Shown here in pieces: positions 1 to 64,000 of a stretch of DNA of 64,000 nt (position 1 is its first letter; every line of letters starts with the position of its first letter). The translations under genes and the position numbers were made by a program. The notes under the pieces are model-generated. The model ran no database searches, was not told the DNA's origin, and saw only the letters and a list, made by a program, of their open reading frames with translations. Source of the stretch: Lentzea tibetensis (lineage in GTDB: Bacteria > Actinomycetota > Actinomycetes > Mycobacteriales > Pseudonocardiaceae); assembly GCF_007845675.1 (NCBI RefSeq), contig NZ_VOBR01000011.1, positions 22,672 through 86,671 on the forward strand, in the 5' to 3' direction.

Positions 1-3000
1 GGGCGGGGAGCTGTCCTGCCCGACGCTCGTGACGCGGACACCTTCTGCGCCAACGTGATCGCCGGCCGGATGAGCATCAGCACGGCCCCCGAGGGACGCT
101 GGAAGGTGCCGCACGGGGTGCCGGAGGGCACGTGGGGTGATGTCGGCGGCTACGTGCGGCACTTCGCCGCCGAACAAGGGCTCGACCCGCAGTTCCAGTG
201 GGTCCGCCACGGTGTCGAGGCCGCGCTCGAGGGACTCGACCGCGGCCGGGCAGGCCTGGTGCTCGGCAACCTGTCGTTCCCCACGGTGGGCATGGCCGAC
301 TACGCGGAACGGGTGTGGCGCGGCAACGAGCGCACCGACCCGCGCAACCGGTTCATGTCCGGGCTGCCCGCGCACCTCACCGGGCTCGACGCGTTCGCGC
401 TGGACGCCGCTTGCGCGTCCAGCCTGTACGCGATCAAGCTCGCCTGCGACCGGCTGCACGACCGCACGGCCGACGTCATGGTCGCGGGTGCGGTGAACTG
501 CGCGGACGACCTGTTCATCCACGTCGGCTTCTCCGCGCTGTCGGCGCTGAGCAAGTCCGGCCGCAGCCGCCCGTTCCACCGCGAGGCGGACGGGCTCGTC
601 CCGGCCGAGGGTGCGGCGTTCGTGTCGCTGATGCGGCTCGCGGACGTGCGGGACGAAGAGGTGTTCGGCGTGATCCGCGGCGTCGGGCTGTCCAACGACG
701 GACGCGGCTCCGGCATGCTCGTCCCCTCCGCCGAGGGGCAGATCCGGGCGATGCGCCAGGCGTACCAGATGGCCGGTGTCGCACCGGAAACCGTCGAGCT
801 GCTGGAGTGCCACGCCACCGGCACGCCCGTCGGCGACGTCGTCGAGGTCACCAGCGCCGCCCAGATCTTCAAGAACCACAAGGGCTTGGCGATCGGTTCG
901 GCGAAGTCGAACGTCGGCCACCTGATCACCGCGGCCGGTGTCGCCGGGCTGATCAAGGTGCTGGGCGCCATGAGGAACGGCGTCCGCCCGGCCACGCTCA
1001 ACGCCGACGACACCATCGACGCGCTCGACGGCACCCCGCTGCGGGTGCTCACCGAAGCCGAGGAGTGGATCAAGCCTAAGCGGGCCGCGGTGAGCGCGTT
1101 CGGGTTCGGCGGCAACAACGCGCACCTGATCGTCGACGCACCGGGCCAGCACCACGGCGCGGTGGAACCGTTGCCGCTCAAGGAACCCGTGGCCATCGTC
1201 GCGATCGGCGCCAAGGTCGGCACCGGCGACAGCACGCACGACCTGACCCGCGCCCTGTTCACCGGCGAGAAGACCGGCAAGCGCGAGTCCGTCGACGTCG
1301 CGCTGCAGGGCCTGCGCATGCCGCCGCTCGACCTCGCGCAGACGCACGCCCAGCAGCTGCTCGTGCTGGAAACCGCGCGCGAGGTAGCGAGGAACCTGCC
1401 GCGCGACCGCACGATGGTGCTCATCGGCATGGGCTGCGACGCCGAGGTCGCCCGGTACGGTGCGCGCTGGCGCGCGGCACCCGAGGAGCGCGACGGCGTC
1501 GTGCCGAACCTGACCAGCGCGGCCGTCGTCGGCACCATGCCCAACATCACCGCGAACCGCATCAACGCCGTCCTCGACCTGGCCGGCCCCAGCTTCAGCG
1601 TCTCGGCGGAGGAGGCCTCGGGCGTGGTCGCGCTCGAGCTGGCCGCCCGCGCGATCCGCCACGGCGAGGCGGACGCCGCGGTGGTCGGCGCGGTCGACCT
1701 GTCCCACGAACCCGTGCACGAGCAGGCGCTCGCGGACCTCGGCATCACGCGCGAGTCCGGCGACGCGGCCGTCGTGCTGGTGCTCAAGAAGTTCAGCGAC
1801 GCCCAGGACGACGAGATCATCGCGCTGCTCGACGACGCCACCTCCGAGGCCGACCTGATCGTGGGGGACAGGGGCTTCGACCCGAGCATCGTCTGCGGCA
1901 CCCCGCACGCCGCCAAGGGACTTCTCGCCGTCGCCACCGCGGCGCTCGCGCTGCGCCACCGCGCCACCCCGCGCACCGGCGCGCCCGCCGACCCCGCGTT
2001 CGACGTCGACACGGCGAAGGTCGTCGTGAAACCGCTGGAGGCAGGCGAGAAGACCGTCCGCCTGCGCCAGCACCGGACGAAGCCGTGGATCGCCGAACGG
2101 CCGCCGCGTCTCCGCGTGTACTCCGGCGCCGACAGGACCGCGGTCATCGACGCACTCGACGCGGGCAGGGAGTCCGGCGAGGGACCGGCCCGGCTCGTGC
2201 TGCTCGACGACGACAAGGCCCCCGCGAAGGCCTGGCTCGAAGGCCGGGCGCTCAAGCCGGAGGGCGCGGCCTTCCGCGCCACCCCGCTCGCGGGCGAGAT
2301 CGGCTTCGTCTTCACCGGCGGTCTCGCCGCGTACCCCGGTATGGGCCGCGAGCTGCTGCTGGCGTTCCCGCACCTGCTCGAGCAGATCGAGGCCCGGTCC
2401 GGCTCGGTGCGCGACGTGGTGGGCTGGGCGTTCGAGGGAGCGGACAGCGAGCCGCGCGAGGTGCTCGACCAGATCTGGGGCACCGCACTGCTCAGCCAGG
2501 TCCACGCCATGATCACCCGCGACCTGCTCGGCATCACGCCGAACGCCGCGCTCGGCTACTCGGCGGGCGAGTCGAACGCGCTGGTCGCGCTCGGCGTCTG
2601 GACGGACATGCGCAAGCTGCGCGCCGAGATGACCTCGTCCGGCATGTTCAGCCGCCAGGTCGCAGGCGAGTTCATGGCCATCAAGCGGGCGTGGGCGCGT
2701 CAGGGCGTCGAGGGCACGCGCTGGAAGAACTACCTGGTCGGCGTCAGCGCGGACCACGCGCGGAAACGACTGCACGGCGAGCAGGCCGTCCACCTGATCG
2801 CGGTCAACTCACCGGACTCGTGCATCATCGGCGGCGAGGTCACCGCGTGCGAACGCGTGCTGTCCACATTGGACGCCGCGTACACGCTGCCCGTCCCGTA
2901 CGAGCTGGCCGTGCACACGCCGGAACTCGGCGAGGTGCGCAACGAGTGGTGGCGGCTGCACTGCCGCCCCACCACGCCACCGCCGGGCGTCCGGTTCTAC

Positions 3001-6000
3001 AGCTGCGCCACGGACGACTCCTACCTGCCCACCGCGGAACGCGTCGCGGACGCGCTCACCGCGCAGGCCGTAGGCACGATGGACTTCGCCGGTGCGATCG
3101 AGCAGGCCTGGCGCGACGGCGTCCGGATCTTCGTCGAGCACGGCCCCAAGTCGCTGTGCAGCGACTGGATCCGCCGCACGCTCGGCGACCGCGAGCATCT
3201 GGCGGTCGCGCTCGACGCGCAGGACGGGCGCAGCGTGCGCCAGCTCAGCAGGGTCGCGGCCGAGCTCGTCGCGGCCGGCGTCGACGTCAACACCACCGCA
3301 CTGCACGACCAGCTCGACTCGGCGGTGCCCGGCACCGCTGCACAACGGAGCGTGCTCACGCTCCCCGCACATCCACCGGAGGTCAGGTTGTCCAAGACGA
3401 CCATGGTTCGTCCACCCGTCCTGCCTCCGGTCACGACCCCGGTGCCGCGACCGTCCCTCCCCGATGCGGTCGCGGCACCGGGCCTTCCCCGAGACGACTC
3501 GAAGCCCGGCCCGAAGTTCACCCGCGAGCAGCTCGAGCACCTCGCCGGCGGCAAGATCTCCGAGCTGTTCGGCTTCATGTTCGAGGCGCAGGACGGTTAC
3601 GCACGCCAGTGCCGCATGCCGCAGCCGCCGATGCTGCTGGCCGACCGGGTCACCGGCATCGACGCCGAACCGGGCAGCATGGGCACCGGCACGATCTGGA
3701 CCGAGACCGACGTGCTGCCGGACGCCTGGTACCTCGACAGCACCGGGCGCATGCCGCCGGGCATCCTGATCGAGTCCGGCCAGGCCGACCTGCTGCTGAT
3801 CAGCTGGCTCGGCGCGGACCTGCTCAACAAGGGCGAGCGCGTCTACCGGTTGCTCGGCTGCGAGCTGACCTTCCACGGCAGCCCGCCCGAGCCCGGCGAG
3901 ACGCTGCGCTACCAGATCGAGATCGACGGGCACGCCGAGCTCAACGGCATCCGGTTGTTCTTCTTCCACTACGACTGCTACGTCGGCGACGAGCTGCGCC
4001 TGTCCGTCCGAAAAGGACAGGCCGGGTTCTTCACCGACCAGGAGCTCGCGGCCACCACCGGCGTCATCTGGGATCCCGAGCTCGAACGGCCGGAAGGCCC
4101 GTGCGAGGCACCGGTCGTGGTCACCGGGCAGCGGAGCTTCGACGCCGAGCAGGTCCGCGCGTTCGCCGATGGCCGTCCGTACGACTGCTTCGGGCCGCAG
4201 TGGGACCTGACGCGGGCGCACATCCGCACGCCGCGCATCGACGACGGCCGGATGCTGTTCCTCGACGAGGTCACCGACTTCGACGTCAAGGGCGGGCCGT
4301 GGCAGCGCGGCTACCTCAAGGCGGAGACGAAGGTCGAGCCCGACGAGTGGTTCTTCGACGGCCACTTCAAGAACGACCCGTGCATGCCGGGCACCCTGAT
4401 GTTCCAGGGCTGCCTGCAGGCGATGTCGTTCTACCTGGCGGGCTGCGGCTTCACGATCGGCAACGACGCGTGGCGCTTCGAGCCGGTGCCCGGCGAGGGC
4501 TACGACATGCGCTGCCGCGGCCAGGTCACGCCCGACAGCCGCAACCTGAGCTACGAGGTGTTCGTCTCCGAGCTCGTCGCGGGCCCGATCCCGACGCTGC
4601 ACGCGGACGTGCTGTGCACTGTGGACGGTGTGAAGGCGTTCCACGCCAAGCGCGTCGGCCTGCGGCTGGTGCCTGCCTGGCCGCTCGACCAGTGGCGCAC
4701 CCGCGAGCTCGCGAACCACGTCGAGACCGGCGCGGTCGCCGAGGCCGGTGGCGTCCGGTTCGACTACGCGGCGCTGCTCGCGTGCGCCTGGGGCAAGCCG
4801 TCCGACGCGTTCGGCGAGCTGTACGCGCGGTTCGACAGCCACCGCAAGGTCGCCCGGCTGCCGGGAGCGCCCTACCACTTCATGAGCAGGATCGCGTCGG
4901 TCGACGGCGCGATCGGCGGCATGGAGGCGGGCAGCTCGTGCGTCGTCGAGTACGACGTGCCCGCGGATGCCTGGTACTTCGAGCAGAACGGCCAGGCCAC
5001 GATGCCGCTGGCCGTGCTGATGGAGGTCGTGCTCCAGCCGTGCGGCTGGCTCGCGTCCTACGTCGGGTGCGCGGTGGAGATCGACAAGGACCTGCTGTTC
5101 CGCAACCTCGACGGCAAGGGCACCATCCACGGCGAGATCACGCCGGACACGAAGGTCGTCCGCACCACCACGAAGCTCCGCGACATCTCGGTCAACGGTC
5201 CGATGATCATCGTCTCGTTCGACGTGCGCTGCTACGGCGACGACGCGCTGGTCTACGAGCTGGACACGGTGTTCGGGTTCTTCCCGCCGGAGTCGTTCGT
5301 CGACCAGCCAGGACTCGGCTGCACGGACGCCGAACGCGCCGCGCTCGCCCCGAGCGGCCAGGTCGTCGACCTCACCGCGCGTCCAGCGAAGTACTGCGAC
5401 GGCGAGCTGCGGCTGGCCGGTCCGATGCTGCTGATGCTCGACCGGGTCACCGGCTACGACCCCACCGGTGGTGCGGCCGGGCTGGGCAGGCTCACCGCGG
5501 AGAAGGACGTCGACGCGGGGGAGTGGTTCTTCAAGGCGCACTTCTTCCAGGATCCCGTGCAGCCCGGCTCGCTCGGCATCGAGGCGCTCTACCAGCTGCT
5601 CCAGTTCTACCTGCTGGAACGCGGTGCGGGCGAAGGGCTGGCGCAGCCGCGGTTCGAGATGATGATGGACAGCGCACCGATGGTGTGGAAGTACCGCGGC
5701 CAGGTCGTGCCGTCGCACACCACGATCTCGTCCGAGCTGGAGATCACCTCGTACGACGCGGAGAACCGGTGCGCGAAGGCCAAGGCGTGGCTGTGGGTGG
5801 ACGGCAGGCGCATCTACAGCACCGCCGAGATCGGAGTGCGGGTGGTCGGTGCGTCCCAGGAGGAGAACTGGCTGCACGACCACCGTCCGACGTGGACGGT
5901 GCCGGTCGTGCCGATGATGTCGGTGGTCGACCAGCTGGCCGGTGGTGAGACGGCGTTGCGCGACGTGACGCTGCGGCGCTGGATCCCGGCCGCCGAGCCG

Positions 6001-6924
6001 CCGCGGATGAAGGTCGAACGTGACGGCTCGCTGGTGACGTTGCTCGTCTGGCGGGACGCGCAGAACCCGGTCCTGTCCCGGTTCGAACCGGTGGCGACCG
6101 CGAAGGTCGTGCCGCGCGGCGCCCGGCCCGCTCCGTTCGCCGAGCTGCCGAACGCCGAGCCGGTCACGGACTTCTACACCTCGGGCGCGCTGTTCCACGG
6201 GCCCGCGTTCCACTACCTGAAGTCGTTGCGGCGCAGTGCCGGTGGCGCTTCCGGTGTGCTCGACGCGGGTGCCGGCTCGGTGCCGCGCGGCAACCTGCAC
6301 CAGGGACTGCTGGACGCGGCGACGCACGCGATCCCGCACGACAGCATGTGGCGCTGGTACCAGGAGATCCCGCGCGACCAGGTCGCGTACCCGCACCGGA
6401 TCACCAGCTTCGAGCAGTACGAGCCGCTGCCGTCGTCGGGTGAGGTTCAGGTCGAGGCGCGGTTCGCGGGGTTCGAGAACGGCGATCGGCGGTTCCCGGT
6501 CGTGCAGCTGCAGCTCCTGAGCGACGGGCAGGTGCTCGTCGCGATGCGGCTGGTGGAGGTGCTGATGCCGACCGGTGTGTTCGGCGCGGCGTCGTCCGCC
6601 CAGCGCCGGGCGTTCCTGCGCGACCGCGTCTACGCCGACGGTCTGGGGCTCTCCACCACCGAGGTGGGCACGACCCGGCTGTCCCTCGCGGACGTCGAGC
6701 AGTGCGACTGGCTCGTCGGCACCGTCGCCAGCGCGTACGGACTGCCGGCGGGAGCCAGGGGACGTGACCACCTGGCCCGCATCGCGGTGCAGGACCACGT
6801 CGCCAGGTTGCTGCGCGTCCACCCGTCTGCCGTCCGGGTGGAAGGGCACACCGCACAGGTCGCGGGCGAGACCTACGACGTGCTCGTCACCGAGCACGAG
6901 TCGGTGGTCTTCGTCCGCGGCTGA
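1..6924 (+). CDS. PUFA-synthase-like type I polyketide synthase (KS-CLF-AT-DH repeats), 5' end outside window
   Basis: Iterative lipid/polyketide multienzyme of the PfaC/Pfa3 type. The frame is open back to base 1, and bases 1-54 already read as KS N-terminus, so the true start lies upstream. Residues are numbered from the ATG at 55. The KS has C120 (DAACASS), H253 (HATGTPVGD) and H289 (NVGH). A second KS-like domain (about 380-690) has E520 where the Cys should be, like a chain-length factor. The AT has GYSAGES (S836) and H1029. Four FabA-like hot-dog segments follow. Those at H1437 (HFKNDPCMPG) and H1829 (HFFQDPVQPG) keep the active His. Those near 1225 and 1645 lack it, giving two degenerate/active pairs. 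A PKS-type DH-like domain (GALFHGPAF, about 2040-2140) precedes a tail resembling a worn phosphopantetheinyl transferase. No carrier, KR or ER is visible, so partner proteins are expected upstream. Product unknown. Confidence 0.88.
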   Translation, partial: GRGAVLPDARDADTFCANVIAGRMSISTAPEGRWKVPHGVPEGTWGDVGGYVRHFAAEQGLDPQFQWVRHGVEAALEGLDRGRAGLVLGNLSFPTVGMADYAERVWRGNERTDPRNRFMSGLPAHLTGLDAFALDAACASSLYAIKLACDRLHDRTADVMVAGAVNCADDLFIHVGFSALSALSKSGRSRPFHREADGLVPAEGAAFVSLMRLADVRDEEVFGVIRGVGLSNDGRGSGMLVPSAEGQIRAMRQAYQMAGVAPETVELLECHATGTPVGDVVEVTSAAQIFKNHKGLAIGSAKSNVGHLITAAGVAGLIKVLGAMRNGVRPATLNADDTIDALDGTPLRVLTEAEEWIKPKRAAVSAFGFGGNNAHLIVDAPGQHHGAVEPLPLKEPVAIVAIGAKVGTGDSTHDLTRALFTGEKTGKRESVDVALQGLRMPPLDLAQTHAQQLLVLETAREVARNLPRDRTMVLIGMGCDAEVARYGARWRAAPEERDGVVPNLTSAAVVGTMPNITANRINAVLDLAGPSFSVSAEEASGVVALELAARAIRHGEADAAVVGAVDLSHEPVHEQALADLGITRESGDAAVVLVLKKFSDAQDDEIIALLDDATSEADLIVGDRGFDPSIVCGTPHAAKGLLAVATAALALRHRATPRTGAPADPAFDVDTAKVVVKPLEAGEKTVRLRQHRTKPWIAERPPRLRVYSGADRTAVIDALDAGRESGEGPARLVLLDDDKAPAKAWLEGRALKPEGAAFRATPLAGEIGFVFTGGLAAYPGMGRELLLAFPHLLEQIEARSGSVRDVVGWAFEGADSEPREVLDQIWGTALLSQVHAMITRDLLGITPNAALGYSAGESNALVALGVWTDMRKLRAEMTSSGMFSRQVAGEFMAIKRAWARQGVEGTRWKNYLVGVSADHARKRLHGEQAVHLIAVNSPDSCIIGGEVTACERVLSTLDAAYTLPVPYELAVHTPELGEVRNEWWRLHCRPTTPPPGVRFYSCATDDSYLPTAERVADALTAQAVGTMDFAGAIEQAWRDGVRIFVEHGPKSLCSDWIRRTLGDREHLAVALDAQDGRSVRQLSRVAAELVAAGVDVNTTALHDQLDSAVPGTAAQRSVLTLPAHPPEVRLSKTTMVRPPVLPPVTTPVPRPSLPDAVAAPGLPRDDSKPGPKFTREQLEHLAGGKISELFGFMFEAQDGYARQCRMPQPPMLLADRVTGIDAEPGSMGTGTIWTETDVLPDAWYLDSTGRMPPGILIESGQADLLLISWLGADLLNKGERVYRLLGCELTFHGSPPEPGETLRYQIEIDGHAELNGIRLFFFHYDCYVGDELRLSVRKGQAGFFTDQELAATTGVIWDPELERPEGPCEAPVVVTGQRSFDAEQVRAFADGRPYDCFGPQWDLTRAHIRTPRIDDGRMLFLDEVTDFDVKGGPWQRGYLKAETKVEPDEWFFDGHFKNDPCMPGTLMFQGCLQAMSFYLAGCGFTIGNDAWRFEPVPGEGYDMRCRGQVTPDSRNLSYEVFVSELVAGPIPTLHADVLCTVDGVKAFHAKRVGLRLVPAWPLDQWRTRELANHVETGAVAEAGGVRFDYAALLACAWGKPSDAFGELYARFDSHRKVARLPGAPYHFMSRIASVDGAIGGMEAGSSCVVEYDVPADAWYFEQNGQATMPLAVLMEVVLQPCGWLASYVGCAVEIDKDLLFRNLDGKGTIHGEITPDTKVVRTTTKLRDISVNGPMIIVSFDVRCYGDDALVYELDTVFGFFPPESFVDQPGLGCTDAERAALAPSGQVVDLTARPAKYCDGELRLAGPMLLMLDRVTGYDPTGGAAGLGRLTAEKDVDAGEWFFKAHFFQDPVQPGSLGIEALYQLLQFYLLERGAGEGLAQPRFEMMMDSAPMVWKYRGQVVPSHTTISSELEITSYDAENRCAKAKAWLWVDGRRIYSTAEIGVRVVGASQEENWLHDHRPTWTVPVVPMMSVVDQLAGGETALRDVTLRRWIPAAEPPRMKVERDGSLVTLLVWRDAQNPVLSRFEPVATAKVVPRGARPAPFAELPNAEPVTDFYTSGALFHGPAFHYLKSLRRSAGGASGVLDAGAGSVPRGNLHQGLLDAATHAIPHDSMWRWYQEIPRDQVAYPHRITSFEQYEPLPSSGEVQVEARFAGFENGDRRFPVVQLQLLSDGQVLVAMRLVEVLMPTGVFGAASSAQRRAFLRDRVYADGLGLSTTEVGTTRLSLADVEQCDWLVGTVASAYGLPAGARGRDHLARIAVQDHVARLLRVHPSAVRVEGHTAQVAGETYDVLVTEHESVVFVRG

Positions 6925-6925
6925 A

Positions 6926-6980
6926 ATGCCGTGAAGGGAGCTTCCAAGCGTCCAGCGCTTGGAAGCTCCCTTCACGGCGT
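6926..6980. terminator. Bidirectional hairpin terminator between convergent genes
   Basis: A 25-bp stem (6926-6950 against 6956-6980) with one G-U pair and a 5-nt loop (TCCAG). It starts two bases after the PKS stop and ends three bases before the stop of the convergent FAD oxidoreductase. There is no U-tract, as is common in actinomycetes. It probably ends transcription from both sides. Confidence 0.85.
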
Positions 6981-6983
6981 TCG

Positions 6984-8279
6984 CTAGCGGAAGAGGCCGC
7001 GGATCACGGTGGCGACGAGTGCGGGGTGGAACAGGGTCGCCGGGTGGTCGACCATCTGGGAGGTCCGGATGAACCGGCGGTAGACGTGCGGGTTGCCGGG
7101 GATGACGGCGAACAGCTTCTCGCCGTACCACCGCTGCGCGCGGACGTACCAGGGCAGATGTCCCTGGTGCCAGCCGAGGTCGGTGGTCGTCGCGGTCAGC
7201 CACGGCACGCCGACCACGCGGGCGAGCTTGCGCTGGAACCGCCGCTCGATGTTCTGCTTGGGCAGCAGCTTGCCGAGGATCTCGGCGCCGAGCGCGGCGA
7301 GCGTCAGGCCGTGGCCGTAGACCGGGTTCATGGCGCACACCGTGTCGCCCAGTGCGATCAGGCCGCGCGGCCAGTCGCGCACCTTGTCGAACCGGTTCCA
7401 CTTGCTGCCCAGGTTCGCGAACCGGTAGATCGACGAGGCGGGCTCGGCGTTCTTGACGATGTCCGCGACGTCGCGGCACTCCAGCGTGCCCGCGTACTCG
7501 AGGAAGCCGTGTTCGTCGGTCGGCGCGATGTCGCCGCCCGCGCCGAAGAGCGTCACGAACCAACGCTTGCCGTCCACGGTGGACACCGCGCCGCCGCGCT
7601 TCGTGTGCGGGGCGTGGGTGATCTCGTAGGCGGTGAGCCAGTCGAACTTCAGGTCCTCGTCGACGTGGTAGAGCCGCGAGGTGTAGGCGAGGTGGCCGTC
7701 GACGACCTGCTGAGGCGGGCAGTGCACGCCGAGCGGTTTGAGCCAGTCGACGAGCTTGCTCGTGCGGCCGGACGCCACCACGACGAGGTCCGCGTGCTCG
7801 GTGAAGTCGGCGCCGGCGTCGCGGTGCCGCCCGTGGATGCCGACGACGCGGCCGTTCTCGTGCACCAGCCCGTCGACGCGCACCCCGCCCACGACGGACA
7901 CCGACGGGATCTCGAGCACCCGGCGCCGGACGGTGCGTTCCAGCGTCACGCGGGTGACGGACTGGACCTCGATCCCGATCGCGTCGCGCGGCGCCCAGCC
8001 CGCGGGCGCACGGCTCTTGAACTCGCTGCCGACGTCGGCGACGACCGCGCCGAGCTCGGACAGTTCTGCTCTCAGACCGGGGAACAGGTCCTCGAGCACC
8101 TGGGCGCCGCGGGCGAGCAACGCGTGCGGGTGATGTGCCTGAGGCACGCCGCTGCGGTGCGCGGTGTCAGCGTCGATGTGATCGCGCTCGACGAGCGTGA
8201 CGCGGCCGCAGTGTTCGGACAGGACACGTGCGGCGAGCAGTCCGGCGAACCCTGCGCCGACGACGATTGCGTGCTTCAT
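6984..8279 (-). CDS. FAD-dependent oxidoreductase (monooxygenase/halogenase-like fold)
   Basis: Class A flavoprotein of 431 aa. The N-terminus is a Rossmann FAD-binding motif (IVVGAGFAGLLAARVL, with GxGxxG), which fixes the start at the ATG read from 8279, although the frame is open further upstream. A GD motif typical of the second FAD-contact site appears as ALGDTVCAMNPVYGHG near residue 300. That motif is usual in hydroxylase/epoxidase flavoproteins and related dehydrogenases. The Trp-halogenase WxWxIP motif is not evident, so I do not call halogenase. The gene is divergent from the fatty acyl-AMP ligase (132 bp between starts) and convergent with the PUFA-like synthase, so it may tailor the same lipid product. 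That role is inference. Confidence 0.8.
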   Translation of the reverse strand: MKHAIVVGAGFAGLLAARVLSEHCGRVTLVERDHIDADTAHRSGVPQAHHPHALLARGAQVLEDLFPGLRAELSELGAVVADVGSEFKSRAPAGWAPRDAIGIEVQSVTRVTLERTVRRRVLEIPSVSVVGGVRVDGLVHENGRVVGIHGRHRDAGADFTEHADLVVVASGRTSKLVDWLKPLGVHCPPQQVVDGHLAYTSRLYHVDEDLKFDWLTAYEITHAPHTKRGGAVSTVDGKRWFVTLFGAGGDIAPTDEHGFLEYAGTLECRDVADIVKNAEPASSIYRFANLGSKWNRFDKVRDWPRGLIALGDTVCAMNPVYGHGLTLAALGAEILGKLLPKQNIERRFQRKLARVVGVPWLTATTTDLGWHQGHLPWYVRAQRWYGEKLFAVIPGNPHVYRRFIRTSQMVDHPATLFHPALVATVIRGLFR

Positions 8280-8411
8280 GAAGCGATCGTGCCAACCACG
8301 TTGAGCTGCTGAACTCAATCGTCCCGTTTGGCGGCACGACGGGTGAACGGCGTGTCCCGGCCTCCGTAACTTTCGACGCGCAGCAAGACTCTGACCTGGG
8401 AGGCCACTGCC
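8280..8411. promoter_or_regulatory. Divergent promoter region between FAD oxidoreductase and FAAL
   Basis: 132 bp between two divergent starts, so it must carry both promoters. It holds an inverted repeat TTGAG-8 nt-CTCAA at 8301-8318 that could be an operator. A strong Shine-Dalgarno (GGGAGG at 8398-8403) precedes the GTG start of the ligase by 8 nt. No confident -35/-10 pair was found. Confidence 0.45.
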
Positions 8412-10112
8412 GTGACCGACTCGATCCTCTCGTCGTTCCAACGACTTCGCGCCGAAGACCCCGACCGGCGGATGTTCACGTTCGTCGACGACAAGGGCAA
8501 CGACGAGGCCACGCTCACCGCGCGTCAGCTCGGCGCGGCCGCGGACCGGGTGGCGGAGTCGTTGCGCGACCGGGGTTTCACTCCGGGTGACCGCGCGATC
8601 CTCGTGTACCCGCCGTCGCTGGACTTCGTCGAGGCCTTCCTCGGCTGCCTCGCGGCCGGCGTCATCCCGGTGCCGGTGTACCCGCCGAACCCGTTCAAGC
8701 TCAAGAAGGACCTCGCGACGTTCAACGCCATCGCGGACAACTGCGGCGCGCGCGGCATCCTGACCAACGGCACGTACGACCGTTCCCGCACCGCCGGCTC
8801 CGTGACCAGCTTCTTCAGCTCGGACACACCCCGCTGGCCGAGCCTGCCCTGGTACCGCACGGACAAGCTGCGTGCGTCCGGCAAGGAAGTCGTTTGGTGC
8901 CAACCAGATTCCGCGACGCCCGCCTTCCTGCAGTACACCTCCGGCTCGACGTCCGCGCCGAAGGGCGTGATCATCAGCCACGGCAACCTCGCCTGCGAGG
9001 TGACCGCCAACGCGGCCGACCTCGGGCTCGGACCGCAGGCGCGCGGCGTGTTCTGGGTGCCGCAGTACCACGATCTCGGCCTCATCAGCGTCATCCTGTC
9101 GACCATCGCGGGCAACGGCCGGACCACCCTCATGTCGCCGCTGACGTTCCTGCAACGGCCGAGCGTGTGGTTCGACGTCCTGTCCCGCACCCGCGCCACG
9201 CACACCGCCGCGCCGAACTTCGCGTTCGAGCTCGCGGTGCGCAAGACGACGCCGCAGCAGCGGGCGGGCTGGGACCTCTCCGCGCTGCGGGCCGTCATGT
9301 CCGCCGCCGAGCCGATCCGTCCTTCCACGATGGACAACTTCTTCGCCGCGTTCGAGGAGACCGGGATCGACCGGGACGTGTTCTTCCCCGCGTACGGGCT
9401 CGCCGAGCACACGGTCAGCGTGTCGATGGGTGGACGTTCCACTTTGCACATCGACAAAACAGCGCTCGAGTCGGGCAAGGTGCTGCCGGCCGCCGACGGC
9501 GTCCCGTACGTCGGGTGCGGCCGGATCACCAAGCCGGACGCGGTGGTGCGCATCGTCGACCCCGTGTCGCTGCGCGAGTGCGGGCCCGACGAGATCGGTG
9601 AGATCTGGGTCGACTCGCCCACCAAGGGACTCGGCTACTGGGGCATGCCGGAGGAGACCGAGGCCGCGTTCCACGCCCGGATCGCCGGCTCGCCGGACGA
9701 CGTCGAGTACCTGCGCACCGGCGACCTCGGGTTCTTCCACGACGGCGAGCTGTTCATCACCGGGCGCAACAAGGACCTGATCATCGTGCGCGGCCGCAAC
9801 CTGTACCCGGCGGACATCGAGGACAGCGTCCGCGACTGCCACCCGCTCATCCGGCCCGGCGGGCTGGCGGCGTTCGCCGTCGAGGTCGACGCGAGCGAGG
9901 AACTGGTGCTGTTCGTGGAGACCAAGGACAAGGTCGGCCTCGACGAGCGCGACGCGATCGTCGAGTCGGTGCGGCGCCGGGTCTACGAGGAGCACCAGCT
10001 CGGCTGCCACGCGGTCGTGGTCGGCAAGCAGGGCATCGTGCGCAAGACGACGAGCGGCAAAGTCCGCCGCTCGGCGTGCAAGCAGGCATTTCTGGCTGGG
10101 GAGGCGGCATGA
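8412..10112 (+). CDS. Fatty acyl-AMP ligase (FAAL)
   Basis: ANL-superfamily adenylating enzyme of 566 aa that activates a fatty acid as acyl-AMP and usually hands it to a carrier protein rather than CoA. P-loop motif LQYTSGSTSAPKG sits near residue 176, the adenylate motif YGLAEHT near 325 and the GDLG hinge near 436. The 'PVPVYPP' segment near residue 77 and the length are typical of the FadD32/FAAL group. C-terminal catalytic Lys region reads TTSGKVRRSACK. GTG start chosen from the GGGAGG ribosome site 8 nt upstream. Its TGA overlaps the ATG of the next gene (ATGA), so translation is coupled. The obvious acceptor is the carrier domain in that neighbouring protein. Confidence 0.92.
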   Translation: MTDSILSSFQRLRAEDPDRRMFTFVDDKGNDEATLTARQLGAAADRVAESLRDRGFTPGDRAILVYPPSLDFVEAFLGCLAAGVIPVPVYPPNPFKLKKDLATFNAIADNCGARGILTNGTYDRSRTAGSVTSFFSSDTPRWPSLPWYRTDKLRASGKEVVWCQPDSATPAFLQYTSGSTSAPKGVIISHGNLACEVTANAADLGLGPQARGVFWVPQYHDLGLISVILSTIAGNGRTTLMSPLTFLQRPSVWFDVLSRTRATHTAAPNFAFELAVRKTTPQQRAGWDLSALRAVMSAAEPIRPSTMDNFFAAFEETGIDRDVFFPAYGLAEHTVSVSMGGRSTLHIDKTALESGKVLPAADGVPYVGCGRITKPDAVVRIVDPVSLRECGPDEIGEIWVDSPTKGLGYWGMPEETEAAFHARIAGSPDDVEYLRTGDLGFFHDGELFITGRNKDLIIVRGRNLYPADIEDSVRDCHPLIRPGGLAAFAVEVDASEELVLFVETKDKVGLDERDAIVESVRRRVYEEHQLGCHAVVVGKQGIVRKTTSGKVRRSACKQAFLAGEAA

Positions 10113-13100
10113 GGTTCGCGACGGGACCGGACGATCCGAGGCTCGACGAGGTCGATCCGTCGTTCCAGTCGGTGATCGAGGCGCTGGGACCGCTGGTCGC
10201 CGCGTCGAAGATGACCAGGCGCCGGGTGTTCCACCGCAACGCGACCGGCGCGCGCGGCGTGCTGCGCGTCGTCGACGCTCCCGACCTGCCGCCGCACTCG
10301 TTCTTCCGGCCGGGCAGGCGGTTCGACGTCACCGCCCGGTACAGCAACAGCATCGAGAACGACGACATCGCGCCCGCCATCCGCGGCGTGACGCTCCGGC
10401 TCGACGGCGGCGAGCTCGACCTGTCGCTGAACACCGGTGACCGGTTCTTCGCGCGGTCGGCCGAGGTGTTCCTGCGCTACTTCCGCGGTGAGGGCGCCGC
10501 GCTGGTCGAGGAGATCCCCGGTTTCCGCGAGACGGCGTGGAACCTGTACCGGCACGCGACTTCCTACGCCTCGTACCACTACTACTCGCAGGTGCCGTCG
10601 GGGTTCGTCAGCCTCGACGGTTCGCGGTGGCTGATCCGCTACCGGCTGGTGCCGGTCGGCGTGCCGGACGCCGGGTTCGTGGATCCGGGCGACCGGTTCC
10701 TGCCGCCCGAGCCGCCCGGCGAGCTCACCCGGTTCGACGCGGACGACCCGCGCCCGCGGACGTTCCTGCACGAGGAACTGCGGGAACGGTTGTCCGCGGG
10801 CGCGGTGTCCGCGGTGCTCCAGGTGCAGCTGCACCCGGTGAGCTCGTCGGACGACGAGAACGAGGCCCCGCTGGACTGCACGCGGGCGTGGAACCTGCCG
10901 TGGCGGGACCTGGCCACGCTGGAGCTCGACTCGATGCTCGACAACGACGCGATCGAGGGCCTGCGGTTCAACCACGCCAACACGCCCGCCGACCTGGGTG
11001 TCGTGCTCGCCACGTCACCGTCGGAGCCCGCTTCGCTGAACCACCTGCGGGCGCTGGTCTACCGGCTGACCGCGGCGGCGCGCATCGGCGACACCTCGGT
11101 GCCCGAGTGCCGTTCCGTGGTGGTCATCGGCGCCGGCCCGGCCGGGCTGAGCTTCGCGCGGGAACTGGAGCGCGCCGGGCATCGGGCGATCGTGCTGGAG
11201 AAGCTGCCCGAGGTCGGCGGCAAGTGCGAGTCGATCGACATCGACGACCGCGCGTACGACCTGGGCGGCCACGTCTGCACGACGCAGTACGAGAACGTCG
11301 CGCGGCTGGCCGTCGAGCTGGGCGTACCGACCGAGGACACGACGCCGCACCGGGTGCACGACATCGAGTCCGGCTCGTCCGTGCCGCAGAGCACCGAGTT
11401 CTTCCAGCGCGCGACCTTCAGCCGCTACCAGGAGCTGCGCGACGCGGAGTTCCCGCTGATCGCCTCCGCCGGACTCGCGCACTCGGCACGGGCGCTGGCC
11501 GAGCCGGTGACGTCGTGGCTCTCCTCGCACGGCCTGACGTCCATGGCCGCTTCGCTGGGCACCGGGTACACCGCGGCCGGCTACGGGTACCTGGCGGGTG
11601 ACCTGCCCGCGCTGTACTTCGTGAAGTACGCCGAGATGACCGGCCTGCTGTCCGCGCGTCCCGAACTGCTGGGACATCCGGGCAGCTTCACGATCGTCGG
11701 CGGCTTCAAGGGCCTGTGGGAGAAGGTCGCCGCGAGTCTGTCCGACGTCCGGTGCGGGGTGAACATCACCTGCATCGCACGGGATCCCGATCGTCCGCGC
11801 AACGGCGTGCTGGTGCGCACCGAGCAGGGTGACGTGGTCGCCGACGACCTCGTGCTGACCGTGCCGATCTCCGAGCTGGTGGACGTGCTCGACGCGACGC
11901 CCGACGAGCTGGACGTCGCGGGCCGGGTGCGGTCGATGGACTACTACACGACCGTCGTCTCCGCCTCTGGCCTGCCGTCGTCGGCGTTCTTCCTGGTGGA
12001 CAACGTTCCCGGGCACGCGGTGTCGTTCCACCACCGGTACCCCGAGAGCGACGTCTACGCCGTGTACTCGTACGGCTCGCCGGAGCTGGACGGTGACGAC
12101 ATCATCGCCGGGTTCCGCGCCGACGTGGAGCGCATGGGCGGCACGATGGGGGAGGTGCACACGCAGCGGCGGTGGAAGTTCCTGCCGTACTTCGGCAGCG
12201 CCGACATCCGCGACGGCGTGTACGACCGGATCGAGCACCTGCAGGGCCGCAACCACACGTTCCACGCGGGCAGCCTGCCGGCCTACGAGCTGGTCGAGTG
12301 CAACGTCGCGTACAGCAGGCAGCTGGTGCGGCAGCACTTCGGCGGTGCGGACGAGGACGACGTGTTCGGCCACGCGGCCGTGATCACCACGGAGGAACGC
12401 CCGGAGCCCACGGTGGACGCGCTGCGCACGTGGCTGGTGTCGCACATCGCCGACGAGCTGCGCCTTCCCGCGACCTCGGTCTCCGCTTCGTCGCGTTTGG
12501 ACAGTTTCGCGCTGGAGTCCATGTCGGTAGCCGCTCTGCAGTCGGGTCTCTCGGACTGGCTCGGCTACCGGATCCCGCACACGTTGTTCCTGGAGCAGCC
12601 GACGATCGACGCGGTGGCCCGGCACCTGGCCGTGGAGGAGGACGCGCCGCCGGTCGCGCCCACCAGGTCGTTGCTGCTGGGCCTGACGTCGGCGCGTCCG
12701 TTCTTCTGCGTCGGCGGCGCTCTCGGTGCCGCGTACTACCTGCTGAAGCTGGCGCGTGACGTCGGTTCGTCGCGGCCGTTCTACGGGCTGCGCGCGCCGG
12801 GCTACGACGGGTTGGAGGAGCCGCTCGACACCGTGGAGGAGCTGGCCGCCCGGTACGTCGAGGAGATCCGCCTGGTCCAGCCGTACGGCCCGTACCTGCT
12901 GGGCGGCCACTCGTTCGGCGGCGTCGTCGCGTACGAGATGGGCAGGCAGCTGCGCGCGGCGGGCGAGGAGGTCACCCGTGTTGTGCTGCTCGATGCTTAT
13001 GTTCCGGTTGCTGGGCAGGATCTGCCGCCGGTCGACGACGCGGCGGCGATCGAGGAACTGCTGACGATGAACCGCCTGGCGTTCTCCTCGGGCGGCCCGG

Positions 13101-14749
13101 CAGGCGTGGAGATCGACCCGTCGCTCGCGATCTCGGAGCAGAAGGAACGTCTAGGCCGCTTCCTGGGCGCCAACGGCTCACTCCCGGTCGACGACCACAT
13201 CAGCAACATGCTGCGCGTGTACCAGGCCAACCTGGAGGCCAACGTCAAGTACCAGCCGCTCCCGTCCGACCTGAACGTCACCCTGATGAAGGCCACCGAC
13301 GGCTTCCCGCCGGTCATGAAGCCGCACCGCAACACCGCTCTGGCGCTCGACGACCCCGCGAACGGCTGGGAGCACGTCAGTTTGGGCACGCTGTCCGTTG
13401 TGGACATTCCCGGCGACCACTTCACCATGTTCGTCGAGCCGCACGACGAGATCATCGCCGGCGCTGTCCACACGTGCCTGGCGGAGGAGGAGCGCCGCTC
13501 GGCGAACACCGTGGGCGCCAAGGCGATCGCGTTCAACCCGGACGACCCGGCGTTCCTCAACGACCCGTACCCGTTCTACCGCGCCCTGCGCGACAGCGAC
13601 CCGATCCACTACGAGGACACCCTCGGCGGCTGGATGCTGACCCGCTACGAGGACGTGTCCCAGCTCCTGCGCGACCCGCGGGTGATCCGCCCGCCGGTGA
13701 CCGACTACCTGTTCGCCTCGGTGCCGCAGTCGCAGCGCGACGAGATGGCCGCGTTCGAACGCCAGCTCGCCGGCTCACTGCCGTTCACGAACGCGCCGTA
13801 CCACACCCGCCTGCGCAGCCTGCTGGGCAAGGCTTTCACCCCGCGCCGCGTCCGCGCGATGCGCGCCAGGATCGCCGAGATCACCGACTCACTGCTCGAC
13901 GTGCTGGACGTGTGCGACGGCGGCGACCTGATGAAGCTGGTCGCGTACCCGCTGCCGTCGACCGTGATCATGGAGTTCATCGGCGTGCCGGAGGAAGACC
14001 ACGCGCGGATGACCTACCTGGCCACCGAGATGATGGCCCTGCTCGGCGCCCAGTACTCGAAGGACGCACCCCTGATCGCCCGCAAGGCGCACGCGGCGAT
14101 GAACGAGTTCGTGTCCTACATGACGTCGCTCATTTCTTTGCGTCGTAGTTCGCCTCGCGAGGACCTGTTGTCGACGTTGATCGGCGGGGAGCTCACCGAG
14201 GAAGAGCTGATCCTCAACTGCATGGCGCTGCTCAACGCGGGTCTCGAGACGACCGCCAACCTGCTCGGTAACGGCACTCTGGCGCTGCTGCGCAACCCCG
14301 CGCAGTACTCGTTGCTGCGGAACGACCCTCAGCTCGCCGAGTCGGCGGCCGAGGAGTTGCTGCGCTACGACGGTCCCACCCCGATCCTCACGCCGCAGCT
14401 GGCCGACGCCGACATCTCGATCGGCGGCCAACTGATCAAGAAGGGTCAGCTGATCTACCCCATGGTGGGTGCCGCGAACCGTGATCCCGTGCGGTTCCCG
14501 GAGCCCGACCAGCTCGACGTCACGCGCCCGCCCAACGGACAGTTGAGCTTCGGTGTCGGCATCCACTTCTGCGTCGGTGCGGCGCTGGCTCGGATGGAGG
14601 CGCAGGAGTACTTCACCCGGCTCACGGCTCGGTTCCCGCACCTCCGGTTGGATCCGTCCATGCCGGCTCCGGTGTTCCGCGACGACCCGTTGTTGCGGGG
14701 TTTGGCACACCTGCACGTCCGCACCTCCGTATGTCCCAAGGACAATTGA
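10109..14749 (+). CDS. Five-domain fusion: catalase-like heme domain, FAD oxidoreductase, acyl carrier, thioesterase, cytochrome P450
   Basis: One uninterrupted 1546-codon frame starting at an ATG overlapping the FAAL stop. Residues about 1-330 resemble catalase-related heme proteins: RRRVFHRN with H42 as candidate distal His, then LSLNTGDRFF with the Asn of the catalase pocket. The usual proximal Tyr motif seems replaced (LRFNHANT). Residues 334-765 are a Rossmann FAD/amine-oxidase-like domain (GAGPAG at 341-346). Residues 770-850 are a carrier domain with LESM (S804) as phosphopantetheine site. Residues 860-1145 are an alpha/beta thioesterase (GHSFGG, S935; H1104). Residues 1150-1546 are a P450 (AGLETT at 1377-1382; heme Cys C1488 in FGVGIHFCVG). 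The order suggests oxidation of a carrier-bound acyl chain, then hydrolytic or cyclising release. Each domain is recognisable; the joint function is inference. Confidence 0.88.
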   Translation: MRFATGPDDPRLDEVDPSFQSVIEALGPLVAASKMTRRRVFHRNATGARGVLRVVDAPDLPPHSFFRPGRRFDVTARYSNSIENDDIAPAIRGVTLRLDGGELDLSLNTGDRFFARSAEVFLRYFRGEGAALVEEIPGFRETAWNLYRHATSYASYHYYSQVPSGFVSLDGSRWLIRYRLVPVGVPDAGFVDPGDRFLPPEPPGELTRFDADDPRPRTFLHEELRERLSAGAVSAVLQVQLHPVSSSDDENEAPLDCTRAWNLPWRDLATLELDSMLDNDAIEGLRFNHANTPADLGVVLATSPSEPASLNHLRALVYRLTAAARIGDTSVPECRSVVVIGAGPAGLSFARELERAGHRAIVLEKLPEVGGKCESIDIDDRAYDLGGHVCTTQYENVARLAVELGVPTEDTTPHRVHDIESGSSVPQSTEFFQRATFSRYQELRDAEFPLIASAGLAHSARALAEPVTSWLSSHGLTSMAASLGTGYTAAGYGYLAGDLPALYFVKYAEMTGLLSARPELLGHPGSFTIVGGFKGLWEKVAASLSDVRCGVNITCIARDPDRPRNGVLVRTEQGDVVADDLVLTVPISELVDVLDATPDELDVAGRVRSMDYYTTVVSASGLPSSAFFLVDNVPGHAVSFHHRYPESDVYAVYSYGSPELDGDDIIAGFRADVERMGGTMGEVHTQRRWKFLPYFGSADIRDGVYDRIEHLQGRNHTFHAGSLPAYELVECNVAYSRQLVRQHFGGADEDDVFGHAAVITTEERPEPTVDALRTWLVSHIADELRLPATSVSASSRLDSFALESMSVAALQSGLSDWLGYRIPHTLFLEQPTIDAVARHLAVEEDAPPVAPTRSLLLGLTSARPFFCVGGALGAAYYLLKLARDVGSSRPFYGLRAPGYDGLEEPLDTVEELAARYVEEIRLVQPYGPYLLGGHSFGGVVAYEMGRQLRAAGEEVTRVVLLDAYVPVAGQDLPPVDDAAAIEELLTMNRLAFSSGGPAGVEIDPSLAISEQKERLGRFLGANGSLPVDDHISNMLRVYQANLEANVKYQPLPSDLNVTLMKATDGFPPVMKPHRNTALALDDPANGWEHVSLGTLSVVDIPGDHFTMFVEPHDEIIAGAVHTCLAEEERRSANTVGAKAIAFNPDDPAFLNDPYPFYRALRDSDPIHYEDTLGGWMLTRYEDVSQLLRDPRVIRPPVTDYLFASVPQSQRDEMAAFERQLAGSLPFTNAPYHTRLRSLLGKAFTPRRVRAMRARIAEITDSLLDVLDVCDGGDLMKLVAYPLPSTVIMEFIGVPEEDHARMTYLATEMMALLGAQYSKDAPLIARKAHAAMNEFVSYMTSLISLRRSSPREDLLSTLIGGELTEEELILNCMALLNAGLETTANLLGNGTLALLRNPAQYSLLRNDPQLAESAAEELLRYDGPTPILTPQLADADISIGGQLIKKGQLIYPMVGAANRDPVRFPEPDQLDVTRPPNGQLSFGVGIHFCVGAALARMEAQEYFTRLTARFPHLRLDPSMPAPVFRDDPLLRGLAHLHVRTSVCPKDN

Positions 14750-14781
14750 TCTGCGGACCTGCTACTTTCGGGCGGACTTCC

Positions 14782-14813
14782 GGCGCGCAACGTCCACAGT
14801 GACGTTGCGCGCC
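14782..14813. terminator. Perfect 12-bp hairpin ahead of XRE regulator
   Basis: GGCGCGCAACGT at 14782-14793 pairs perfectly with 14802-14813 around an 8-nt loop. It lies 32 bp after the fusion-gene stop and 14 bp before the XRE start. It can be a terminator of the upstream operon, or the operator/leader of the regulator gene. The sequence alone does not decide. Confidence 0.6.
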
Positions 14814-14827
14814 AATACCTTGTTCCC

Positions 14828-15697
14828 ATGACGCCACGGCGCTCCACGGCCCGCAGCCGTGACATCGGACTGGAACTGCTCGCCATTCGCGAGAAAGCTG
14901 GGTACGACGGCATCGGGCTCGCCAACCGGCTCGGGTGGGATCAGAGCAAGGTGTCCCGGATCGAGGGTGGCAAGCAGGCTGTCGATGAGGTCGACTTGAT
15001 CAGCTGGCTCACGAGTTGCGACGTGAAGTACCCGCAGCTGCGGCAACTGGTCAACGACAACCGGGAGGCCACAAGGGACACCTGGGTGGTGCCCCACTCG
15101 CCGACCTCGGGCCGGGCTCTCGTCGCTGAGGAACGAGCCGCCAAGACCATCACCCACTACGCGTGCGTCCTGATTCCCGGCCTGCTGCAGACTCGCGCGT
15201 ATGCCCAGGCCACGATCGGTCATTGGCACCAGGACGAGAAGACGATCCTGTTGACGGTCGAGCAGCGGATGACTCGCCAAGAGGTACTGCCCGGGGAACG
15301 CGCGCCCAAGGTCGTCTTCTACATCGAGGAGGGTGTCCTGCTGCGAACCGCCAGCGATGCCGAGATCGGGGAGGAGCAGCTGCTGCATCTGATGTTCATG
15401 GCGGACTGGAAGAAGGTCAGCATCCGCATCCTGCCGACATCCGCGGGAGTGCACTCGGCGGGGCAGGGCTCGTTCACCTTCATCGAACGGCGCGACGGGA
15501 TATTGGTGGCGCGGATCGACACCCGAGCAACCGCGCTGGTCATGGAGAACGAGGTGCACATCGCCGCCTACCAGGAGACGATCAAGGAACTGGACGGTCT
15601 CGCTATGTCCGAGGGACAATCGCGGAAGTACATCGCCAGCCTCGTTGCTGGTCCGCGAGAGGAGTCCGACGACGATGGCCGAGGCGGAGTGGCGTAA
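14828..15697 (+). CDS. XRE-family regulator with C-terminal DUF5753 domain
   Basis: 289-aa helix-turn-helix protein. The N-terminal HTH (GLANRLGWDQSKVSRIEGGKQ, about residues 28-48; shown shortened, key residues Q/SKVSRIE) is the classic actinomycete XRE form. The following region (from about 95) matches the DUF5753 ligand/effector domain: 'YACVLIPGLLQTRAYA' then 'RMTRQEVL'. Such proteins are nearly always encoded beside a small DUF397 protein, as here (23-bp overlap), and act as regulators of development or secondary metabolism. The upstream hairpin is a possible autoregulatory site. The Shine-Dalgarno is weak. Confidence 0.9.
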   Translation: MTPRRSTARSRDIGLELLAIREKAGYDGIGLANRLGWDQSKVSRIEGGKQAVDEVDLISWLTSCDVKYPQLRQLVNDNREATRDTWVVPHSPTSGRALVAEERAAKTITHYACVLIPGLLQTRAYAQATIGHWHQDEKTILLTVEQRMTRQEVLPGERAPKVVFYIEEGVLLRTASDAEIGEEQLLHLMFMADWKKVSIRILPTSAGVHSAGQGSFTFIERRDGILVARIDTRATALVMENEVHIAAYQETIKELDGLAMSEGQSRKYIASLVAGPREESDDDGRGGVA

Positions 15698-15851
15698 GAG
15701 CAGCTACAGCGGGGGGCAGGAAAGCGACTGCCTCGAGGTCGCTCCGGGGCGCGTGCGCGACTCCAAGAATCCGGGGCCGGTGCTCGACTTCAGCCGCACC
15801 GCGTTCGCCGGGTTCGTGGCGGCCGTGAAGGACAGCCGCTTCACCCGTTAG
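15675..15851 (+). CDS. DUF397 small protein
   Basis: 58 aa with the DUF397 pattern: EWRKSSYSGG, then Cys-Leu-Glu-Val, RDSKNPGPVL and a C-terminal AFAGFVAAVKD. The ATG at 15675 lies inside the last codons of the XRE gene, so expression is coupled. It is the usual partner, probably antagonist, of the XRE/DUF5753 regulator. Its stop overlaps the stop of the convergent solute-binding gene by 4 bp. Confidence 0.9.
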   Translation: MAEAEWRKSSYSGGQESDCLEVAPGRVRDSKNPGPVLDFSRTAFAGFVAAVKDSRFTR

Positions 15852-17404
15852 ACGAACGACACGTACCTGAACTGGAAGGACGACAGCGGCAGGTTCCGAT
15901 CAGGCACGAACCCGGTCACCTTGCTGGAGTAGGCGTCCACCTGGTTCTTGAAGCTCCAGATGATGTACCCCCCACGGTCGTACTCGATCTTCTGCGCCTC
16001 CCGAAGCACCGCACACCGCTTCTCCCGGTTGACCTCCTCGCGAGCCTTCCCGATGAGCGCCTTGAACGAGTCGTCGTTCCACCCGCACTCGTTGAAAGGC
16101 GCGTCGGGCAACGACCCCTGCGTGACCTGAGGCAGATAACTGCGGGTGAACCAGTAGTCCTGCGCGAACGGCCAGTGCAGGTAGTCCTTGCCGTAGAAGA
16201 CACCGCTGTCCACCTCGCGGACAGCGACCTCGACCCCGGCACCACGAGCCTGCGCCGCGAACAACCGCGCGGCGGCGACAGCTCCGGCCCCGATGCCGTC
16301 GGAAGTCACCAGCTCGACCTTCAACGCCGTGTGCCCGGCGCGGTTGAGCAGCGACTTCGCCAACGCCAGGTCCTGCTTCCGCTGCGGCAGCTCCTTGGAG
16401 TAGCACTGGTCGAAGGGCGCGTACATGTCGTTGCCGACGCGCCCCTGCCCGCCGAGCGCCTGCGACACCATCTGGTCCCGGTCGACGATCAGCCGGAACG
16501 CCTGGCGCACCAGCACGTTGTCGAACGGGGGTGTGTCGACCCGCATGGTGAACGGCATCCAGATACCGGTCTCCGAGATCAGGACGTTCGCGCCGGACGC
16601 CTTCACCGCCGCCACCTGGTTCTGCGGCAGGTTGTCGATGGCGTGCACGGACCCGTCGAGCAGCGCGTCGAGTCTGGCGCGCTCGCTGGGGTAGTCGACG
16701 ATCACCAGCTCGTCGACGTACGGCTCGTGCTGGTGCCAGTAGCCCGCGAACCGGGGGAACGTGCTCTGCTGGCCGGGGATGAAGGTGCCGAACCTGAACG
16801 GCCCGGTGCCGACGGGAGCCTTGAGGTCGAAGTCGACGGGCACGATGCCGAGGTAGTACTGGGCTAGCTCGTCCTGGAACGACGCGTGCGGCTGGGTCAG
16901 CTTGATCCGCACGGTCAGCGGATCGATCTTCTGCAGAGCACCCAGGTCGAGGATGCGCAACGCGGGCGCGCCCATGCCGGGCAGGTCGATGATGCGGCGC
17001 AACGAGAAGATGACGTCGTCGGCGTCGAGCGGCTTGCCGTTGTGGAACACCACGCCGGGCCGCAACCGCAGCGTCCACTCGTCCAACGTGGGAGACGCTG
17101 CTTCCAACGACTGTGCCAGCACCGGCTCGATCTGGTAGGCAGCGTCCCGCCGGAACAGGGGTTCGTAGAGGTTCGACATGCGCGCCTGGTCGGGGTAGGT
17201 CACCGACTTGTGCGGGTCGAGCGTGTCGTCCGTGCTGCCGCCGGTCACACCGATCCGCAGCACGCCACCGCGTTTGCGCGGGCCCAGTGCGGCCGAGCTG
17301 ACCTGGCGGTCGTTGGCGTCACCGCACGACCCGAGTCCGGTGCCGAGCGCTGAGCCGACGATCAGGCCGGCGGTGGTCCGCAGGAGGTCTCGACGCGACA
17401 CCAT
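15848..17404 (-). CDS. ABC transporter solute-binding lipoprotein, family 5 (peptide/oligopeptide type)
   Basis: 518-aa extracytoplasmic binding protein. The N-terminus has a twin-arginine signal (SRRDLLRT) and a lipobox (LGSC at about 24-27), so a Tat-exported lipoprotein is expected. The body carries SBP_bac_5 hallmarks: SNLYEPLFRRDA, LRPGVVFHNGKPLDADDVIFS and RQAFRLIVDRDQM. I chose the ATG at 17404 because GAAGGGA precedes it at proper spacing. A GTG at 17419 overlaps the upstream stop and is the alternative. No permease or ATPase genes are adjacent, so it must use transporter parts encoded elsewhere or act as a sensor. It lies directly downstream of the GGDEF-EAL gene and is probably co-transcribed. 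Confidence 0.88.
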   Translation of the reverse strand: MVSRRDLLRTTAGLIVGSALGTGLGSCGDANDRQVSSAALGPRKRGGVLRIGVTGGSTDDTLDPHKSVTYPDQARMSNLYEPLFRRDAAYQIEPVLAQSLEAASPTLDEWTLRLRPGVVFHNGKPLDADDVIFSLRRIIDLPGMGAPALRILDLGALQKIDPLTVRIKLTQPHASFQDELAQYYLGIVPVDFDLKAPVGTGPFRFGTFIPGQQSTFPRFAGYWHQHEPYVDELVIVDYPSERARLDALLDGSVHAIDNLPQNQVAAVKASGANVLISETGIWMPFTMRVDTPPFDNVLVRQAFRLIVDRDQMVSQALGGQGRVGNDMYAPFDQCYSKELPQRKQDLALAKSLLNRAGHTALKVELVTSDGIGAGAVAAARLFAAQARGAGVEVAVREVDSGVFYGKDYLHWPFAQDYWFTRSYLPQVTQGSLPDAPFNECGWNDDSFKALIGKAREEVNREKRCAVLREAQKIEYDRGGYIIWSFKNQVDAYSSKVTGFVPDRNLPLSSFQFRYVSFV

Positions 17405-17415
17405 CGGCGGTCCCT

Positions 17416-20316
17416 TCACCGGGCGGTCGGCTGCAGGCGGGCGGGCGGCTCTGCCTGCGGCCGTCCGAGAAGGTATCCCTGCGCCTGGTCGCAGCCAAGG
17501 TCCCGTAGCAGAGCGAACTGAGCGGGTTCCTCGACTCCCTCGGCGATCGTGGTGAGTCCGAGCGCCTGGCCGAGCCGGATGACCGCGGTGACGATCTCGC
17601 GGTCCGACGGATCGTTGACCAGGCCCGCGACGAACGAGCGGTCGACCTTCACGAAGCTCACCGGCAGCCGTTTCAGGTAGCTCAGCGACGAGTAGCCGGT
17701 GCCGAAGTCGTCGATGCCGAGCCGCACGCCCATGTCGCGGATCTCTTCGAGCTGCCGCAACGTGGCCGCGTCGGCCTCCATGATCGCGGTCTCGGTGAGC
17801 TCCAGCGCCAGCGCTGACGGTTCCAGCCCGGACTCGGCCAGCGCCGCGGTCACGACGTCCACGAGGTCACGCCGGGTCGCCTGCCGCGCCGACAGGTTCA
17901 CCGCGGTCCGCATGCCGGGCTCCACCTCGCCGCTCGCCCGCCACGCCGCGAGCTGGCGGCAGGCCTGGCCGAGCACGGACGTCCCGATCGGCACGATCAG
18001 TCCGCTGTCCTCGGCGACCTGGATGAACTCGCCCGGCGCGAGCATGCCGCGCTTCGGGTCGTTCAGACGCACCAGCGACTCCACGGCCACCGGCGCACCG
18101 GTGATCACGTCCACGACCGGCTGGTAGTGCAGCACGAACCGGTCGTCGCGCAGGCCCTGCCGCAGCGCGGCCGTGATCGCGATGCGGTCGATGGACCGCT
18201 CGCGCAGCGCCTCGTCGAAGATCTCGCAGCGGTTCTTGCCGCGCGCCTTCGCGCCGTACATGGCGGCGTCCGCGTCGCGCAGCAGGTCCTCCGGTGTCGG
18301 TGCGTCGCCGTTGGCCAGCGCGATGCCCACGGACGCGGTCACGACGACCTCGAACGAGTCGACGACAACGGGCGACGCGAGCGTGCGCGCCAGCCGTTCG
18401 GAGATCTCGATGACGTTCTGCTCCTGGCGCAGGTCCTGGCAGAGCACGACGAACTCGTCGCCGCCGAGCCGGGCGACCGTGTCGAACGGCCGCACGTGGT
18501 GCTGCAACCTGCGGCCCACCTCGCGCAGCACCTCGTCGCCGACGTCGTGGCCGAGGCTGTCGTTGACGTCCTTGAACCCGTCGAGGTCGATGAACAGCAC
18601 CGCGGTCAGCTGGTGCTGCCGCTCGGACCGGGCCAGCACCTGGCGCAGCCGGTCCAGCAGCAGGATGCGGTTCGGCAGGCCGGTCAGCGGGTCGTGCAGC
18701 GCCTGGCGCACCAGCTGCGCCTCGGCCTGCCGCCGCTCGGTGATGTCCTCGGCCTGGGTGACGAAGTACAGCGGCTCGCCGTCCTCGGCGGCCACCATGC
18801 ACGCCGTCATCACGGTCCACACCGTGCGCCCGTCGGAGTGCAGGTAGCGCTTCTCCATGCGGAACGGCCCGACGTGGTGGTCGGCGATCATGGCCGTCGC
18901 CGCCGACATCGACGCCTCGACGTCGTCGGGGTGGGTGAAGTCGGCGAACGAGCTGCCGATCAGCTCGGCCTCGGTGCGTCCCAGCATGTCGCACAGCGCC
19001 CGGTTGACCTGGGTGAGCTTCGTGTCGAGGTCGACGAGCGACATGCCGATGGACGCGTTGTCGAACGCCTGCTGGAAGCGTTCCTTCGCCTCGCGCAGCT
19101 CGGTCTCGGACGCGCGCTGCTCCTCGACCATGACCTGCAGGCGTTCGGCCATGCTGTTGAACGCGCCCGCCATCGCGCCGATCTCGTCCTTGCTGCGCAC
19201 CTGGACGCGGCCGGTCAGGTCGCCCTTGGCGAGCTCCGCCGCGCCGCGCGCCACCGTGCCGACGTCGCCGGTGATCCGCCGCGACTGCCACACGGTGAGC
19301 AGCACGGTCACCGCGAGCGTCGCGAGCACCGCCGCCAGCGCGAGCGCCCGGTCGCGCGCGTGCCCGTCGAGCCTGGCCTTCAGGAGCTGCCGCTCCTGCT
19401 CGAAGAGCCGGTCGGTCAGCTTCGCGAGCGAGTCGACCGCCCTGGTGACGCCCTGCTGGTACTCGGCGCGGTCCAGCTCGACCGTGCCCGCGTCGACGAA
19501 GCCGCGCGTCGTGGCCGTCCCGAGGTCGGTCACCGCGAGGTAGGTGTCGTGCAGCAATGGGCCGAGCGCCTGCTGCAGGCCGTCGTCACCCTCGCGGAAC
19601 GTCGTGAACAGGTCCTCCTGGAGGCCGTCGACGTGCTGGGTGAGCGTCGCGACGGTCGCCGCGACGGCCGTGCGGTCCTGGAGCGTGATCCGGGCGTCGA
19701 CCAGCAGCCCGTCGACGGTGTCGCCGAGCCTGCTGATCCGGTCGGCGAGCTCGGGCCCGTGCGTGACCAGCGCGTCGGCGAGGTTGTAGGTGCGCAGCTC
19801 GGGGTCGAGCACGAGGTTCGACGTCACGCCGACGTAGTTGATCAGCGTGCGGACGTTGCCGATCATCATCGTGTGCGCGGCGTCGCTGGCCGCCTCGTCC
19901 GGCTGACCCGTCCGCCAGGTCTTCCACCTGTCGGCCTGCGCGGCGGGCGTGGCGTTGATGTTGAGGTCGGCATTGGTGGTCCGCAGCTGCGAGCCGAGCC
20001 GGGCGTCGGCCTCGAGCAGCGCGGCGAAGTCCGCGTCGACCTTCTCGCTGCGGGCCTTCAGGTCCGCCTCCGGCCGTTCGCCCGCGAGGAACTGCCTGCT
20101 CAGCGTGCGGTGGGCGGAGAGGTCGACGAGCAACGTGGTGAGCGGCCGCAGGTAGTCCATGCCCCGCAGCTCGTTCTCGCTGAACTCGATGCGGCGCCCG
20201 TTCTCGACCATGAGCAGGTACGTCGCGGTCGCCAACGGGAGGGTGAACGCCAGCCCGATCATCGCGAGCTTGTGCCACACGCGAGACCGCCGGCGGCTGC
20301 ATGGTCTATTCGGCAC
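17416..20316 (-). CDS. Membrane-bound HAMP-PAS-GGDEF-EAL cyclic-di-GMP enzyme
   Basis: 966-aa sensor-linked c-di-GMP turnover protein. Order: TM helix near 14-36, an extracytoplasmic helical region with long coiled parts to about 318, TM helix near 322-344, HAMP to about 400, PAS about 415-540 (ending DITERRQAEAQL), GGDEF about 550-705 and EAL about 720-960. The cyclase motif RLGGDEF is intact. The EAL signature reads ESLVRL, keeping the metal-binding Glu. LELTE, DDFGTGYSS and EGVE are present, so phosphodiesterase activity is plausible. GTG start. It is followed 11 bp later by a solute-binding lipoprotein, suggesting sensing of an extracellular nutrient. That link is inference. Confidence 0.9.
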   Translation of the reverse strand: MPNRPCSRRRSRVWHKLAMIGLAFTLPLATATYLLMVENGRRIEFSENELRGMDYLRPLTTLLVDLSAHRTLSRQFLAGERPEADLKARSEKVDADFAALLEADARLGSQLRTTNADLNINATPAAQADRWKTWRTGQPDEAASDAAHTMMIGNVRTLINYVGVTSNLVLDPELRTYNLADALVTHGPELADRISRLGDTVDGLLVDARITLQDRTAVAATVATLTQHVDGLQEDLFTTFREGDDGLQQALGPLLHDTYLAVTDLGTATTRGFVDAGTVELDRAEYQQGVTRAVDSLAKLTDRLFEQERQLLKARLDGHARDRALALAAVLATLAVTVLLTVWQSRRITGDVGTVARGAAELAKGDLTGRVQVRSKDEIGAMAGAFNSMAERLQVMVEEQRASETELREAKERFQQAFDNASIGMSLVDLDTKLTQVNRALCDMLGRTEAELIGSSFADFTHPDDVEASMSAATAMIADHHVGPFRMEKRYLHSDGRTVWTVMTACMVAAEDGEPLYFVTQAEDITERRQAEAQLVRQALHDPLTGLPNRILLLDRLRQVLARSERQHQLTAVLFIDLDGFKDVNDSLGHDVGDEVLREVGRRLQHHVRPFDTVARLGGDEFVVLCQDLRQEQNVIEISERLARTLASPVVVDSFEVVVTASVGIALANGDAPTPEDLLRDADAAMYGAKARGKNRCEIFDEALRERSIDRIAITAALRQGLRDDRFVLHYQPVVDVITGAPVAVESLVRLNDPKRGMLAPGEFIQVAEDSGLIVPIGTSVLGQACRQLAAWRASGEVEPGMRTAVNLSARQATRRDLVDVVTAALAESGLEPSALALELTETAIMEADAATLRQLEEIRDMGVRLGIDDFGTGYSSLSYLKRLPVSFVKVDRSFVAGLVNDPSDREIVTAVIRLGQALGLTTIAEGVEEPAQFALLRDLGCDQAQGYLLGRPQAEPPARLQPTAR

Positions 20317-20504
20317 AGTCGCGACTGCCTATTCGGCTCCGTGGAGTGATCCGGCTCACCCTACCGGGCTACGGTAGTTGCATCGACCGTCGGTGGGTAT
20401 GTCGTTGCGGTGTGTTGGCCATTGTCGAGTCCACGGGCGAGTTGCGCCATCAAACGTCTCAATTGGTCGGTGCGGACCACCCGATGGGGCGGTCCGCACT
20501 TTCA

Positions 20505-20675
20505 TCAGACGGTGATGGACCAGGTGTCGCGCACACCCGTGTCACCAGGGCTGTTGTCGCCCATCCGCAGCGTCCACCTGCCGCCCGCCCGTTCGCCCGC
20601 GGCCGGATGAACGGTGAAGGATTTCGCCCCCGGAGAGACGAGTGCACGGGAGCCGCCGTAACGCTGCAATTGGTA
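20505..20675 (-). pseudogene. C-terminal remnant of a secreted protein P/Homo B domain
   Basis: On the minus strand, 56 codons are open between stops and end at TGA (20505-20507). They read as the end of a proprotein-convertase P domain: KSFTVHPAAGE, GGRWTLRMGDN, then PGDTGVRDTWSITV. The WTLRxxDNxxGDTGxxxxWS pattern is characteristic of this domain in actinomycete secreted peptidases and hydrolases. There is no start codon, ribosome site or upstream catalytic domain, so it is a decayed 3' fragment. It was probably left by deletion when the chitinase or GGDEF side was rearranged. Confidence 0.7.
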
Positions 20676-20800
20676 TCAGCGGCCTGCGGGTAAGACGAGA
20701 GAAATATTCAGGTCTTGAATGCGGGTGTGCGTCGCGCCGTCGGCCGGGGGAACAGGGTTTGGCAACCCTTATGGCCCTCTGCATGTTGGTCCGAATGCCG

Positions 20801-20816
20801 GGTTGTCTAGACCTTT
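20801..20816. promoter_or_regulatory. DasR-responsive element (dre)-like operator upstream of chitinase
   Basis: GGTTGTCTAGACCTTT shares 12 of 16 positions, including the core GTCTAGAC palindrome, with the Streptomyces dre consensus AGTGGTCTAGACCACT. DasR is the GntR-type repressor of chitin/N-acetylglucosamine genes, and the site lies 67 bp before a chitinase, which is the expected target. Confidence 0.65.
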
Positions 20817-20882
20817 CATCCACGCCACGATCGGATGTGGGCCGCCCCCCGCCGCATTGGCACGTCCTGAGGGAGTCGGGGA

Positions 20883-21920
20883 ATGAGTGGCTGGAAAGCA
20901 CTGCTGGCGGTAGGCGCCCTGATCGCCTCCGTCGTGACACCGGCACCGGCCGCCAACGCGGCTGACGTGTGCGCGGTGAAGTCCCGTCCGTCGGGCAAGG
21001 TCCTGCACGGGTACTGGGAGAACTGGGACGGCGCATCGAACGGCGTGCACCCGCCGTTCGGCTGGACGCCGATCACCGACCCGCGCATCCGCCAGCACGG
21101 CTACAACGTGATCAACGCGGCGTTCCCGGTGATCCGCTCGGACGGCACGGTCCTGTGGGAAGACGGCATGGACGCGACCGTGAAGGTCCCGACACCCGCC
21201 GAGATGTGCGCGGCCAAGGCGGCGGGTCTGACGATCCTGATGTCGATCGGCGGCGCGACCGCGGGCATCGACCTGAACTCGCGGGCCGTGGCGGACAAGT
21301 TCATCGCCACCGTCGTGCCGCTGTTGAAGAAGTACAACTTCGACGGCATCGACATCGACATCGAGACCGGCCTGACCAACAGCGGCAACATCAAGACGCT
21401 GTCGACGTCGCAGGCGAACCTCATCCACATCATCGATGGCGTGCTCTCGCGGATGCCGTCGAACTTCGGCCTGACCATGGCGCCGGAGACCGCGTACGTG
21501 ACCGGCGGCAGCATCACCTACGGCTCGATCTGGGGCGCGTATCTGCCCATCGTCAAGAAGTACGCGGACAACGGCCGGCTGTGGTGGCTGAACATGCAGT
21601 ACTACAACGGTTCCATGTACGGCTGCTCCGGTGACTCCTACCAGGCGGGCACCGTGCAGGGCTTCGTCGCGCAGACCAACTGCCTCAACAAGGGACTCGT
21701 CGTGCAGGGCGTCACGATCAAGGTGCCGCTCGACAAGCAGGTGCCCGGCCTGCCCGCGCAGCCCGGTGCCGGTGGCGGCTACATGTCCACCGGCCTGGTC
21801 GGCCAGGCGTGGAACAACTACGGAGGCGGTCTCAAGGGCCTCATGACGTGGTCGATCAACTGGGACGGCTCGCGCAACTGGACGTTCGGCGACAACGTGA
21901 AGTCGCTACAGCGCCGCTAG
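20883..21920 (+). CDS. Secreted GH18 chitinase
   Basis: 345-aa enzyme that hydrolyses chitin through substrate-assisted catalysis. A Sec signal (about residues 1-26, ending AANA-AD) precedes a single GH18 barrel with no carbohydrate-binding module. It carries the SxGG-type strand (MSIGGAT) and the family motif DGxDxDxE as FDGIDIDIE, with E161 the catalytic acid. NMQYYN and MTWSINWD match later barrel strands. ATG start with a GAGGGAG/GGGGA ribosome site. Control by DasR is suggested by the dre-like site. The 3' end overlaps the convergent enolase-superfamily gene by 15 bp. Confidence 0.94.
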   Translation: MSGWKALLAVGALIASVVTPAPAANAADVCAVKSRPSGKVLHGYWENWDGASNGVHPPFGWTPITDPRIRQHGYNVINAAFPVIRSDGTVLWEDGMDATVKVPTPAEMCAAKAAGLTILMSIGGATAGIDLNSRAVADKFIATVVPLLKKYNFDGIDIDIETGLTNSGNIKTLSTSQANLIHIIDGVLSRMPSNFGLTMAPETAYVTGGSITYGSIWGAYLPIVKKYADNGRLWWLNMQYYNGSMYGCSGDSYQAGTVQGFVAQTNCLNKGLVVQGVTIKVPLDKQVPGLPAQPGAGGGYMSTGLVGQAWNNYGGGLKGLMTWSINWDGSRNWTFGDNVKSLQRR

Positions 21921-23036
21921 TTCTCTGACGGTTGCTTCGTCCACCTCGACGCCGAGACCGGGCCCGGTCGGCACCAGCGCTCGTCCGGCGTCGAGGTGGA
22001 CTGTCGTTGTGGCGTATGGAGATTCGATGAACTGCCGCCCGTTGAGGTCGACGGGCGTGCCGATGCCGAACGCGGCGAACAGGTGGAGACTCGCGGCCAG
22101 CCCGATGTCGGAGTCGGTGAGGCCGGACCCCATGAGCCGCACGCCGCAGTCCTCAGCCAGTTGGCACAACCGCCGCGACAGCATGAGCCCCCCGCTGCGC
22201 TGGACCTTCGCGATCGCCACGTCCACCGCGTCGAGCTTCACGAACGTCGCCAGGTCCGTCGGGTGCCGCAGACTCTCGTCCAGCGCGACCGGCAGCGGCG
22301 ACGCCGCGCGCAGCCGCTTCTGCCCCGCGACGTCGTTGGCGGGCAGCGGCTGCTCGAACGCCGTGACGCCCAGGTCCTGCAACAGGTGCGCCATCCGGAT
22401 CGCCGTGTCGCACGTGTACGCCTGGTTCGCGTCCACCCACAGCGGTGCCTCGGGCGCGGCGGTGCGCACGGCCGTCACCACGGCGAGGTCGGTGCGTTCG
22501 TCGTTGAGCCCGATCTTCACCTTGAACGCTTCGTAGCCGTGGGCTCGTCCTTCGTCGACGCAGTCCGTGACCTCGTCGGGTGTCTGCCCGGACACGATCC
22601 ACGCCAGCTGGATGTCCTCGGTGCGCCGCTGCCCCCACAGCACGCCGATCGGGACGTTGAGTGCGCGCCCGAGCAGGTCGTGCAACGCCACGTCCACCGC
22701 CGACTTGGCCAGCGGGGCGCCGATCGAGAACCCGCGGTTGATGGTGCGGTCGAAGATCCGGCTGATCCCGTCGAGATCCCACACCGGCCGCCCGATGATC
22801 GCGGGCGCCAGGTAGTTCTCGATCGTCGACACGATCGACTCGGTCGTCTCGTACGTCCACGCGGGAATCGGCGTCGCCTCACCCCAGCCGTGCACGCCGT
22901 CCGCGCTCACCTTGACCAGCACGCGGATGCTCGGCGTTCCCTTCACCGCGACCGATCCGCCCGACACGCCGAAGCTGCGCACCGTCGGCAGCGCGACGGC
23001 GAACGTCTCGACGCGGTCGACTGTCAGACCGATCAT
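21906..23036 (-). CDS. Enolase-superfamily enzyme (muconate cycloisomerase / dipeptide epimerase-like)
   Basis: 376 aa with the N-terminal capping domain and a TIM barrel of the muconate-lactonising subgroup. Visible residues: FKVKIG (the KxK base), WVDANQAY (first metal Asp), FEQPLP (Glu), ALDES (third ligand) and AKVQRSGG (second catalytic Lys). All five positions are present, so it should be active. Substrates in this subgroup range from muconate to o-succinylbenzoate and L-Ala-D/L-Glu dipeptides, and the sequence alone does not choose. It shares orientation with the LacI gene 376 bp upstream; a sugar or cell-wall-derived substrate is possible given the chitinase next door. Confidence 0.87.
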   Translation of the reverse strand: MIGLTVDRVETFAVALPTVRSFGVSGGSVAVKGTPSIRVLVKVSADGVHGWGEATPIPAWTYETTESIVSTIENYLAPAIIGRPVWDLDGISRIFDRTINRGFSIGAPLAKSAVDVALHDLLGRALNVPIGVLWGQRRTEDIQLAWIVSGQTPDEVTDCVDEGRAHGYEAFKVKIGLNDERTDLAVVTAVRTAAPEAPLWVDANQAYTCDTAIRMAHLLQDLGVTAFEQPLPANDVAGQKRLRAASPLPVALDESLRHPTDLATFVKLDAVDVAIAKVQRSGGLMLSRRLCQLAEDCGVRLMGSGLTDSDIGLAASLHLFAAFGIGTPVDLNGRQFIESPYATTTVHLDAGRALVPTGPGLGVEVDEATVRELAAL

Positions 23037-23411
23037 TCGATCTTCCTCTCCGGGGCCGTTACCAGGTGTTTCTCGTCAACGGGCCGTTGACTCGGCCTTC
23101 TGGGTTGTGGGCGGAACGTTTGGGGTCGGAGAATCGTTGCGCAAGGAGGAAGCGCGGGGGCAGCGGGCAAGCTCCCGCCGCGGGAGTCACGGTGGTGGCC
23201 CGGCGCTGGCCGGTGGCTCGGCCCACGGGCATCCCTACAGGACGGCGTGGCCCGCAATCGGCTCGCAGCCCGGCCCGTGGCAGTCGCTCCAGGCTCGCCC
23301 GCGGCACGGTCTCGCGGCGGTGGTCGGTTACTGGCCAGCGGCACAGCCTCACGGAACTCGCCCGGAGCGCGCCAGCCCAGCCGCGGTCTGGTGCCGTCCC
23401 GCGGCACAGCC
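23037..23411. other. Intergenic region with short direct repeats
   Basis: 375 bp between the lacI-type and enolase-type genes. Frames across it have no homology-like features or ribosome sites. The right half holds three copies of a 17-bp repeat (listed separately). It may be decayed 3' sequence, because repeats begin exactly at the LacI stop. Confidence 0.6.
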
Positions 23412-23417
23412 TCACGG
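23301..23417. repeat. Three 17-bp imperfect direct repeats at the 3' end of the LacI gene
   Basis: GCGGCACAGCCTCACGG occurs at 23338-23354 and 23401-23417, with a diverged copy (GCGGCACGGTCTCGCGG) at 23301-23317. Spacing is 37 and 63 bp. The right-most copy overlaps the TGA of the LacI-family gene. Function unknown. Confidence 0.6.
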
Positions 23418-24443
23418 CGGCGGCCCGGTGCTCGCCCGCAGCACGACCTGCCCCTGCACGCGCTCGACGCGAACACGAGCGGGACGCTCGGGCAGCAGCG
23501 CCATCTCCATCGCCCGCTCGCCGAGGTCTTCGAGCGGCAGCGCCACGGTGGTGAGCGGGGGAGTGAGGTCGCGGATCATCGGGATGTCGTCGAACCCGGC
23601 CAGCGACACGTCGTCCGGCACGCGCAGCCCGGCCTCGCGGAACGCGGCCAGCGCGCCGATCGCCATCACGTCCGTCGAGGCGAACACGCAGGTGGCGCGC
23701 AAGCCTCTGCGCAGCAGTTCCTGAGTGGCCTCGTAGCCGCCGTCACGCGTGAACGCGCCCTCGACGATCTGCGTCGACAGCAGGTGGATGCCCCACGAAG
23801 CGAGCGCCGACCGGAAGCCGGCGAGCCGGTCTACGACGGTCGTCAGCGACAGGGGGCCGGACAGCACGGCGAACGAGCGGTGGCCCAGTGCGAGCAACGA
23901 CCGCGCGAGTTCGGCCGCGCCACCCCGGTTCTCCGGCAGCACCGCGTCCGCGCGCACACCGCGATGCCTGCTGATGACCGCGACCCGGCCGCCAGTCGCG
24001 CGGTACAGGTCGAGCTCCCTGCGCAGGGACTCCTGCCACTCGCGGTTCTCGAAACCGGAGCCGACCAGCAGCATCGCGCGCACCCGCTGGCCGCGCATCA
24101 TCGACGCGTACGAGATCTCGCGCAGCGGGTCGCGGAACGTGCTGCCCAGGATGACCTGGAGGTCGTGCCGGGAGGCCGCGCGCATGACGCCGCGCGCGAT
24201 GCCCGCGAAGTACGGGTCGCCGATGTCGTGGCAGATGACGCCGACACCCGCGTTCGACGACTTCGCCAGTGCTCTCGCGTGCGCGTTCGGCGAGTAGGCC
24301 AGGCGCTCCGCCGCCGCGCGGACGCGTTGTCGCAGGTCGGCGCGGACCTGGGTCGCGCCGTTGAGCGCGCGGGACGCCGTTGCGAGCGAGACGCCGGCCG
24401 CGCGGGCCACGTCGCCCAGCGTCACCTGCCCCTGTTCGGCCAT
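23412..24443 (-). CDS. LacI-family transcriptional regulator
   Basis: 343 aa. The N-terminal HTH (VTLGDVARAAGVSLATASRA) and hinge helix (RLAYSPNAHARALA) are diagnostic. A periplasmic-binding-protein-like sugar-sensing core follows (GVICHDIGDPYFAGI; VFASTDVMAIGAL; AGFDDIPM). ATG start with AAGGGAG 6 nt upstream. It probably binds the two GAAAGCGCTTTC palindromes just upstream of its own start, which also precede the divergent ABC transporter genes, so it likely represses both in the absence of its ligand. Confidence 0.93.
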   Translation of the reverse strand: MAEQGQVTLGDVARAAGVSLATASRALNGATQVRADLRQRVRAAAERLAYSPNAHARALAKSSNAGVGVICHDIGDPYFAGIARGVMRAASRHDLQVILGSTFRDPLREISYASMMRGQRVRAMLLVGSGFENREWQESLRRELDLYRATGGRVAVISRHRGVRADAVLPENRGGAAELARSLLALGHRSFAVLSGPLSLTTVVDRLAGFRSALASWGIHLLSTQIVEGAFTRDGGYEATQELLRRGLRATCVFASTDVMAIGALAAFREAGLRVPDDVSLAGFDDIPMIRDLTPPLTTVALPLEDLGERAMEMALLPERPARVRVERVQGQVVLRASTGPPP

Positions 24444-24483
24444 ATGACTCCCTTGACCGGTTTGTGAGCCGGTTCTACGTTAG

Positions 24484-24512
24484 CGGAAAGCGCTTTCCGA
24501 AAGCGCTTTCCG
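24484..24512. promoter_or_regulatory. Two overlapping LacI-family operators
   Basis: A perfect 16-bp palindrome CGGAAAGCGCTTTCCG (24484-24499) is followed by a second site (24497-24512) with a perfect GAAAGCGCTTTC core. Centres are 13 bp apart. The central CG-containing palindrome is typical of LacI-family operators. The sites lie 41 bp from the LacI start and about 50 bp from the divergent permease start. Confidence 0.85.
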
Positions 24513-24562
24513 TCACCAGTGACGACAGGGATGACGACAGAGGGATGACGACAGGGAGTGCG

Positions 24563-25342
24563 ATGGACTGGCTGGAACGGACCTGGCGTCCCGCCCTGCT
24601 GCTGGTTGCGTTCCTCGCGCTGTGGCAGGTGGTGACGGCGACCGGGTTGATCGCGCCGTACCTCGTGCCGTCGCCGGGCGACACGCTCGACGTGCTGGTC
24701 GGCAAGTGGCCGTACATCTGGCAGCACACGTGGGTCACCACCTACGAGACCGTGCTCGGGTTCGTGATCGCGGCGGTCGTCGGCGTGCTCGCCGCGGTCG
24801 CGATGGTCTACTCCGGCACGGTCGAGAAGACGCTCTACCCGATCCTGCTGTTCGCGCAGGTCATCCCCAAGATCGCGATCGCGCCGCTGTTCGTGGTGTG
24901 GCTGGGTTTCGGGTTGGGGCCGAAGGTGCTCGTGGCGGTGCTCATCGCGTTCTTCCCGGTGGTGATCTCGATGGTCACCGGGCTGAAGTCGGTCGACACC
25001 GAGATGCTGGAACTGGCGTCGACCATGGGCGGCGGGCCGCTCAAGACGTTCGTCAAGATCCGGTTCCCCGCCTCGCTGCCGCACCTGTTCTCGGGGCTCA
25101 AGGTCGCGGTGACCCTGGCCGTGACCGGCGCGGTCGTCGGCGAGTTCGTCGGCGCGAACGAAGGCCTCGGCTTCGTGATCCTCCAGGCCAACGGCAATCT
25201 CGACACACCGATGCTGTTCGCCGGCCTGATCGTCATGTCGGTCGTCGGCGTCGTCCTGTTCGTCCTGCTCGAGCTCGCGGAGCGGTTCGTGTTGCCGTGG
25301 CACGTCAGCCGCCGCGGCTCGGCCGTGACCACCACCATCTAG
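24563..25342 (+). CDS. ABC transporter permease (BPD family, SsuC/TauC/NitT type)
   Basis: 259-aa inner-membrane permease with about six hydrophobic helices. The EAA loop reads ELASTMGGGPLKTFVKIRFPASLPH, shortened key: E-A-S-T-M-G near residue 150. Start chosen at ATG 24563 with AGGGAG just ahead; ATG 24545 in frame is possible. The leader contains three imperfect copies of GATGACGACAG(A)GG, which creates several start-like ATGs. First gene of a permease, binding-protein, ATPase operon. Confidence 0.88.
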   Translation: MDWLERTWRPALLLVAFLALWQVVTATGLIAPYLVPSPGDTLDVLVGKWPYIWQHTWVTTYETVLGFVIAAVVGVLAAVAMVYSGTVEKTLYPILLFAQVIPKIAIAPLFVVWLGFGLGPKVLVAVLIAFFPVVISMVTGLKSVDTEMLELASTMGGGPLKTFVKIRFPASLPHLFSGLKVAVTLAVTGAVVGEFVGANEGLGFVILQANGNLDTPMLFAGLIVMSVVGVVLFVLLELAERFVLPWHVSRRGSAVTTTI

Positions 25343-25360
25343 CGAAGGGCCTTCGATTCG

Positions 25361-26365
25361 ATGAAGAAAATGGCCATCGTCGCCGGTGTGCTGCTACTCG
25401 CCACGGCGTGCGGAGGGGGTGACGGCGCCGCGCCGCCAGCCAACCAGCAGGCCAAGGACGCCACCCTGACGCTGAACTGGTACCCGTACGGCGAGCACGC
25501 GCCGTTCTACTACGGTCTCAAGCAGGGGATCTTCACCAAGCACGGGATCAACCTGAAGATCCAGGCCGGGCAGGGTTCCGGCAAGACCGTGCAGGCCACC
25601 GGCGCCGGCCAGACCGACTTCGGCTGGGCGGACACGTCCGCGCTGGCCGCCGCGGTCGAGCAGGGCGTCCCGGTCAAGAGCGTCGGCGTGTTCCTGCAGA
25701 CGACGCCCGCGTCCGTGCAGTTCTTCACCGAGAAGAACATCAAGAAGCCCGAGGACCTCAAGGGGCTCAAGGTCGCCACGACCGCCGGTGACGCGCTCAC
25801 CAAGACGTTCCCCGCGTTCCTGAAGCAGAACGGCATGCAGGACAGCGACGTCCAGATCCAGAACACCGACGCGGCGGGCAAGATGGCCGCGGTGATCTCC
25901 GGTCGCGCGGACGTGCTGCTCGGGTTCGCGTCCGACCAGGGCCCGACCATGCAGGAGAAGGCCGGGAAACCGGTGTCGTACCTCAAGTTCTCCGAGTTCG
26001 GGCTGAACTACTTCAGCAACGGCCTGCTCACGTCGAAGACGATGCTGCAGAAGGACCCGGAGCTGGTGAAGAAGATGGTCGCCGCGACCGCGGAGGCGTG
26101 GGCGGCCGCCGAGAAGGACCCGCAGGCCGCGGCCGACTCGATGAAGGGCGCGTCCGAGCAGCTGCCGTCACCGACGGTCGTGCTGGAGCAGTTCAAGACC
26201 ACGCTGACCCTGCTGCACACCGACGCCTCGAAGGGGCAGGGGCCGGGCGTGAACTCCGCGGACGACTGGAAGAAGACGATTGACACGTTCGTGCGCACCG
26301 GGATCATCCCCAAGGGGCAGGATCCGGGCGCGTACTGGGAAGAGAGCGTGGCACCGAAGGGATGA
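25361..26365 (+). CDS. ABC transporter solute-binding lipoprotein, NMT1/THI5-like
   Basis: 334 aa. Signal peptide with lipobox (LLATAC, Cys about 17), then an NMT1/THI5-like fold starting LTLNWYPYGEHAPFYYGLKQGIF. Related proteins carry pyrimidine precursors of thiamine, riboflavin, nitrate, sulfonates or similar small anions/heterocycles. No THI-box or other riboswitch is seen upstream, and the regulator is LacI-type, so thiamine supply is not indicated. Lies 18 bp after the permease, and its stop overlaps the ATPase start (ATGA). Confidence 0.9.
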   Translation: MKKMAIVAGVLLLATACGGGDGAAPPANQQAKDATLTLNWYPYGEHAPFYYGLKQGIFTKHGINLKIQAGQGSGKTVQATGAGQTDFGWADTSALAAAVEQGVPVKSVGVFLQTTPASVQFFTEKNIKKPEDLKGLKVATTAGDALTKTFPAFLKQNGMQDSDVQIQNTDAAGKMAAVISGRADVLLGFASDQGPTMQEKAGKPVSYLKFSEFGLNYFSNGLLTSKTMLQKDPELVKKMVAATAEAWAAAEKDPQAAADSMKGASEQLPSPTVVLEQFKTTLTLLHTDASKGQGPGVNSADDWKKTIDTFVRTGIIPKGQDPGAYWEESVAPKG

Positions 26366-27150
26366 CCGTGACACTCGGGACGGCCGCGGTCGAAATCGAC
26401 TCCGTCGCCGTGCACTTCAGGTCGAAGAAGATCGACGTGACCGCCATCCGCGAGGTCTCGCTGGACGTCGCGCCGGGTGAGTTCGTCTCGATCGTCGGTC
26501 CGTCCGGGTGCGGCAAGTCCACGCTGCTCAAGCTCGTGTCCGGGTTGCTGAAGCCGTCGAGCGGAACCGTTCGGCTGCTCGGCGACCCGGTCACCGGGCC
26601 ACGCCACGACATCGGCTACGTGTTCCAGCGGGCCGCGTTGCTGGAGTGGCGGTCGGCGCGCAAGAACATCCTGCTGCAGGCCGAGATGCGCGGCATGTCG
26701 TCGGTCGACGCGGGCAAGCGGGCCGACGAGCTGATCGAGATGACCGGGCTCACCGGGTTCGAGGACGCACTGCCGCACGAGCTTTCCGGTGGCATGCAGC
26801 AGCGCGTGGCGTTGTGCCGCGCGCTGCTGCACGAGCCGCGGGTGCTGCTGATGGACGAGCCGTTCGGTGCTCTGGACGCGTTGACCCGCGAGCAGATGAA
26901 CGTGGAGCTGCACCGGATCTGGCGGGAGACCGGGACGACCGTGCTGCTGGTGACGCACTCGATCGCCGAGTCCGTCTACCTGGCGAACCGGGTGGTCGTC
27001 ATGACCGCCCGGCCGGGTGCGGTGCAGGAGGTCATCGAGGTGTCGCTGCCGGAGGTGCGGAGGTACTCGGAGACCATGGCACGCCCGGAGTTCAGCTCCA
27101 CGGCGGCGCACATCCGCTCACTGCTCGGAGCAGGAGGATCCGACGACTAG
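26362..27150 (+). CDS. ABC transporter ATP-binding protein (SsuB/TauB type)
   Basis: 262-aa ATPase energising the permease and binding protein encoded just upstream. Walker A GPSGCGKST, Q-loop YVFQRAALLEW, signature LSGGMQQRVALCRAL, Walker B VLLMDEPFGALDA and switch His in LLVTHSIAES are all intact. It overlaps the binding-protein gene by 4 bp and the convergent MarR gene by 4 bp. Confidence 0.94.
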   Translation: MTVTLGTAAVEIDSVAVHFRSKKIDVTAIREVSLDVAPGEFVSIVGPSGCGKSTLLKLVSGLLKPSSGTVRLLGDPVTGPRHDIGYVFQRAALLEWRSARKNILLQAEMRGMSSVDAGKRADELIEMTGLTGFEDALPHELSGGMQQRVALCRALLHEPRVLLMDEPFGALDALTREQMNVELHRIWRETGTTVLLVTHSIAESVYLANRVVVMTARPGAVQEVIEVSLPEVRRYSETMARPEFSSTAAHIRSLLGAGGSDD

Positions 27151-27611
27151 TGCGGGCGCAGGCGGCGCGCCAGGAGTTCCTGCAGCGCGTTGGTGTGGTC
27201 GGAGAGGTGGTTGAGGCAGTCGAGCAGGTCGTCCGCCTTGGGGCCCAGCGTGTCCAGCAGTTCGGCGGTCACCTCCGCACGGGCCCGGCGGCCCTCCGCC
27301 ACGGCTTCCCGGCCGCGCGCGGTGATCTCGACGAGCCGGACGCGGCTGTCGTTGGGGTCGATGTGGCGTTCCGCGTAGCCGACGCGTTCCATCTCCGCCA
27401 CGACCTTGGACGCGCCTTGCGCCGTCATGCCCAGCAGGTCGGCCAGGTCGGTCACCCGGACCGGACCGGCGAGCAGGTGCTGGAACACGTAACCGTGGAC
27501 CGTGCGGACCTCGCTGTGCCCGGCGTCGGCCATGCGCTGGCGGACCGCGGCGTCGCAGGCGGCGGACAGCGCGGTGAACAGCAGCGTGAGATCCCGGTCG
27601 GTTGACAGCAC
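27147..27611 (-). CDS. MarR-family transcriptional regulator
   Basis: 154-aa winged-helix regulator. HTH region VTDLADLLGMTAQGASKVVA is followed by the wing with the conserved DxR (PNDSRVRLVEITARG). Divergent from the serine hydrolase gene, with about 48 bp between starts. A palindrome in that gap is a candidate operator, so it probably represses itself and the hydrolase. Confidence 0.9.
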   Translation of the reverse strand: MLSTDRDLTLLFTALSAACDAAVRQRMADAGHSEVRTVHGYVFQHLLAGPVRVTDLADLLGMTAQGASKVVAEMERVGYAERHIDPNDSRVRLVEITARGREAVAEGRRARAEVTAELLDTLGPKADDLLDCLNHLSDHTNALQELLARRLRPH

Positions 27612-27630
27612 CGCCGGATGGTGACATCTT

Positions 27631-27656
27631 CAACCATGGTTTAGCAACTTCGGTTG
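27631..27656. promoter_or_regulatory. Candidate MarR operator
   Basis: AACCATGGTT (27632-27641) is a perfect 10-bp palindrome. The flanks CAACC (27631) and GGTTG (27652-27656) form a further inverted pair. Position in the short divergent gap suits autoregulation by the MarR protein. Confidence 0.5.
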
Positions 27657-27659
27657 AGG

Positions 27660-28685
27660 ATGTGGTTCCCGATGATCTGCGATCCCGCTTTCCGTTCCGT
27701 GGTCGAGGCCTTCCGCGAGGGCGTCGGCGACGGCGGCGCGGCGTTGTCGATCACCGCGGGCGGCCGGACCGTCGTGGACGTGTGGCACGGCGACTGGGAG
27801 CGGGACACCGTCGTGAACGTCTTCTCGGTGACCAAGGGCTGGCTGGCGGCGCTCGCACATCGGCTGGTGGACAACGGTTCGCTCGACCTCGACGCGCCGG
27901 TGTCCCGTTACTGGCCGGAGTTCCGGGCCCCGGTGACCGTCGCCCAGCTGCTGTCGCACCAGGCCGGGCTGCCCGCGCTGCGCGCCGGCCTGCCCGCCGA
28001 GAGCCTGTACTCGTGGGACGCGATGACGTCCGCGCTGGCGGCCGAAACCCCTTGGTGGGAACCGGGAACCGGGCACGGCTACCACGTGGTGACGTTCGGC
28101 TGGCTGGTCGGCGAGGTGCTGCGCCGGGTGACCGGCGAGGACGTGCGCACGCTCGTCGAGACCGAGCTGGGCGTGCCGGATCTGTTCGTCGGGCTGCCCG
28201 AGCACGCGGACTCCCGAGCCGCCGAGCTGGTGAACGGCGGCGTCGCCGGTGACATGCCGATCCCGCTCCCGATCGCGGTGAAGGCGCTCGCGAACCCGCC
28301 GTCCCTGCTCGTGCCCGGCGTCGCGAACACCCTCGCCTGGCGCAGGGCGCAGATCCCGGCCGCCAACGGGCACGCGTCGGCCCGTGCGCTGGCCTCGTTG
28401 TACGGCGGACTGACGGGCCTCGACGTGCCGGTGCGCAGCGACGGGCATGATCAGGTCATGAACGGCAACACCCGGTTCGGGCTGGGGTTCATGTTGCCCA
28501 ACGAGGTGCGGCCGTTCTCGCCCAACCCGCGTGCGTTCGGGCATCCCGGCGCGGGCGGGTCGCTGGCGTTCGCCGACCCCGACACGGGCATCGGGTTCGG
28601 GTACACGACGAACCGGCTCGTGATCAGCACGTCCGGTGCGGACGCCCGCTGGACGACGATGGTGGACGAGCTTTACCAGATCTGA
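27660..28685 (+). CDS. Serine hydrolase, beta-lactamase/EstB family
   Basis: About 341 aa, class C beta-lactamase/penicillin-binding-like esterase fold. SVTKG supplies the SxxK nucleophile and base, GYHVV occupies the YxN position with His in place of the usual residue, and HPGAGGS provides the third motif (HxG). No signal peptide is seen, so it is a cytoplasmic esterase or related hydrolase rather than a resistance enzyme. Starts at 27660 and 27672 are both possible; neither has a well-placed ribosome site. Confidence 0.85.
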   Translation: MWFPMICDPAFRSVVEAFREGVGDGGAALSITAGGRTVVDVWHGDWERDTVVNVFSVTKGWLAALAHRLVDNGSLDLDAPVSRYWPEFRAPVTVAQLLSHQAGLPALRAGLPAESLYSWDAMTSALAAETPWWEPGTGHGYHVVTFGWLVGEVLRRVTGEDVRTLVETELGVPDLFVGLPEHADSRAAELVNGGVAGDMPIPLPIAVKALANPPSLLVPGVANTLAWRRAQIPAANGHASARALASLYGGLTGLDVPVRSDGHDQVMNGNTRFGLGFMLPNEVRPFSPNPRAFGHPGAGGSLAFADPDTGIGFGYTTNRLVISTSGADARWTTMVDELYQI

Positions 28686-29047
28686 CCGCGTTCCGCCTAA
28701 TGGTTCCGTGTGGTGAGAATGTGGTGTCATTCTGATAATGGGAGGTAGTCATTACTTTGTCGCCCCCTCCCTGTTACGCGATTCCGCATTAATGTGACCA
28801 CAGTCACGCCGACTTGCTGAATTCTCTGGAAGATCGCTAACCTCGGCCCCGACCGCTCGGAGGGGTCGCTGAGTTCTGCTCGCGACCGCGGTCTTCAATC
28901 ATTGGTGAGCTATACGTTCGTGGCCGAGGGGTGTTTGACCACTACGTTCTGGTCTTCTGGCCTGATGAGCTGACCTGAGATTCGCGTATGGCTGGGCGCT
29001 GCGCGCTGTGATTCCGCGCGCCCGCCGAGGGGTGGAAAGGCTGACAA
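28686..29047. other. Intergenic region upstream of NRPS operon
   Basis: 362 bp, lower in GC than its surroundings, and presumably the NRPS promoter region. It contains an inverted repeat AGAATG-6 nt-CATTCT at 28716-28733, and a weak promoter-like pair (TTGCTG near 28815, GCTAAC about 16 bp later). A GTGGAAAGG-like ribosome site precedes the ATG at 29048. No RNA gene was recognised. Confidence 0.5.
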
Positions 29048-32000
29048 ATGAACACGGCGGAAATGTCGGGAGAGCATCATCCGCTCGTTGAGGAACTGTT
29101 CCTGGAACAAGTGGAACGGTACCCGGAAGCAATTGCGCTGGTAGAGGGGGAAGTGCGGCTCACCTATCGCGAGCTGCACCGGAGAGCGGGCCGAATCGCG
29201 GCCGGCCTGGTCGCACGCGGTGTCGGGAGAGAATCGATCGTCGCGATGGCGTTCGAACGGTCGGCCGACGCGATCGTGGCCACGCTGGCGATCGTCATGG
29301 CCGGTGGCGCGTACCTGCCGCTCAACCCGAGCTTCCCCGGCGAGCGGCTCGCGCACATGATCGCGGACAGCGGCACCGAGCTCGCGATCTGCGGCCAGGG
29401 GATCGCACTCGCCGGCGTCCCGAACACGACGCTGGCCGAGCTGGACACCGACGCGCAGGCGCCGGTGCCCGCGGAGTGGGACGGCTCGCCGCTCGCGTAC
29501 GTCATGTACACCTCCGGCAGCACCGGCAGGCCCAAGGGCGTGCTGGTCGAGCAGGCGGGCATCGTCCGGCTGGTCAAGGACTCGGACTTCTTCCGGTTCG
29601 ACGCCGGCGAGCGGCTGCTGCTCACCGGAGCGCTCGAGTTCGACGCGGCCACGTTCGAGATCTGGGGCTGCCTGCTCAACGGTGCGACGCTGCACGTGGC
29701 GGGCAAGGAGACGCTGCTGGTGCCGGACGCGTTGAAGAACGCGTTGCGGGACAACGGGATCACCGTGATGTGGCTGACCGCGCCGCTGTTCGGGCAGCTC
29801 GCCGAGCACGACGCGGGGACGTTCGCCGGACTGCGCACGCTGCTGGTCGGCGGTGACGTCGTGCACCGCAGGCACGTCGCGCAGCTGCACGCGCGGTTCC
29901 CCGAGCTGCGGGTGATCAACGGCTACGGGCCGACCGAGAACACCACGTTCACCACGACCTACGAGATCCCGCCCGGCGGCGAGGGCGACATCCCGATCGG
30001 CAGGCCCCTCAACCAGACCACCGTCAAGGTGCTGGACGAGCGGCGGCACCCGGCGGACCAGGGCGAGCTGTACACCGGCGGCGCCGGGCTGGCCAGGGGA
30101 TACCTGAACAACCCCGAGCTGACCGCCGAGAAGTTCGTCGTGATCGACGGCGAGCGCTACTACCGCACCGGCGACCGGGTCACCGTCGACGCCGACGGGC
30201 TGATCTGGTTCCACGGCCGCGTCGACGACCAGGTCAAGATCCGCGGGCACCGGGTCGAGGTCAAGGAGACCGAGTCCGTCCTGCTCCGGTGTGCCGGTGT
30301 GGTGGAGGGCTGCGTCATCGTCAGCGCGGACGACACGGGCAAGTTCCTCAGCGCGTACGTCGTGCTGGCGCCGGACACCGGCCTGCTCGACGTCACCGCC
30401 GAGCTGGCCACCAAGCTGCCCGAGTACATGCGGCCCGAGCACGTCGTCGTCATGGAACGCCTGCCGCTCAACCCGAACGGCAAGGTGGACAAGGCGAAGC
30501 TGCCCCGGCCGCGGACCGAGCAGCACGACCACTCGGACCTCCCGGAAGGCCAGCGGCAGCTCGCCACTCTGTGGGCCGAGGTGCTGCGGGCCGGCCGGAT
30601 CCGGCCGAGCGACGACTTCTTCGAGCTGGGCGGCAACTCGCTCGCCGTCGGCGCGCTGCTCGGCAGGCTCGCCGCGCGGCACGGCGTGCACCTGCCGTTC
30701 AAAGAGGTCTTCGCGAACCGGACGCTCGCCGCGATGGCCGACGCCGTGTCGAAGGCCGCGACCAGGGAGCTCGCACCGATCCACGCCGTCCCCGACGGCG
30801 TGCCCTCGGAGCTGCACCCGCAGCAGCGCGGCCTGCACACGCACTGGCAAGTCGACGAGAAGTCGTTGGCGTACAACGTTCCCGTCCGGCTCGACATCAC
30901 CGGCCCGGTCACCCCGCGCGGTGTGCGCGAGGCACTCGCCGAGTTGGTCGACCGGCACGACGCGCTGCGCACCAGGTTCGTCGGAACGCGGCAGGTCGCC
31001 GACTCCGGCGTCACCGTGCAGCTCGTCGAGTCGCAGTACATGCGCGACGAGGACGTGGTGCGCGCGTTCGTCCGGCCGTTCGACCTCACCAAGGCGCCGC
31101 TCGTGCGCGCGCTGCTGGTGCGGGTGGACCACGCCCGGCACCGGCTCTACCTGGACGTCCACCACGTCGTGTTCGACGGGGTGTCGCTGGGGATTCTCGT
31201 GTCGCAGCTGACGGATCTGCTGGCCGGCGTCCGGATCGGCACGCCGCGCTGGCGCTACGCGGATGCGTCGCAGTGGTGCGCGGACCGGATCGCGGACGGC
31301 ACGTTCGCCGCAGACGGGCGGTACTGGCTGGAGACGCTGGCCGACCCGCCGCGACTCGACCTGCCGACCGACCACCCGAGACCCGAGGTCCGCAGAACGG
31401 CCGGCGCGACCGTTCGCCGCAAGTGCTCGAACGAGCAGGTCCGCCGGATCGCGCAGCGGGCGGGCACCACGGACTTCGTGGCGTTGCTCAGCGCGTACTC
31501 GGCCGTCCTGATGCGGTTGTCAGGACAACGCGACATCGTTGTCGGCAGCCCGACGAGCGGCCGCGTGCACCCCGACTTCGACGGCGTGGTCGGCATGTTC
31601 GTCAACACCGCCGCGCTGCGGATCGGCATCGACGAGCAGGCGAGCCTCACCGACCTCGTGCACGCGACGAAGCAGCGGCACGCCGAAGCCCTCGAGCACC
31701 AGGCGTTCCCGTTCGACGACGTCGTCGCCGGGCTGGGGCTGCCGCGCGACCCGAGCCGGTTGCCGCTGCTGGACGCGTTCTTCGCGTTGCAGAACATCGA
31801 CTTCTACACCTTCGAACGCGACGAGCTGCGCGTCGAGGTCGAGCTGCTGCACCCGCACTCGTGCCGGTTCGACCTGAACCTCCAGGCCTACCAGCGTCCC
31901 GAGGGGATCGTGCTCGAGCTCGAGCACAACACCTCGCTGTTCACCACGGCGTCCGCCGAGTACCTGCTCAGCCGGGTCACCGACCTGCTCGACGAGCTGG

Positions 32001-32083
32001 ACAGCGCACCGGACCACGCCGTGTTCGACCAGCCGGCGTCCATCGGCGCCACATCGACAGCCCACGCCGACTTCACCTTCTAG
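29048..32083 (+). CDS. Nonribosomal peptide synthetase, A-T-C (adenylation predicted for Val)
   Basis: 1011-aa starter module. The A domain (about 20-495) has YTSGSTGRPKG, YGPTE, the GDRV hinge and NPNGKVDK. Residues at the ten specificity positions, read by hand against PheA, give D-A-F-W-L-G-G-T-F-K. This differs from the well-known valine code DAFWIGGTFK only by I to L. The T domain has GGNSL with S531. The C domain has HHVVFDG (H705-G711), so it is catalytically intact. Having no N-terminal C domain, it should load the first residue. The C domain at its end must use the next protein's carrier as acceptor. It sits 9 bp before the second NRPS gene. Confidence 0.92.
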   Translation: MNTAEMSGEHHPLVEELFLEQVERYPEAIALVEGEVRLTYRELHRRAGRIAAGLVARGVGRESIVAMAFERSADAIVATLAIVMAGGAYLPLNPSFPGERLAHMIADSGTELAICGQGIALAGVPNTTLAELDTDAQAPVPAEWDGSPLAYVMYTSGSTGRPKGVLVEQAGIVRLVKDSDFFRFDAGERLLLTGALEFDAATFEIWGCLLNGATLHVAGKETLLVPDALKNALRDNGITVMWLTAPLFGQLAEHDAGTFAGLRTLLVGGDVVHRRHVAQLHARFPELRVINGYGPTENTTFTTTYEIPPGGEGDIPIGRPLNQTTVKVLDERRHPADQGELYTGGAGLARGYLNNPELTAEKFVVIDGERYYRTGDRVTVDADGLIWFHGRVDDQVKIRGHRVEVKETESVLLRCAGVVEGCVIVSADDTGKFLSAYVVLAPDTGLLDVTAELATKLPEYMRPEHVVVMERLPLNPNGKVDKAKLPRPRTEQHDHSDLPEGQRQLATLWAEVLRAGRIRPSDDFFELGGNSLAVGALLGRLAARHGVHLPFKEVFANRTLAAMADAVSKAATRELAPIHAVPDGVPSELHPQQRGLHTHWQVDEKSLAYNVPVRLDITGPVTPRGVREALAELVDRHDALRTRFVGTRQVADSGVTVQLVESQYMRDEDVVRAFVRPFDLTKAPLVRALLVRVDHARHRLYLDVHHVVFDGVSLGILVSQLTDLLAGVRIGTPRWRYADASQWCADRIADGTFAADGRYWLETLADPPRLDLPTDHPRPEVRRTAGATVRRKCSNEQVRRIAQRAGTTDFVALLSAYSAVLMRLSGQRDIVVGSPTSGRVHPDFDGVVGMFVNTAALRIGIDEQASLTDLVHATKQRHAEALEHQAFPFDDVVAGLGLPRDPSRLPLLDAFFALQNIDFYTFERDELRVEVELLHPHSCRFDLNLQAYQRPEGIVLELEHNTSLFTTASAEYLLSRVTDLLDELDSAPDHAVFDQPASIGATSTAHADFTF

Positions 32084-32092
32084 AAGGACTTC

Positions 32093-39183
<7,091 letters not shown>

Positions 39184-39184
<1 letters not shown>

Positions 39185-40380
39185 TGCGCGCAACCTTCTC
39201 GACGATCCTGCTGAGCTCGCTGGGATCGACCGTCCTGTGGCTGCTGCTGGTGCCGTACTTCGGTGCGGCCACCCAGTCCGAGGGGCTCGTCGGCCTGCTC
39301 GGCATGGAACGCCAGGTGCTCGGCGTGCTGGGCGCCCTCGTGGTCGGCGTGTGGGCCGACCACGGCCGGGTCGGCCACAAGTTCGCGCTGCTGCAGGGAC
39401 TCCAGCTCGTGCTGGCCGTCGTGTTCCTGCTCGTGCCGGACGCGGGCCCCGAGTTCGTCCTGGTGTGGACGGCGCTGCGGTTCGCGCTGGTGGGCGCCAG
39501 CTCGGTGCTCGCGTACCGGCTGCTCGCGGACGTGTCCGGGTCCAGCTCGCAGGGCGCGGTGCTGCAGATGGTCACCTCACCGCAGGGTGCCATGGTGTTC
39601 GCCGCGGTGATCTGCGTGGCGATCCCGGCCTGGACGTCGCACACCCTCGTCGCCGCGCTGCTGTTCGACGTCGTGAGCAGCGTTGCGGTGATCTGGATGC
39701 TGCTGCGCAGGCGGTCCGCCGACACCGGCTCGCTCGCGTTCGAGTGGCAGCGGGTGCCGGTGCGGATGGGCGCGGCCGTGCGCGGGTTCTGGATGCGCGA
39801 GCTGTGGCCGTGGAACCTGCTGCAGATCGGGTTCCTGGCCACGCTGTCCGGGATGATGGTCTACGCGGCCGTGATCGCCCAGGGGCAGCAGCTCGTGCCG
39901 ACCGGGATCGCCTTCCCCGCCGCGTGGTTCTTCTACGGCCTGACGTTCTGGGTGACGGCTCCGCTGCTCAAGCGCGCCCGGTCGTGGGCGCTGGTGTTCG
40001 CCGGTGTGCTGGTGGCGTGCGGTGTGGTGGGTGCTCTCGTCTCCGCGTTCACCGTCCACATGGGACTGTACGTGGTGCTGACGTTCGTCAACGCCTACTG
40101 GATCCACTACACCAACGCGCAGGTGCTCGAACGGGCGCCGGTCGAGCAGCTGGGTCAGATCAGGGCGAGCATGATCTTCTACCTCGGCCTGGTGTTCGGG
40201 GTGGGGGAGCAGGTCGTCGGCGTGCTGCTGGAGCACGGCGGCCTGGCGTTGTTCGGCGTCGCGCACGCCGTCGGCGGTGCCCTGCTGATCTGGGCGGTGC
40301 TGTCGATCAAGCCTGCACGATCGTGTTCTGAGCAGCTACCAGTCGCCACCGACCGTCTTCCTTCGCCATCACGTACATAG
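39184..40380 (+). CDS. MFS-like membrane transporter, probable NRPS product exporter
   Basis: About 398 aa with 10-12 hydrophobic helices and cytoplasmic arginine-rich loops (ADHGRVGHKF after TM2; LLRRRSAD mid-protein), resembling small actinomycete MFS permeases in biosynthetic clusters. Its ATG overlaps the NRPS stop (GTGATG), so it is translated with the synthetase, and export of the peptide is the natural guess. The last about 25 residues are polar and overlap a convergent reading frame by 74 bp, which suggests the original 3' end has been altered. Confidence 0.8.
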
Positions 40381-40516
40381 GGCTCCCCTCCGGCTCACCC
40401 TCGACGGGCTTCCCGTCGAGGGTGACCGAACGCTGGCGCAACTTGACCGCGGCGACGTCCGGGCGGATGAAGAGCACCTGGGCGACGACCCGCTTGATGG
40501 CTTCGATGTCGTTCAT
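40307..40516 (-). pseudogene. Internally deleted SgcJ/EcaC-like (SnoaL-fold) protein
   Basis: The 69-codon frame joins an N-terminal piece (MNDIEAIKRVVAQ) directly to the C-terminal strands of a SnoaL-like protein (FIRPDVAAVKLRQ; PMYVMAKEDGRWRLVAAQNT). SgcJ/EcaC proteins are about 120-140 aa, so roughly 50-60 residues of the middle, including most of the cavity, are missing. It overlaps the 3' end of the convergent transporter gene and carries a 14-bp hairpin inside it. Probably a non-functional remnant, though the frame is intact. Confidence 0.65.
40395..40425. terminator. 14-bp-stem hairpin 15 bp after the NRPS operon
   Basis: TCACCCTCGACGGG (40395-40408) pairs perfectly with 40412-40425 across a 3-nt loop. 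It lies just past the transporter stop, inside the SgcJ-like remnant, and probably terminates the NRPS operon. Confidence 0.7.
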
Positions 40517-40592
40517 GCGACCAGCCTCGTACCTCCAGTGCTCTGGAGGTCAAGTCAGGGGTTGCGCTGATCAGTACGCTGAATGTGAAGCT

Positions 40593-40618
40593 CCTTCGCG
40601 TTTGTTCGCAAACGAAGG
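40593..40618. promoter_or_regulatory. Inverted repeat upstream of GH5 gene
   Basis: CCTT-CG-CGTTTG-TTCG-CAAACG-AAGG: a 6-bp stem capped by TTCG, extended by 4 bp past a 2-nt bulge. It ends 9 bp before the ATG at 40628, and its right arm supplies the AAGGGA ribosome site. It could be an operator, or a hairpin that hides the ribosome site. Confidence 0.5.
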
Positions 40619-40627
40619 GACGGCGCA

Positions 40628-42409
40628 ATGACGCGTCTGATCGTGGCACTGGCCCTGCTGCTTCCTCACGTGACCGCCGCTGCCGCCGCCGCACCGGACG
40701 GGCAGTGGTTCGACGGAGCGGAGGTGCGGGTCTCGGACGGGGTGTTCCGGGACGCGCACGGCCGTGAGGTCGTGCTCAGAGGCTTCAACGTGTCGGGCAC
40801 GTCGAAGCTGGCGGAGCACAAGGGGCTTCCCTTCGCGAGCCTGGAGGAGGCCCGGTCGTCCGCGGTCGCGATGCGGAAGCTGACCGGCGCGAACGCGGTG
40901 CGGTTCCTGGTGACGTGGGCGTGGATCGAGCCGCAACCCCGGCAGATCGACCACGCGTACCTGGACCGGGTCGCCGAGCAGGTCGGCGCGTTCACCGACC
41001 AGGGCATCCGCGTGTACGTGGACTTCCACCAGGACCTGTACTCGCGGTACCTGTTCAACCCCGGCAGCTGGTACACCGGCGACGGCGCGCCCGAGTGGGT
41101 GGTGCGCGCCGGTGGCTATCCCAAGGAGTACTGCGGGATCTGCGTGCACTGGGGCCAGAACATGAAGAAGAACAAGGCGGTTCTCGACGCCACGTACGAC
41201 TTCTGGCACAACCGCGAGGTCACCACGGCAGCCGGCCCGATCCGGATCCGCGACGAGTTCGTGCACGCCGCGGGCGAGGCGCTGGGGCACCTGAAGTCCG
41301 CGATGTCCGCCGAGGCGTTCCGGCTCGTGCTCGGTGCGAACCCGCTCAACGAGCCGTACGCGGGCCGCTACGACGACGGCCAGACCAGCCTCGCCTGGGA
41401 GCGCGACCTGCTGTGGCCGTTCTACCAGCACTTCCGGCAGCGGATGGACGACGTCGGCTGGGCGGACAAGGCGGCGTTCGTCGAGCCGCTGGTGTTCTGG
41501 AACCAGAACGTCGGTTTCTTCGCCGAGCCGGGCGGGTTCGACCTGGTGCCGCCGCTCGGCGACCGGTTCGTGTTCAACTCGCACTTCTACGACGGCAAGG
41601 CGCAGTCCGGTGTCCTCAAACCCGGCAAGGCGCGCGACGGCGAGTACTCGGTGGACTTCAGCCGGATCCGCGACCGCGCGGCCGCGATGGGGACGACCGG
41701 GATCGTGTCCGAGTTCGGGCACCCGGTCTCCGGGTTCACCTCCGACAAGAACACCAGTGTCCTGAAAGGGATGTACCAGGCGCTGGACTCCCGCGTGCCC
41801 GGCGCGCGGTGGTGGAGCGAGGCGGCCGCGTCCGGTCCGGTGCTCTCCGGCAGCCAGTGGCACTGGGACATCAACTACGGCCGGCACAAGGAGCTGATGA
41901 ACAACAACCCGGACAAGGTGCTCACCGACGGCGACGCGATGAACGACGAGCACTTCTCGGCCGTGCGGTTGGACGGCGGGCCGGTGCTCAACGTCGACGG
42001 ACGCGTGGTGGACCGGATGTTCCCGCGCGCGGTCGCTGGGAAGACGATCGCGTTCACCTACGAGGACCGGGCGCAGGACGGCAAGAACGTGTTGTCCTGG
42101 AACCAGATCCCGGCGTCCATGCCCGCGGTCAAAGCGCTCGTCGGTGCCGGTCAGTTCGGCGTGCTGGTGTGGCGGTCCAACGGTGTGGCCGCGCCGACCG
42201 AGCTGCACCTGCCCGCGTCGTTCAGCTCGCCGACGGTCGTGAGCGACGTGCCGTCGACGGTCGCTCCGGAACCGGGAACGCCCGGCGTGCAACGGCTTCT
42301 GCTGTCCACACAGGACACCGGACTGCACTTCGCGCTCGTGACCAACTCGGCGGGACCGGTGGAGGCGGCCCGCGCCGAGCTGGCCACGTGGGTGAGGACT
42401 GTTGGCTAG
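40628..42409 (+). CDS. Secreted GH5 glycosidase (endoglycosylceramidase-like)
   Basis: 593 aa with a Sec signal (about 1-22, ending in an alanine run). GH5 TIM barrel: RGFNVSG, NAVRFLVTWAWIEP, VDFHQDLYSRYLF, then NPLNEPYAG with the acid/base Glu and IVSEFGHP with the nucleophile Glu. The HQDLYSR segment and the extra C-terminal beta domain (about 490-593) fit the endoglycosylceramidase branch better than plain cellulases. It would cleave glycosphingolipid- or sterol-glucoside-like substrates outside the cell. Stop overlaps the convergent metallopeptidase stop by 4 bp (CTAG). Confidence 0.9.
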   Translation: MTRLIVALALLLPHVTAAAAAAPDGQWFDGAEVRVSDGVFRDAHGREVVLRGFNVSGTSKLAEHKGLPFASLEEARSSAVAMRKLTGANAVRFLVTWAWIEPQPRQIDHAYLDRVAEQVGAFTDQGIRVYVDFHQDLYSRYLFNPGSWYTGDGAPEWVVRAGGYPKEYCGICVHWGQNMKKNKAVLDATYDFWHNREVTTAAGPIRIRDEFVHAAGEALGHLKSAMSAEAFRLVLGANPLNEPYAGRYDDGQTSLAWERDLLWPFYQHFRQRMDDVGWADKAAFVEPLVFWNQNVGFFAEPGGFDLVPPLGDRFVFNSHFYDGKAQSGVLKPGKARDGEYSVDFSRIRDRAAAMGTTGIVSEFGHPVSGFTSDKNTSVLKGMYQALDSRVPGARWWSEAAASGPVLSGSQWHWDINYGRHKELMNNNPDKVLTDGDAMNDEHFSAVRLDGGPVLNVDGRVVDRMFPRAVAGKTIAFTYEDRAQDGKNVLSWNQIPASMPAVKALVGAGQFGVLVWRSNGVAAPTELHLPASFSSPTVVSDVPSTVAPEPGTPGVQRLLLSTQDTGLHFALVTNSAGPVEAARAELATWVRTVG

Positions 42410-44237
42410 CCGGTGCCGCGGACGTACGCCCACGCCGTGCGGTTGACGGTGTCCTCGACGCCGCTGAAACCCTCACCGGGGCTGAACGCGTCCTCGGTGA
42501 AGTCGACGTCCGGGTCGTCCGCCGTGCCACCGACGCCGTCCGGTCCGACGCCGAACATCCGGTCCGGGTTGCCACCCGGATCCATGATGCCGTGCACGTC
42601 GCTGCGCGGGTCCTGGTGCCAGTTGCCCGCCATGTGCCCGGCCTCGTGGGAGACGATGTTGCCGACCGCGCGGCCGATGAACCCGATCCGGTCGCTCTGC
42701 GGCTTCAGATAGGTGTTCAACGACCACGGCACGCCCGCGGGCGAGCTGATCTCGTCGAGCAGGACGAGCGCGGTCTCCTCCTTGCCGAAGTTGCCCGCGT
42801 CGATGGACTCCGCGATGCCGATCGTCTGGATGCCGGACTCGAGCGTCGTGCCGCCGACGACCACGCGGCTCACGTTCGGCTGGCCCCACGGGTCGGAGTG
42901 GTCGCGGCTGTTGAGGACGCGCACCGCGAACCGCGGGTTGGTGCCCTTGGCCGCCATGTCCTTCTCGATGTTCTCCCGCACCGTCGCCACGACCGCGTCG
43001 ATCACGGCGTTCTCGTCGCGGGCCGTGAGCCCCCAGTTGGCGAGGAACCTCGACAGCGGCGAGAGGTCGCGCAGGCCACCGGACGGGTCGTAGATCCGGG
43101 TGTTGACGCGGGCGCCGTCGAAGTCGAGGAAGATCGTCTGCACGGTCCCGCGCGGCGTGGTCTCGGTGCCGGGGCGGAATGCCTCGATCCTCGCCTCGTA
43201 CGCGCCCTCACCGGCCTCGACGCCGACGACGTAGCGCCCGGCCTTGGGTGCCACGAAGTCCACGACGGCGTTGCCGCCGCCGGGCAACGGCGAGTCGATG
43301 GCGTAGATGGCGGTGATGTCCTGCGACGACCCCATCACCTCGCGGCCCGCCGGGTCGTACACCGCGAGCCGCGAGCCCGAACCGCTGAGCGAACCGCCGA
43401 GCACGTCGCCCGCGCGCAGGTCGACCGCGTAGTAGTCGAGGTCGCCGTGGCTCTTGCCGCTGGTGATCCGCAGGTCGTACGGCCCTTCGGTGCCGACACC
43501 CGACCCGGTGCCCGGCTTCTTCGGGTCGGCCGGAACGCGTGCGCTCCCGCCGCACCGACCTGGACGAAGAACGTCCTGCCCGGCATCAGCTGGACGGTCA
43601 TCCTGGCGTCGGTGGTGCCCGGCGTGTTGTCGGCGATGCTCCAGATCGCCCCCTGGTCGTCCCACAGGATCAGGAACGTGTCGAGGTCACCGGTCGGTGT
43701 GCTCGTCTCGAACGTCACCGACGTGCCGGCGGCGCCGGTGAGCCGGTAGAAGTCGAAGTCACCGGTGCGGTCGCCTGCGCTGCCGTGCGGCCCGTCGCCG
43801 ATCGTGCCGCTGGTGCGCAGCGACGGCCTGCTGCCGGGGATCCCGGTGTCGCTCGCGAGCGGGATGGCGTCGTTGGTCTCCGCGAACGCGGGCACCGTCG
43901 GGATCGTCTTGTCCGGCGCGAGGTTGCCGGTGACGGTGACCTTCTTCTGGGTGCCGAACCCGGTGATGCGTTCGGCTTTCGCGAGGGTGTCGTTGCCGCC
44001 ATTGGTGCCGACCGCCTCGCGTTCGGCGTGGGTCAGCGGTGGCTTGCCCTGCTTCTGCACCCTCGCCTGGGCTTTCGCCGCGCGGTTGCGCGCGACCTGC
44101 GCCCAGTCGACGTTCCTGGGATTGCTCGGAAAGGTGAGCAGCGGGTCCGCCTGGATGAGCGGAACCCGTTCGTCGGCCACGGCCTGCCCGCTCATGAGAA
44201 GCGATGCGGCGGCGACCAGCGCCAGTAGTTTCCCCAT
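42406..44237 (-). pseudogene. Frameshifted secreted zinc metallopeptidase with pre-peptidase domains
   Basis: Two overlapping frames form one protein of about 600 aa. The upstream frame (start 44237, with GGGGGA ribosome site) has a signal peptide, a propeptide and a PPC-type domain (DFDFYRLTGAAGTSVTFE; TFLILWDDQG). It is intact to about 43530 and then runs into Arg/Thr-rich nonsense. The other frame picks up the same protein from ADPKKPGTGSG with a second PPC-like domain and the catalytic part, SHEAGHMAGNWH (HExxHxxGxxH zinc site) and a later GIMDPGG Met-turn-like motif. A single-base change near 43525-43555, in a GC-rich stretch, explains it. Either a true frameshift or a sequencing error. 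Confidence 0.85.
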
Positions 44238-44320
44238 GTGATTCCCCCGAATCTGAGACTCAGCTCAAGGAAACCGCCTTGCGGCGCGGGATTCGCAGGT
44301 TTTCGCCGGTGTTGGCCTGT

Positions 44321-44854
44321 TCAGGACGCGCGGTAGCGCAAACCGTCCATCAGCAGATCCAGCATTCGGCCCGCCTGCTCACGCTGTTCGGGCTCCCCGG
44401 CGGCGAACGCGATGCCGCTGAGCGACGCCAGCACGTCGACCGGGTCCGAGTCGGAGCCCGCGCTCTCCAGCAACGGGCTGAGCGCTTCGATGAGCAGGGC
44501 CTTGCTCTGCGCGTAGGGGTTCACGCCGGACGCGATGACGGCCTTGAGCGCGTCGGCCATGCCGCGCTTGGTCGTCATGTAGTCGAAGAACCGGTCCATC
44601 CACGCCCGGACGGCCTCGTCGGCGGGCAACGACGCGAGCAGCTCCGGGGCCGCGTCGCACAGCTTCGCCAGCTCGGTGCGGTAGACCGCCTCGATCAGCG
44701 CCTCGCGGGTGGGGAAGTGGCGGTACAGCGTGCCGATCCCGACACCGGCGCGCTTGGCGACGGCGTCGAGCGTCACGTCGGTGTCCCCGTGCGTGAACGC
44801 GTCGAGCGCCACCTCCAGCAGGCGGTCGCGGTTGCGTTGGGCGTCGGCACGCAC
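44321..44854 (-). CDS. TetR-family transcriptional regulator
   Basis: 177 aa from the GTG at 44854, which has AAGGAG just upstream; the frame runs further but has no better start. HTH: VTLDAVAKRAGVGIGTLYRHF. The C-terminal helical domain resembles the group that controls neighbouring dehydrogenases. Divergent from an SDR gene across two copies of CGGAGG-2 nt-CCTCCG, the probable operators. Confidence 0.92.
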   Translation of the reverse strand: MRADAQRNRDRLLEVALDAFTHGDTDVTLDAVAKRAGVGIGTLYRHFPTREALIEAVYRTELAKLCDAAPELLASLPADEAVRAWMDRFFDYMTTKRGMADALKAVIASGVNPYAQSKALLIEALSPLLESAGSDSDPVDVLASLSGIAFAAGEPEQREQAGRMLDLLMDGLRYRAS

Positions 44855-44889
44855 AGGACTCCTTGATGTGACACAGGACACAATGAAAA

Positions 44890-44935
44890 CGGAGGACCCT
44901 CCGCTTAGTGTGGACCGTAGCGGAGGAACCTCCGC
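44890..44935. promoter_or_regulatory. Two tandem TetR operators
   Basis: CGGAGG-AC-CCTCCG at 44890-44903 and GCGGAGG-AA-CCTCCGC at 44920-44935, each followed by GCTT(C)AGTGT. Centres are 31 bp apart, about three helical turns, placing two dimers on one face between the divergent TetR and SDR starts. Confidence 0.88.
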
Positions 44936-44959
44936 TTCAGTGTACAGACGGGGAACATC

Positions 44960-45877
44960 ATGACCACGGGGTTCAACGCACAATCAACGGCAGCCGAGGT
45001 CGTAGCGGGAATCGACCTGACCGGTCGCCGGGTCGTCGTCACCGGTGGCTCGTCGGGGATCGGGGTGGAGACCGCGCGGGCACTGGCGGGCGCCGGTGCG
45101 GACGTGACGCTGGCCGTCCGCGACCTCGCGGCGGGGCAGCGCACCGCCGTCGACATCACCGCCACCACCGGCAGGCCGGTCGGCGTGGCCCGGCTCGACC
45201 TGTCCGACCAGGCGTCCGTCGCGGCGTTCACGGCGAACTGGGACGGTCCGCTGCACATCCTGGTCAACAACGCCGGCGTCATGGCCACGCCGCTGACCCA
45301 CACGCCCGAGGGCTGGGAGCTGCAGTTCGCGACCAACCACCTCGGCCACTTCGCACTGACCAACGGCCTGCACCGCGCGCTCGCGTCGGAAGGCGCCCGC
45401 GTCGTGTCGGTCAGCTCGGCCGGGCACCTCGGGTCGGACGTCGTCTTCGACGACATCCACTACCGGGCGCGCCCGTACAACCCGTGGGAGGCGTACGGCC
45501 AGAGCAAGACGGCGAACATCCTGTTCGCGGTCGAGGCCTCGCAGCGGTGGGCGGCCGACGGGATCACGGTCAACTCGTTGATGCCGGGCGTGATCCGGAC
45601 GAACCTGACGCGCCACATCGACGAGGAGGAGCTGAACCGGCGCATCCGCGAGCGCGCCACCGCGATCGTGTGGAAGACGGTCGAGCAGGGTGCGGCGACC
45701 TCGGTGCTCGTGGCCACCTCGCCCGCGCTGGACGGCGTCGGCGGGAAGTACTTCGAGGACTGCGCGGAAGCCGGGCTCAACGTGCCCGGTGAGCGGACCG
45801 GCGTCGCGCCGTACGCGATCGACCCCGAGTCGGCCGCGCGGCTGTGGAAGGTCTCCGAGGAGATCTTGGCAGGCTAA
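44960..45877 (+). CDS. Short-chain dehydrogenase/reductase
   Basis: 305-aa NAD(P)-dependent oxidoreductase, WW-oxidoreductase/retinol-dehydrogenase-like. Cofactor motif VTGGSSGIGVET, LVNNAGV, catalytic Ser in VSVSSAGH, and YGQSK (YxxxK). Substrate unknown. Expression is probably controlled by the divergent TetR protein through the tandem operators. The stop overlaps the stop of the convergent pyrD-like gene by 4 bp. Confidence 0.92.
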   Translation: MTTGFNAQSTAAEVVAGIDLTGRRVVVTGGSSGIGVETARALAGAGADVTLAVRDLAAGQRTAVDITATTGRPVGVARLDLSDQASVAAFTANWDGPLHILVNNAGVMATPLTHTPEGWELQFATNHLGHFALTNGLHRALASEGARVVSVSSAGHLGSDVVFDDIHYRARPYNPWEAYGQSKTANILFAVEASQRWAADGITVNSLMPGVIRTNLTRHIDEEELNRRIRERATAIVWKTVEQGAATSVLVATSPALDGVGGKYFEDCAEAGLNVPGERTGVAPYAIDPESAARLWKVSEEILAG

Positions 45878-46938
45878 GCGTCCACGCCGACGACGTCTCC
45901 GATGCGGCGGACTCCGTCGCGCTCCAGCAGCGCGGCGAGTCCGTCGTTGACGTCTTTCGCCACGCCGGGGCCGCGGTAGACGAGCGACGTGAACAGCTGC
46001 ACGAGCGAGGCGCCGAGCCGGATCTTGCGGTAGGCGTCCTCCGCGGTGAACACGCCGCCGGACCCGATGATCGAGTATCGGCCGCGGTCCATCTTCCGGT
46101 GCAGCGCCCTGATCGTCTCGTCCGCCCGGCGCTGGGCGGGTTTGCCGGACACCGCGCCCGGCAGGTCGCTGGTGATGCCGTGCGGCTTGCCCGCCGGGAG
46201 GTTGATCGCGAAGCCGTCGACCTCGTTGGACTGCCCGACGGTCTCCAGGAACACCTCGAGCGCCCGGTCGTCGGCGAACGGGGCGACCTTCAGGAACAGC
46301 GGGCGGGTGATCGTCAGCTCGCTCAGCAGCAGCTTCAGCCTGCGCGGCTCGTGGAAGAAGCCGCGGCCGTCGCTCGTGTTGGGGCAGCTCAGGTTCAGGC
46401 ACAGGTAGTCGGCGTGCTCCTGCAGCCTGCGCACCGACCGGACGTAGTCCGCGATGATCGCGTCCTCCGGATCCTCGGTGCCGCGGTTGGTATTGACGAT
46501 GTTGACGCCGACCGGGACCCGCCTGCTTGCTCGCCCCAGCCGTTCCGTGACCTCGTCCGCGCCGTCGTTCGGCAGGCCGTAGTGCACGACGATCGCCTCG
46601 TGCTCGGGGAGCCGGAACAGCCTGGGCCTGGGGTTTCCGCTCGACGGGTCGGCCGAGACCGAGCCGATCTCGACGTGGCCGAAACCCAGTGCGGACAGCG
46701 TGTTCACCGCCCGGCCGCTCTTGTCGTAGCCCGCCGCCAGACCGAGCGGAGTGCGCAGCTCGAGGCCGGCCACGGTCGTTTCGAGGCTGTCGTGCGCGGA
46801 CTCGTACCGGCGCGCGATCGCGTTGACGGTGTGCGTGGACGTGCCGATGCGCTCCGCGAACCGGATCGACCGGTCGTGGATCCATTCGGGGTCCGCCCGG
46901 AACAGGACCGGGCGGACCAGACGTCCGTAGGTGCTCAC
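45874..46938 (-). CDS. pyrD: Dihydroorotate dehydrogenase, class-2-sized
   Basis: 354-aa FMN enzyme of pyrimidine biosynthesis, oxidising dihydroorotate to orotate. The N-terminal extension (YGRLVRPVLFRADPEWIH) and the segment PLGLAAGYDKSG match membrane-associated, quinone-linked class 2 enzymes. GSVSADPSSGNPRPRLFR is the FMN/substrate loop and IGSGGVFTAEDAY the phosphate site. The catalytic-base segment reads NLSCPNT, with Cys where class 2 enzymes normally have Ser (NxSSPNT); Cys is typical of class 1. It could be the housekeeping enzyme or a paralogue. No other pyr genes are near. Confidence 0.88.
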   Translation of the reverse strand: MSTYGRLVRPVLFRADPEWIHDRSIRFAERIGTSTHTVNAIARRYESAHDSLETTVAGLELRTPLGLAAGYDKSGRAVNTLSALGFGHVEIGSVSADPSSGNPRPRLFRLPEHEAIVVHYGLPNDGADEVTERLGRASRRVPVGVNIVNTNRGTEDPEDAIIADYVRSVRRLQEHADYLCLNLSCPNTSDGRGFFHEPRRLKLLLSELTITRPLFLKVAPFADDRALEVFLETVGQSNEVDGFAINLPAGKPHGITSDLPGAVSGKPAQRRADETIRALHRKMDRGRYSIIGSGGVFTAEDAYRKIRLGASLVQLFTSLVYRGPGVAKDVNDGLAALLERDGVRRIGDVVGVDA

Positions 46939-46966
46939 CGCCTCCCAGGGTAAGCGCTTTCCACCC

Positions 46967-48271
46967 TCAGGGCGCGATGCCGACGTCGCCTTGACGTTCC
47001 CACTTCCGCTGCTGCGCGGCCGTCAGCGCGGGCCAGTGCAGGCCACCGGGGCGCGGGTTGACCCGGCTCGCGTAGGACCCGGGGGAGTAGGCCGGGTCGA
47101 AGAAGCAGCCGGTGCCGTACTTCGCGTCGGCGGCCGGGCAGGCCGCGGCGATGCCCCGCGGCGTGGGCTTGCGGCCGGTGCGCTCCCACTGCGCGAGTGC
47201 CCGGATCGCGCTGGCGTACTCGGCGTCGCTCAGCGCGCTGTGCTCGGCCTCGGTGGTGAACGTCTGCACGAGGTTGTCCCGGCCGCGCATGCTCGCCCGG
47301 TAGGCGGCCTCGTGCTCGACGAACGCCGTGGGGTCACCGATCGCGTGCACGGTGAGGATCGGGATCCGGGCGGTGCCGGTGATGTCGCTGTCGTAGGACA
47401 GGTCCCGCCTGGCTTTCGGGTCGGCGTCGAACCGCGCGATGGTTGCGTTGAGTTTCAGGTCGTCGTGCGAACCGGAGTAGCGCACACCCTTGTTGCTGAA
47501 CGGGTTCCGGTCACCGAGTCTGGTGTGGACGATGTCGCGGAACGTGAACGTCGCGAAGTTGAGATGCGACGCGAGCGCGCTCTCCGGGACCTTCGTGACA
47601 CCGAGGATGTCGTCCAGGTTGCGCTGCTGCACCTCGGTGCGGACCGGCGTCTGGTAACCGGTGCACTCCTGGAGCTTCTTGCGCAGCTCGGCGCTCGTCT
47701 GCGGGTCGTGCTTGCCGCAGTAGTACTCGTAAACCGCCTTCAGGTCGACGCGGTAGTCGTAGCCGCGCGACCCGCCCGCGAGAACACCGCTGGTCAGCAG
47801 TGCGGCGTCGTAGCCGCGGTAGATCTCGACGGCCTTCGCCGCGACGTTCCCGCCCCACGACTGGCCGTGCAGGATCGTCTTGCGCGGCCTGCCGAACCGC
47901 TGCGTGAACAGCTTGCGCACGTTCTCCGTGTCCTCGGCCGCCATCCGCGTGCCGTAGCCGCCGCGCCGGTACGACGAGCCGATCCACGCGTAACCCTCGC
48001 GGACCATCACGTTCCACCGCGCGAGGTCGTCCCTGCTGCGCTCCGGTGTCGGTGCGCCGAGGTCCGGCCCGCCGTGCGCGTGCACGACGAGGGAGCGGTT
48101 CCACGCCTGCGGGACGGCGATCGTGTAGAACGCCCCGTTCGCGTCCTGGCCCTCGTAACAGGTGGTCGTGGCGGGGAGTTCGGCCGGACACGGGCTGGTG
48201 GTCGCGTCCACTGGCGCGAGGATGCTGGCTGCGAGCGCGACGGCGAGCACGGCAGGTGTCATGACCGACAT
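46967..48271 (-). CDS. Secreted alpha/beta hydrolase
   Basis: 434 aa with a signal peptide (about 1-23). Oxyanion segment HAHGGPD, nucleophile elbow HGQSWGGN, candidate acid in HAIGDPTAF, and late His in EAEHSALSD. Several Cys suggest disulfides in an exported protein. The conserved-looking tail (CFFDPAYSPGSYASRV) I do not recognise. Substrate unknown; esterase or peptidase are both possible. Starts at 48271 and 48262 are equally good. Confidence 0.8.
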   Translation of the reverse strand: MSVMTPAVLAVALAASILAPVDATTSPCPAELPATTTCYEGQDANGAFYTIAVPQAWNRSLVVHAHGGPDLGAPTPERSRDDLARWNVMVREGYAWIGSSYRRGGYGTRMAAEDTENVRKLFTQRFGRPRKTILHGQSWGGNVAAKAVEIYRGYDAALLTSGVLAGGSRGYDYRVDLKAVYEYYCGKHDPQTSAELRKKLQECTGYQTPVRTEVQQRNLDDILGVTKVPESALASHLNFATFTFRDIVHTRLGDRNPFSNKGVRYSGSHDDLKLNATIARFDADPKARRDLSYDSDITGTARIPILTVHAIGDPTAFVEHEAAYRASMRGRDNLVQTFTTEAEHSALSDAEYASAIRALAQWERTGRKPTPRGIAAACPAADAKYGTGCFFDPAYSPGSYASRVNPRPGGLHWPALTAAQQRKWERQGDVGIAP

Positions 48272-48410
48272 CGTGTGGCCGCCGTCACGCCGCGTTCCAG
48301 ATCGTCAGGCAAAACTTGGGGTTCGCCTGACCTTGGAAACCCCTTGGCGGACCACGGCGACCACTGCTACTTTTCCGGCGGCCGTGCGAGAGACCGAGGA
48401 GGTGGTACCC

Positions 48411-48461
48411 GTGAACGTATCGACATGGGTGCTCCCCTCAGGGGTCATGGTCGGGCGATAG
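48411..48461 (+). CDS. Possible 16-codon leader peptide
   Basis: GTG start with GAGGAGG 8 nt upstream, reading MNVSTWVLPSGVMVGR then TAG. It lies 45 bp before a hydrolase gene. GTGCTCCC inside it can pair with GGGAGCGC after its stop (8 bp, one G-U), so it may regulate the downstream gene. A strong ribosome site is the main support. Confidence 0.4.
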   Translation: MNVSTWVLPSGVMVGR

Positions 48462-48506
48462 GTCGTCCGGGAGCGCCGTTCAAGTGCACTCCTGAAAGGC
48501 ACGACC

Positions 48507-49238
48507 ATGCAATTCACTTCCGAACAGCGCTTCGACGACGGCGTCCTCGAACGAGAATTCACCCTCGGCGAGATCCCCGGCATCCTGTGGACGCCCGGAT
48601 CCGCATCCGCACCGGCGCCGCTGATCCTGGTCGGCCACCCCGGCGGACTGCGCAACATGTACCCCCGCCTGGCGGCCAGGGCCCGGCACGCCGCGGCGGA
48701 GGGCTACGCCGCGGCCACCATCGAGCTCCCGGGGAGCGGTGACCGGCCCCGTTCCTCCGCCGCCGAGGAGGCCCGCGCCGACCTGCGCCGGGCAGTGCAG
48801 GCCGGCGAGCCGGTCGCCGACGAGATCGTCGACCGGCTCGTCCTCCCGCTGGTCGACCAGGCGGTCCCGGAATGGCAGGCCGCCCTGGACGCCCTTCTTT
48901 CGCTGCCCGAGATCGGCGGCCCGGTCGGGTACTCGGGAGGGGTGATCTCCATCGGCGTCCGGCTGGCGGTGGTCGAGCCGCGCATCTCGGCCGCCCTTCT
49001 GTTCGCCGGGAGTTTCGTGCCTCGCAGCATGTTCGAGGAGGCCCGGCAGGTCACCATTCCGCTGCAGGTCCTGCTGCAGTGGGACGACGAGGGGAACGAC
49101 CGGCAGATGGCGCTGGACCTGTTCGACGCGTTTGGTTCCAAGGAGAAGACGCTGCACGCCAACATGGGTGGGCACACCGGCGTTCCGGCATTCGAAGGGG
49201 ACGACGGGAATCGGTTCTTCGCCCGGCACCTGAAGTGA
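48507..49238 (+). CDS. Alpha/beta hydrolase (dienelactone-hydrolase-like)
   Basis: 243-aa cytoplasmic hydrolase. LVGHPGGLRNMYPR precedes the helical cap; the nucleophile elbow is GYSGGV, acid candidate in LLQWDDEGND, His in MGGHTGVP near the C-terminus. ATG start after GAAAGG. Similar short hydrolases are annotated as detoxification enzymes in actinomycetes; the substrate is not evident. Followed by a 14-bp hairpin. Confidence 0.85.
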   Translation: MQFTSEQRFDDGVLEREFTLGEIPGILWTPGSASAPAPLILVGHPGGLRNMYPRLAARARHAAAEGYAAATIELPGSGDRPRSSAAEEARADLRRAVQAGEPVADEIVDRLVLPLVDQAVPEWQAALDALLSLPEIGGPVGYSGGVISIGVRLAVVEPRISAALLFAGSFVPRSMFEEARQVTIPLQVLLQWDDEGNDRQMALDLFDAFGSKEKTLHANMGGHTGVPAFEGDDGNRFFARHLK

Positions 49239-49279
49239 GGCCGGTCGGCAGCGGACGATAGGGGCTGTCGGCCACGATG

Positions 49280-49319
49280 CCGCTCATCGAGGATGGTCCC
49301 GGCCTTCCTCGATGAGCGG
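49280..49319. terminator. 14-bp-stem hairpin terminator
   Basis: CCGCTCATCGAGGA (49280-49293) pairs perfectly with 49306-49319 over a 12-nt loop, 41 bp after the hydrolase stop. No U-tract. Confidence 0.7.
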
Positions 49320-49400
49320 TGCCGGGCTTCGTTACCGGGCTTCGTCATCCTTGTGTCCCGCCTGCCGTTGTGGCTCGTTTCCTGCTCGCTGTGGCTTGCG

Positions 49401-49567
49401 GGGTTGCCGGGCTGCGCCCGGACCACGAGTGATGCCTCCTCTGTCGGCGTCACTCGTACCGGATTCTTGGGTGGCGTGGCACCGTGGTCCCGATCCGGCG
49501 GTCGGCTTTCGTTGTTTGGTTCCGCTGGCTCCGTGGTCGCCGGGCGGTGGCTCGCCTTTTCGTTCTT
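49401..49567 (+). repeat. Left 167-bp inverted repeat
   Basis: Begins GGGTTGCCGGGCTGCGCCCG and ends CTCGCCTTTTCGTTCTT. It is the reverse complement of 50791-50957, apart from one change near 49442 and a small cluster near 49473-49479. It ends 12 bp from the HNH stop. Confidence 0.9.
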
Positions 49568-49578
49568 TTCTTTGTTTG

Positions 49579-50703
49579 TTAGTGGAAGCCGGGGAGGGCC
49601 GGTTCGGGTTCGCGGGTGTAGACGCGGCCGGTGGGGCTGACACATTTGAATGTGCCTGGGCTTGGCTGCGTGATTTGCCAGCCGGATTCGTGTTTGAGGC
49701 GGTGGTCGTGGGTGCAGAACATGCCGTTGTTGTGGTCCGCGGTCGGGCCCGCGGGGTAGGGGATGGTGTGGTCGACCTCGCAGCGGCTGGCCCGCGCGGT
49801 GCAGCCGATCATTCGGCAGGTCTTGTCCCGCGCCCACAGGAACCGCCGCAGATGAGCCGGGGGCCGGTAGGTGCTGGTACCCACATCGAGCAGCGCGCCG
49901 GAGGCCGGGTCGGTGAGCAACCGCCGCCACGTCGCATCCCCCGCCAACTCGCGGGCCAGGTCGGCGCTGATCGGCCCGTAGCCCTCCAACTCGCCGGGAT
50001 GCTCGTCGAGACCCATCAGGGTGGTGGCCGAGACGGTGACCATCAGCTGAACCTGGACCGGGCTCGCGTTGTCCGGGGTCGCCAGAAGCAGGTCAGCGAT
50101 GACGTCCGCGCGACGCTGGTTGAGCGTGCGGGTGTCACCGGGGAACTTCGCCTCCTCGGCCAGCTTGTCCACCCGCAGCCAGCTGACCATGGCCTTGTCG
50201 GCGGGCATATTGATCCACAACATCGCCATGTCGTCTTCGAGGGACCGTATCCCGGCGGCGCGGGCGGCTTTCTTCTCCGCGACGCGTTCACGCGTGCCGT
50301 CGGGGTCGACGCTCATCACGATCCGCCGCCCGCGCTGCCGCATCTGCACACTGGTCTGCTCCGGCGCCTTGATCAGCACCCGCTGCTCGACCTCGGCCGC
50401 GTGCTCGGCGGACAGCGGAAGGGTCTGCGTGTGGATGATCTGCGCCTTGTACAGGTCGATCTCACCCTTCTCCAGGGCGTCGACCGTCGCGGGCAGCCGC
50501 GACACGAGATCCCGGGAGACCATCATGCGGTCCTCGGTCCAGTTCCGGGTCCAGTGCATCATCGCCGCGATCTCGGAGGACGCGAACTCGTCCTGCCACG
50601 TCAACTCGGCGTATTCGCCCAATGCGCGAACCTGCTGAGCCTGCCAGTAGTCGATCTGTTTCTGGCAGTGCTGGATTGTGTCGAGAGCCCCCTCGATGTC
50701 CAT
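49579..50703 (-). CDS. DUF222/13E12-type HNH endonuclease
   Basis: 374 aa from the ATG at 50703 (a TTG at 50724 is an alternative; no clear ribosome site). The DUF222 region fills residues about 1-290 (ALGEYAELTWQDEFASSEIA; ATTLMGLDEHPGELEGYG). It is followed by an HNH nuclease: RDKTCRMIGCTARASRCEVDH, shortened key C-x4-C and DHTIPYPAG, then HNNGMFCTHDHRLKH with the zinc Cys pairs and catalytic His. All nuclease positions appear intact. Flanked on both sides by the 167-bp inverted repeats, which its product may act on. Confidence 0.9.
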   Translation of the reverse strand: MDIEGALDTIQHCQKQIDYWQAQQVRALGEYAELTWQDEFASSEIAAMMHWTRNWTEDRMMVSRDLVSRLPATVDALEKGEIDLYKAQIIHTQTLPLSAEHAAEVEQRVLIKAPEQTSVQMRQRGRRIVMSVDPDGTRERVAEKKAARAAGIRSLEDDMAMLWINMPADKAMVSWLRVDKLAEEAKFPGDTRTLNQRRADVIADLLLATPDNASPVQVQLMVTVSATTLMGLDEHPGELEGYGPISADLARELAGDATWRRLLTDPASGALLDVGTSTYRPPAHLRRFLWARDKTCRMIGCTARASRCEVDHTIPYPAGPTADHNNGMFCTHDHRLKHESGWQITQPSPGTFKCVSPTGRVYTREPEPALPGFH

Positions 50704-50790
50704 AACAACAATATTACCGCACAATTGTTCGAACGGGCATCACTCATTAGAGTCACGTACTCATGCATAATCGTTGCGGTGGAAGGAAAG

Positions 50791-50957
50791 AAGAACGAAA
50801 AGGCGAGCCACCGCCCGGCGACCACGGAGCCAGCGGAACCAAACAACGAAAGCCGACCGCCGGATCGGGACCACGGTGTCAAGTCACCCAAGAATCCGGT
50901 ACGAGTGACGCCGACGGAGGAGGCATCACTCGTGGTCCGGGCGCAGCCCGGCAACCC
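50791..50957 (-). repeat. Right 167-bp inverted repeat
   Basis: Reverse-complement copy of the left repeat. Its outer end touches base 50958, the last base of the SDR stop codon. It contains the upstream region of the HNH gene, so that gene's promoter may lie in or just inside it. Confidence 0.9.
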
Positions 50958-51719
50958 TCAGTCCAGGTCGGCGCCGCAGGTCATGTTGATGGCGGTGCCG
51001 GTGAGCGTCCGAGCCCAGTCCGACGCGGCGAAGACGGCGACGTTGCCGACGTCCTCCAGCGTGGCGGCGCGACCGAGCAGGGTCGGGTCGACGATCAACC
51101 GCTCGATCGCCTCGCGTTCGAGGAAGTCGGCGCCGAGGGTCTCGGGCACGCCGCTGGTCCGCAGCGTGACGACCCGGATGCCGTACCGGCCGAGCTCGAC
51201 GGCGAGCTGGCGGCGCAGGGACTCCGCGGCGTCCAGTGCGGTCAGGAAGCCGCCGACGTGGTAGTCGCGGATCGCGCTGAGGTTGCCGGTGCCGCCGAAC
51301 ATCATGATCACGCCGGAGCGTCGCGGGATCATGTGCCGTGCGGCCGCCCGCGCGGTGAGGAACTTCGACGTCACAGCGGTCGTCACGGGACGGAGGTAGT
51401 CGTCCAGGGACATGCCGGCCACCGGTGTGCCCTGCACGTCGCCGTCGGCGATCACGCTGAGGGAGATGTCGATGCCGCCCGCGTCCCGCGCGACCGCGTC
51501 GGCGTGCGCGTCGACCGCCGCTTCGTCCAGTGCGTCGACCTCGGCGGTCTCGGCTCGGCCGCCTTGCGCGCGGATGTCGTCCGCGACCTTCTCCAGCGTG
51601 GTCCGGGTGCGTCCGGTGAGGTGGACGCGTGCGCCTTCGCGCGCGAAAGCACGTGCGATGGCGCCGCCGATCTGACCGCCGCCGCCGTAGATGATCGCGT
51701 TCCTGTCCTCGAGCAACAT
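50958..51719 (-). CDS. Short-chain dehydrogenase/reductase
   Basis: 253 aa from the ATG at 51719 with GGAGG 6 nt upstream. N-terminal motif YGGGGQIGGAIA is a variant of TGxxxGxG. The central segment has IMMFGGTGN where the catalytic Ser is expected, and YHVGGF in place of YxxxK, so the usual Ser and Lys are not evident. It may be an atypical or non-catalytic SDR. Lies 48 bp downstream of an ECF sigma gene and is probably co-transcribed. The HNH element ends exactly at its stop codon. Confidence 0.85.
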   Translation of the reverse strand: MLLEDRNAIIYGGGGQIGGAIARAFAREGARVHLTGRTRTTLEKVADDIRAQGGRAETAEVDALDEAAVDAHADAVARDAGGIDISLSVIADGDVQGTPVAGMSLDDYLRPVTTAVTSKFLTARAAARHMIPRRSGVIMMFGGTGNLSAIRDYHVGGFLTALDAAESLRRQLAVELGRYGIRVVTLRTSGVPETLGADFLEREAIERLIVDPTLLGRAATLEDVGNVAVFAASDWARTLTGTAINMTCGADLD

Positions 51720-51767
51720 GTGCGCCTCCAACGGGTGTGACCTTGTAACCCGCGTCGGCGCCCGAAC

Positions 51768-52634
51768 TCATCGCTGCTGGCGAGAGATCTTTTCGGGCAG
51801 CCCGAACAGGGTGAGGTCCGCTTCGAGGAACGAGACGACCTCGCTGATCCGCCCGTCGCGCGTGGTGACGACGTCCAGCCCGCCGGGCAGGAACGCGGAG
51901 CCGTCCCACAGGTAGGTGCCGAACGCGAGCTGACCGTTCGCGCGGGTGGGCAGGAAACGCCATGGGCTGGTGAGCGGGCCGCCGGTGAGGAAGCCGCGGA
52001 TCGCGTCGTGGCCCGCGTACCACTCGGGCAGCGGCGGCATGGAGAACTTCGCGTCCTCGGTGAGCATGCCGACGATCGCGTCGACGTCACCGCGTTCCCA
52101 CGCTGCGGCGTACCGCTCGGCGAGGTCGCCGACGTCGTCGTTCTGGGGCTGCGGTGCGGGAACGGCGGCGCGGGCGCGTTGCAGCGCGCTGTTGACCGAC
52201 GCGACCGTGGTGTCCAGCAGGACGGCGACCTCGCTCGCGGGGAACTCCAGCACCTCGCGCAGGATCAGCACGGCGCGCTGCCGGGCCGGGAGGTGTTGCA
52301 GTGCGGCGACGAACGCGAGCTCGACCCGTTCCCGCGCGAGGTAGCCGGACTCGGGATCGTCCGGGAACGGTTCCAGCCACACGATTTCGGCGAGCGGCGT
52401 GGCCGGGTCGACGTCGACCGGCAGCTCCCTGCGCCGTCCGAGCGCGGTGAGGCACCGGTTGGTGGCGATCTTGTACAGCCACGGTCGCAGCGAGCCCTCG
52501 AAGTGCTCGAGGTTGCGCCACGCCCTGATCAACGTCTCCTGGAGCGCGTCCTCGGCGTCGTGGAACGAGCCGAGCATCCGGTAGCAGTGCGCCAGCAGCT
52601 CACCGCGGAACGGGTCGAACGCGCGTTCGTCCAT
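51768..52634 (-). CDS. ECF sigma factor with C-terminal SnoaL-like domain
   Basis: 288 aa. Region 2 ([33 protein letters not shown]) and region 4 ([20 protein letters not shown]) are clear, with a SnoaL-like extension from about 170 ([33 protein letters not shown]). This is the SigG/SigX5-type layout, in which the extension replaces a separate anti-sigma factor. It heads a two-gene unit with the SDR. Confidence 0.92.
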
Positions 52635-52665
52635 TCCGCAACGCTAGCCGCGAAGGCGTTCTATC

Positions 52666-53016
52666 GTGCTGGACGTGGTCACCGCCGAAGACGTGCGCCG
52701 CGTGGCGATGTCGTTGCCGCGCACCTCCGAGCACCTGATCAGGGATCGGGTGAAGTTCCGCGTCGGCCAGATCGTCTACGTGGCCCTGTCCCAGGACGAG
52801 ACGGTCATGGGCTTCGGTTTTCCCAAGGAGCAACGGGAAGCGCTCGTCGCGAGCGAGCCGCACAAGTTCGCCATGCCGAGCACGTCGGACATGAGGTTCC
52901 ACTGGGTGCACGTGCGGATGGACGCCATCGACCGGGACGAGATGGAAGAGCTGGTCACGGGCGCGTGGATGATGTGCGTGCCCAAGAAGGTGATCAGGGA
53001 GCACCTGGAACGGTGA
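52666..53016 (+). CDS. MmcQ/YjbR-family protein
   Basis: 116 aa, double-wing DNA-binding-like fold. Pattern: DVRRVAMSLPRTSEHL, KFRVGQIVYVAL, VASEPHKFAMP, WVHVRMDAIDRDEMEELVTGAWMM, with P-K near the C-terminus (CVPKKV). GTG start at 52666, with GTG 52675 as alternative. Molecular role is not known for the family. Divergent from the ECF sigma gene, 31 bp apart. Confidence 0.88.
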   Translation: MLDVVTAEDVRRVAMSLPRTSEHLIRDRVKFRVGQIVYVALSQDETVMGFGFPKEQREALVASEPHKFAMPSTSDMRFHWVHVRMDAIDRDEMEELVTGAWMMCVPKKVIREHLER

Positions 53017-53025
53017 TGTCCGATT

Positions 53026-53048
53026 CCCGCGAGAAGGGCCTTCGCGGG
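53026..53048. terminator. Small hairpin after yjbR-like gene
   Basis: CCCGCGAG (53026-53033) pairs with TTCGCGGG (53041-53048), one G-U pair, 7-nt loop. It begins 10 bp after the stop and lies just ahead of the alkyltransferase gene. Confidence 0.5.
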
Positions 53049-53065
53049 TTGGGCAGACTGGTTCC

Positions 53066-53572
53066 ATGCCAGTTCGAGTGCACACCGAGATCGACAGCCC
53101 GATGGGCCCGCTGACCCTGGTCGCCGAGGACGGCGCCCTCGTGGGTCTCTACATGACCGAGCAGCGCCACCTCCCGGCGTACGAGACGTTCGGCCCGCGC
53201 TCCGAGGAGAGTTTCGAGGAGCCGTTCGGTGCCGTCACCGCGCAGCTGGGCGAGTACTTCGCGGGCACGCGCACGACGTTCGACCTGCCGCTGGAGCTGA
53301 ACGGCACGCCGTTCCAGCAGACCGTGTGGAAAGCGCTGCTGGACATCCCGTACGGCGAGACCGTGTCGTACGGCGAGCTCGCCGCGTTGATCGGCAGGCC
53401 TACTGCTTCGCGCGCGGTGGGGCTCGCCAACGGCAAGAACCCGATCAGCATCATCGTGCCGTGCCACCGGGTCGTCGGCTCGACCGGCGACCTCACCGGG
53501 TACGGCGGCGGCATCGAACGCAAGCGCGGCCTGCTCGCGCACGAGCGAGGACTTCAGGTGCTCGCGATCTGA
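53066..53572 (+). CDS. ogt: Methylated-DNA--protein-cysteine methyltransferase
   Basis: 168-aa suicide DNA-repair enzyme that removes alkyl groups from O6-alkylguanine. The active-site segment IIVPCHRVVGSTGDLTGYGG contains the acceptor Cys in PCHRV; the recognition helix is GRPTASRAVGLANGKNP. N-terminal RNase-H-like domain is present, so it is full length. ATG start with weak ribosome site. Confidence 0.95.
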   Translation: MPVRVHTEIDSPMGPLTLVAEDGALVGLYMTEQRHLPAYETFGPRSEESFEEPFGAVTAQLGEYFAGTRTTFDLPLELNGTPFQQTVWKALLDIPYGETVSYGELAALIGRPTASRAVGLANGKNPISIIVPCHRVVGSTGDLTGYGGGIERKRGLLAHERGLQVLAI

Positions 53573-53598
53573 GTTACGCGTGCAATTCAACAAATTCA

Positions 53599-53627
53599 TT
53601 GACGCGGATCGTGTGGTCCGGAATGAT
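53599..53627 (+). promoter_or_regulatory. Sigma-70-type promoter for the tRNA/ATP-grasp unit
   Basis: -35 TTGACG, 17-bp spacer, -10 AATGAT. Transcription would start near 53634, ahead of the 25-codon leader ORF. It is one of the best housekeeping-type promoter matches in the window. Confidence 0.6.
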
Positions 53628-53656
53628 GAGCGCTACGTCAATCGAAGGGGTCAGCC

Positions 53657-53734
53657 ATGGCCGGTATCTCGACTCGTGAGCCGCGGTGTGCGCACCGCGA
53701 CTTCACGCTGACCATCGCAGGCTCCCCACCGTGA
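53657..53734 (+). CDS. 25-residue leader peptide of an attenuator-like region
   Basis: ATG at 53657 with GAAGGGG 6 nt upstream; ends TGA at 53732-53734. The peptide starts MAGISTREPRCAHRD and ends TLTIAGSPP. It has one Cys and four Arg but no run of a single amino acid, and no Asn codon. Its stop lies inside the left arm of the hairpin at 53720-53760, so a ribosome on it would disrupt that hairpin. This resembles a translational attenuator. I do not recognise the peptide; a modified-peptide precursor is an alternative. Confidence 0.5.
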   Translation: MAGISTREPRCAHRDFTLTIAGSPP

Positions 53735-53760
53735 CAGGCGTTTCGTCACGTCAGGGAGCC
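53720..53760 (+). promoter_or_regulatory. Upstream hairpin of attenuator (possible antiterminator)
   Basis: GGCTCCC (53720-53726) pairs with GGGAGCC (53754-53760), and CGTGAC (53730-53735) with GTCACG (53745-53750), with a 3x3 internal loop and 9-nt apical loop. The right arm shares 53757-53760 with the following terminator, so the two structures compete. Confidence 0.6.
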
Positions 53761-53797
53761 GCCCGTCGGGATTGCCGACCAGGGCGGCTTTCTTTTT
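53757..53797 (+). terminator. Intrinsic terminator with U-tract between leader ORF and tRNA gene
   Basis: AGCCGCCC (53757-53764) pairs with GGGCGGCT (53782-53789), continued by GTCGG/CCGAC, with a 2-nt bulge and GATTG loop, then TTCTTTTT. Such a canonical stem plus U-tract is unusual in high-GC actinomycetes. Being between promoter and structural genes, it suggests conditional readthrough. Confidence 0.75.
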
Positions 53798-53864
53798 GCG
53801 CGCGCGAAAAAGAATTAGTTCGCTCTTTGGCAACTCCAGAGTGGAACAGAACAGACATGCACGT

Positions 53865-53940
53865 GGTCGATGCGGCTGACTGGTGAGGCCGTCGCACTAT
53901 TAATGCGGAGGACCGGGTTCAAGTCCCGGATCGACTGCCA
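53865..53940 (+). tRNA. Asn-like tRNA gene with anticodon AUU, non-canonical
   Basis: 76 nt fold fully: acceptor GGTCGAT/ATCGACT (first pair G-U), D stem GGCT/GGCC with GG in the loop, anticodon stem TCGCA/TGCGG, loop CTATTAA, 4-nt variable loop, T stem CCGGG/CCCGG with TTCAAGT loop, discriminator G and encoded CCA. The anticodon loop equals the bacterial tRNA-Asn loop (CTGTTAA) except A for G at position 34. Positions 8 and 14, normally T8 and A14, both read G, so the standard elbow pair is lost. Probably not the housekeeping Asn tRNA. Eleven bases separate its CCA from the ATP-grasp start. Confidence 0.75.
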
Positions 53941-53951
53941 AGGAACTGAAC

Positions 53952-54680
53952 GTGAACAGGGTGCTGCTCGTCCCGCGCTCGGCGCAGGCCACCACACGGC
54001 TGGCGCAGGTCGCGGCGTGGCGCGGCATCGAGGTCGTGGCCGAAGCCTCGGGTGGGCTCGTCCACTACTGCGGCGGGCCGCTGCACGCCGACCGCATCGC
54101 GGCTCGGCTGGGGATCGGCCTGCTGGAACCGGCCGACTCGTGGCTGCCGTCGTTGCCGTCGTCGCTGACCCGTCGTGAAGTGCGGGCGATGACGATGGGC
54201 GACGCGCGGTCGCTGCGCGGGCCGGTGTTCGTGAAACCGCCGAGCAGCAAGAGCTTCACCGCCCGCGTCTACGACGGCGACCTGCCGTTGGAGGTGCCGG
54301 ACGACACGGCCGTGCTGGTGAGCGAGGTCGTGGAGTTCGCGGCCGAGCACCGGCTCTTCCTGCTCGACGGCGCGGTGCACACGGGTTCGCGGTACGCGAC
54401 GTGGGGCCGCCTCGATCCCGGACCGCTCGACCCGCGGGTGCGGGAGTTCGCGGAGGCGCTACCGGGTCTGCCGAGCGCCGTCGTCGTGGACGTCGGCGTC
54501 ACCGGACCACCGGACGATCCGCGCGCGTGGCTCGCCGTGGTCGAGGCGAACATGGCGTGGTTCAGCCAGCCCTACGCGTCCGACCTCGACCGGGTGCTGG
54601 ACGTGGTGCTGCGCTCGGCCGGTCCGCTCGGCGAGGTGGCCGAGCACGACCGGCGGTTCCTCCGGCCCCTCATTCCGTGA
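53952..54680 (+). CDS. ATP-grasp protein (R2K/DUF4343-like)
   Basis: 242 aa. Probable ATP-dependent carboxylate-amine ligase. ATP-grasp signs: RGPVFVKPPSSKSFTARVYDG (shortened key FVKP and K in SKSF), TAVLVSEVVEFAAEHRLFL, TGSRYATWG and a metal-binding end VVEANMAWFSQPY with E and N. The spacing matches the small DUF4343/R2K-type ATP-grasp proteins related to the CDC123 clade. GTG start; its AAGGA ribosome site begins at the last base of the tRNA CCA. Co-transcription with the tRNA is therefore very likely. Substrate unknown; use of aminoacyl-tRNA or a peptide is inference. Converges on a glycosyltransferase with 11-bp overlap. Confidence 0.82.
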   Translation: MNRVLLVPRSAQATTRLAQVAAWRGIEVVAEASGGLVHYCGGPLHADRIAARLGIGLLEPADSWLPSLPSSLTRREVRAMTMGDARSLRGPVFVKPPSSKSFTARVYDGDLPLEVPDDTAVLVSEVVEFAAEHRLFLLDGAVHTGSRYATWGRLDPGPLDPRVREFAEALPGLPSAVVVDVGVTGPPDDPRAWLAVVEANMAWFSQPYASDLDRVLDVVLRSAGPLGEVAEHDRRFLRPLIP

Positions 54681-55743
54681 GCCGGGCGGCCACCCTGGTC
54701 GGCGACGGCATCGCGGCGATCTCCGCGCTGACCTCCTTCGCCGACCTGGCGAGCCCGGTGTCGCGGATCAGCCGGGTCAGCAGCTCGGGCGTGATCTCCG
54801 ACGGCGTCGCGGACAGGCCCGCACCGCGCGCGGTGACCAACGAGGCGTGCCGGGTGCGGTCGCCGACGCCGGGTTCGATCAGCTGCGGGATGCCCGCGGC
54901 GAGCGCGCTCAGCGTCGTGCCCGCTCCGCCGTGGTGCACGACCGCGGCGCAGCGCGGCAGGACCGCGGTGAGCGGCACCCAGTCGACGGCGCGGACGTTG
55001 TCCGGCAACGCTTCCCCGGACTTGGGGCGCACGACCACGAACTCGGCGTCGACCTGGCCCGCCGCCGCGGCGACGGCGGTCATCATCTTCGCGCCGCCCG
55101 GCCCGGACACGGTGCTGCGGCTGACCAGGATCCGCGGCCGCGGCGACGGGGTGCTCAGCCAGTCCGGCACCGGGCCTTCGCCGCTGTACGGGACGAACCG
55201 CAGCGGCGAGCCGCCGCTGAAGTCCGCGACGCTCGCCGGCGACGTGCGCAGGACGGCGTGCGGCTTCGCGATCGGTTCGCGCATCCGCGCGGCCACCGCG
55301 GACGTCAGCTCGACGCCGTCGAAGAGCGAGATGTCGTGCACCACGGCCGGAATCCCGTGCCGCTCCGCGATCACAGCGGCGGCCGCGGCCAGCGGTTCGT
55401 GCACGATCATGTCCGGTGACCAGCGGGTGACCAGGCGGGACAGGCCTTTGATCATGCGCTTGCCGACGGCGCCGAAGAGGTGCGACACGAAGCGCAGGTC
55501 GCCTGCGCCGTCGACTTCGGACTTGGCGGCGAGCGGGTGGGCGAGCATGGTGCGCAGAGCGAGGCGGCCCATGTGGGTGTCCGATATGACGGTCTCGACG
55601 TCGACACCGGACTCGTGGACCTTCAGCGCGTCACCGCCGGTCGCCACAACCACGTCGTGACCTGCCTTGCGCAGCGCGAGCGCCAGCGGCATCAGCGGGA
55701 ACACGTGCCCGAGCAGTGGTGCCGAGACGACCAAGATCCGCAT
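54670..55743 (-). CDS. GT1-family glycosyltransferase (macrolide/antibiotic type)
   Basis: 357 aa from the ATG at 55743 (AGGGGG 7 nt upstream). GT-B fold: N-terminal SAPLLGHVFPLMPLALAL, C-terminal nucleotide-sugar motif VVHHGGAGTTLSALAAGIPQ. Short linkers and the HHGGAGT motif are typical of glycosyltransferases acting on natural products. It could glycosylate a product of the lanthipeptide or lipid genes, but nothing in the sequence names the acceptor. 33 bp downstream of the SsgA-like gene. Confidence 0.9.
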   Translation of the reverse strand: MRILVVSAPLLGHVFPLMPLALALRKAGHDVVVATGGDALKVHESGVDVETVISDTHMGRLALRTMLAHPLAAKSEVDGAGDLRFVSHLFGAVGKRMIKGLSRLVTRWSPDMIVHEPLAAAAAVIAERHGIPAVVHDISLFDGVELTSAVAARMREPIAKPHAVLRTSPASVADFSGGSPLRFVPYSGEGPVPDWLSTPSPRPRILVSRSTVSGPGGAKMMTAVAAAAGQVDAEFVVVRPKSGEALPDNVRAVDWVPLTAVLPRCAAVVHHGGAGTTLSALAAGIPQLIEPGVGDRTRHASLVTARGAGLSATPSEITPELLTRLIRDTGLARSAKEVSAEIAAMPSPTRVAARLTE

Positions 55744-55776
55744 GTCGCATCCCCCTTGCGACACACGGTAGTCCGG

Positions 55777-56181
55777 TCACTGGCCGAAGAGGGACCTCAG
55801 CGCGCTGTCGATGTCGAGGAAGTCGGACTCGCGGCCGGGCGGCACGACGTCGTAGGTGCTGTTGAGGAACGCCTGGAGCCCGCCGACCGGGACGTGGAAC
55901 ACGGCGTGGTCCTCGTCGGAGTACAGCTCGAGGATCGCCATCCGAGCGGTGAACGGGCGGAGCCGGACGTCGCCGTCGCCGCTGCCGTGCACCATGCCGT
56001 TGGCGAGCAGGTCGCGGCTCATCAGCCAGGTGGTGGCGTTGTCGCCCATCCGGAACGTCATGGCGACCGCGTGGGGATCGTCGGCCCGGTAGCCGAGCTC
56101 GACCGAGACCGGGGCGGGACGACCGTCCGGTCCGATGAACTCGAAGACGGTGTCGATGCCGACTCGCGTCACGTTGGCCAT
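55777..56181 (-). CDS. SsgA-like protein (SALP)
   Basis: 134 aa, actinomycete-specific family that positions septa and controls sporulation and peptidoglycan remodelling. Pattern: VSVELGYRADDPHAVAMTFRM, WLMSRDLLANGM, GDGDVRLRPF, then FLNSTYDVVPPGRESDFLDID (shortened). The start is uncertain: ATG 56181 is preferred, ATG 56211 is too close to its ribosome site. Lies between the flavin oxidase and glycosyltransferase genes on the same strand. Marks the organism as a filamentous/sporulating actinomycete. Confidence 0.9.
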   Translation of the reverse strand: MANVTRVGIDTVFEFIGPDGRPAPVSVELGYRADDPHAVAMTFRMGDNATTWLMSRDLLANGMVHGSGDGDVRLRPFTARMAILELYSDEDHAVFHVPVGGLQAFLNSTYDVVPPGRESDFLDIDSALRSLFGQ

Positions 56182-56247
56182 TCGCCGTTCCCCGTCCCGT
56201 CGCTCTGCCATACCTCAACAGACGCACGGATGTGGGCGCAGATACGT

Positions 56248-57591
56248 TCAACCGAGTTCGAGAGATTGTGCGAACCTGAAGAAGTTCTCCGGGTCGTAGG
56301 CGGCCTTCACGGCGGTGAGACGATCGAGGTTCGTCGAGTAGTAGCTGGTCAGCGCGTTGTCGAGCGCCGGGTCGGGGAAGTTGGCGTAGCTGCGGCCCGT
56401 CCCGTGCGGGTGTGTCAATTGCCAGCTGCGCGCGAGCCAGTCCAGCGCCTCGTGGCCGCGCCGGGCGGCACCGACCGGGCCGACGAGCACCGTGTGCTTG
56501 ACCAGGTACGCGGCGTCGCGGTGCGCGAACGCCGTCGCGCCGGACGGAACGCGGCCGTACGCGCCGCCCCACGGCGTGAACGCCACCTCGCGCAGCTCGC
56601 CGTGGACGCGGCCCGCGGTGAAGTGCGCCAGGAGCGCGTCGATCGCGTCGTCCGGCAGCGGGTCGTCGAAGAACTCGGTCTTCGACGTGCACATGCCGGG
56701 CCGGTCCGTGGTGAGCGGGATGGCGATCGGGTCCAGCGAGACCGCCGAGTACGGCGTCGGGTGCAGCTGGGCGGCGCCTGCCCGGGAGACGCGGGCGGTC
56801 TCGACGAGGTCGGGCGGGATGTCGAGGAACCCGGTGTGCTCGTCGTCCTGGACCGCGCCGATGATCACGACCTGCTGCGGGTCGTCCGGGTGGTCGGGGC
56901 TGAGCAGGATCAGCTCGAGTGACACGTCGTCGGGCTGCGGCCAGCGTTGCCACCGGCGGATCAGCTCGGGTGCGTGGGCGATCGGCCAGGCGAGCCGGAC
57001 GTGCGTGCGCGCCGGTGATGAGACGGTGCGGAACACCGCCTTCGTGACGACGCCGAAGTTGCCGCCACCCGCGCCGCGCAACGCCCAGAACAGGTCGGGC
57101 TCGTGGTCGGCGTCCGCGGTGATGACCCGGCCGTCGGCGAGGACGATCTCGACGGACTCGAGGTGGTCGCAGGTCAGGCCGTGCTGCCTGCCGTGGCTGC
57201 CGAACCCGCCGCCGAGCGCCGCGCCGACCAGCCCGACGGACGGGCACGAGCCGGACGGCACGAGTCGCTCGTGCGGGGCCAGGTGCTGGGCCACCTGGCC
57301 GACGCGGACGCCGGCGCCGACCGTGACGCGCGTGCCGTCGAAGGTGATCTCGTCGGCGGGGGAGAGGTCGAGCACCAGGCCGCTGCTGCTGGAGTGGCAG
57401 GCGTTGCTGTGCCCGCCGCCTCGGATGGCGAACTCCCAGCCTTCGTGGCGCGCCAGTTCGAGTGCTTCCCTGACGTCGTCGGCGTTCTTGCAGCGCGCGA
57501 TGGCCTGGGGCAGCACCTCTTGTGGGCGTCCGATGAACTGGCTGCGGGACAGGGCGTACCGGTCGTCGTCGGGGAACACGAGGTCAGGCAT
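56248..57591 (-). CDS. FAD-linked oxidase of the berberine-bridge-enzyme type
   Basis: 447-aa VAO/BBE flavoprotein. FAD domain: AIRGGGHSNACHS with the His for 8-alpha-N-histidyl linkage, and GSCPSVGLVGAALGGGFG with a Cys at the second (6-S-cysteinyl) attachment site, so bicovalent FAD is likely. The C-terminal BBE motif is YYSTNLDRL...AYDPENFF. These oxidise alcohols, phenols or amines with O2. The ATG overlaps the ABC transporter stop by 8 bp, so it belongs to the lanthipeptide operon, and peptide tailoring is the natural hypothesis. No signal peptide. Confidence 0.92.
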   Translation of the reverse strand: MPDLVFPDDDRYALSRSQFIGRPQEVLPQAIARCKNADDVREALELARHEGWEFAIRGGGHSNACHSSSSGLVLDLSPADEITFDGTRVTVGAGVRVGQVAQHLAPHERLVPSGSCPSVGLVGAALGGGFGSHGRQHGLTCDHLESVEIVLADGRVITADADHEPDLFWALRGAGGGNFGVVTKAVFRTVSSPARTHVRLAWPIAHAPELIRRWQRWPQPDDVSLELILLSPDHPDDPQQVVIIGAVQDDEHTGFLDIPPDLVETARVSRAGAAQLHPTPYSAVSLDPIAIPLTTDRPGMCTSKTEFFDDPLPDDAIDALLAHFTAGRVHGELREVAFTPWGGAYGRVPSGATAFAHRDAAYLVKHTVLVGPVGAARRGHEALDWLARSWQLTHPHGTGRSYANFPDPALDNALTSYYSTNLDRLTAVKAAYDPENFFRFAQSLELG

Positions 57592-59443
57592 CGGCGTACA
57601 TCCGGGCCTGGAGGTCGTGCAGCTCCGCGTACCGGCCGCCGAGCGCGATGAGCTCGTCGTGGGTGCCCTGCTCAGCGAGCTCGCCCTCGTGCAGCAGGTA
57701 GATGCGGTCCGCGTGCCGGACGCTCGCGAGCCGGTGGGTGATCAGCACGACGGTGCGGTCCTCGGCGAGCGTGCGCAGCGACTCGTAGACCGCGGCCTCG
57801 GCCTTGGCGTCGAGCGGCGCGGTCGGCTCGTCCCAGATCAGCAGCGGCGCGTCCCGGTAGAGGCCGCGGGCGACGGCCAGCCGCTGCCACTGCCCGCCGG
57901 ACAGCTCGAGTCCACCGCGGAACTGCTTGGACAGCAGCGTTTCCCAGCTCTTCGGCAACCGGTCGACGACCTCGTCCGCACCCGACTGGACGGCGGCGGA
58001 GCTCAGCGCGAGGTCGCCGTGGTCGACCCGGTCGTGCCTGCCGACGCGGACGTTGGCGCGCGCGGTGTGCGGCCAGCGGATCGGGTCCTGCAGCACCATC
58101 ATCACGCGGTCGCGGATCGCGGCCGGGTCGTCGGTGCCACCCCAGCGGATGCTGCCGTGCGTCGGCCGGTAGAGCCCGGCGATCAGCTTGGCGAGCGTGG
58201 TCTTGCCGGAGCCGTTCTCGCCGACCAGCGCGATCGTCTGACCGGGTTCGACGGTGAGGGTGACGTCGCGCAGCGCCGGCTGCGCGCTCTCCGGGTACGT
58301 GAAGCCGACGTGCTGGAGCTGGACCCTCTTCGGATCAGCTGACGTCGTCGTGGAGGCTCGCGGTTCGCCTGCCGCGTCGAGGAACGCCAGGTAGTCGCCG
58401 ACGTACATGCCCTGTTCCACGAGCTGGTTCGAGGCGAGCACGAGCCGGTTGAGCGCGGTGGTCGTGGCGCGGATCGCGATGACCGCGGTGCCCGCGATGG
58501 CCAGCTCGACCCACCCGGCGTGCACGAGCAGGCCGAGGACGACGTAGGTGATCGCGAGCCCGCCGCCGGCCAGCGCGCGGCCGATGCCGCGCACCCGCGC
58601 CTGCGCGACGCCGCGCCGGATGTCCTCGTCCCGCAACGGGTCCGCGACGATCCGGTACTCGCGCAGCACGAACGGCTCCGCCTGGCAGGCCCGGATCTCG
58701 GCGGCCGGTTCGCGTTCCGTGGCCAGCTCGGCGACCATCTGCACGCGCCGGTCCAGCGTGACCGCGCGGGCCATGCTGGCGTACGCGAGGAGCGCCGAGC
58801 GTTGCACCGCCCAGCCGTCGGGGAGCACGGCCAGCAGCAGCACCGGCAGCAGGATCGGGTGCAGCACGGCCAGGCTGCTGGCGGCCGCGAGGATGCCGAG
58901 CACCGAGCCGATCAGCTCCACCAGGTTGTCGGTCGAGCGTTCCAGGTAGAAGAGGCCGCGGTCGCGGGCCCGGTGCATCTTGTCGTAGAAGCCCGCGTCG
59001 TCGAACGCCGACAGTTCGACTTCGAGGCTGGCGGTGTAGAGGCGTTCCTCGGCGAGCCTGCGGACGGCCGGGGTGATGCGGGCGTGGGCGTGCGCGACCC
59101 CGATGTCCATCGCGCCGCGGAGACCGTACGCCGCCGCCACCAGCAGCAAAGCGGGGAGTGCCGCCACCACGCGGTCCGCGGTGGGGCCGCCCGCGAGCAG
59201 TTCGGTGAGCACGCCCGTTGTCGCGAACAGCCCGAACGCCGCGCACAGGCCGGACGTCACCTGGAGCACGGCGACCGCCGCGGCGGAGCGGGGTGCGGCC
59301 TGCCAGATCATCTTCACGACCGGGCTGGTGACCTTGGGCAGCGTGCGGATCACCCGGCGCGGGACGTTCTTGCCCGCCGCCTCGTCGATCTGCCAGTACG
59401 GGACGTTGAGGGCGTCGTCGCGCGGGTCGGGATCTCCGGTCAC
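57584..59443 (-). CDS. ABC exporter (fused permease-ATPase), probable lanthipeptide transporter
   Basis: 619 aa from a GTG at 59443 with AAGGG upstream; the frame is open further but without homology. Five to six TM helices (about 60-310) precede an ATPase: Walker A GENGSGKT, signature ELSGGQWQRLAVARGL, Walker B LLIWDEPT, H-loop LITHRLASVR. There is no N-terminal C39 peptidase domain, so leader removal must occur by another protease. It lies between LanM and the flavin oxidase; export of the modified peptide is expected. Confidence 0.9.
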   Translation of the reverse strand: MTGDPDPRDDALNVPYWQIDEAAGKNVPRRVIRTLPKVTSPVVKMIWQAAPRSAAAVAVLQVTSGLCAAFGLFATTGVLTELLAGGPTADRVVAALPALLLVAAAYGLRGAMDIGVAHAHARITPAVRRLAEERLYTASLEVELSAFDDAGFYDKMHRARDRGLFYLERSTDNLVELIGSVLGILAAASSLAVLHPILLPVLLLAVLPDGWAVQRSALLAYASMARAVTLDRRVQMVAELATEREPAAEIRACQAEPFVLREYRIVADPLRDEDIRRGVAQARVRGIGRALAGGGLAITYVVLGLLVHAGWVELAIAGTAVIAIRATTTALNRLVLASNQLVEQGMYVGDYLAFLDAAGEPRASTTTSADPKRVQLQHVGFTYPESAQPALRDVTLTVEPGQTIALVGENGSGKTTLAKLIAGLYRPTHGSIRWGGTDDPAAIRDRVMMVLQDPIRWPHTARANVRVGRHDRVDHGDLALSSAAVQSGADEVVDRLPKSWETLLSKQFRGGLELSGGQWQRLAVARGLYRDAPLLIWDEPTAPLDAKAEAAVYESLRTLAEDRTVVLITHRLASVRHADRIYLLHEGELAEQGTHDELIALGGRYAELHDLQARMYADA

Positions 59444-59531
59444 CGGGTCGCCCTTCGGTCGGTGGGTGGTAGCGCGCCGTCGTGCGCACGGTGGGGGGCC
59501 ACGACGGCGCGCTACCGCGGAAGGCCGCCCA

Positions 59532-62500
59532 TCAAGGTCGGCCTGGCCCGGCGCTGTCGGGGACTGGCGCGCGCGAGCCGACGTTGTGGGCAACCGGGTC
59601 GTGGGCAACCGGATTGGGTGAGCTGGGCCTGTGGACAACTGCCTCCGCGGGCCCGGATTTGTCGGTGCTGCCTGGCAGACTTGAAATCAGGGGGACCCCC
59701 TTCGGGCGGGGACCCTTTTCGAGAGGTGCGCTGAGGTCGTTCAGAGGTGCGCCGAGGTTGCCAGGGCTGTGGCCAATCGGATTGGTGGCGTCAGACCTGT
59801 GGACAACTGCCTCCGCGGGCCCGGATTTGTCGGTGCCGCCTGGCAGACTTGAAGACAGGGGGACCCCCTTCGGGCGGGGACCCCGTTCAAGAGGTGCGCC
59901 GAGGTCGCCGAGCAGCAGCGCGGACGGCAGGTCGCACTCCGGGTGCATGCGCAGCAGCTGGTAGGCCACGCCCCCGGACCCGGACATCAGGCTCGGCGAG
60001 TACACCTCGCGCGCCAGCCCGGTGGTCGTGCCGTGCGTCTCGAGGCTCCCGATCAGCCGCGCGTCGAGCGAGGTGCGGTCGTGCCCAGCGGCGGCGAGCA
60101 GTTCCCACGTGCCCGCGTCGCCGTGGCACAGCGTGTGCGTCCACCCGAAGCCGTCGCGGGAAGCGGCAGCAGCAGCTCGCTCAAGCAGGGACGCGTACCC
60201 GCCCTCGGGCGAGCGGGCCTGCAGGTCTGCCGCCGCGAGACCGACGCCGACCGCGCCGTGACACCACGCGGCGACGAGCGAGCTGGGTTCGCGCGGGTCG
60301 CGCCAACCGGCGCGATCCGTGTCGTACCAGGTCTCCTCGTACGCGAACGCGGCCGAGACCAGCGGGGCGAAACGCGGGTCGCCGGTCGCGAGCGTCAGCC
60401 GGGCCAGCGCCCAGCCGATGCCGGTCGAGCCGTGCGCGAAGCCGCCGATGCCCGCTGGCCAGTTCGGCACGCCCCAGCACACCTGACCCTTCGCCGGGTA
60501 CAGCGCGGTGTCGGCGAGCTGCACGCCCACCTGCAGCGCGAGCGACGTCCACTCCGGCGAACCGGTGCGGGAGGCCAGCATCAGCAGCGGCACGATCGCG
60601 CCCGCTGTACCGACCACGAGGTCGGGGCCCTCGCTCGCGTCGATGGCCGCGGGCATCTGCTCGGCCAGGAACACCGCGTCGTCGACCGCCGGGTGACCGA
60701 GCCGGTCGAGCGTCAGCCAGCACCAGATCTGCGAGCCCAGGCCGATGTAGCCGCCGGTCGGGTCGGGACGGCGCTTGGTGTGCGTCGCCTGTTCCGCCCA
60801 CCACCGCTGGGTCAGCCGGGCCGTGCGCAGCGTGCCGTCCAGCACCTCGTCGACACCGGGCACCGGGTCGGCGCGACCGGCGAGCACCTCGCGCTGGTAG
60901 CCGGCCAGCAGCACGGCGACGCCGAGCGTTCCGCCGTACAGGTCGGGGGTCAGCGGGGTCGTCTGCCAGCCGGAGCGGTCGAGGATCGGGGCGAACCACG
61001 TCGCCGTGCCGTCGTCGCCCCGCACCGCCTCGGCGACCACCTCGCGCACGAGGTCCGCGGCCAAAGAACGGCGGCGACCGTCCAGATCGGACGTGTTCAG
61101 GTCCGGAGTGGACATCCGGTGCAGGTCGGGTTCCGCGCCCTGGTTGAGGTACGCGCTCACGAGTGCGGCGTGCGTGACGCGGCGTTCGAGGTCGAGGTCC
61201 GCGGTGCGCCAGCGTTCCAGCGACAGCGCGACCTGGTCCTGACGCGGCCCGCACACCGTGCCCGCGGGCGTGTGGAGCCAGCCCTCGGCCGGGGTCGTGG
61301 TGAACACGGGGATGTCGCCGGTCAGCAGCTCGGCCACCTCGGCGGCGTGCACGGCCGACTCGGCAGGGCCCCTGGTGTTCATGGAATGCCTGGCGAGCAA
61401 CGACTGCGCCTTCCGCACGGCCGCGTCCTGGTCGTGCAGCCCGGCCGGGTGCCACAGCATGCGCGCGAGCTCGGTGTAGGCCTCGGAGTCGCGCACGACG
61501 ACGCGCACCACGCAGTCCGCGAACCCGGCGAGCAGCGAGTCGAGGCCTTCGAAAGCGTTGATCTGCAAGGCCATCTCGTCGAACCCGGCGACGACCTGGC
61601 CCCAGTGCTTCGCGAGCTGAGGCTGCGGTGACGGCAGGTTCAGCGTCGGCCGGAGCTGTTGCGGGACAACGGCGATGTGCGCCTCGTCGGTGCCCGCGCC
61701 GACCAGCTCGGGCAGTCCGATGTCCGGTTGCTGGTCGGGCAGGCCGCCCATCGCGGACCCGTCGACGCCGCGCCAGCCGAGTCCCGCGCCGCGGCCCGGC
61801 AGCAGGCCGGTGCGCAGGACGGTGCCGTTGAGCTGCTCGGCGACGACGTCCGTCGCGTCACCGGCGCCCGTCGGCGGGTGCGGTGGCCGGGGCGTGAAGA
61901 CGCTTTCGCAGTCGACGACGACCGGGACGGGGCCGCAGGCGATGATGTTCTCCGCGTGCAGGTCCGTTCCCGAGACCAGGCGCATCACCGCGAGCCAGTG
62001 CCCGAGGTGGCGGTAGAACGCGGTCAGCTCCTCGTCGTTCGCGCAGTAGCGGTGCTCGACGTGCTCCGCCCAGCCGTAGGAGTCCATGACCAGCGCCCGC
62101 GGCACGCGGATCTTCGTGTCCAGCGCGGCGAGCAGCCGGGCGAGCTGAGCGTCGACCTGCATCGGCCGAGGCTTGTAGACGACGTCGCCGCCCGCGCAGC
62201 GCAGCATCGTGACGGTGTGGCCGCCGCGGTGGCTGTCACCCGCGCCGAACTCGACCGCGCGCAGCTCGCCGAGCGGGTTGCCGACGAACTCGGTCAGCGC
62301 GGTCCGGTCGGACGCGAACCGGCGGGCGAGCGTGAGCGCCGCCGCGCACCGGTTGTCCACCACGGTTTCCAGCCGCGCGACGAGCGTGGGGTAGTGCTGG
62401 GAAAGCCCTTCCCAGAAAGAAGGTGACGAGGCGATGCCGATGAACTCGGCCCAGCGCCCCGCCGGGTCCGGTGCCTTCAGCTGCCCGGTGATGCGGGCGG

Positions 62501-62702
62501 CGTTGAGCTCCAGCACGAGCACGCGGTTCACCTTGCGGCGCACCACGTCGTGCACGGCGTGCCGGGTGGCACCGACGAGCACCGCTGCTTCGGGGGCGAC
62601 GAGATCGGTGATCTCGGCCAGTTGGGCGGCCAGCCGGTCCAACGCGGGACCGATCAGCCATTCCAGTGTGCGGTCGAGCTCCCCGACCTCGTCGCTGATC
62701 AT
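59532..62702 (-). CDS. lanM: Class II lanthipeptide synthetase LanM with repeat-encoded C-terminal extension
   Basis: 1056-aa bifunctional dehydratase-cyclase. Start at ATG 62702, 11 bp after the LanA stop; no strong ribosome site, so coupled translation. Dehydratase part (about 90-590): GDVVYKPRPM, GTDLHAENII, VVDCESVF (phosphotransfer residues). LanC-like cyclase (about 610-935): zinc ligands C814 (WCHGAVG), C859 and H860 (LCHGDAG). After the natural LanM end (YQLLRMHPE, near 915) come about 115 Pro/Gly-rich residues containing two copies of GPRPKGVPL and TDKSGPAEAVVH, made by a duplicated 168-bp DNA unit. Such a tail is not part of the family and probably came from repeat insertion. Confidence 0.93.
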   Translation of the reverse strand: MISDEVGELDRTLEWLIGPALDRLAAQLAEITDLVAPEAAVLVGATRHAVHDVVRRKVNRVLVLELNAARITGQLKAPDPAGRWAEFIGIASSPSFWEGLSQHYPTLVARLETVVDNRCAAALTLARRFASDRTALTEFVGNPLGELRAVEFGAGDSHRGGHTVTMLRCAGGDVVYKPRPMQVDAQLARLLAALDTKIRVPRALVMDSYGWAEHVEHRYCANDEELTAFYRHLGHWLAVMRLVSGTDLHAENIIACGPVPVVVDCESVFTPRPPHPPTGAGDATDVVAEQLNGTVLRTGLLPGRGAGLGWRGVDGSAMGGLPDQQPDIGLPELVGAGTDEAHIAVVPQQLRPTLNLPSPQPQLAKHWGQVVAGFDEMALQINAFEGLDSLLAGFADCVVRVVVRDSEAYTELARMLWHPAGLHDQDAAVRKAQSLLARHSMNTRGPAESAVHAAEVAELLTGDIPVFTTTPAEGWLHTPAGTVCGPRQDQVALSLERWRTADLDLERRVTHAALVSAYLNQGAEPDLHRMSTPDLNTSDLDGRRRSLAADLVREVVAEAVRGDDGTATWFAPILDRSGWQTTPLTPDLYGGTLGVAVLLAGYQREVLAGRADPVPGVDEVLDGTLRTARLTQRWWAEQATHTKRRPDPTGGYIGLGSQIWCWLTLDRLGHPAVDDAVFLAEQMPAAIDASEGPDLVVGTAGAIVPLLMLASRTGSPEWTSLALQVGVQLADTALYPAKGQVCWGVPNWPAGIGGFAHGSTGIGWALARLTLATGDPRFAPLVSAAFAYEETWYDTDRAGWRDPREPSSLVAAWCHGAVGVGLAAADLQARSPEGGYASLLERAAAAASRDGFGWTHTLCHGDAGTWELLAAAGHDRTSLDARLIGSLETHGTTTGLAREVYSPSLMSGSGGVAYQLLRMHPECDLPSALLLGDLGAPLERGPRPKGVPLSSSLPGGTDKSGPAEAVVHRSDATNPIGHSPGNLGAPLNDLSAPLEKGPRPKGVPLISSLPGSTDKSGPAEAVVHRPSSPNPVAHDPVAHNVGSRAPVPDSAGPGRP
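59601..59907. repeat. Tandem 168-bp-period repeat inside the 3' end of lanM
   Basis: Copies at 59601-59739 and 59769-59907 share long identical stretches such as CTGTGGACAACTGCCTCCGC and GGGGGACCCCCTTCGGGCGG. Period 168 bp, a multiple of three, so the LanM frame stays open. A smaller duplication (AGAGGTGCGC) lies between them. It looks like a dispersed REP-type repeat rather than coding sequence. Confidence 0.85.
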
Positions 62703-62712
62703 CGCCGAGCCG

Positions 62713-62910
62713 TCAGCAGCAGTAGACGGGGCGGGACGCGGTGCACGCCGAACAACGGCTCCCCGGAGGGTTGCACGCCACGATGTCACCCTCGGCGAAC
62801 TCGCCGCTGGCGAACATCGGACCGGCCGGGTTCATCATGTCGCCGAAGTCCAGCCCGGACCTCCAGCCAGCCACGATCTCCTCGGCCTTGAGCAGTGTTG
62901 CAGTGGTCAT
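62713..62910 (-). CDS. lanA: Lanthipeptide precursor LanA (Cys-rich core)
   Basis: 65 aa. Start at ATG 62910 with AAGGGAG 8 nt upstream. The leader (about 1-43) is acidic/amphipathic: MTTATLLKAEEIVAGWRSG, then NPAGPMFASGEFAEGDI. The probable core, residues 44-65, has five Cys (46, 53, 56, 64, 65), three Ser (51, 54, 59) and Thr57, so up to four rings with one Cys left over. The end reads ASRPVYCC. No GG or GA cleavage motif is clear, so the leader-core junction is uncertain. Directly followed by lanM. Confidence 0.88.
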   Translation of the reverse strand: MTTATLLKAEEIVAGWRSGLDFGDMMNPAGPMFASGEFAEGDIVACNPPGSRCSACTASRPVYCC

Positions 62911-62977
62911 TGAAAAGCTCCCTTCCTCAATGAGAATCCGAACACTAAGAACGCCGCGCACACGCTGGTGCATACGA

Positions 62978-63718
62978 CTATCGACTGGTCTGACTGCGCC
63001 GAACCATCTCGTGCAACTCGGTCGTCGCGGCACACGGCCCGACACCCAGTTCTGTGTCCAGCACAAGGGAAAGCCGCCGGTAGGCGTCGAGGACCTCGGT
63101 GCGGCGGCCGTCCGCCCAGAGCGCCAGCAGCAGCTGGTGCCACAGCCGTTCGCGCAACGGGTACTCGACCACCAGCCCCTTCAGCTGCGGCACCAGGTCG
63201 TGGTGCTGCCCGAGGAGCAGCCGGACGTCGACCAGCTCCTCGATCGCGGACATCCGCATGTCCTCCAGCACCACGGCCTCGGCCTGCACGACGGCAGGCA
63301 CGGCGACGCCCTCCAGCACGTCACCACGCCACAGTTCGACCGCCGTGGACAGGCACCGCGCCGCCTCCGCGTCGGCTCCGGCGGCGCGGTGCCCACGCCC
63401 TTGTTCGACGAGGTGCTTGAACCGCAACGCGTCCACGTCCGCGGGGGACGCGACCAGCTCGTAGCCCTCGCTCGCCGTCCTGATGCTCGGGTTCGGCCCC
63501 AGCAGCCTGCGCAGCTCGGTGATGTGCGACCGCAGGTTCGCCGCCGCCGAAGCGGGCGGATGACCCGACCAGAGGCCGTCGATCAGCCAGTCCAGCGACA
63601 GCATCCGGTTGGGCCGCAACGCGAACACACCGAGCAGCACCCGCGCCATCCGGCGCGCCGGACGCAGCATCGCCTCGTCCGATCTGACCACCGGACGGCC
63701 CAGCACCAAGACCGCCAT
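62978..63718 (-). CDS. SARP-family pathway activator
   Basis: 246 aa from the ATG at 63718 (GGAGGGGG just upstream). N-terminal OmpR-like winged helix (LLGVFALRPNRMLSLDWLIDGLW; NLRSHITELRRLLG) followed by a bacterial transcriptional activation domain (YPLRERLWHQLLLALWADGR; AYRRLSLVLDTELGV). SARPs activate antibiotic clusters. Being 67 bp upstream of lanA on the same strand, it is likely to activate the lanthipeptide operon. Confidence 0.92.
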   Translation of the reverse strand: MAVLVLGRPVVRSDEAMLRPARRMARVLLGVFALRPNRMLSLDWLIDGLWSGHPPASAAANLRSHITELRRLLGPNPSIRTASEGYELVASPADVDALRFKHLVEQGRGHRAAGADAEAARCLSTAVELWRGDVLEGVAVPAVVQAEAVVLEDMRMSAIEELVDVRLLLGQHHDLVPQLKGLVVEYPLRERLWHQLLLALWADGRRTEVLDAYRRLSLVLDTELGVGPCAATTELHEMVRRSQTSR

Positions 63719-64000
63719 ATCCCCCTCCACCGGCGCCCAACCCCTAGCGCCGCACAGCACAGGTCTATCGGGTCGGCACCACACCGCCGCCACACTGACC
63801 GATGCCTCTGGAGGCAACCCTGACTCTGCAACGAGCCCTATTACTTCAGTGAAGACTGAACCAAGTCGCGAACGGTGGTCCCGAAAGCGGCACCTGACGT
63901 GTCAAGACGAGGCCAGGAACGAAAGGGCGTCCCGGCAGCGAGGTCAGGGGGGGTGGGGGGGGGGGGGGGAGTCGGGGGGCCGGAGGCGCCACGGGAAAGC
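63719..64000. other. Upstream region of SARP gene and poly-G window end
   Basis: 282 bp with no recognised gene. The part to about 63930 may hold the SARP promoter, though none is clear. From 63947 there are G tracts: 7 at 63947-63953 and 15 at 63955-63969, then GGGGGG near 63974. This may be low-quality or contig-end sequence. Confidence 0.6.

Follow-up and report, generated by a model that had tools for sequence, protein, structure and literature searches.

A heme-FAD-carrier-thioesterase-P450 fusion beside polyunsaturated fatty acid synthase genes in Lentzea tibetensis, a candidate carrier-tethered oxylipin synthase

Lentzea tibetensis encodes heme, FAD, carrier, thioesterase (TE) and P450 domains on one polypeptide, in a single frame within the 64-kb window (the whole stretch of DNA analyzed; Table 1). 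We give roughly even credence to the reading that this fusion is a carrier-tethered oxylipin synthase, the chemistry of which we infer. The evidence establishes what the domains are, that their cofactor-site residues are intact, that gene order is conserved and that selection is purifying. The literature openly available to our search described this architecture nowhere.

Architecture and authenticity of the fusion

The preliminary description of this DNA proposed five fused domains in one frame, coupled to a fatty acyl-AMP ligase (FAAL). Both proposals hold, as the 1546-codon frame is open and its domains have Pfam and PDB matches, and the start ATG of the fusion overlaps the stop codon of the FAAL gene. 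A Pfam scan of the whole protein placed Amino_oxidase at residues 345-619, PP-binding at 775-840, Thioesterase at 864-1121 and p450 at 1216-1511, while catalase was absent from it at E<=0.001 and also at E<=0.1. The search of other genomes suggested in that description recovered the five-domain frame in Lentzea sp. NBRC 105346 (81.7% amino-acid identity, 1527 aligned codons), where the ATG and a GGAG-containing leader are also kept, and shorter forms in five more genomes; the fusion is therefore real and no assembly artefact. It is under purifying selection, with a Nei-Gojobori dN/dS against Lentzea sp. NBRC 105346 of 0.24 overall and 0.11 to 0.30 across the five domains, and this value together with the colinear fusions in further genomes rules out a frameshift as well. 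The source organism is a soil bacterium. A plasmid origin is unsupported, with no plasmid match at 1e-100.

Table 1. Positions of the fusion, its domains and the surrounding genes in the window
Feature	Positions	Strand	Residues	Details	Basis
PfaC-like PUFA synthase subunit	1..6924	+		KS, CLF, AT-like, four FabA-like dehydratase matches	
Flavin monooxygenase resembling Lsd18/LasC and MonCI (polyether epoxidases)	6984..8279	-		matches 5.6e-54 and 6.9e-53	
Fatty acyl-AMP ligase (FAAL)	8412..10112	+		translationally coupled to fusion	Pfam, NCBIfam
Fusion ORF	10109..14749	+		1546 codons, uninterrupted	
Catalase-related heme domain, coral allene oxide synthase type	10109..11107	+	1-333		Pfam, PDB, alignment
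FAD domain, polyunsaturated fatty acid isomerase type	11108..12343	+	334-745		Pfam, PDB
Acyl carrier domain (ACP)	12431..12628	+	775-840	LESM motif at 802	Pfam
Type I thioesterase	12698..13471	+	864-1121	GHSFG at 933	Pfam
Cytochrome P450	13526..14746	+	1140-1546		Pfam, motifs
Helix-turn-helix/DUF5753 regulator	14828..15697	+			Pfam

The heme domain and its pocket

When the N-terminal 333 residues were scanned alone, PF00199 (Catalase) was reached at 25.5 bits against a gathering score of 25, in a match spanning residues 38-137 only and not the whole length expected of a monofunctional heme catalase; four of six homologues reached the same family at E<=0.1. A PDB search with residues 1-333 returned coral allene oxide synthase (cAOS) at 3.3e-31 and the best catalase at 0.11, and profile comparison gave 3.1e-45 for the coral enzyme versus 2.9e-14 and 8.4e-8 for catalases. 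By these comparisons the closer sequence relative of the domain is cAOS and not catalase, as the initial assignment to the coral type had it. We rejected a plain catalase reading on the poor PDB match and the whole-protein Pfam result.

The heme-coordinating arginines, the distal His and Asn and the proximal Tyr are shared with the coral fusion of allene oxide synthase and lipoxygenase (PDB 1u5u, 3dy5) and with a catalase-related hydroperoxide lyase from Capnella imbricata (accessible text of PMC5617202). R314 aligns with coral R349, and Y318 with the coral proximal ligand Y353; H42 and N108 occupy the sites of distal H67 and N137, and R39, R77 and R325 (the last placed by spacing) those of R64, R102 and R360, given as heme-coordinating in the same text. 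R39, R77, R325, H42, N108 and Y318 are kept in 10/10 alignment rows at ~40% identity. The preliminary description had considered the pocket altered on its proximal side and had argued from this against simple catalase activity. A proximal defect is ruled out because R314 and Y318 both align and do not vary, and on this alignment the proximal side is intact; the changed site is distal, where Phe41, a Phe in all ten rows, replaces coral Thr66. The argument thus fails, while its conclusion is still plausible on other grounds. The Lentzea protein also has Phe at place 150, like the C. imbricata lyase as covered by that text. Coral K107, a possible ligand for a free carboxylate (accessible text of PMC5617202), is replaced in the fusion by I82, a change that would suit a carrier-bound chain.

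A vestigial or structural role for the heme domain, with a working module made up of the FAAL, FAD, ACP and TE domains and the P450, is highly improbable. The C2 paralogue lacks the domain, as do nine further FAD-ACP-TE loci and G183 of the heme-bearing FAD group, yet the pocket residues are invariant where present and the domain has a dN/dS of 0.30 against Lentzea sp. NBRC 105346. The intact heme ligands, the bulky distal Phe, unlike coral AOS, and the surrounding oxidative partner enzymes are also consistent with a peroxygenase that would use H2O2 to epoxidise or hydroxylate the carrier-bound chain, as a second monooxygenase beside the P450. We consider this distinctly unlikely, as no sequence feature is specific to it and the closest relative of known structure is an AOS.

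The FAD domain and the main rival reading

The domain originally termed an 'FAD oxidoreductase' is indeed an FAD enzyme, with a GxGxxG FAD-binding motif and membership of the amine-oxidase superfamily, but the term is too vague. Its closest relative is PDB 2b9w, deposited as a putative aminooxidase, which we take to be the Propionibacterium acnes polyunsaturated fatty acid isomerase; the two match end to end (3.6e-32 single sequence, 1.1e-56 profile), and the Lentzea domain differs in being fused to a carrier. Arg88 of the isomerase, presumably its carboxylate gate, is matched by an Arg in the L. tibetensis fusion but not in the rows for Saccharopolyspora and Pseudonocardia, and is thus not retained in every fused relative.

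The superfamily assignment also fits the main rival to an oxylipin synthase, in which the FAD domain would be an acyl-ACP oxidase yielding a conjugated polyene and H2O2, the heme domain would only remove that H2O2 where it arises or use it as a peroxidase, and the P450 and TE would tailor and release the chain. Likeness to cAOS is compatible with a catalase role, because the C. imbricata cAOS itself decomposes H2O2 with a kcat of 303 per s (accessible text of PMC5617202), and the rival needs neither a lipoxygenase nor a PUFA synthase, in keeping with the two fusions (G379, G560) in genomes lacking a PfaD match. Against it, the heme sequence is far closer to AOS than to catalase, and FAD modules without a heme domain are common (10 loci), so that the heme domain is not required merely to protect the flavin step. 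We regard this reading as possible but somewhat unlikely.

Carrier, P450 and ligase

The P450 carries a Cys-heme motif (FGVGIHFCVG at 1481), an ExxR motif (EELLR at 1415) and an acid-Thr pair in the I helix (AGLETT at 1377). The ligase has an AMP-binding domain (7.4e-60) and a DIP2-type C-terminal domain (9.4e-10), and its best NCBIfam names are FAAL types, scoring under their curated cut-offs. In FAAL-loaded lipid and lipopeptide assembly lines, the FAAL hands a fatty acid to a carrier; the Lentzea carrier differs in that it lies inside an oxidative fusion and does not head a chain-extending synthase.

Gene neighborhood and distribution

The PfaC-like gene starts 27 bases ahead of the window, and genes for PfaD (631 bits) and PfaA (1811 bits), both above curated NCBIfam cut-offs, lie just upstream on the same contig (L009 11433-13076 and 13081-19632). 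With PfaA, PfaC and PfaD present and FabA-like dehydratases in PfaC, the adjoining genes are predicted to encode a polyunsaturated fatty acid (PUFA) synthase. Above-cut-off PfaD and PfaA, and a PfaC-like protein with KS, CLF and FabA-like domains, are common to the Pfa PUFA and 'secondary lipid' synthases of PMC3098273, the accessible text of which mentions no partner of FAAL, P450, catalase or amine oxidase type. Between the PfaC-like gene and the FAAL sits the epoxidase gene, which matches MonCI and Lsd18 (LasC) at ~1e-53 but adjoins a PUFA synthase; it is present in both Lentzea genomes and had no match in the flanks examined around the loci of Saccharopolyspora and Pseudonocardia. The DUF5753 protein is, from its position, a possible cluster regulator. 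The earlier reading is partly supported overall, and the adjoining Pfa genes and epoxidase also bear on it.

At least seven heme-FAD-ACP fusions were found, a lower bound because the class and phylum searches scored five candidates per genome and the locus scan used two peptide patterns only. A FAAL lies directly upstream in 7/7, and five are shorter heme-FAD-ACP(-TE) fusions outside the two five-domain Lentzea genomes. Pfa genes adjoin 5/7 of them versus 1/10 FAD-ACP-TE loci without the heme domain (Fisher p 0.035, uncorrected for relatedness of the genomes), a count that omits the lone FAD genes L051, L052 and L056 (seen with flanks) and G086 (seen as a search match only), as well as G126 and G158, whose neighborhoods were not included. 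The flanks compared were of unequal length (the contig measures 19.7 kb for G379 and 16.1 kb for G170). Near G140 and G183 there are weak hits, at 28 to 33% identity, to other parts of polyketide synthases, and these were not scored as Pfa. Five of the 14 genomes searched have a PfaD above its cut-off, which rules out a PUFA synthase tied to every FAD module; two of the seven fusions are in genomes with no PfaD match, and most heme-less FAD modules are likewise in genomes without PfaD above cut-off.

Proposed mode of action

As a carrier-tethered oxylipin synthase, the fusion would receive a long polyene produced by the neighboring PfaD-PfaA-PfaC synthase, which the FAAL would convert to acyl-AMP and load onto the internal ACP. 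The isomerase-type FAD domain may then abstract hydride at an allylic or bis-allylic carbon, so that double bonds are moved or added, and the heme domain would act on an oxygenated (hydroperoxide-type) chain to give an epoxide, an allene oxide, a ketol or, by cleavage, an aldehyde. The P450 would put on another oxygen and the thioesterase would set the product free; in the two Lentzea genomes, a further double bond may be oxidised by the MonCI/Lsd18-like epoxidase. Which substrate is used, in what order the steps run, where the peroxide comes from and what is made are all parts of the model that we infer.

The similarity of the heme domain to cAOS and of the full-length FAD domain to the PUFA isomerase argues for this oxylipin reading, as do the heme ligands kept in every row, the constant FAAL, the Pfa genes at five of seven loci as against one of ten without the heme domain, the adjoining epoxidase and I82. 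Arguing against it are the Thr66 to Phe change, the PfaD-less G379 and G560, the absence of an above-cut-off PfaD from the genomes of most heme-less FAD modules, H2O2 breakdown by cAOS and the uneven retention of Arg88. The lipoxygenase family PF00305 had no match in this genome or in 246 of its class, which also counts against the reading, in a search that cannot prove absence because no control genome gave a match either. The coral fusion likewise places its heme domain N-terminal to a domain acting on unsaturated fatty acids, whereas the Lentzea protein has an FAD domain in place of the lipoxygenase and adds a tethered carrier, TE and P450. An unlikely but specific version of the oxylipin synthase is that the FAD domain stands in for the lipoxygenase, with bis-allylic hydride removal and reaction of the reduced flavin with O2 giving a peroxide that is passed to the AOS-type heme domain. 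One polypeptide would then, under that same unlikely proposal, make a lipid hydroperoxide with no lipoxygenase, and what it released would be either an aldehyde from chain cleavage or a bacterial counterpart, built on a carrier, of jasmonate- or clavulone-type oxylipins.

Conclusions

Oxylipin chemistry underlies the plant jasmonates and the prostanoid-like lipids of corals, and the fusion beside PUFA genes points to a bacterial way of making oxidised lipids that is so far undescribed. If the proposed reading is correct, bacterial oxylipin chemistry would take place on an assembly-line carrier fed by the organism's own PUFA synthase. Many of the 'secondary lipid' synthases have uncharacterised products (accessible text of PMC3098273), and one group of them would gain a function. 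Coral-type heme enzymes would be extended to actinobacterial natural products, and oxidised-lipid production would be available in a single self-contained protein.

Domain composition and gene neighbourhood

The preliminary description of a single frame with five domains held up. The frame runs uninterrupted for 1546 codons, starting at an ATG that overlaps the stop codon of the fatty acyl-AMP ligase (FAAL) gene. Both this start and its leader show conservation with Lentzea sp. NBRC 105346, the source of the closest homologue; the genome itself is placed with Lentzea. A Pfam scan of the whole protein matched the FAD, carrier (ACP), thioesterase (TE) and P450 domains, and Catalase was matched (25.5 bits, cut-off 25) only when the N-terminal 333 residues were scanned alone, so that whole-protein Pfam annotation misses the heme domain. 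Upstream lie the polyunsaturated fatty acid (PUFA) synthase genes PfaD (TIGR02814, 631 bits) and PfaA (TIGR02813, 1811 bits), both above the curated cut-offs; PfaC, also upstream, has four FabA-like matches and an AT match slightly below the Pfam cut-off. A flavin monooxygenase gene on the minus strand (LasC/Lsd18 and MonCI matches, ~1e-53) sits between PfaC and the FAAL gene, and a DUF5753 regulator follows the fusion. Elsewhere in the window are two nonribosomal peptide synthetase genes with no evident link to the fusion.

Coordinates of the fusion, its neighbours and related loci
Feature	Location	Strand
FAAL gene	window 8412-10112	
Fusion	window 10109-14749	+
Two nonribosomal peptide synthetase genes (adenylation, carrier, condensation domains)	window 29048-39184	
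Paralogous FAAL, then FAD-ACP-TE-P450 fusion	G000 (this genome):C2:90255-95608 (L010 18253-19998 + L011 2-3609)	
Dehydratase gene with stand-alone heme-domain copy	L012 8896-10673 (G000:C55)	
Dehydratase gene with stand-alone heme-domain copy	L043 9801-11569 (Lentzea relative, G193:C6)	
Second PfaD-family gene	G000:C66:279599-280912	
P450 match near second PfaD-family gene	C66:278359-279330	
Lone heme-domain gene	L053 9997-11073 (G082)	

Heme and FAD domains

As a single sequence, the N-terminus matched two coral allene oxide synthase (AOS) entries in the PDB (3.3e-31 and 3.8e-30), the best remaining entry reaching 0.11. A six-row heme-domain profile gave 3.1e-45 for coral, 2.9e-14 for 3e4w (which we take to be a mini-catalase) and 8.4e-8 for the best catalase. 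The FAD domain matched 2b9w over its full length (3.6e-32 as a single sequence, 1.1e-56 with a 13-row profile); the next hit, to a monoamine oxidase, covered part of the length (7e-14). The deposition title of 2b9w reads 'putative aminooxidase'; the protein is presumably the P. acnes polyunsaturated fatty acid isomerase. By sequence comparison, the solved enzymes nearest to both domains are thus ones that use polyunsaturated fatty acids or their hydroperoxides.

In the coral study (PMC5617202), the residues named as coordinating the heme are R64, R102 and R360; T66, H67 and N137 lie on the distal side and Y353 on the proximal one. HMMER alignment to these sites gave R39, R77, F41, H42, N108 and Y318 in the fusion, with R325 at the place of R360 by spacing, and all seven are identical in 10/10 rows. 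The proximal alteration proposed earlier is therefore absent, Y318 standing at coral Y353; the difference is distal, with Phe41 for Thr66. Place 150 is Phe (F121) in 10/10 rows. Coral AOS has Leu there and the coral lyase Phe (PMC5617202); in the same study lyase F150L moves products towards AOS while AOS L150F leaves them as before, so this place alone cannot separate AOS from lyase. In coral AOS the free carboxylate may be bound by K107 (PMC5617202); the fusion has I82 at that place, a replacement that would suit a carrier-bound chain. Strong catalase activity in one coral AOS, also reported there (PMC5617202), counts against a clean AOS reading.

Distribution and related loci

Counting this genome each time, the heme domain occurs in 2/25 genus genomes, 4/200 of the family sample and, with the best five candidates per genome scored, 3/394 of the class sample and 1/396 of the phylum sample (this genome only); the FAD domain occurs in 16/200 of the family sample. 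Heme-FAD-ACP fusions number at least seven: this genome, Lentzea sp. NBRC 105346, Saccharopolyspora spinosa NRRL 18395, S. elongata, Pseudonocardia sp. ICBG1293 and two further genomes (G379, G560). All seven have a FAAL gene immediately upstream, and only the two Lentzea fusions carry the P450 domain. Pfa genes adjoin 5/7 of them vs 1/10 FAD-ACP-TE loci without the heme domain (Fisher p 0.035, relatedness ignored). When 20 FAD domains were placed on a tree, the seven rows with a heme domain fell in one group of eight (support 93/94; exception G183). The heme label required two changes vs 5.9 for shuffled labels, and 0/500 shuffles got down to two.

The G379 and G560 fusions lack a TE match, G560 having a separate adjoining 4HBT thioesterase gene, and PfaD had no match anywhere in either genome. 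Because these two fusions lie in genomes without a PfaD match, we retain the main rival explanation, rather unlikely in our view, that the fusion is an oxidase carrying its own peroxide scavenger.

Several other loci hold parts of the system. The paralogous fusion in this genome (56% identity) is without the heme domain, and no Pfa genes were found within the 80 kb examined. A stand-alone copy of the heme domain in both Lentzea genomes has a single dehydratase gene of polyketide type overlapping or abutting it; this dehydratase shares 45-47% identity with the C-terminal one of PfaA. The second PfaD-family gene, above the curated cut-off, also lies near very long synthase frames. The lone heme-domain gene of G082 has an adjoining convergent P450 gene; across the 20 kb retrieved there, neither a FAAL nor an FAD module was matched.

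Proposed pathway

Every domain family of the fusion is already known; for the union of these families in one carrier-tethered protein beside a PUFA synthase, we found no description in the open literature, most subscription journals being outside that scope. A lipoxygenase search, run without a working positive control, gave no match in the genome or in 246 of its class. Hydroperoxide might also come from the products of two An_peroxidase-family genes located at other sites in this genome. On the boldest reading, which we consider improbable, the FAD domain would be the source of the peroxide and would thereby stand in for the lipoxygenase of a coral-like domain pair.

We base the pathway proposed here on three observations only: the component parts, the fact that they are conserved, and their sequence similarity to fatty-acid enzymes. 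The Pfa synthase would produce a polyene, which the FAAL would place onto the internal carrier of the fusion; the FAD and heme domains may then rearrange and oxidise the carrier-bound chain, the P450 would hydroxylate it, and the thioesterase would release the product.
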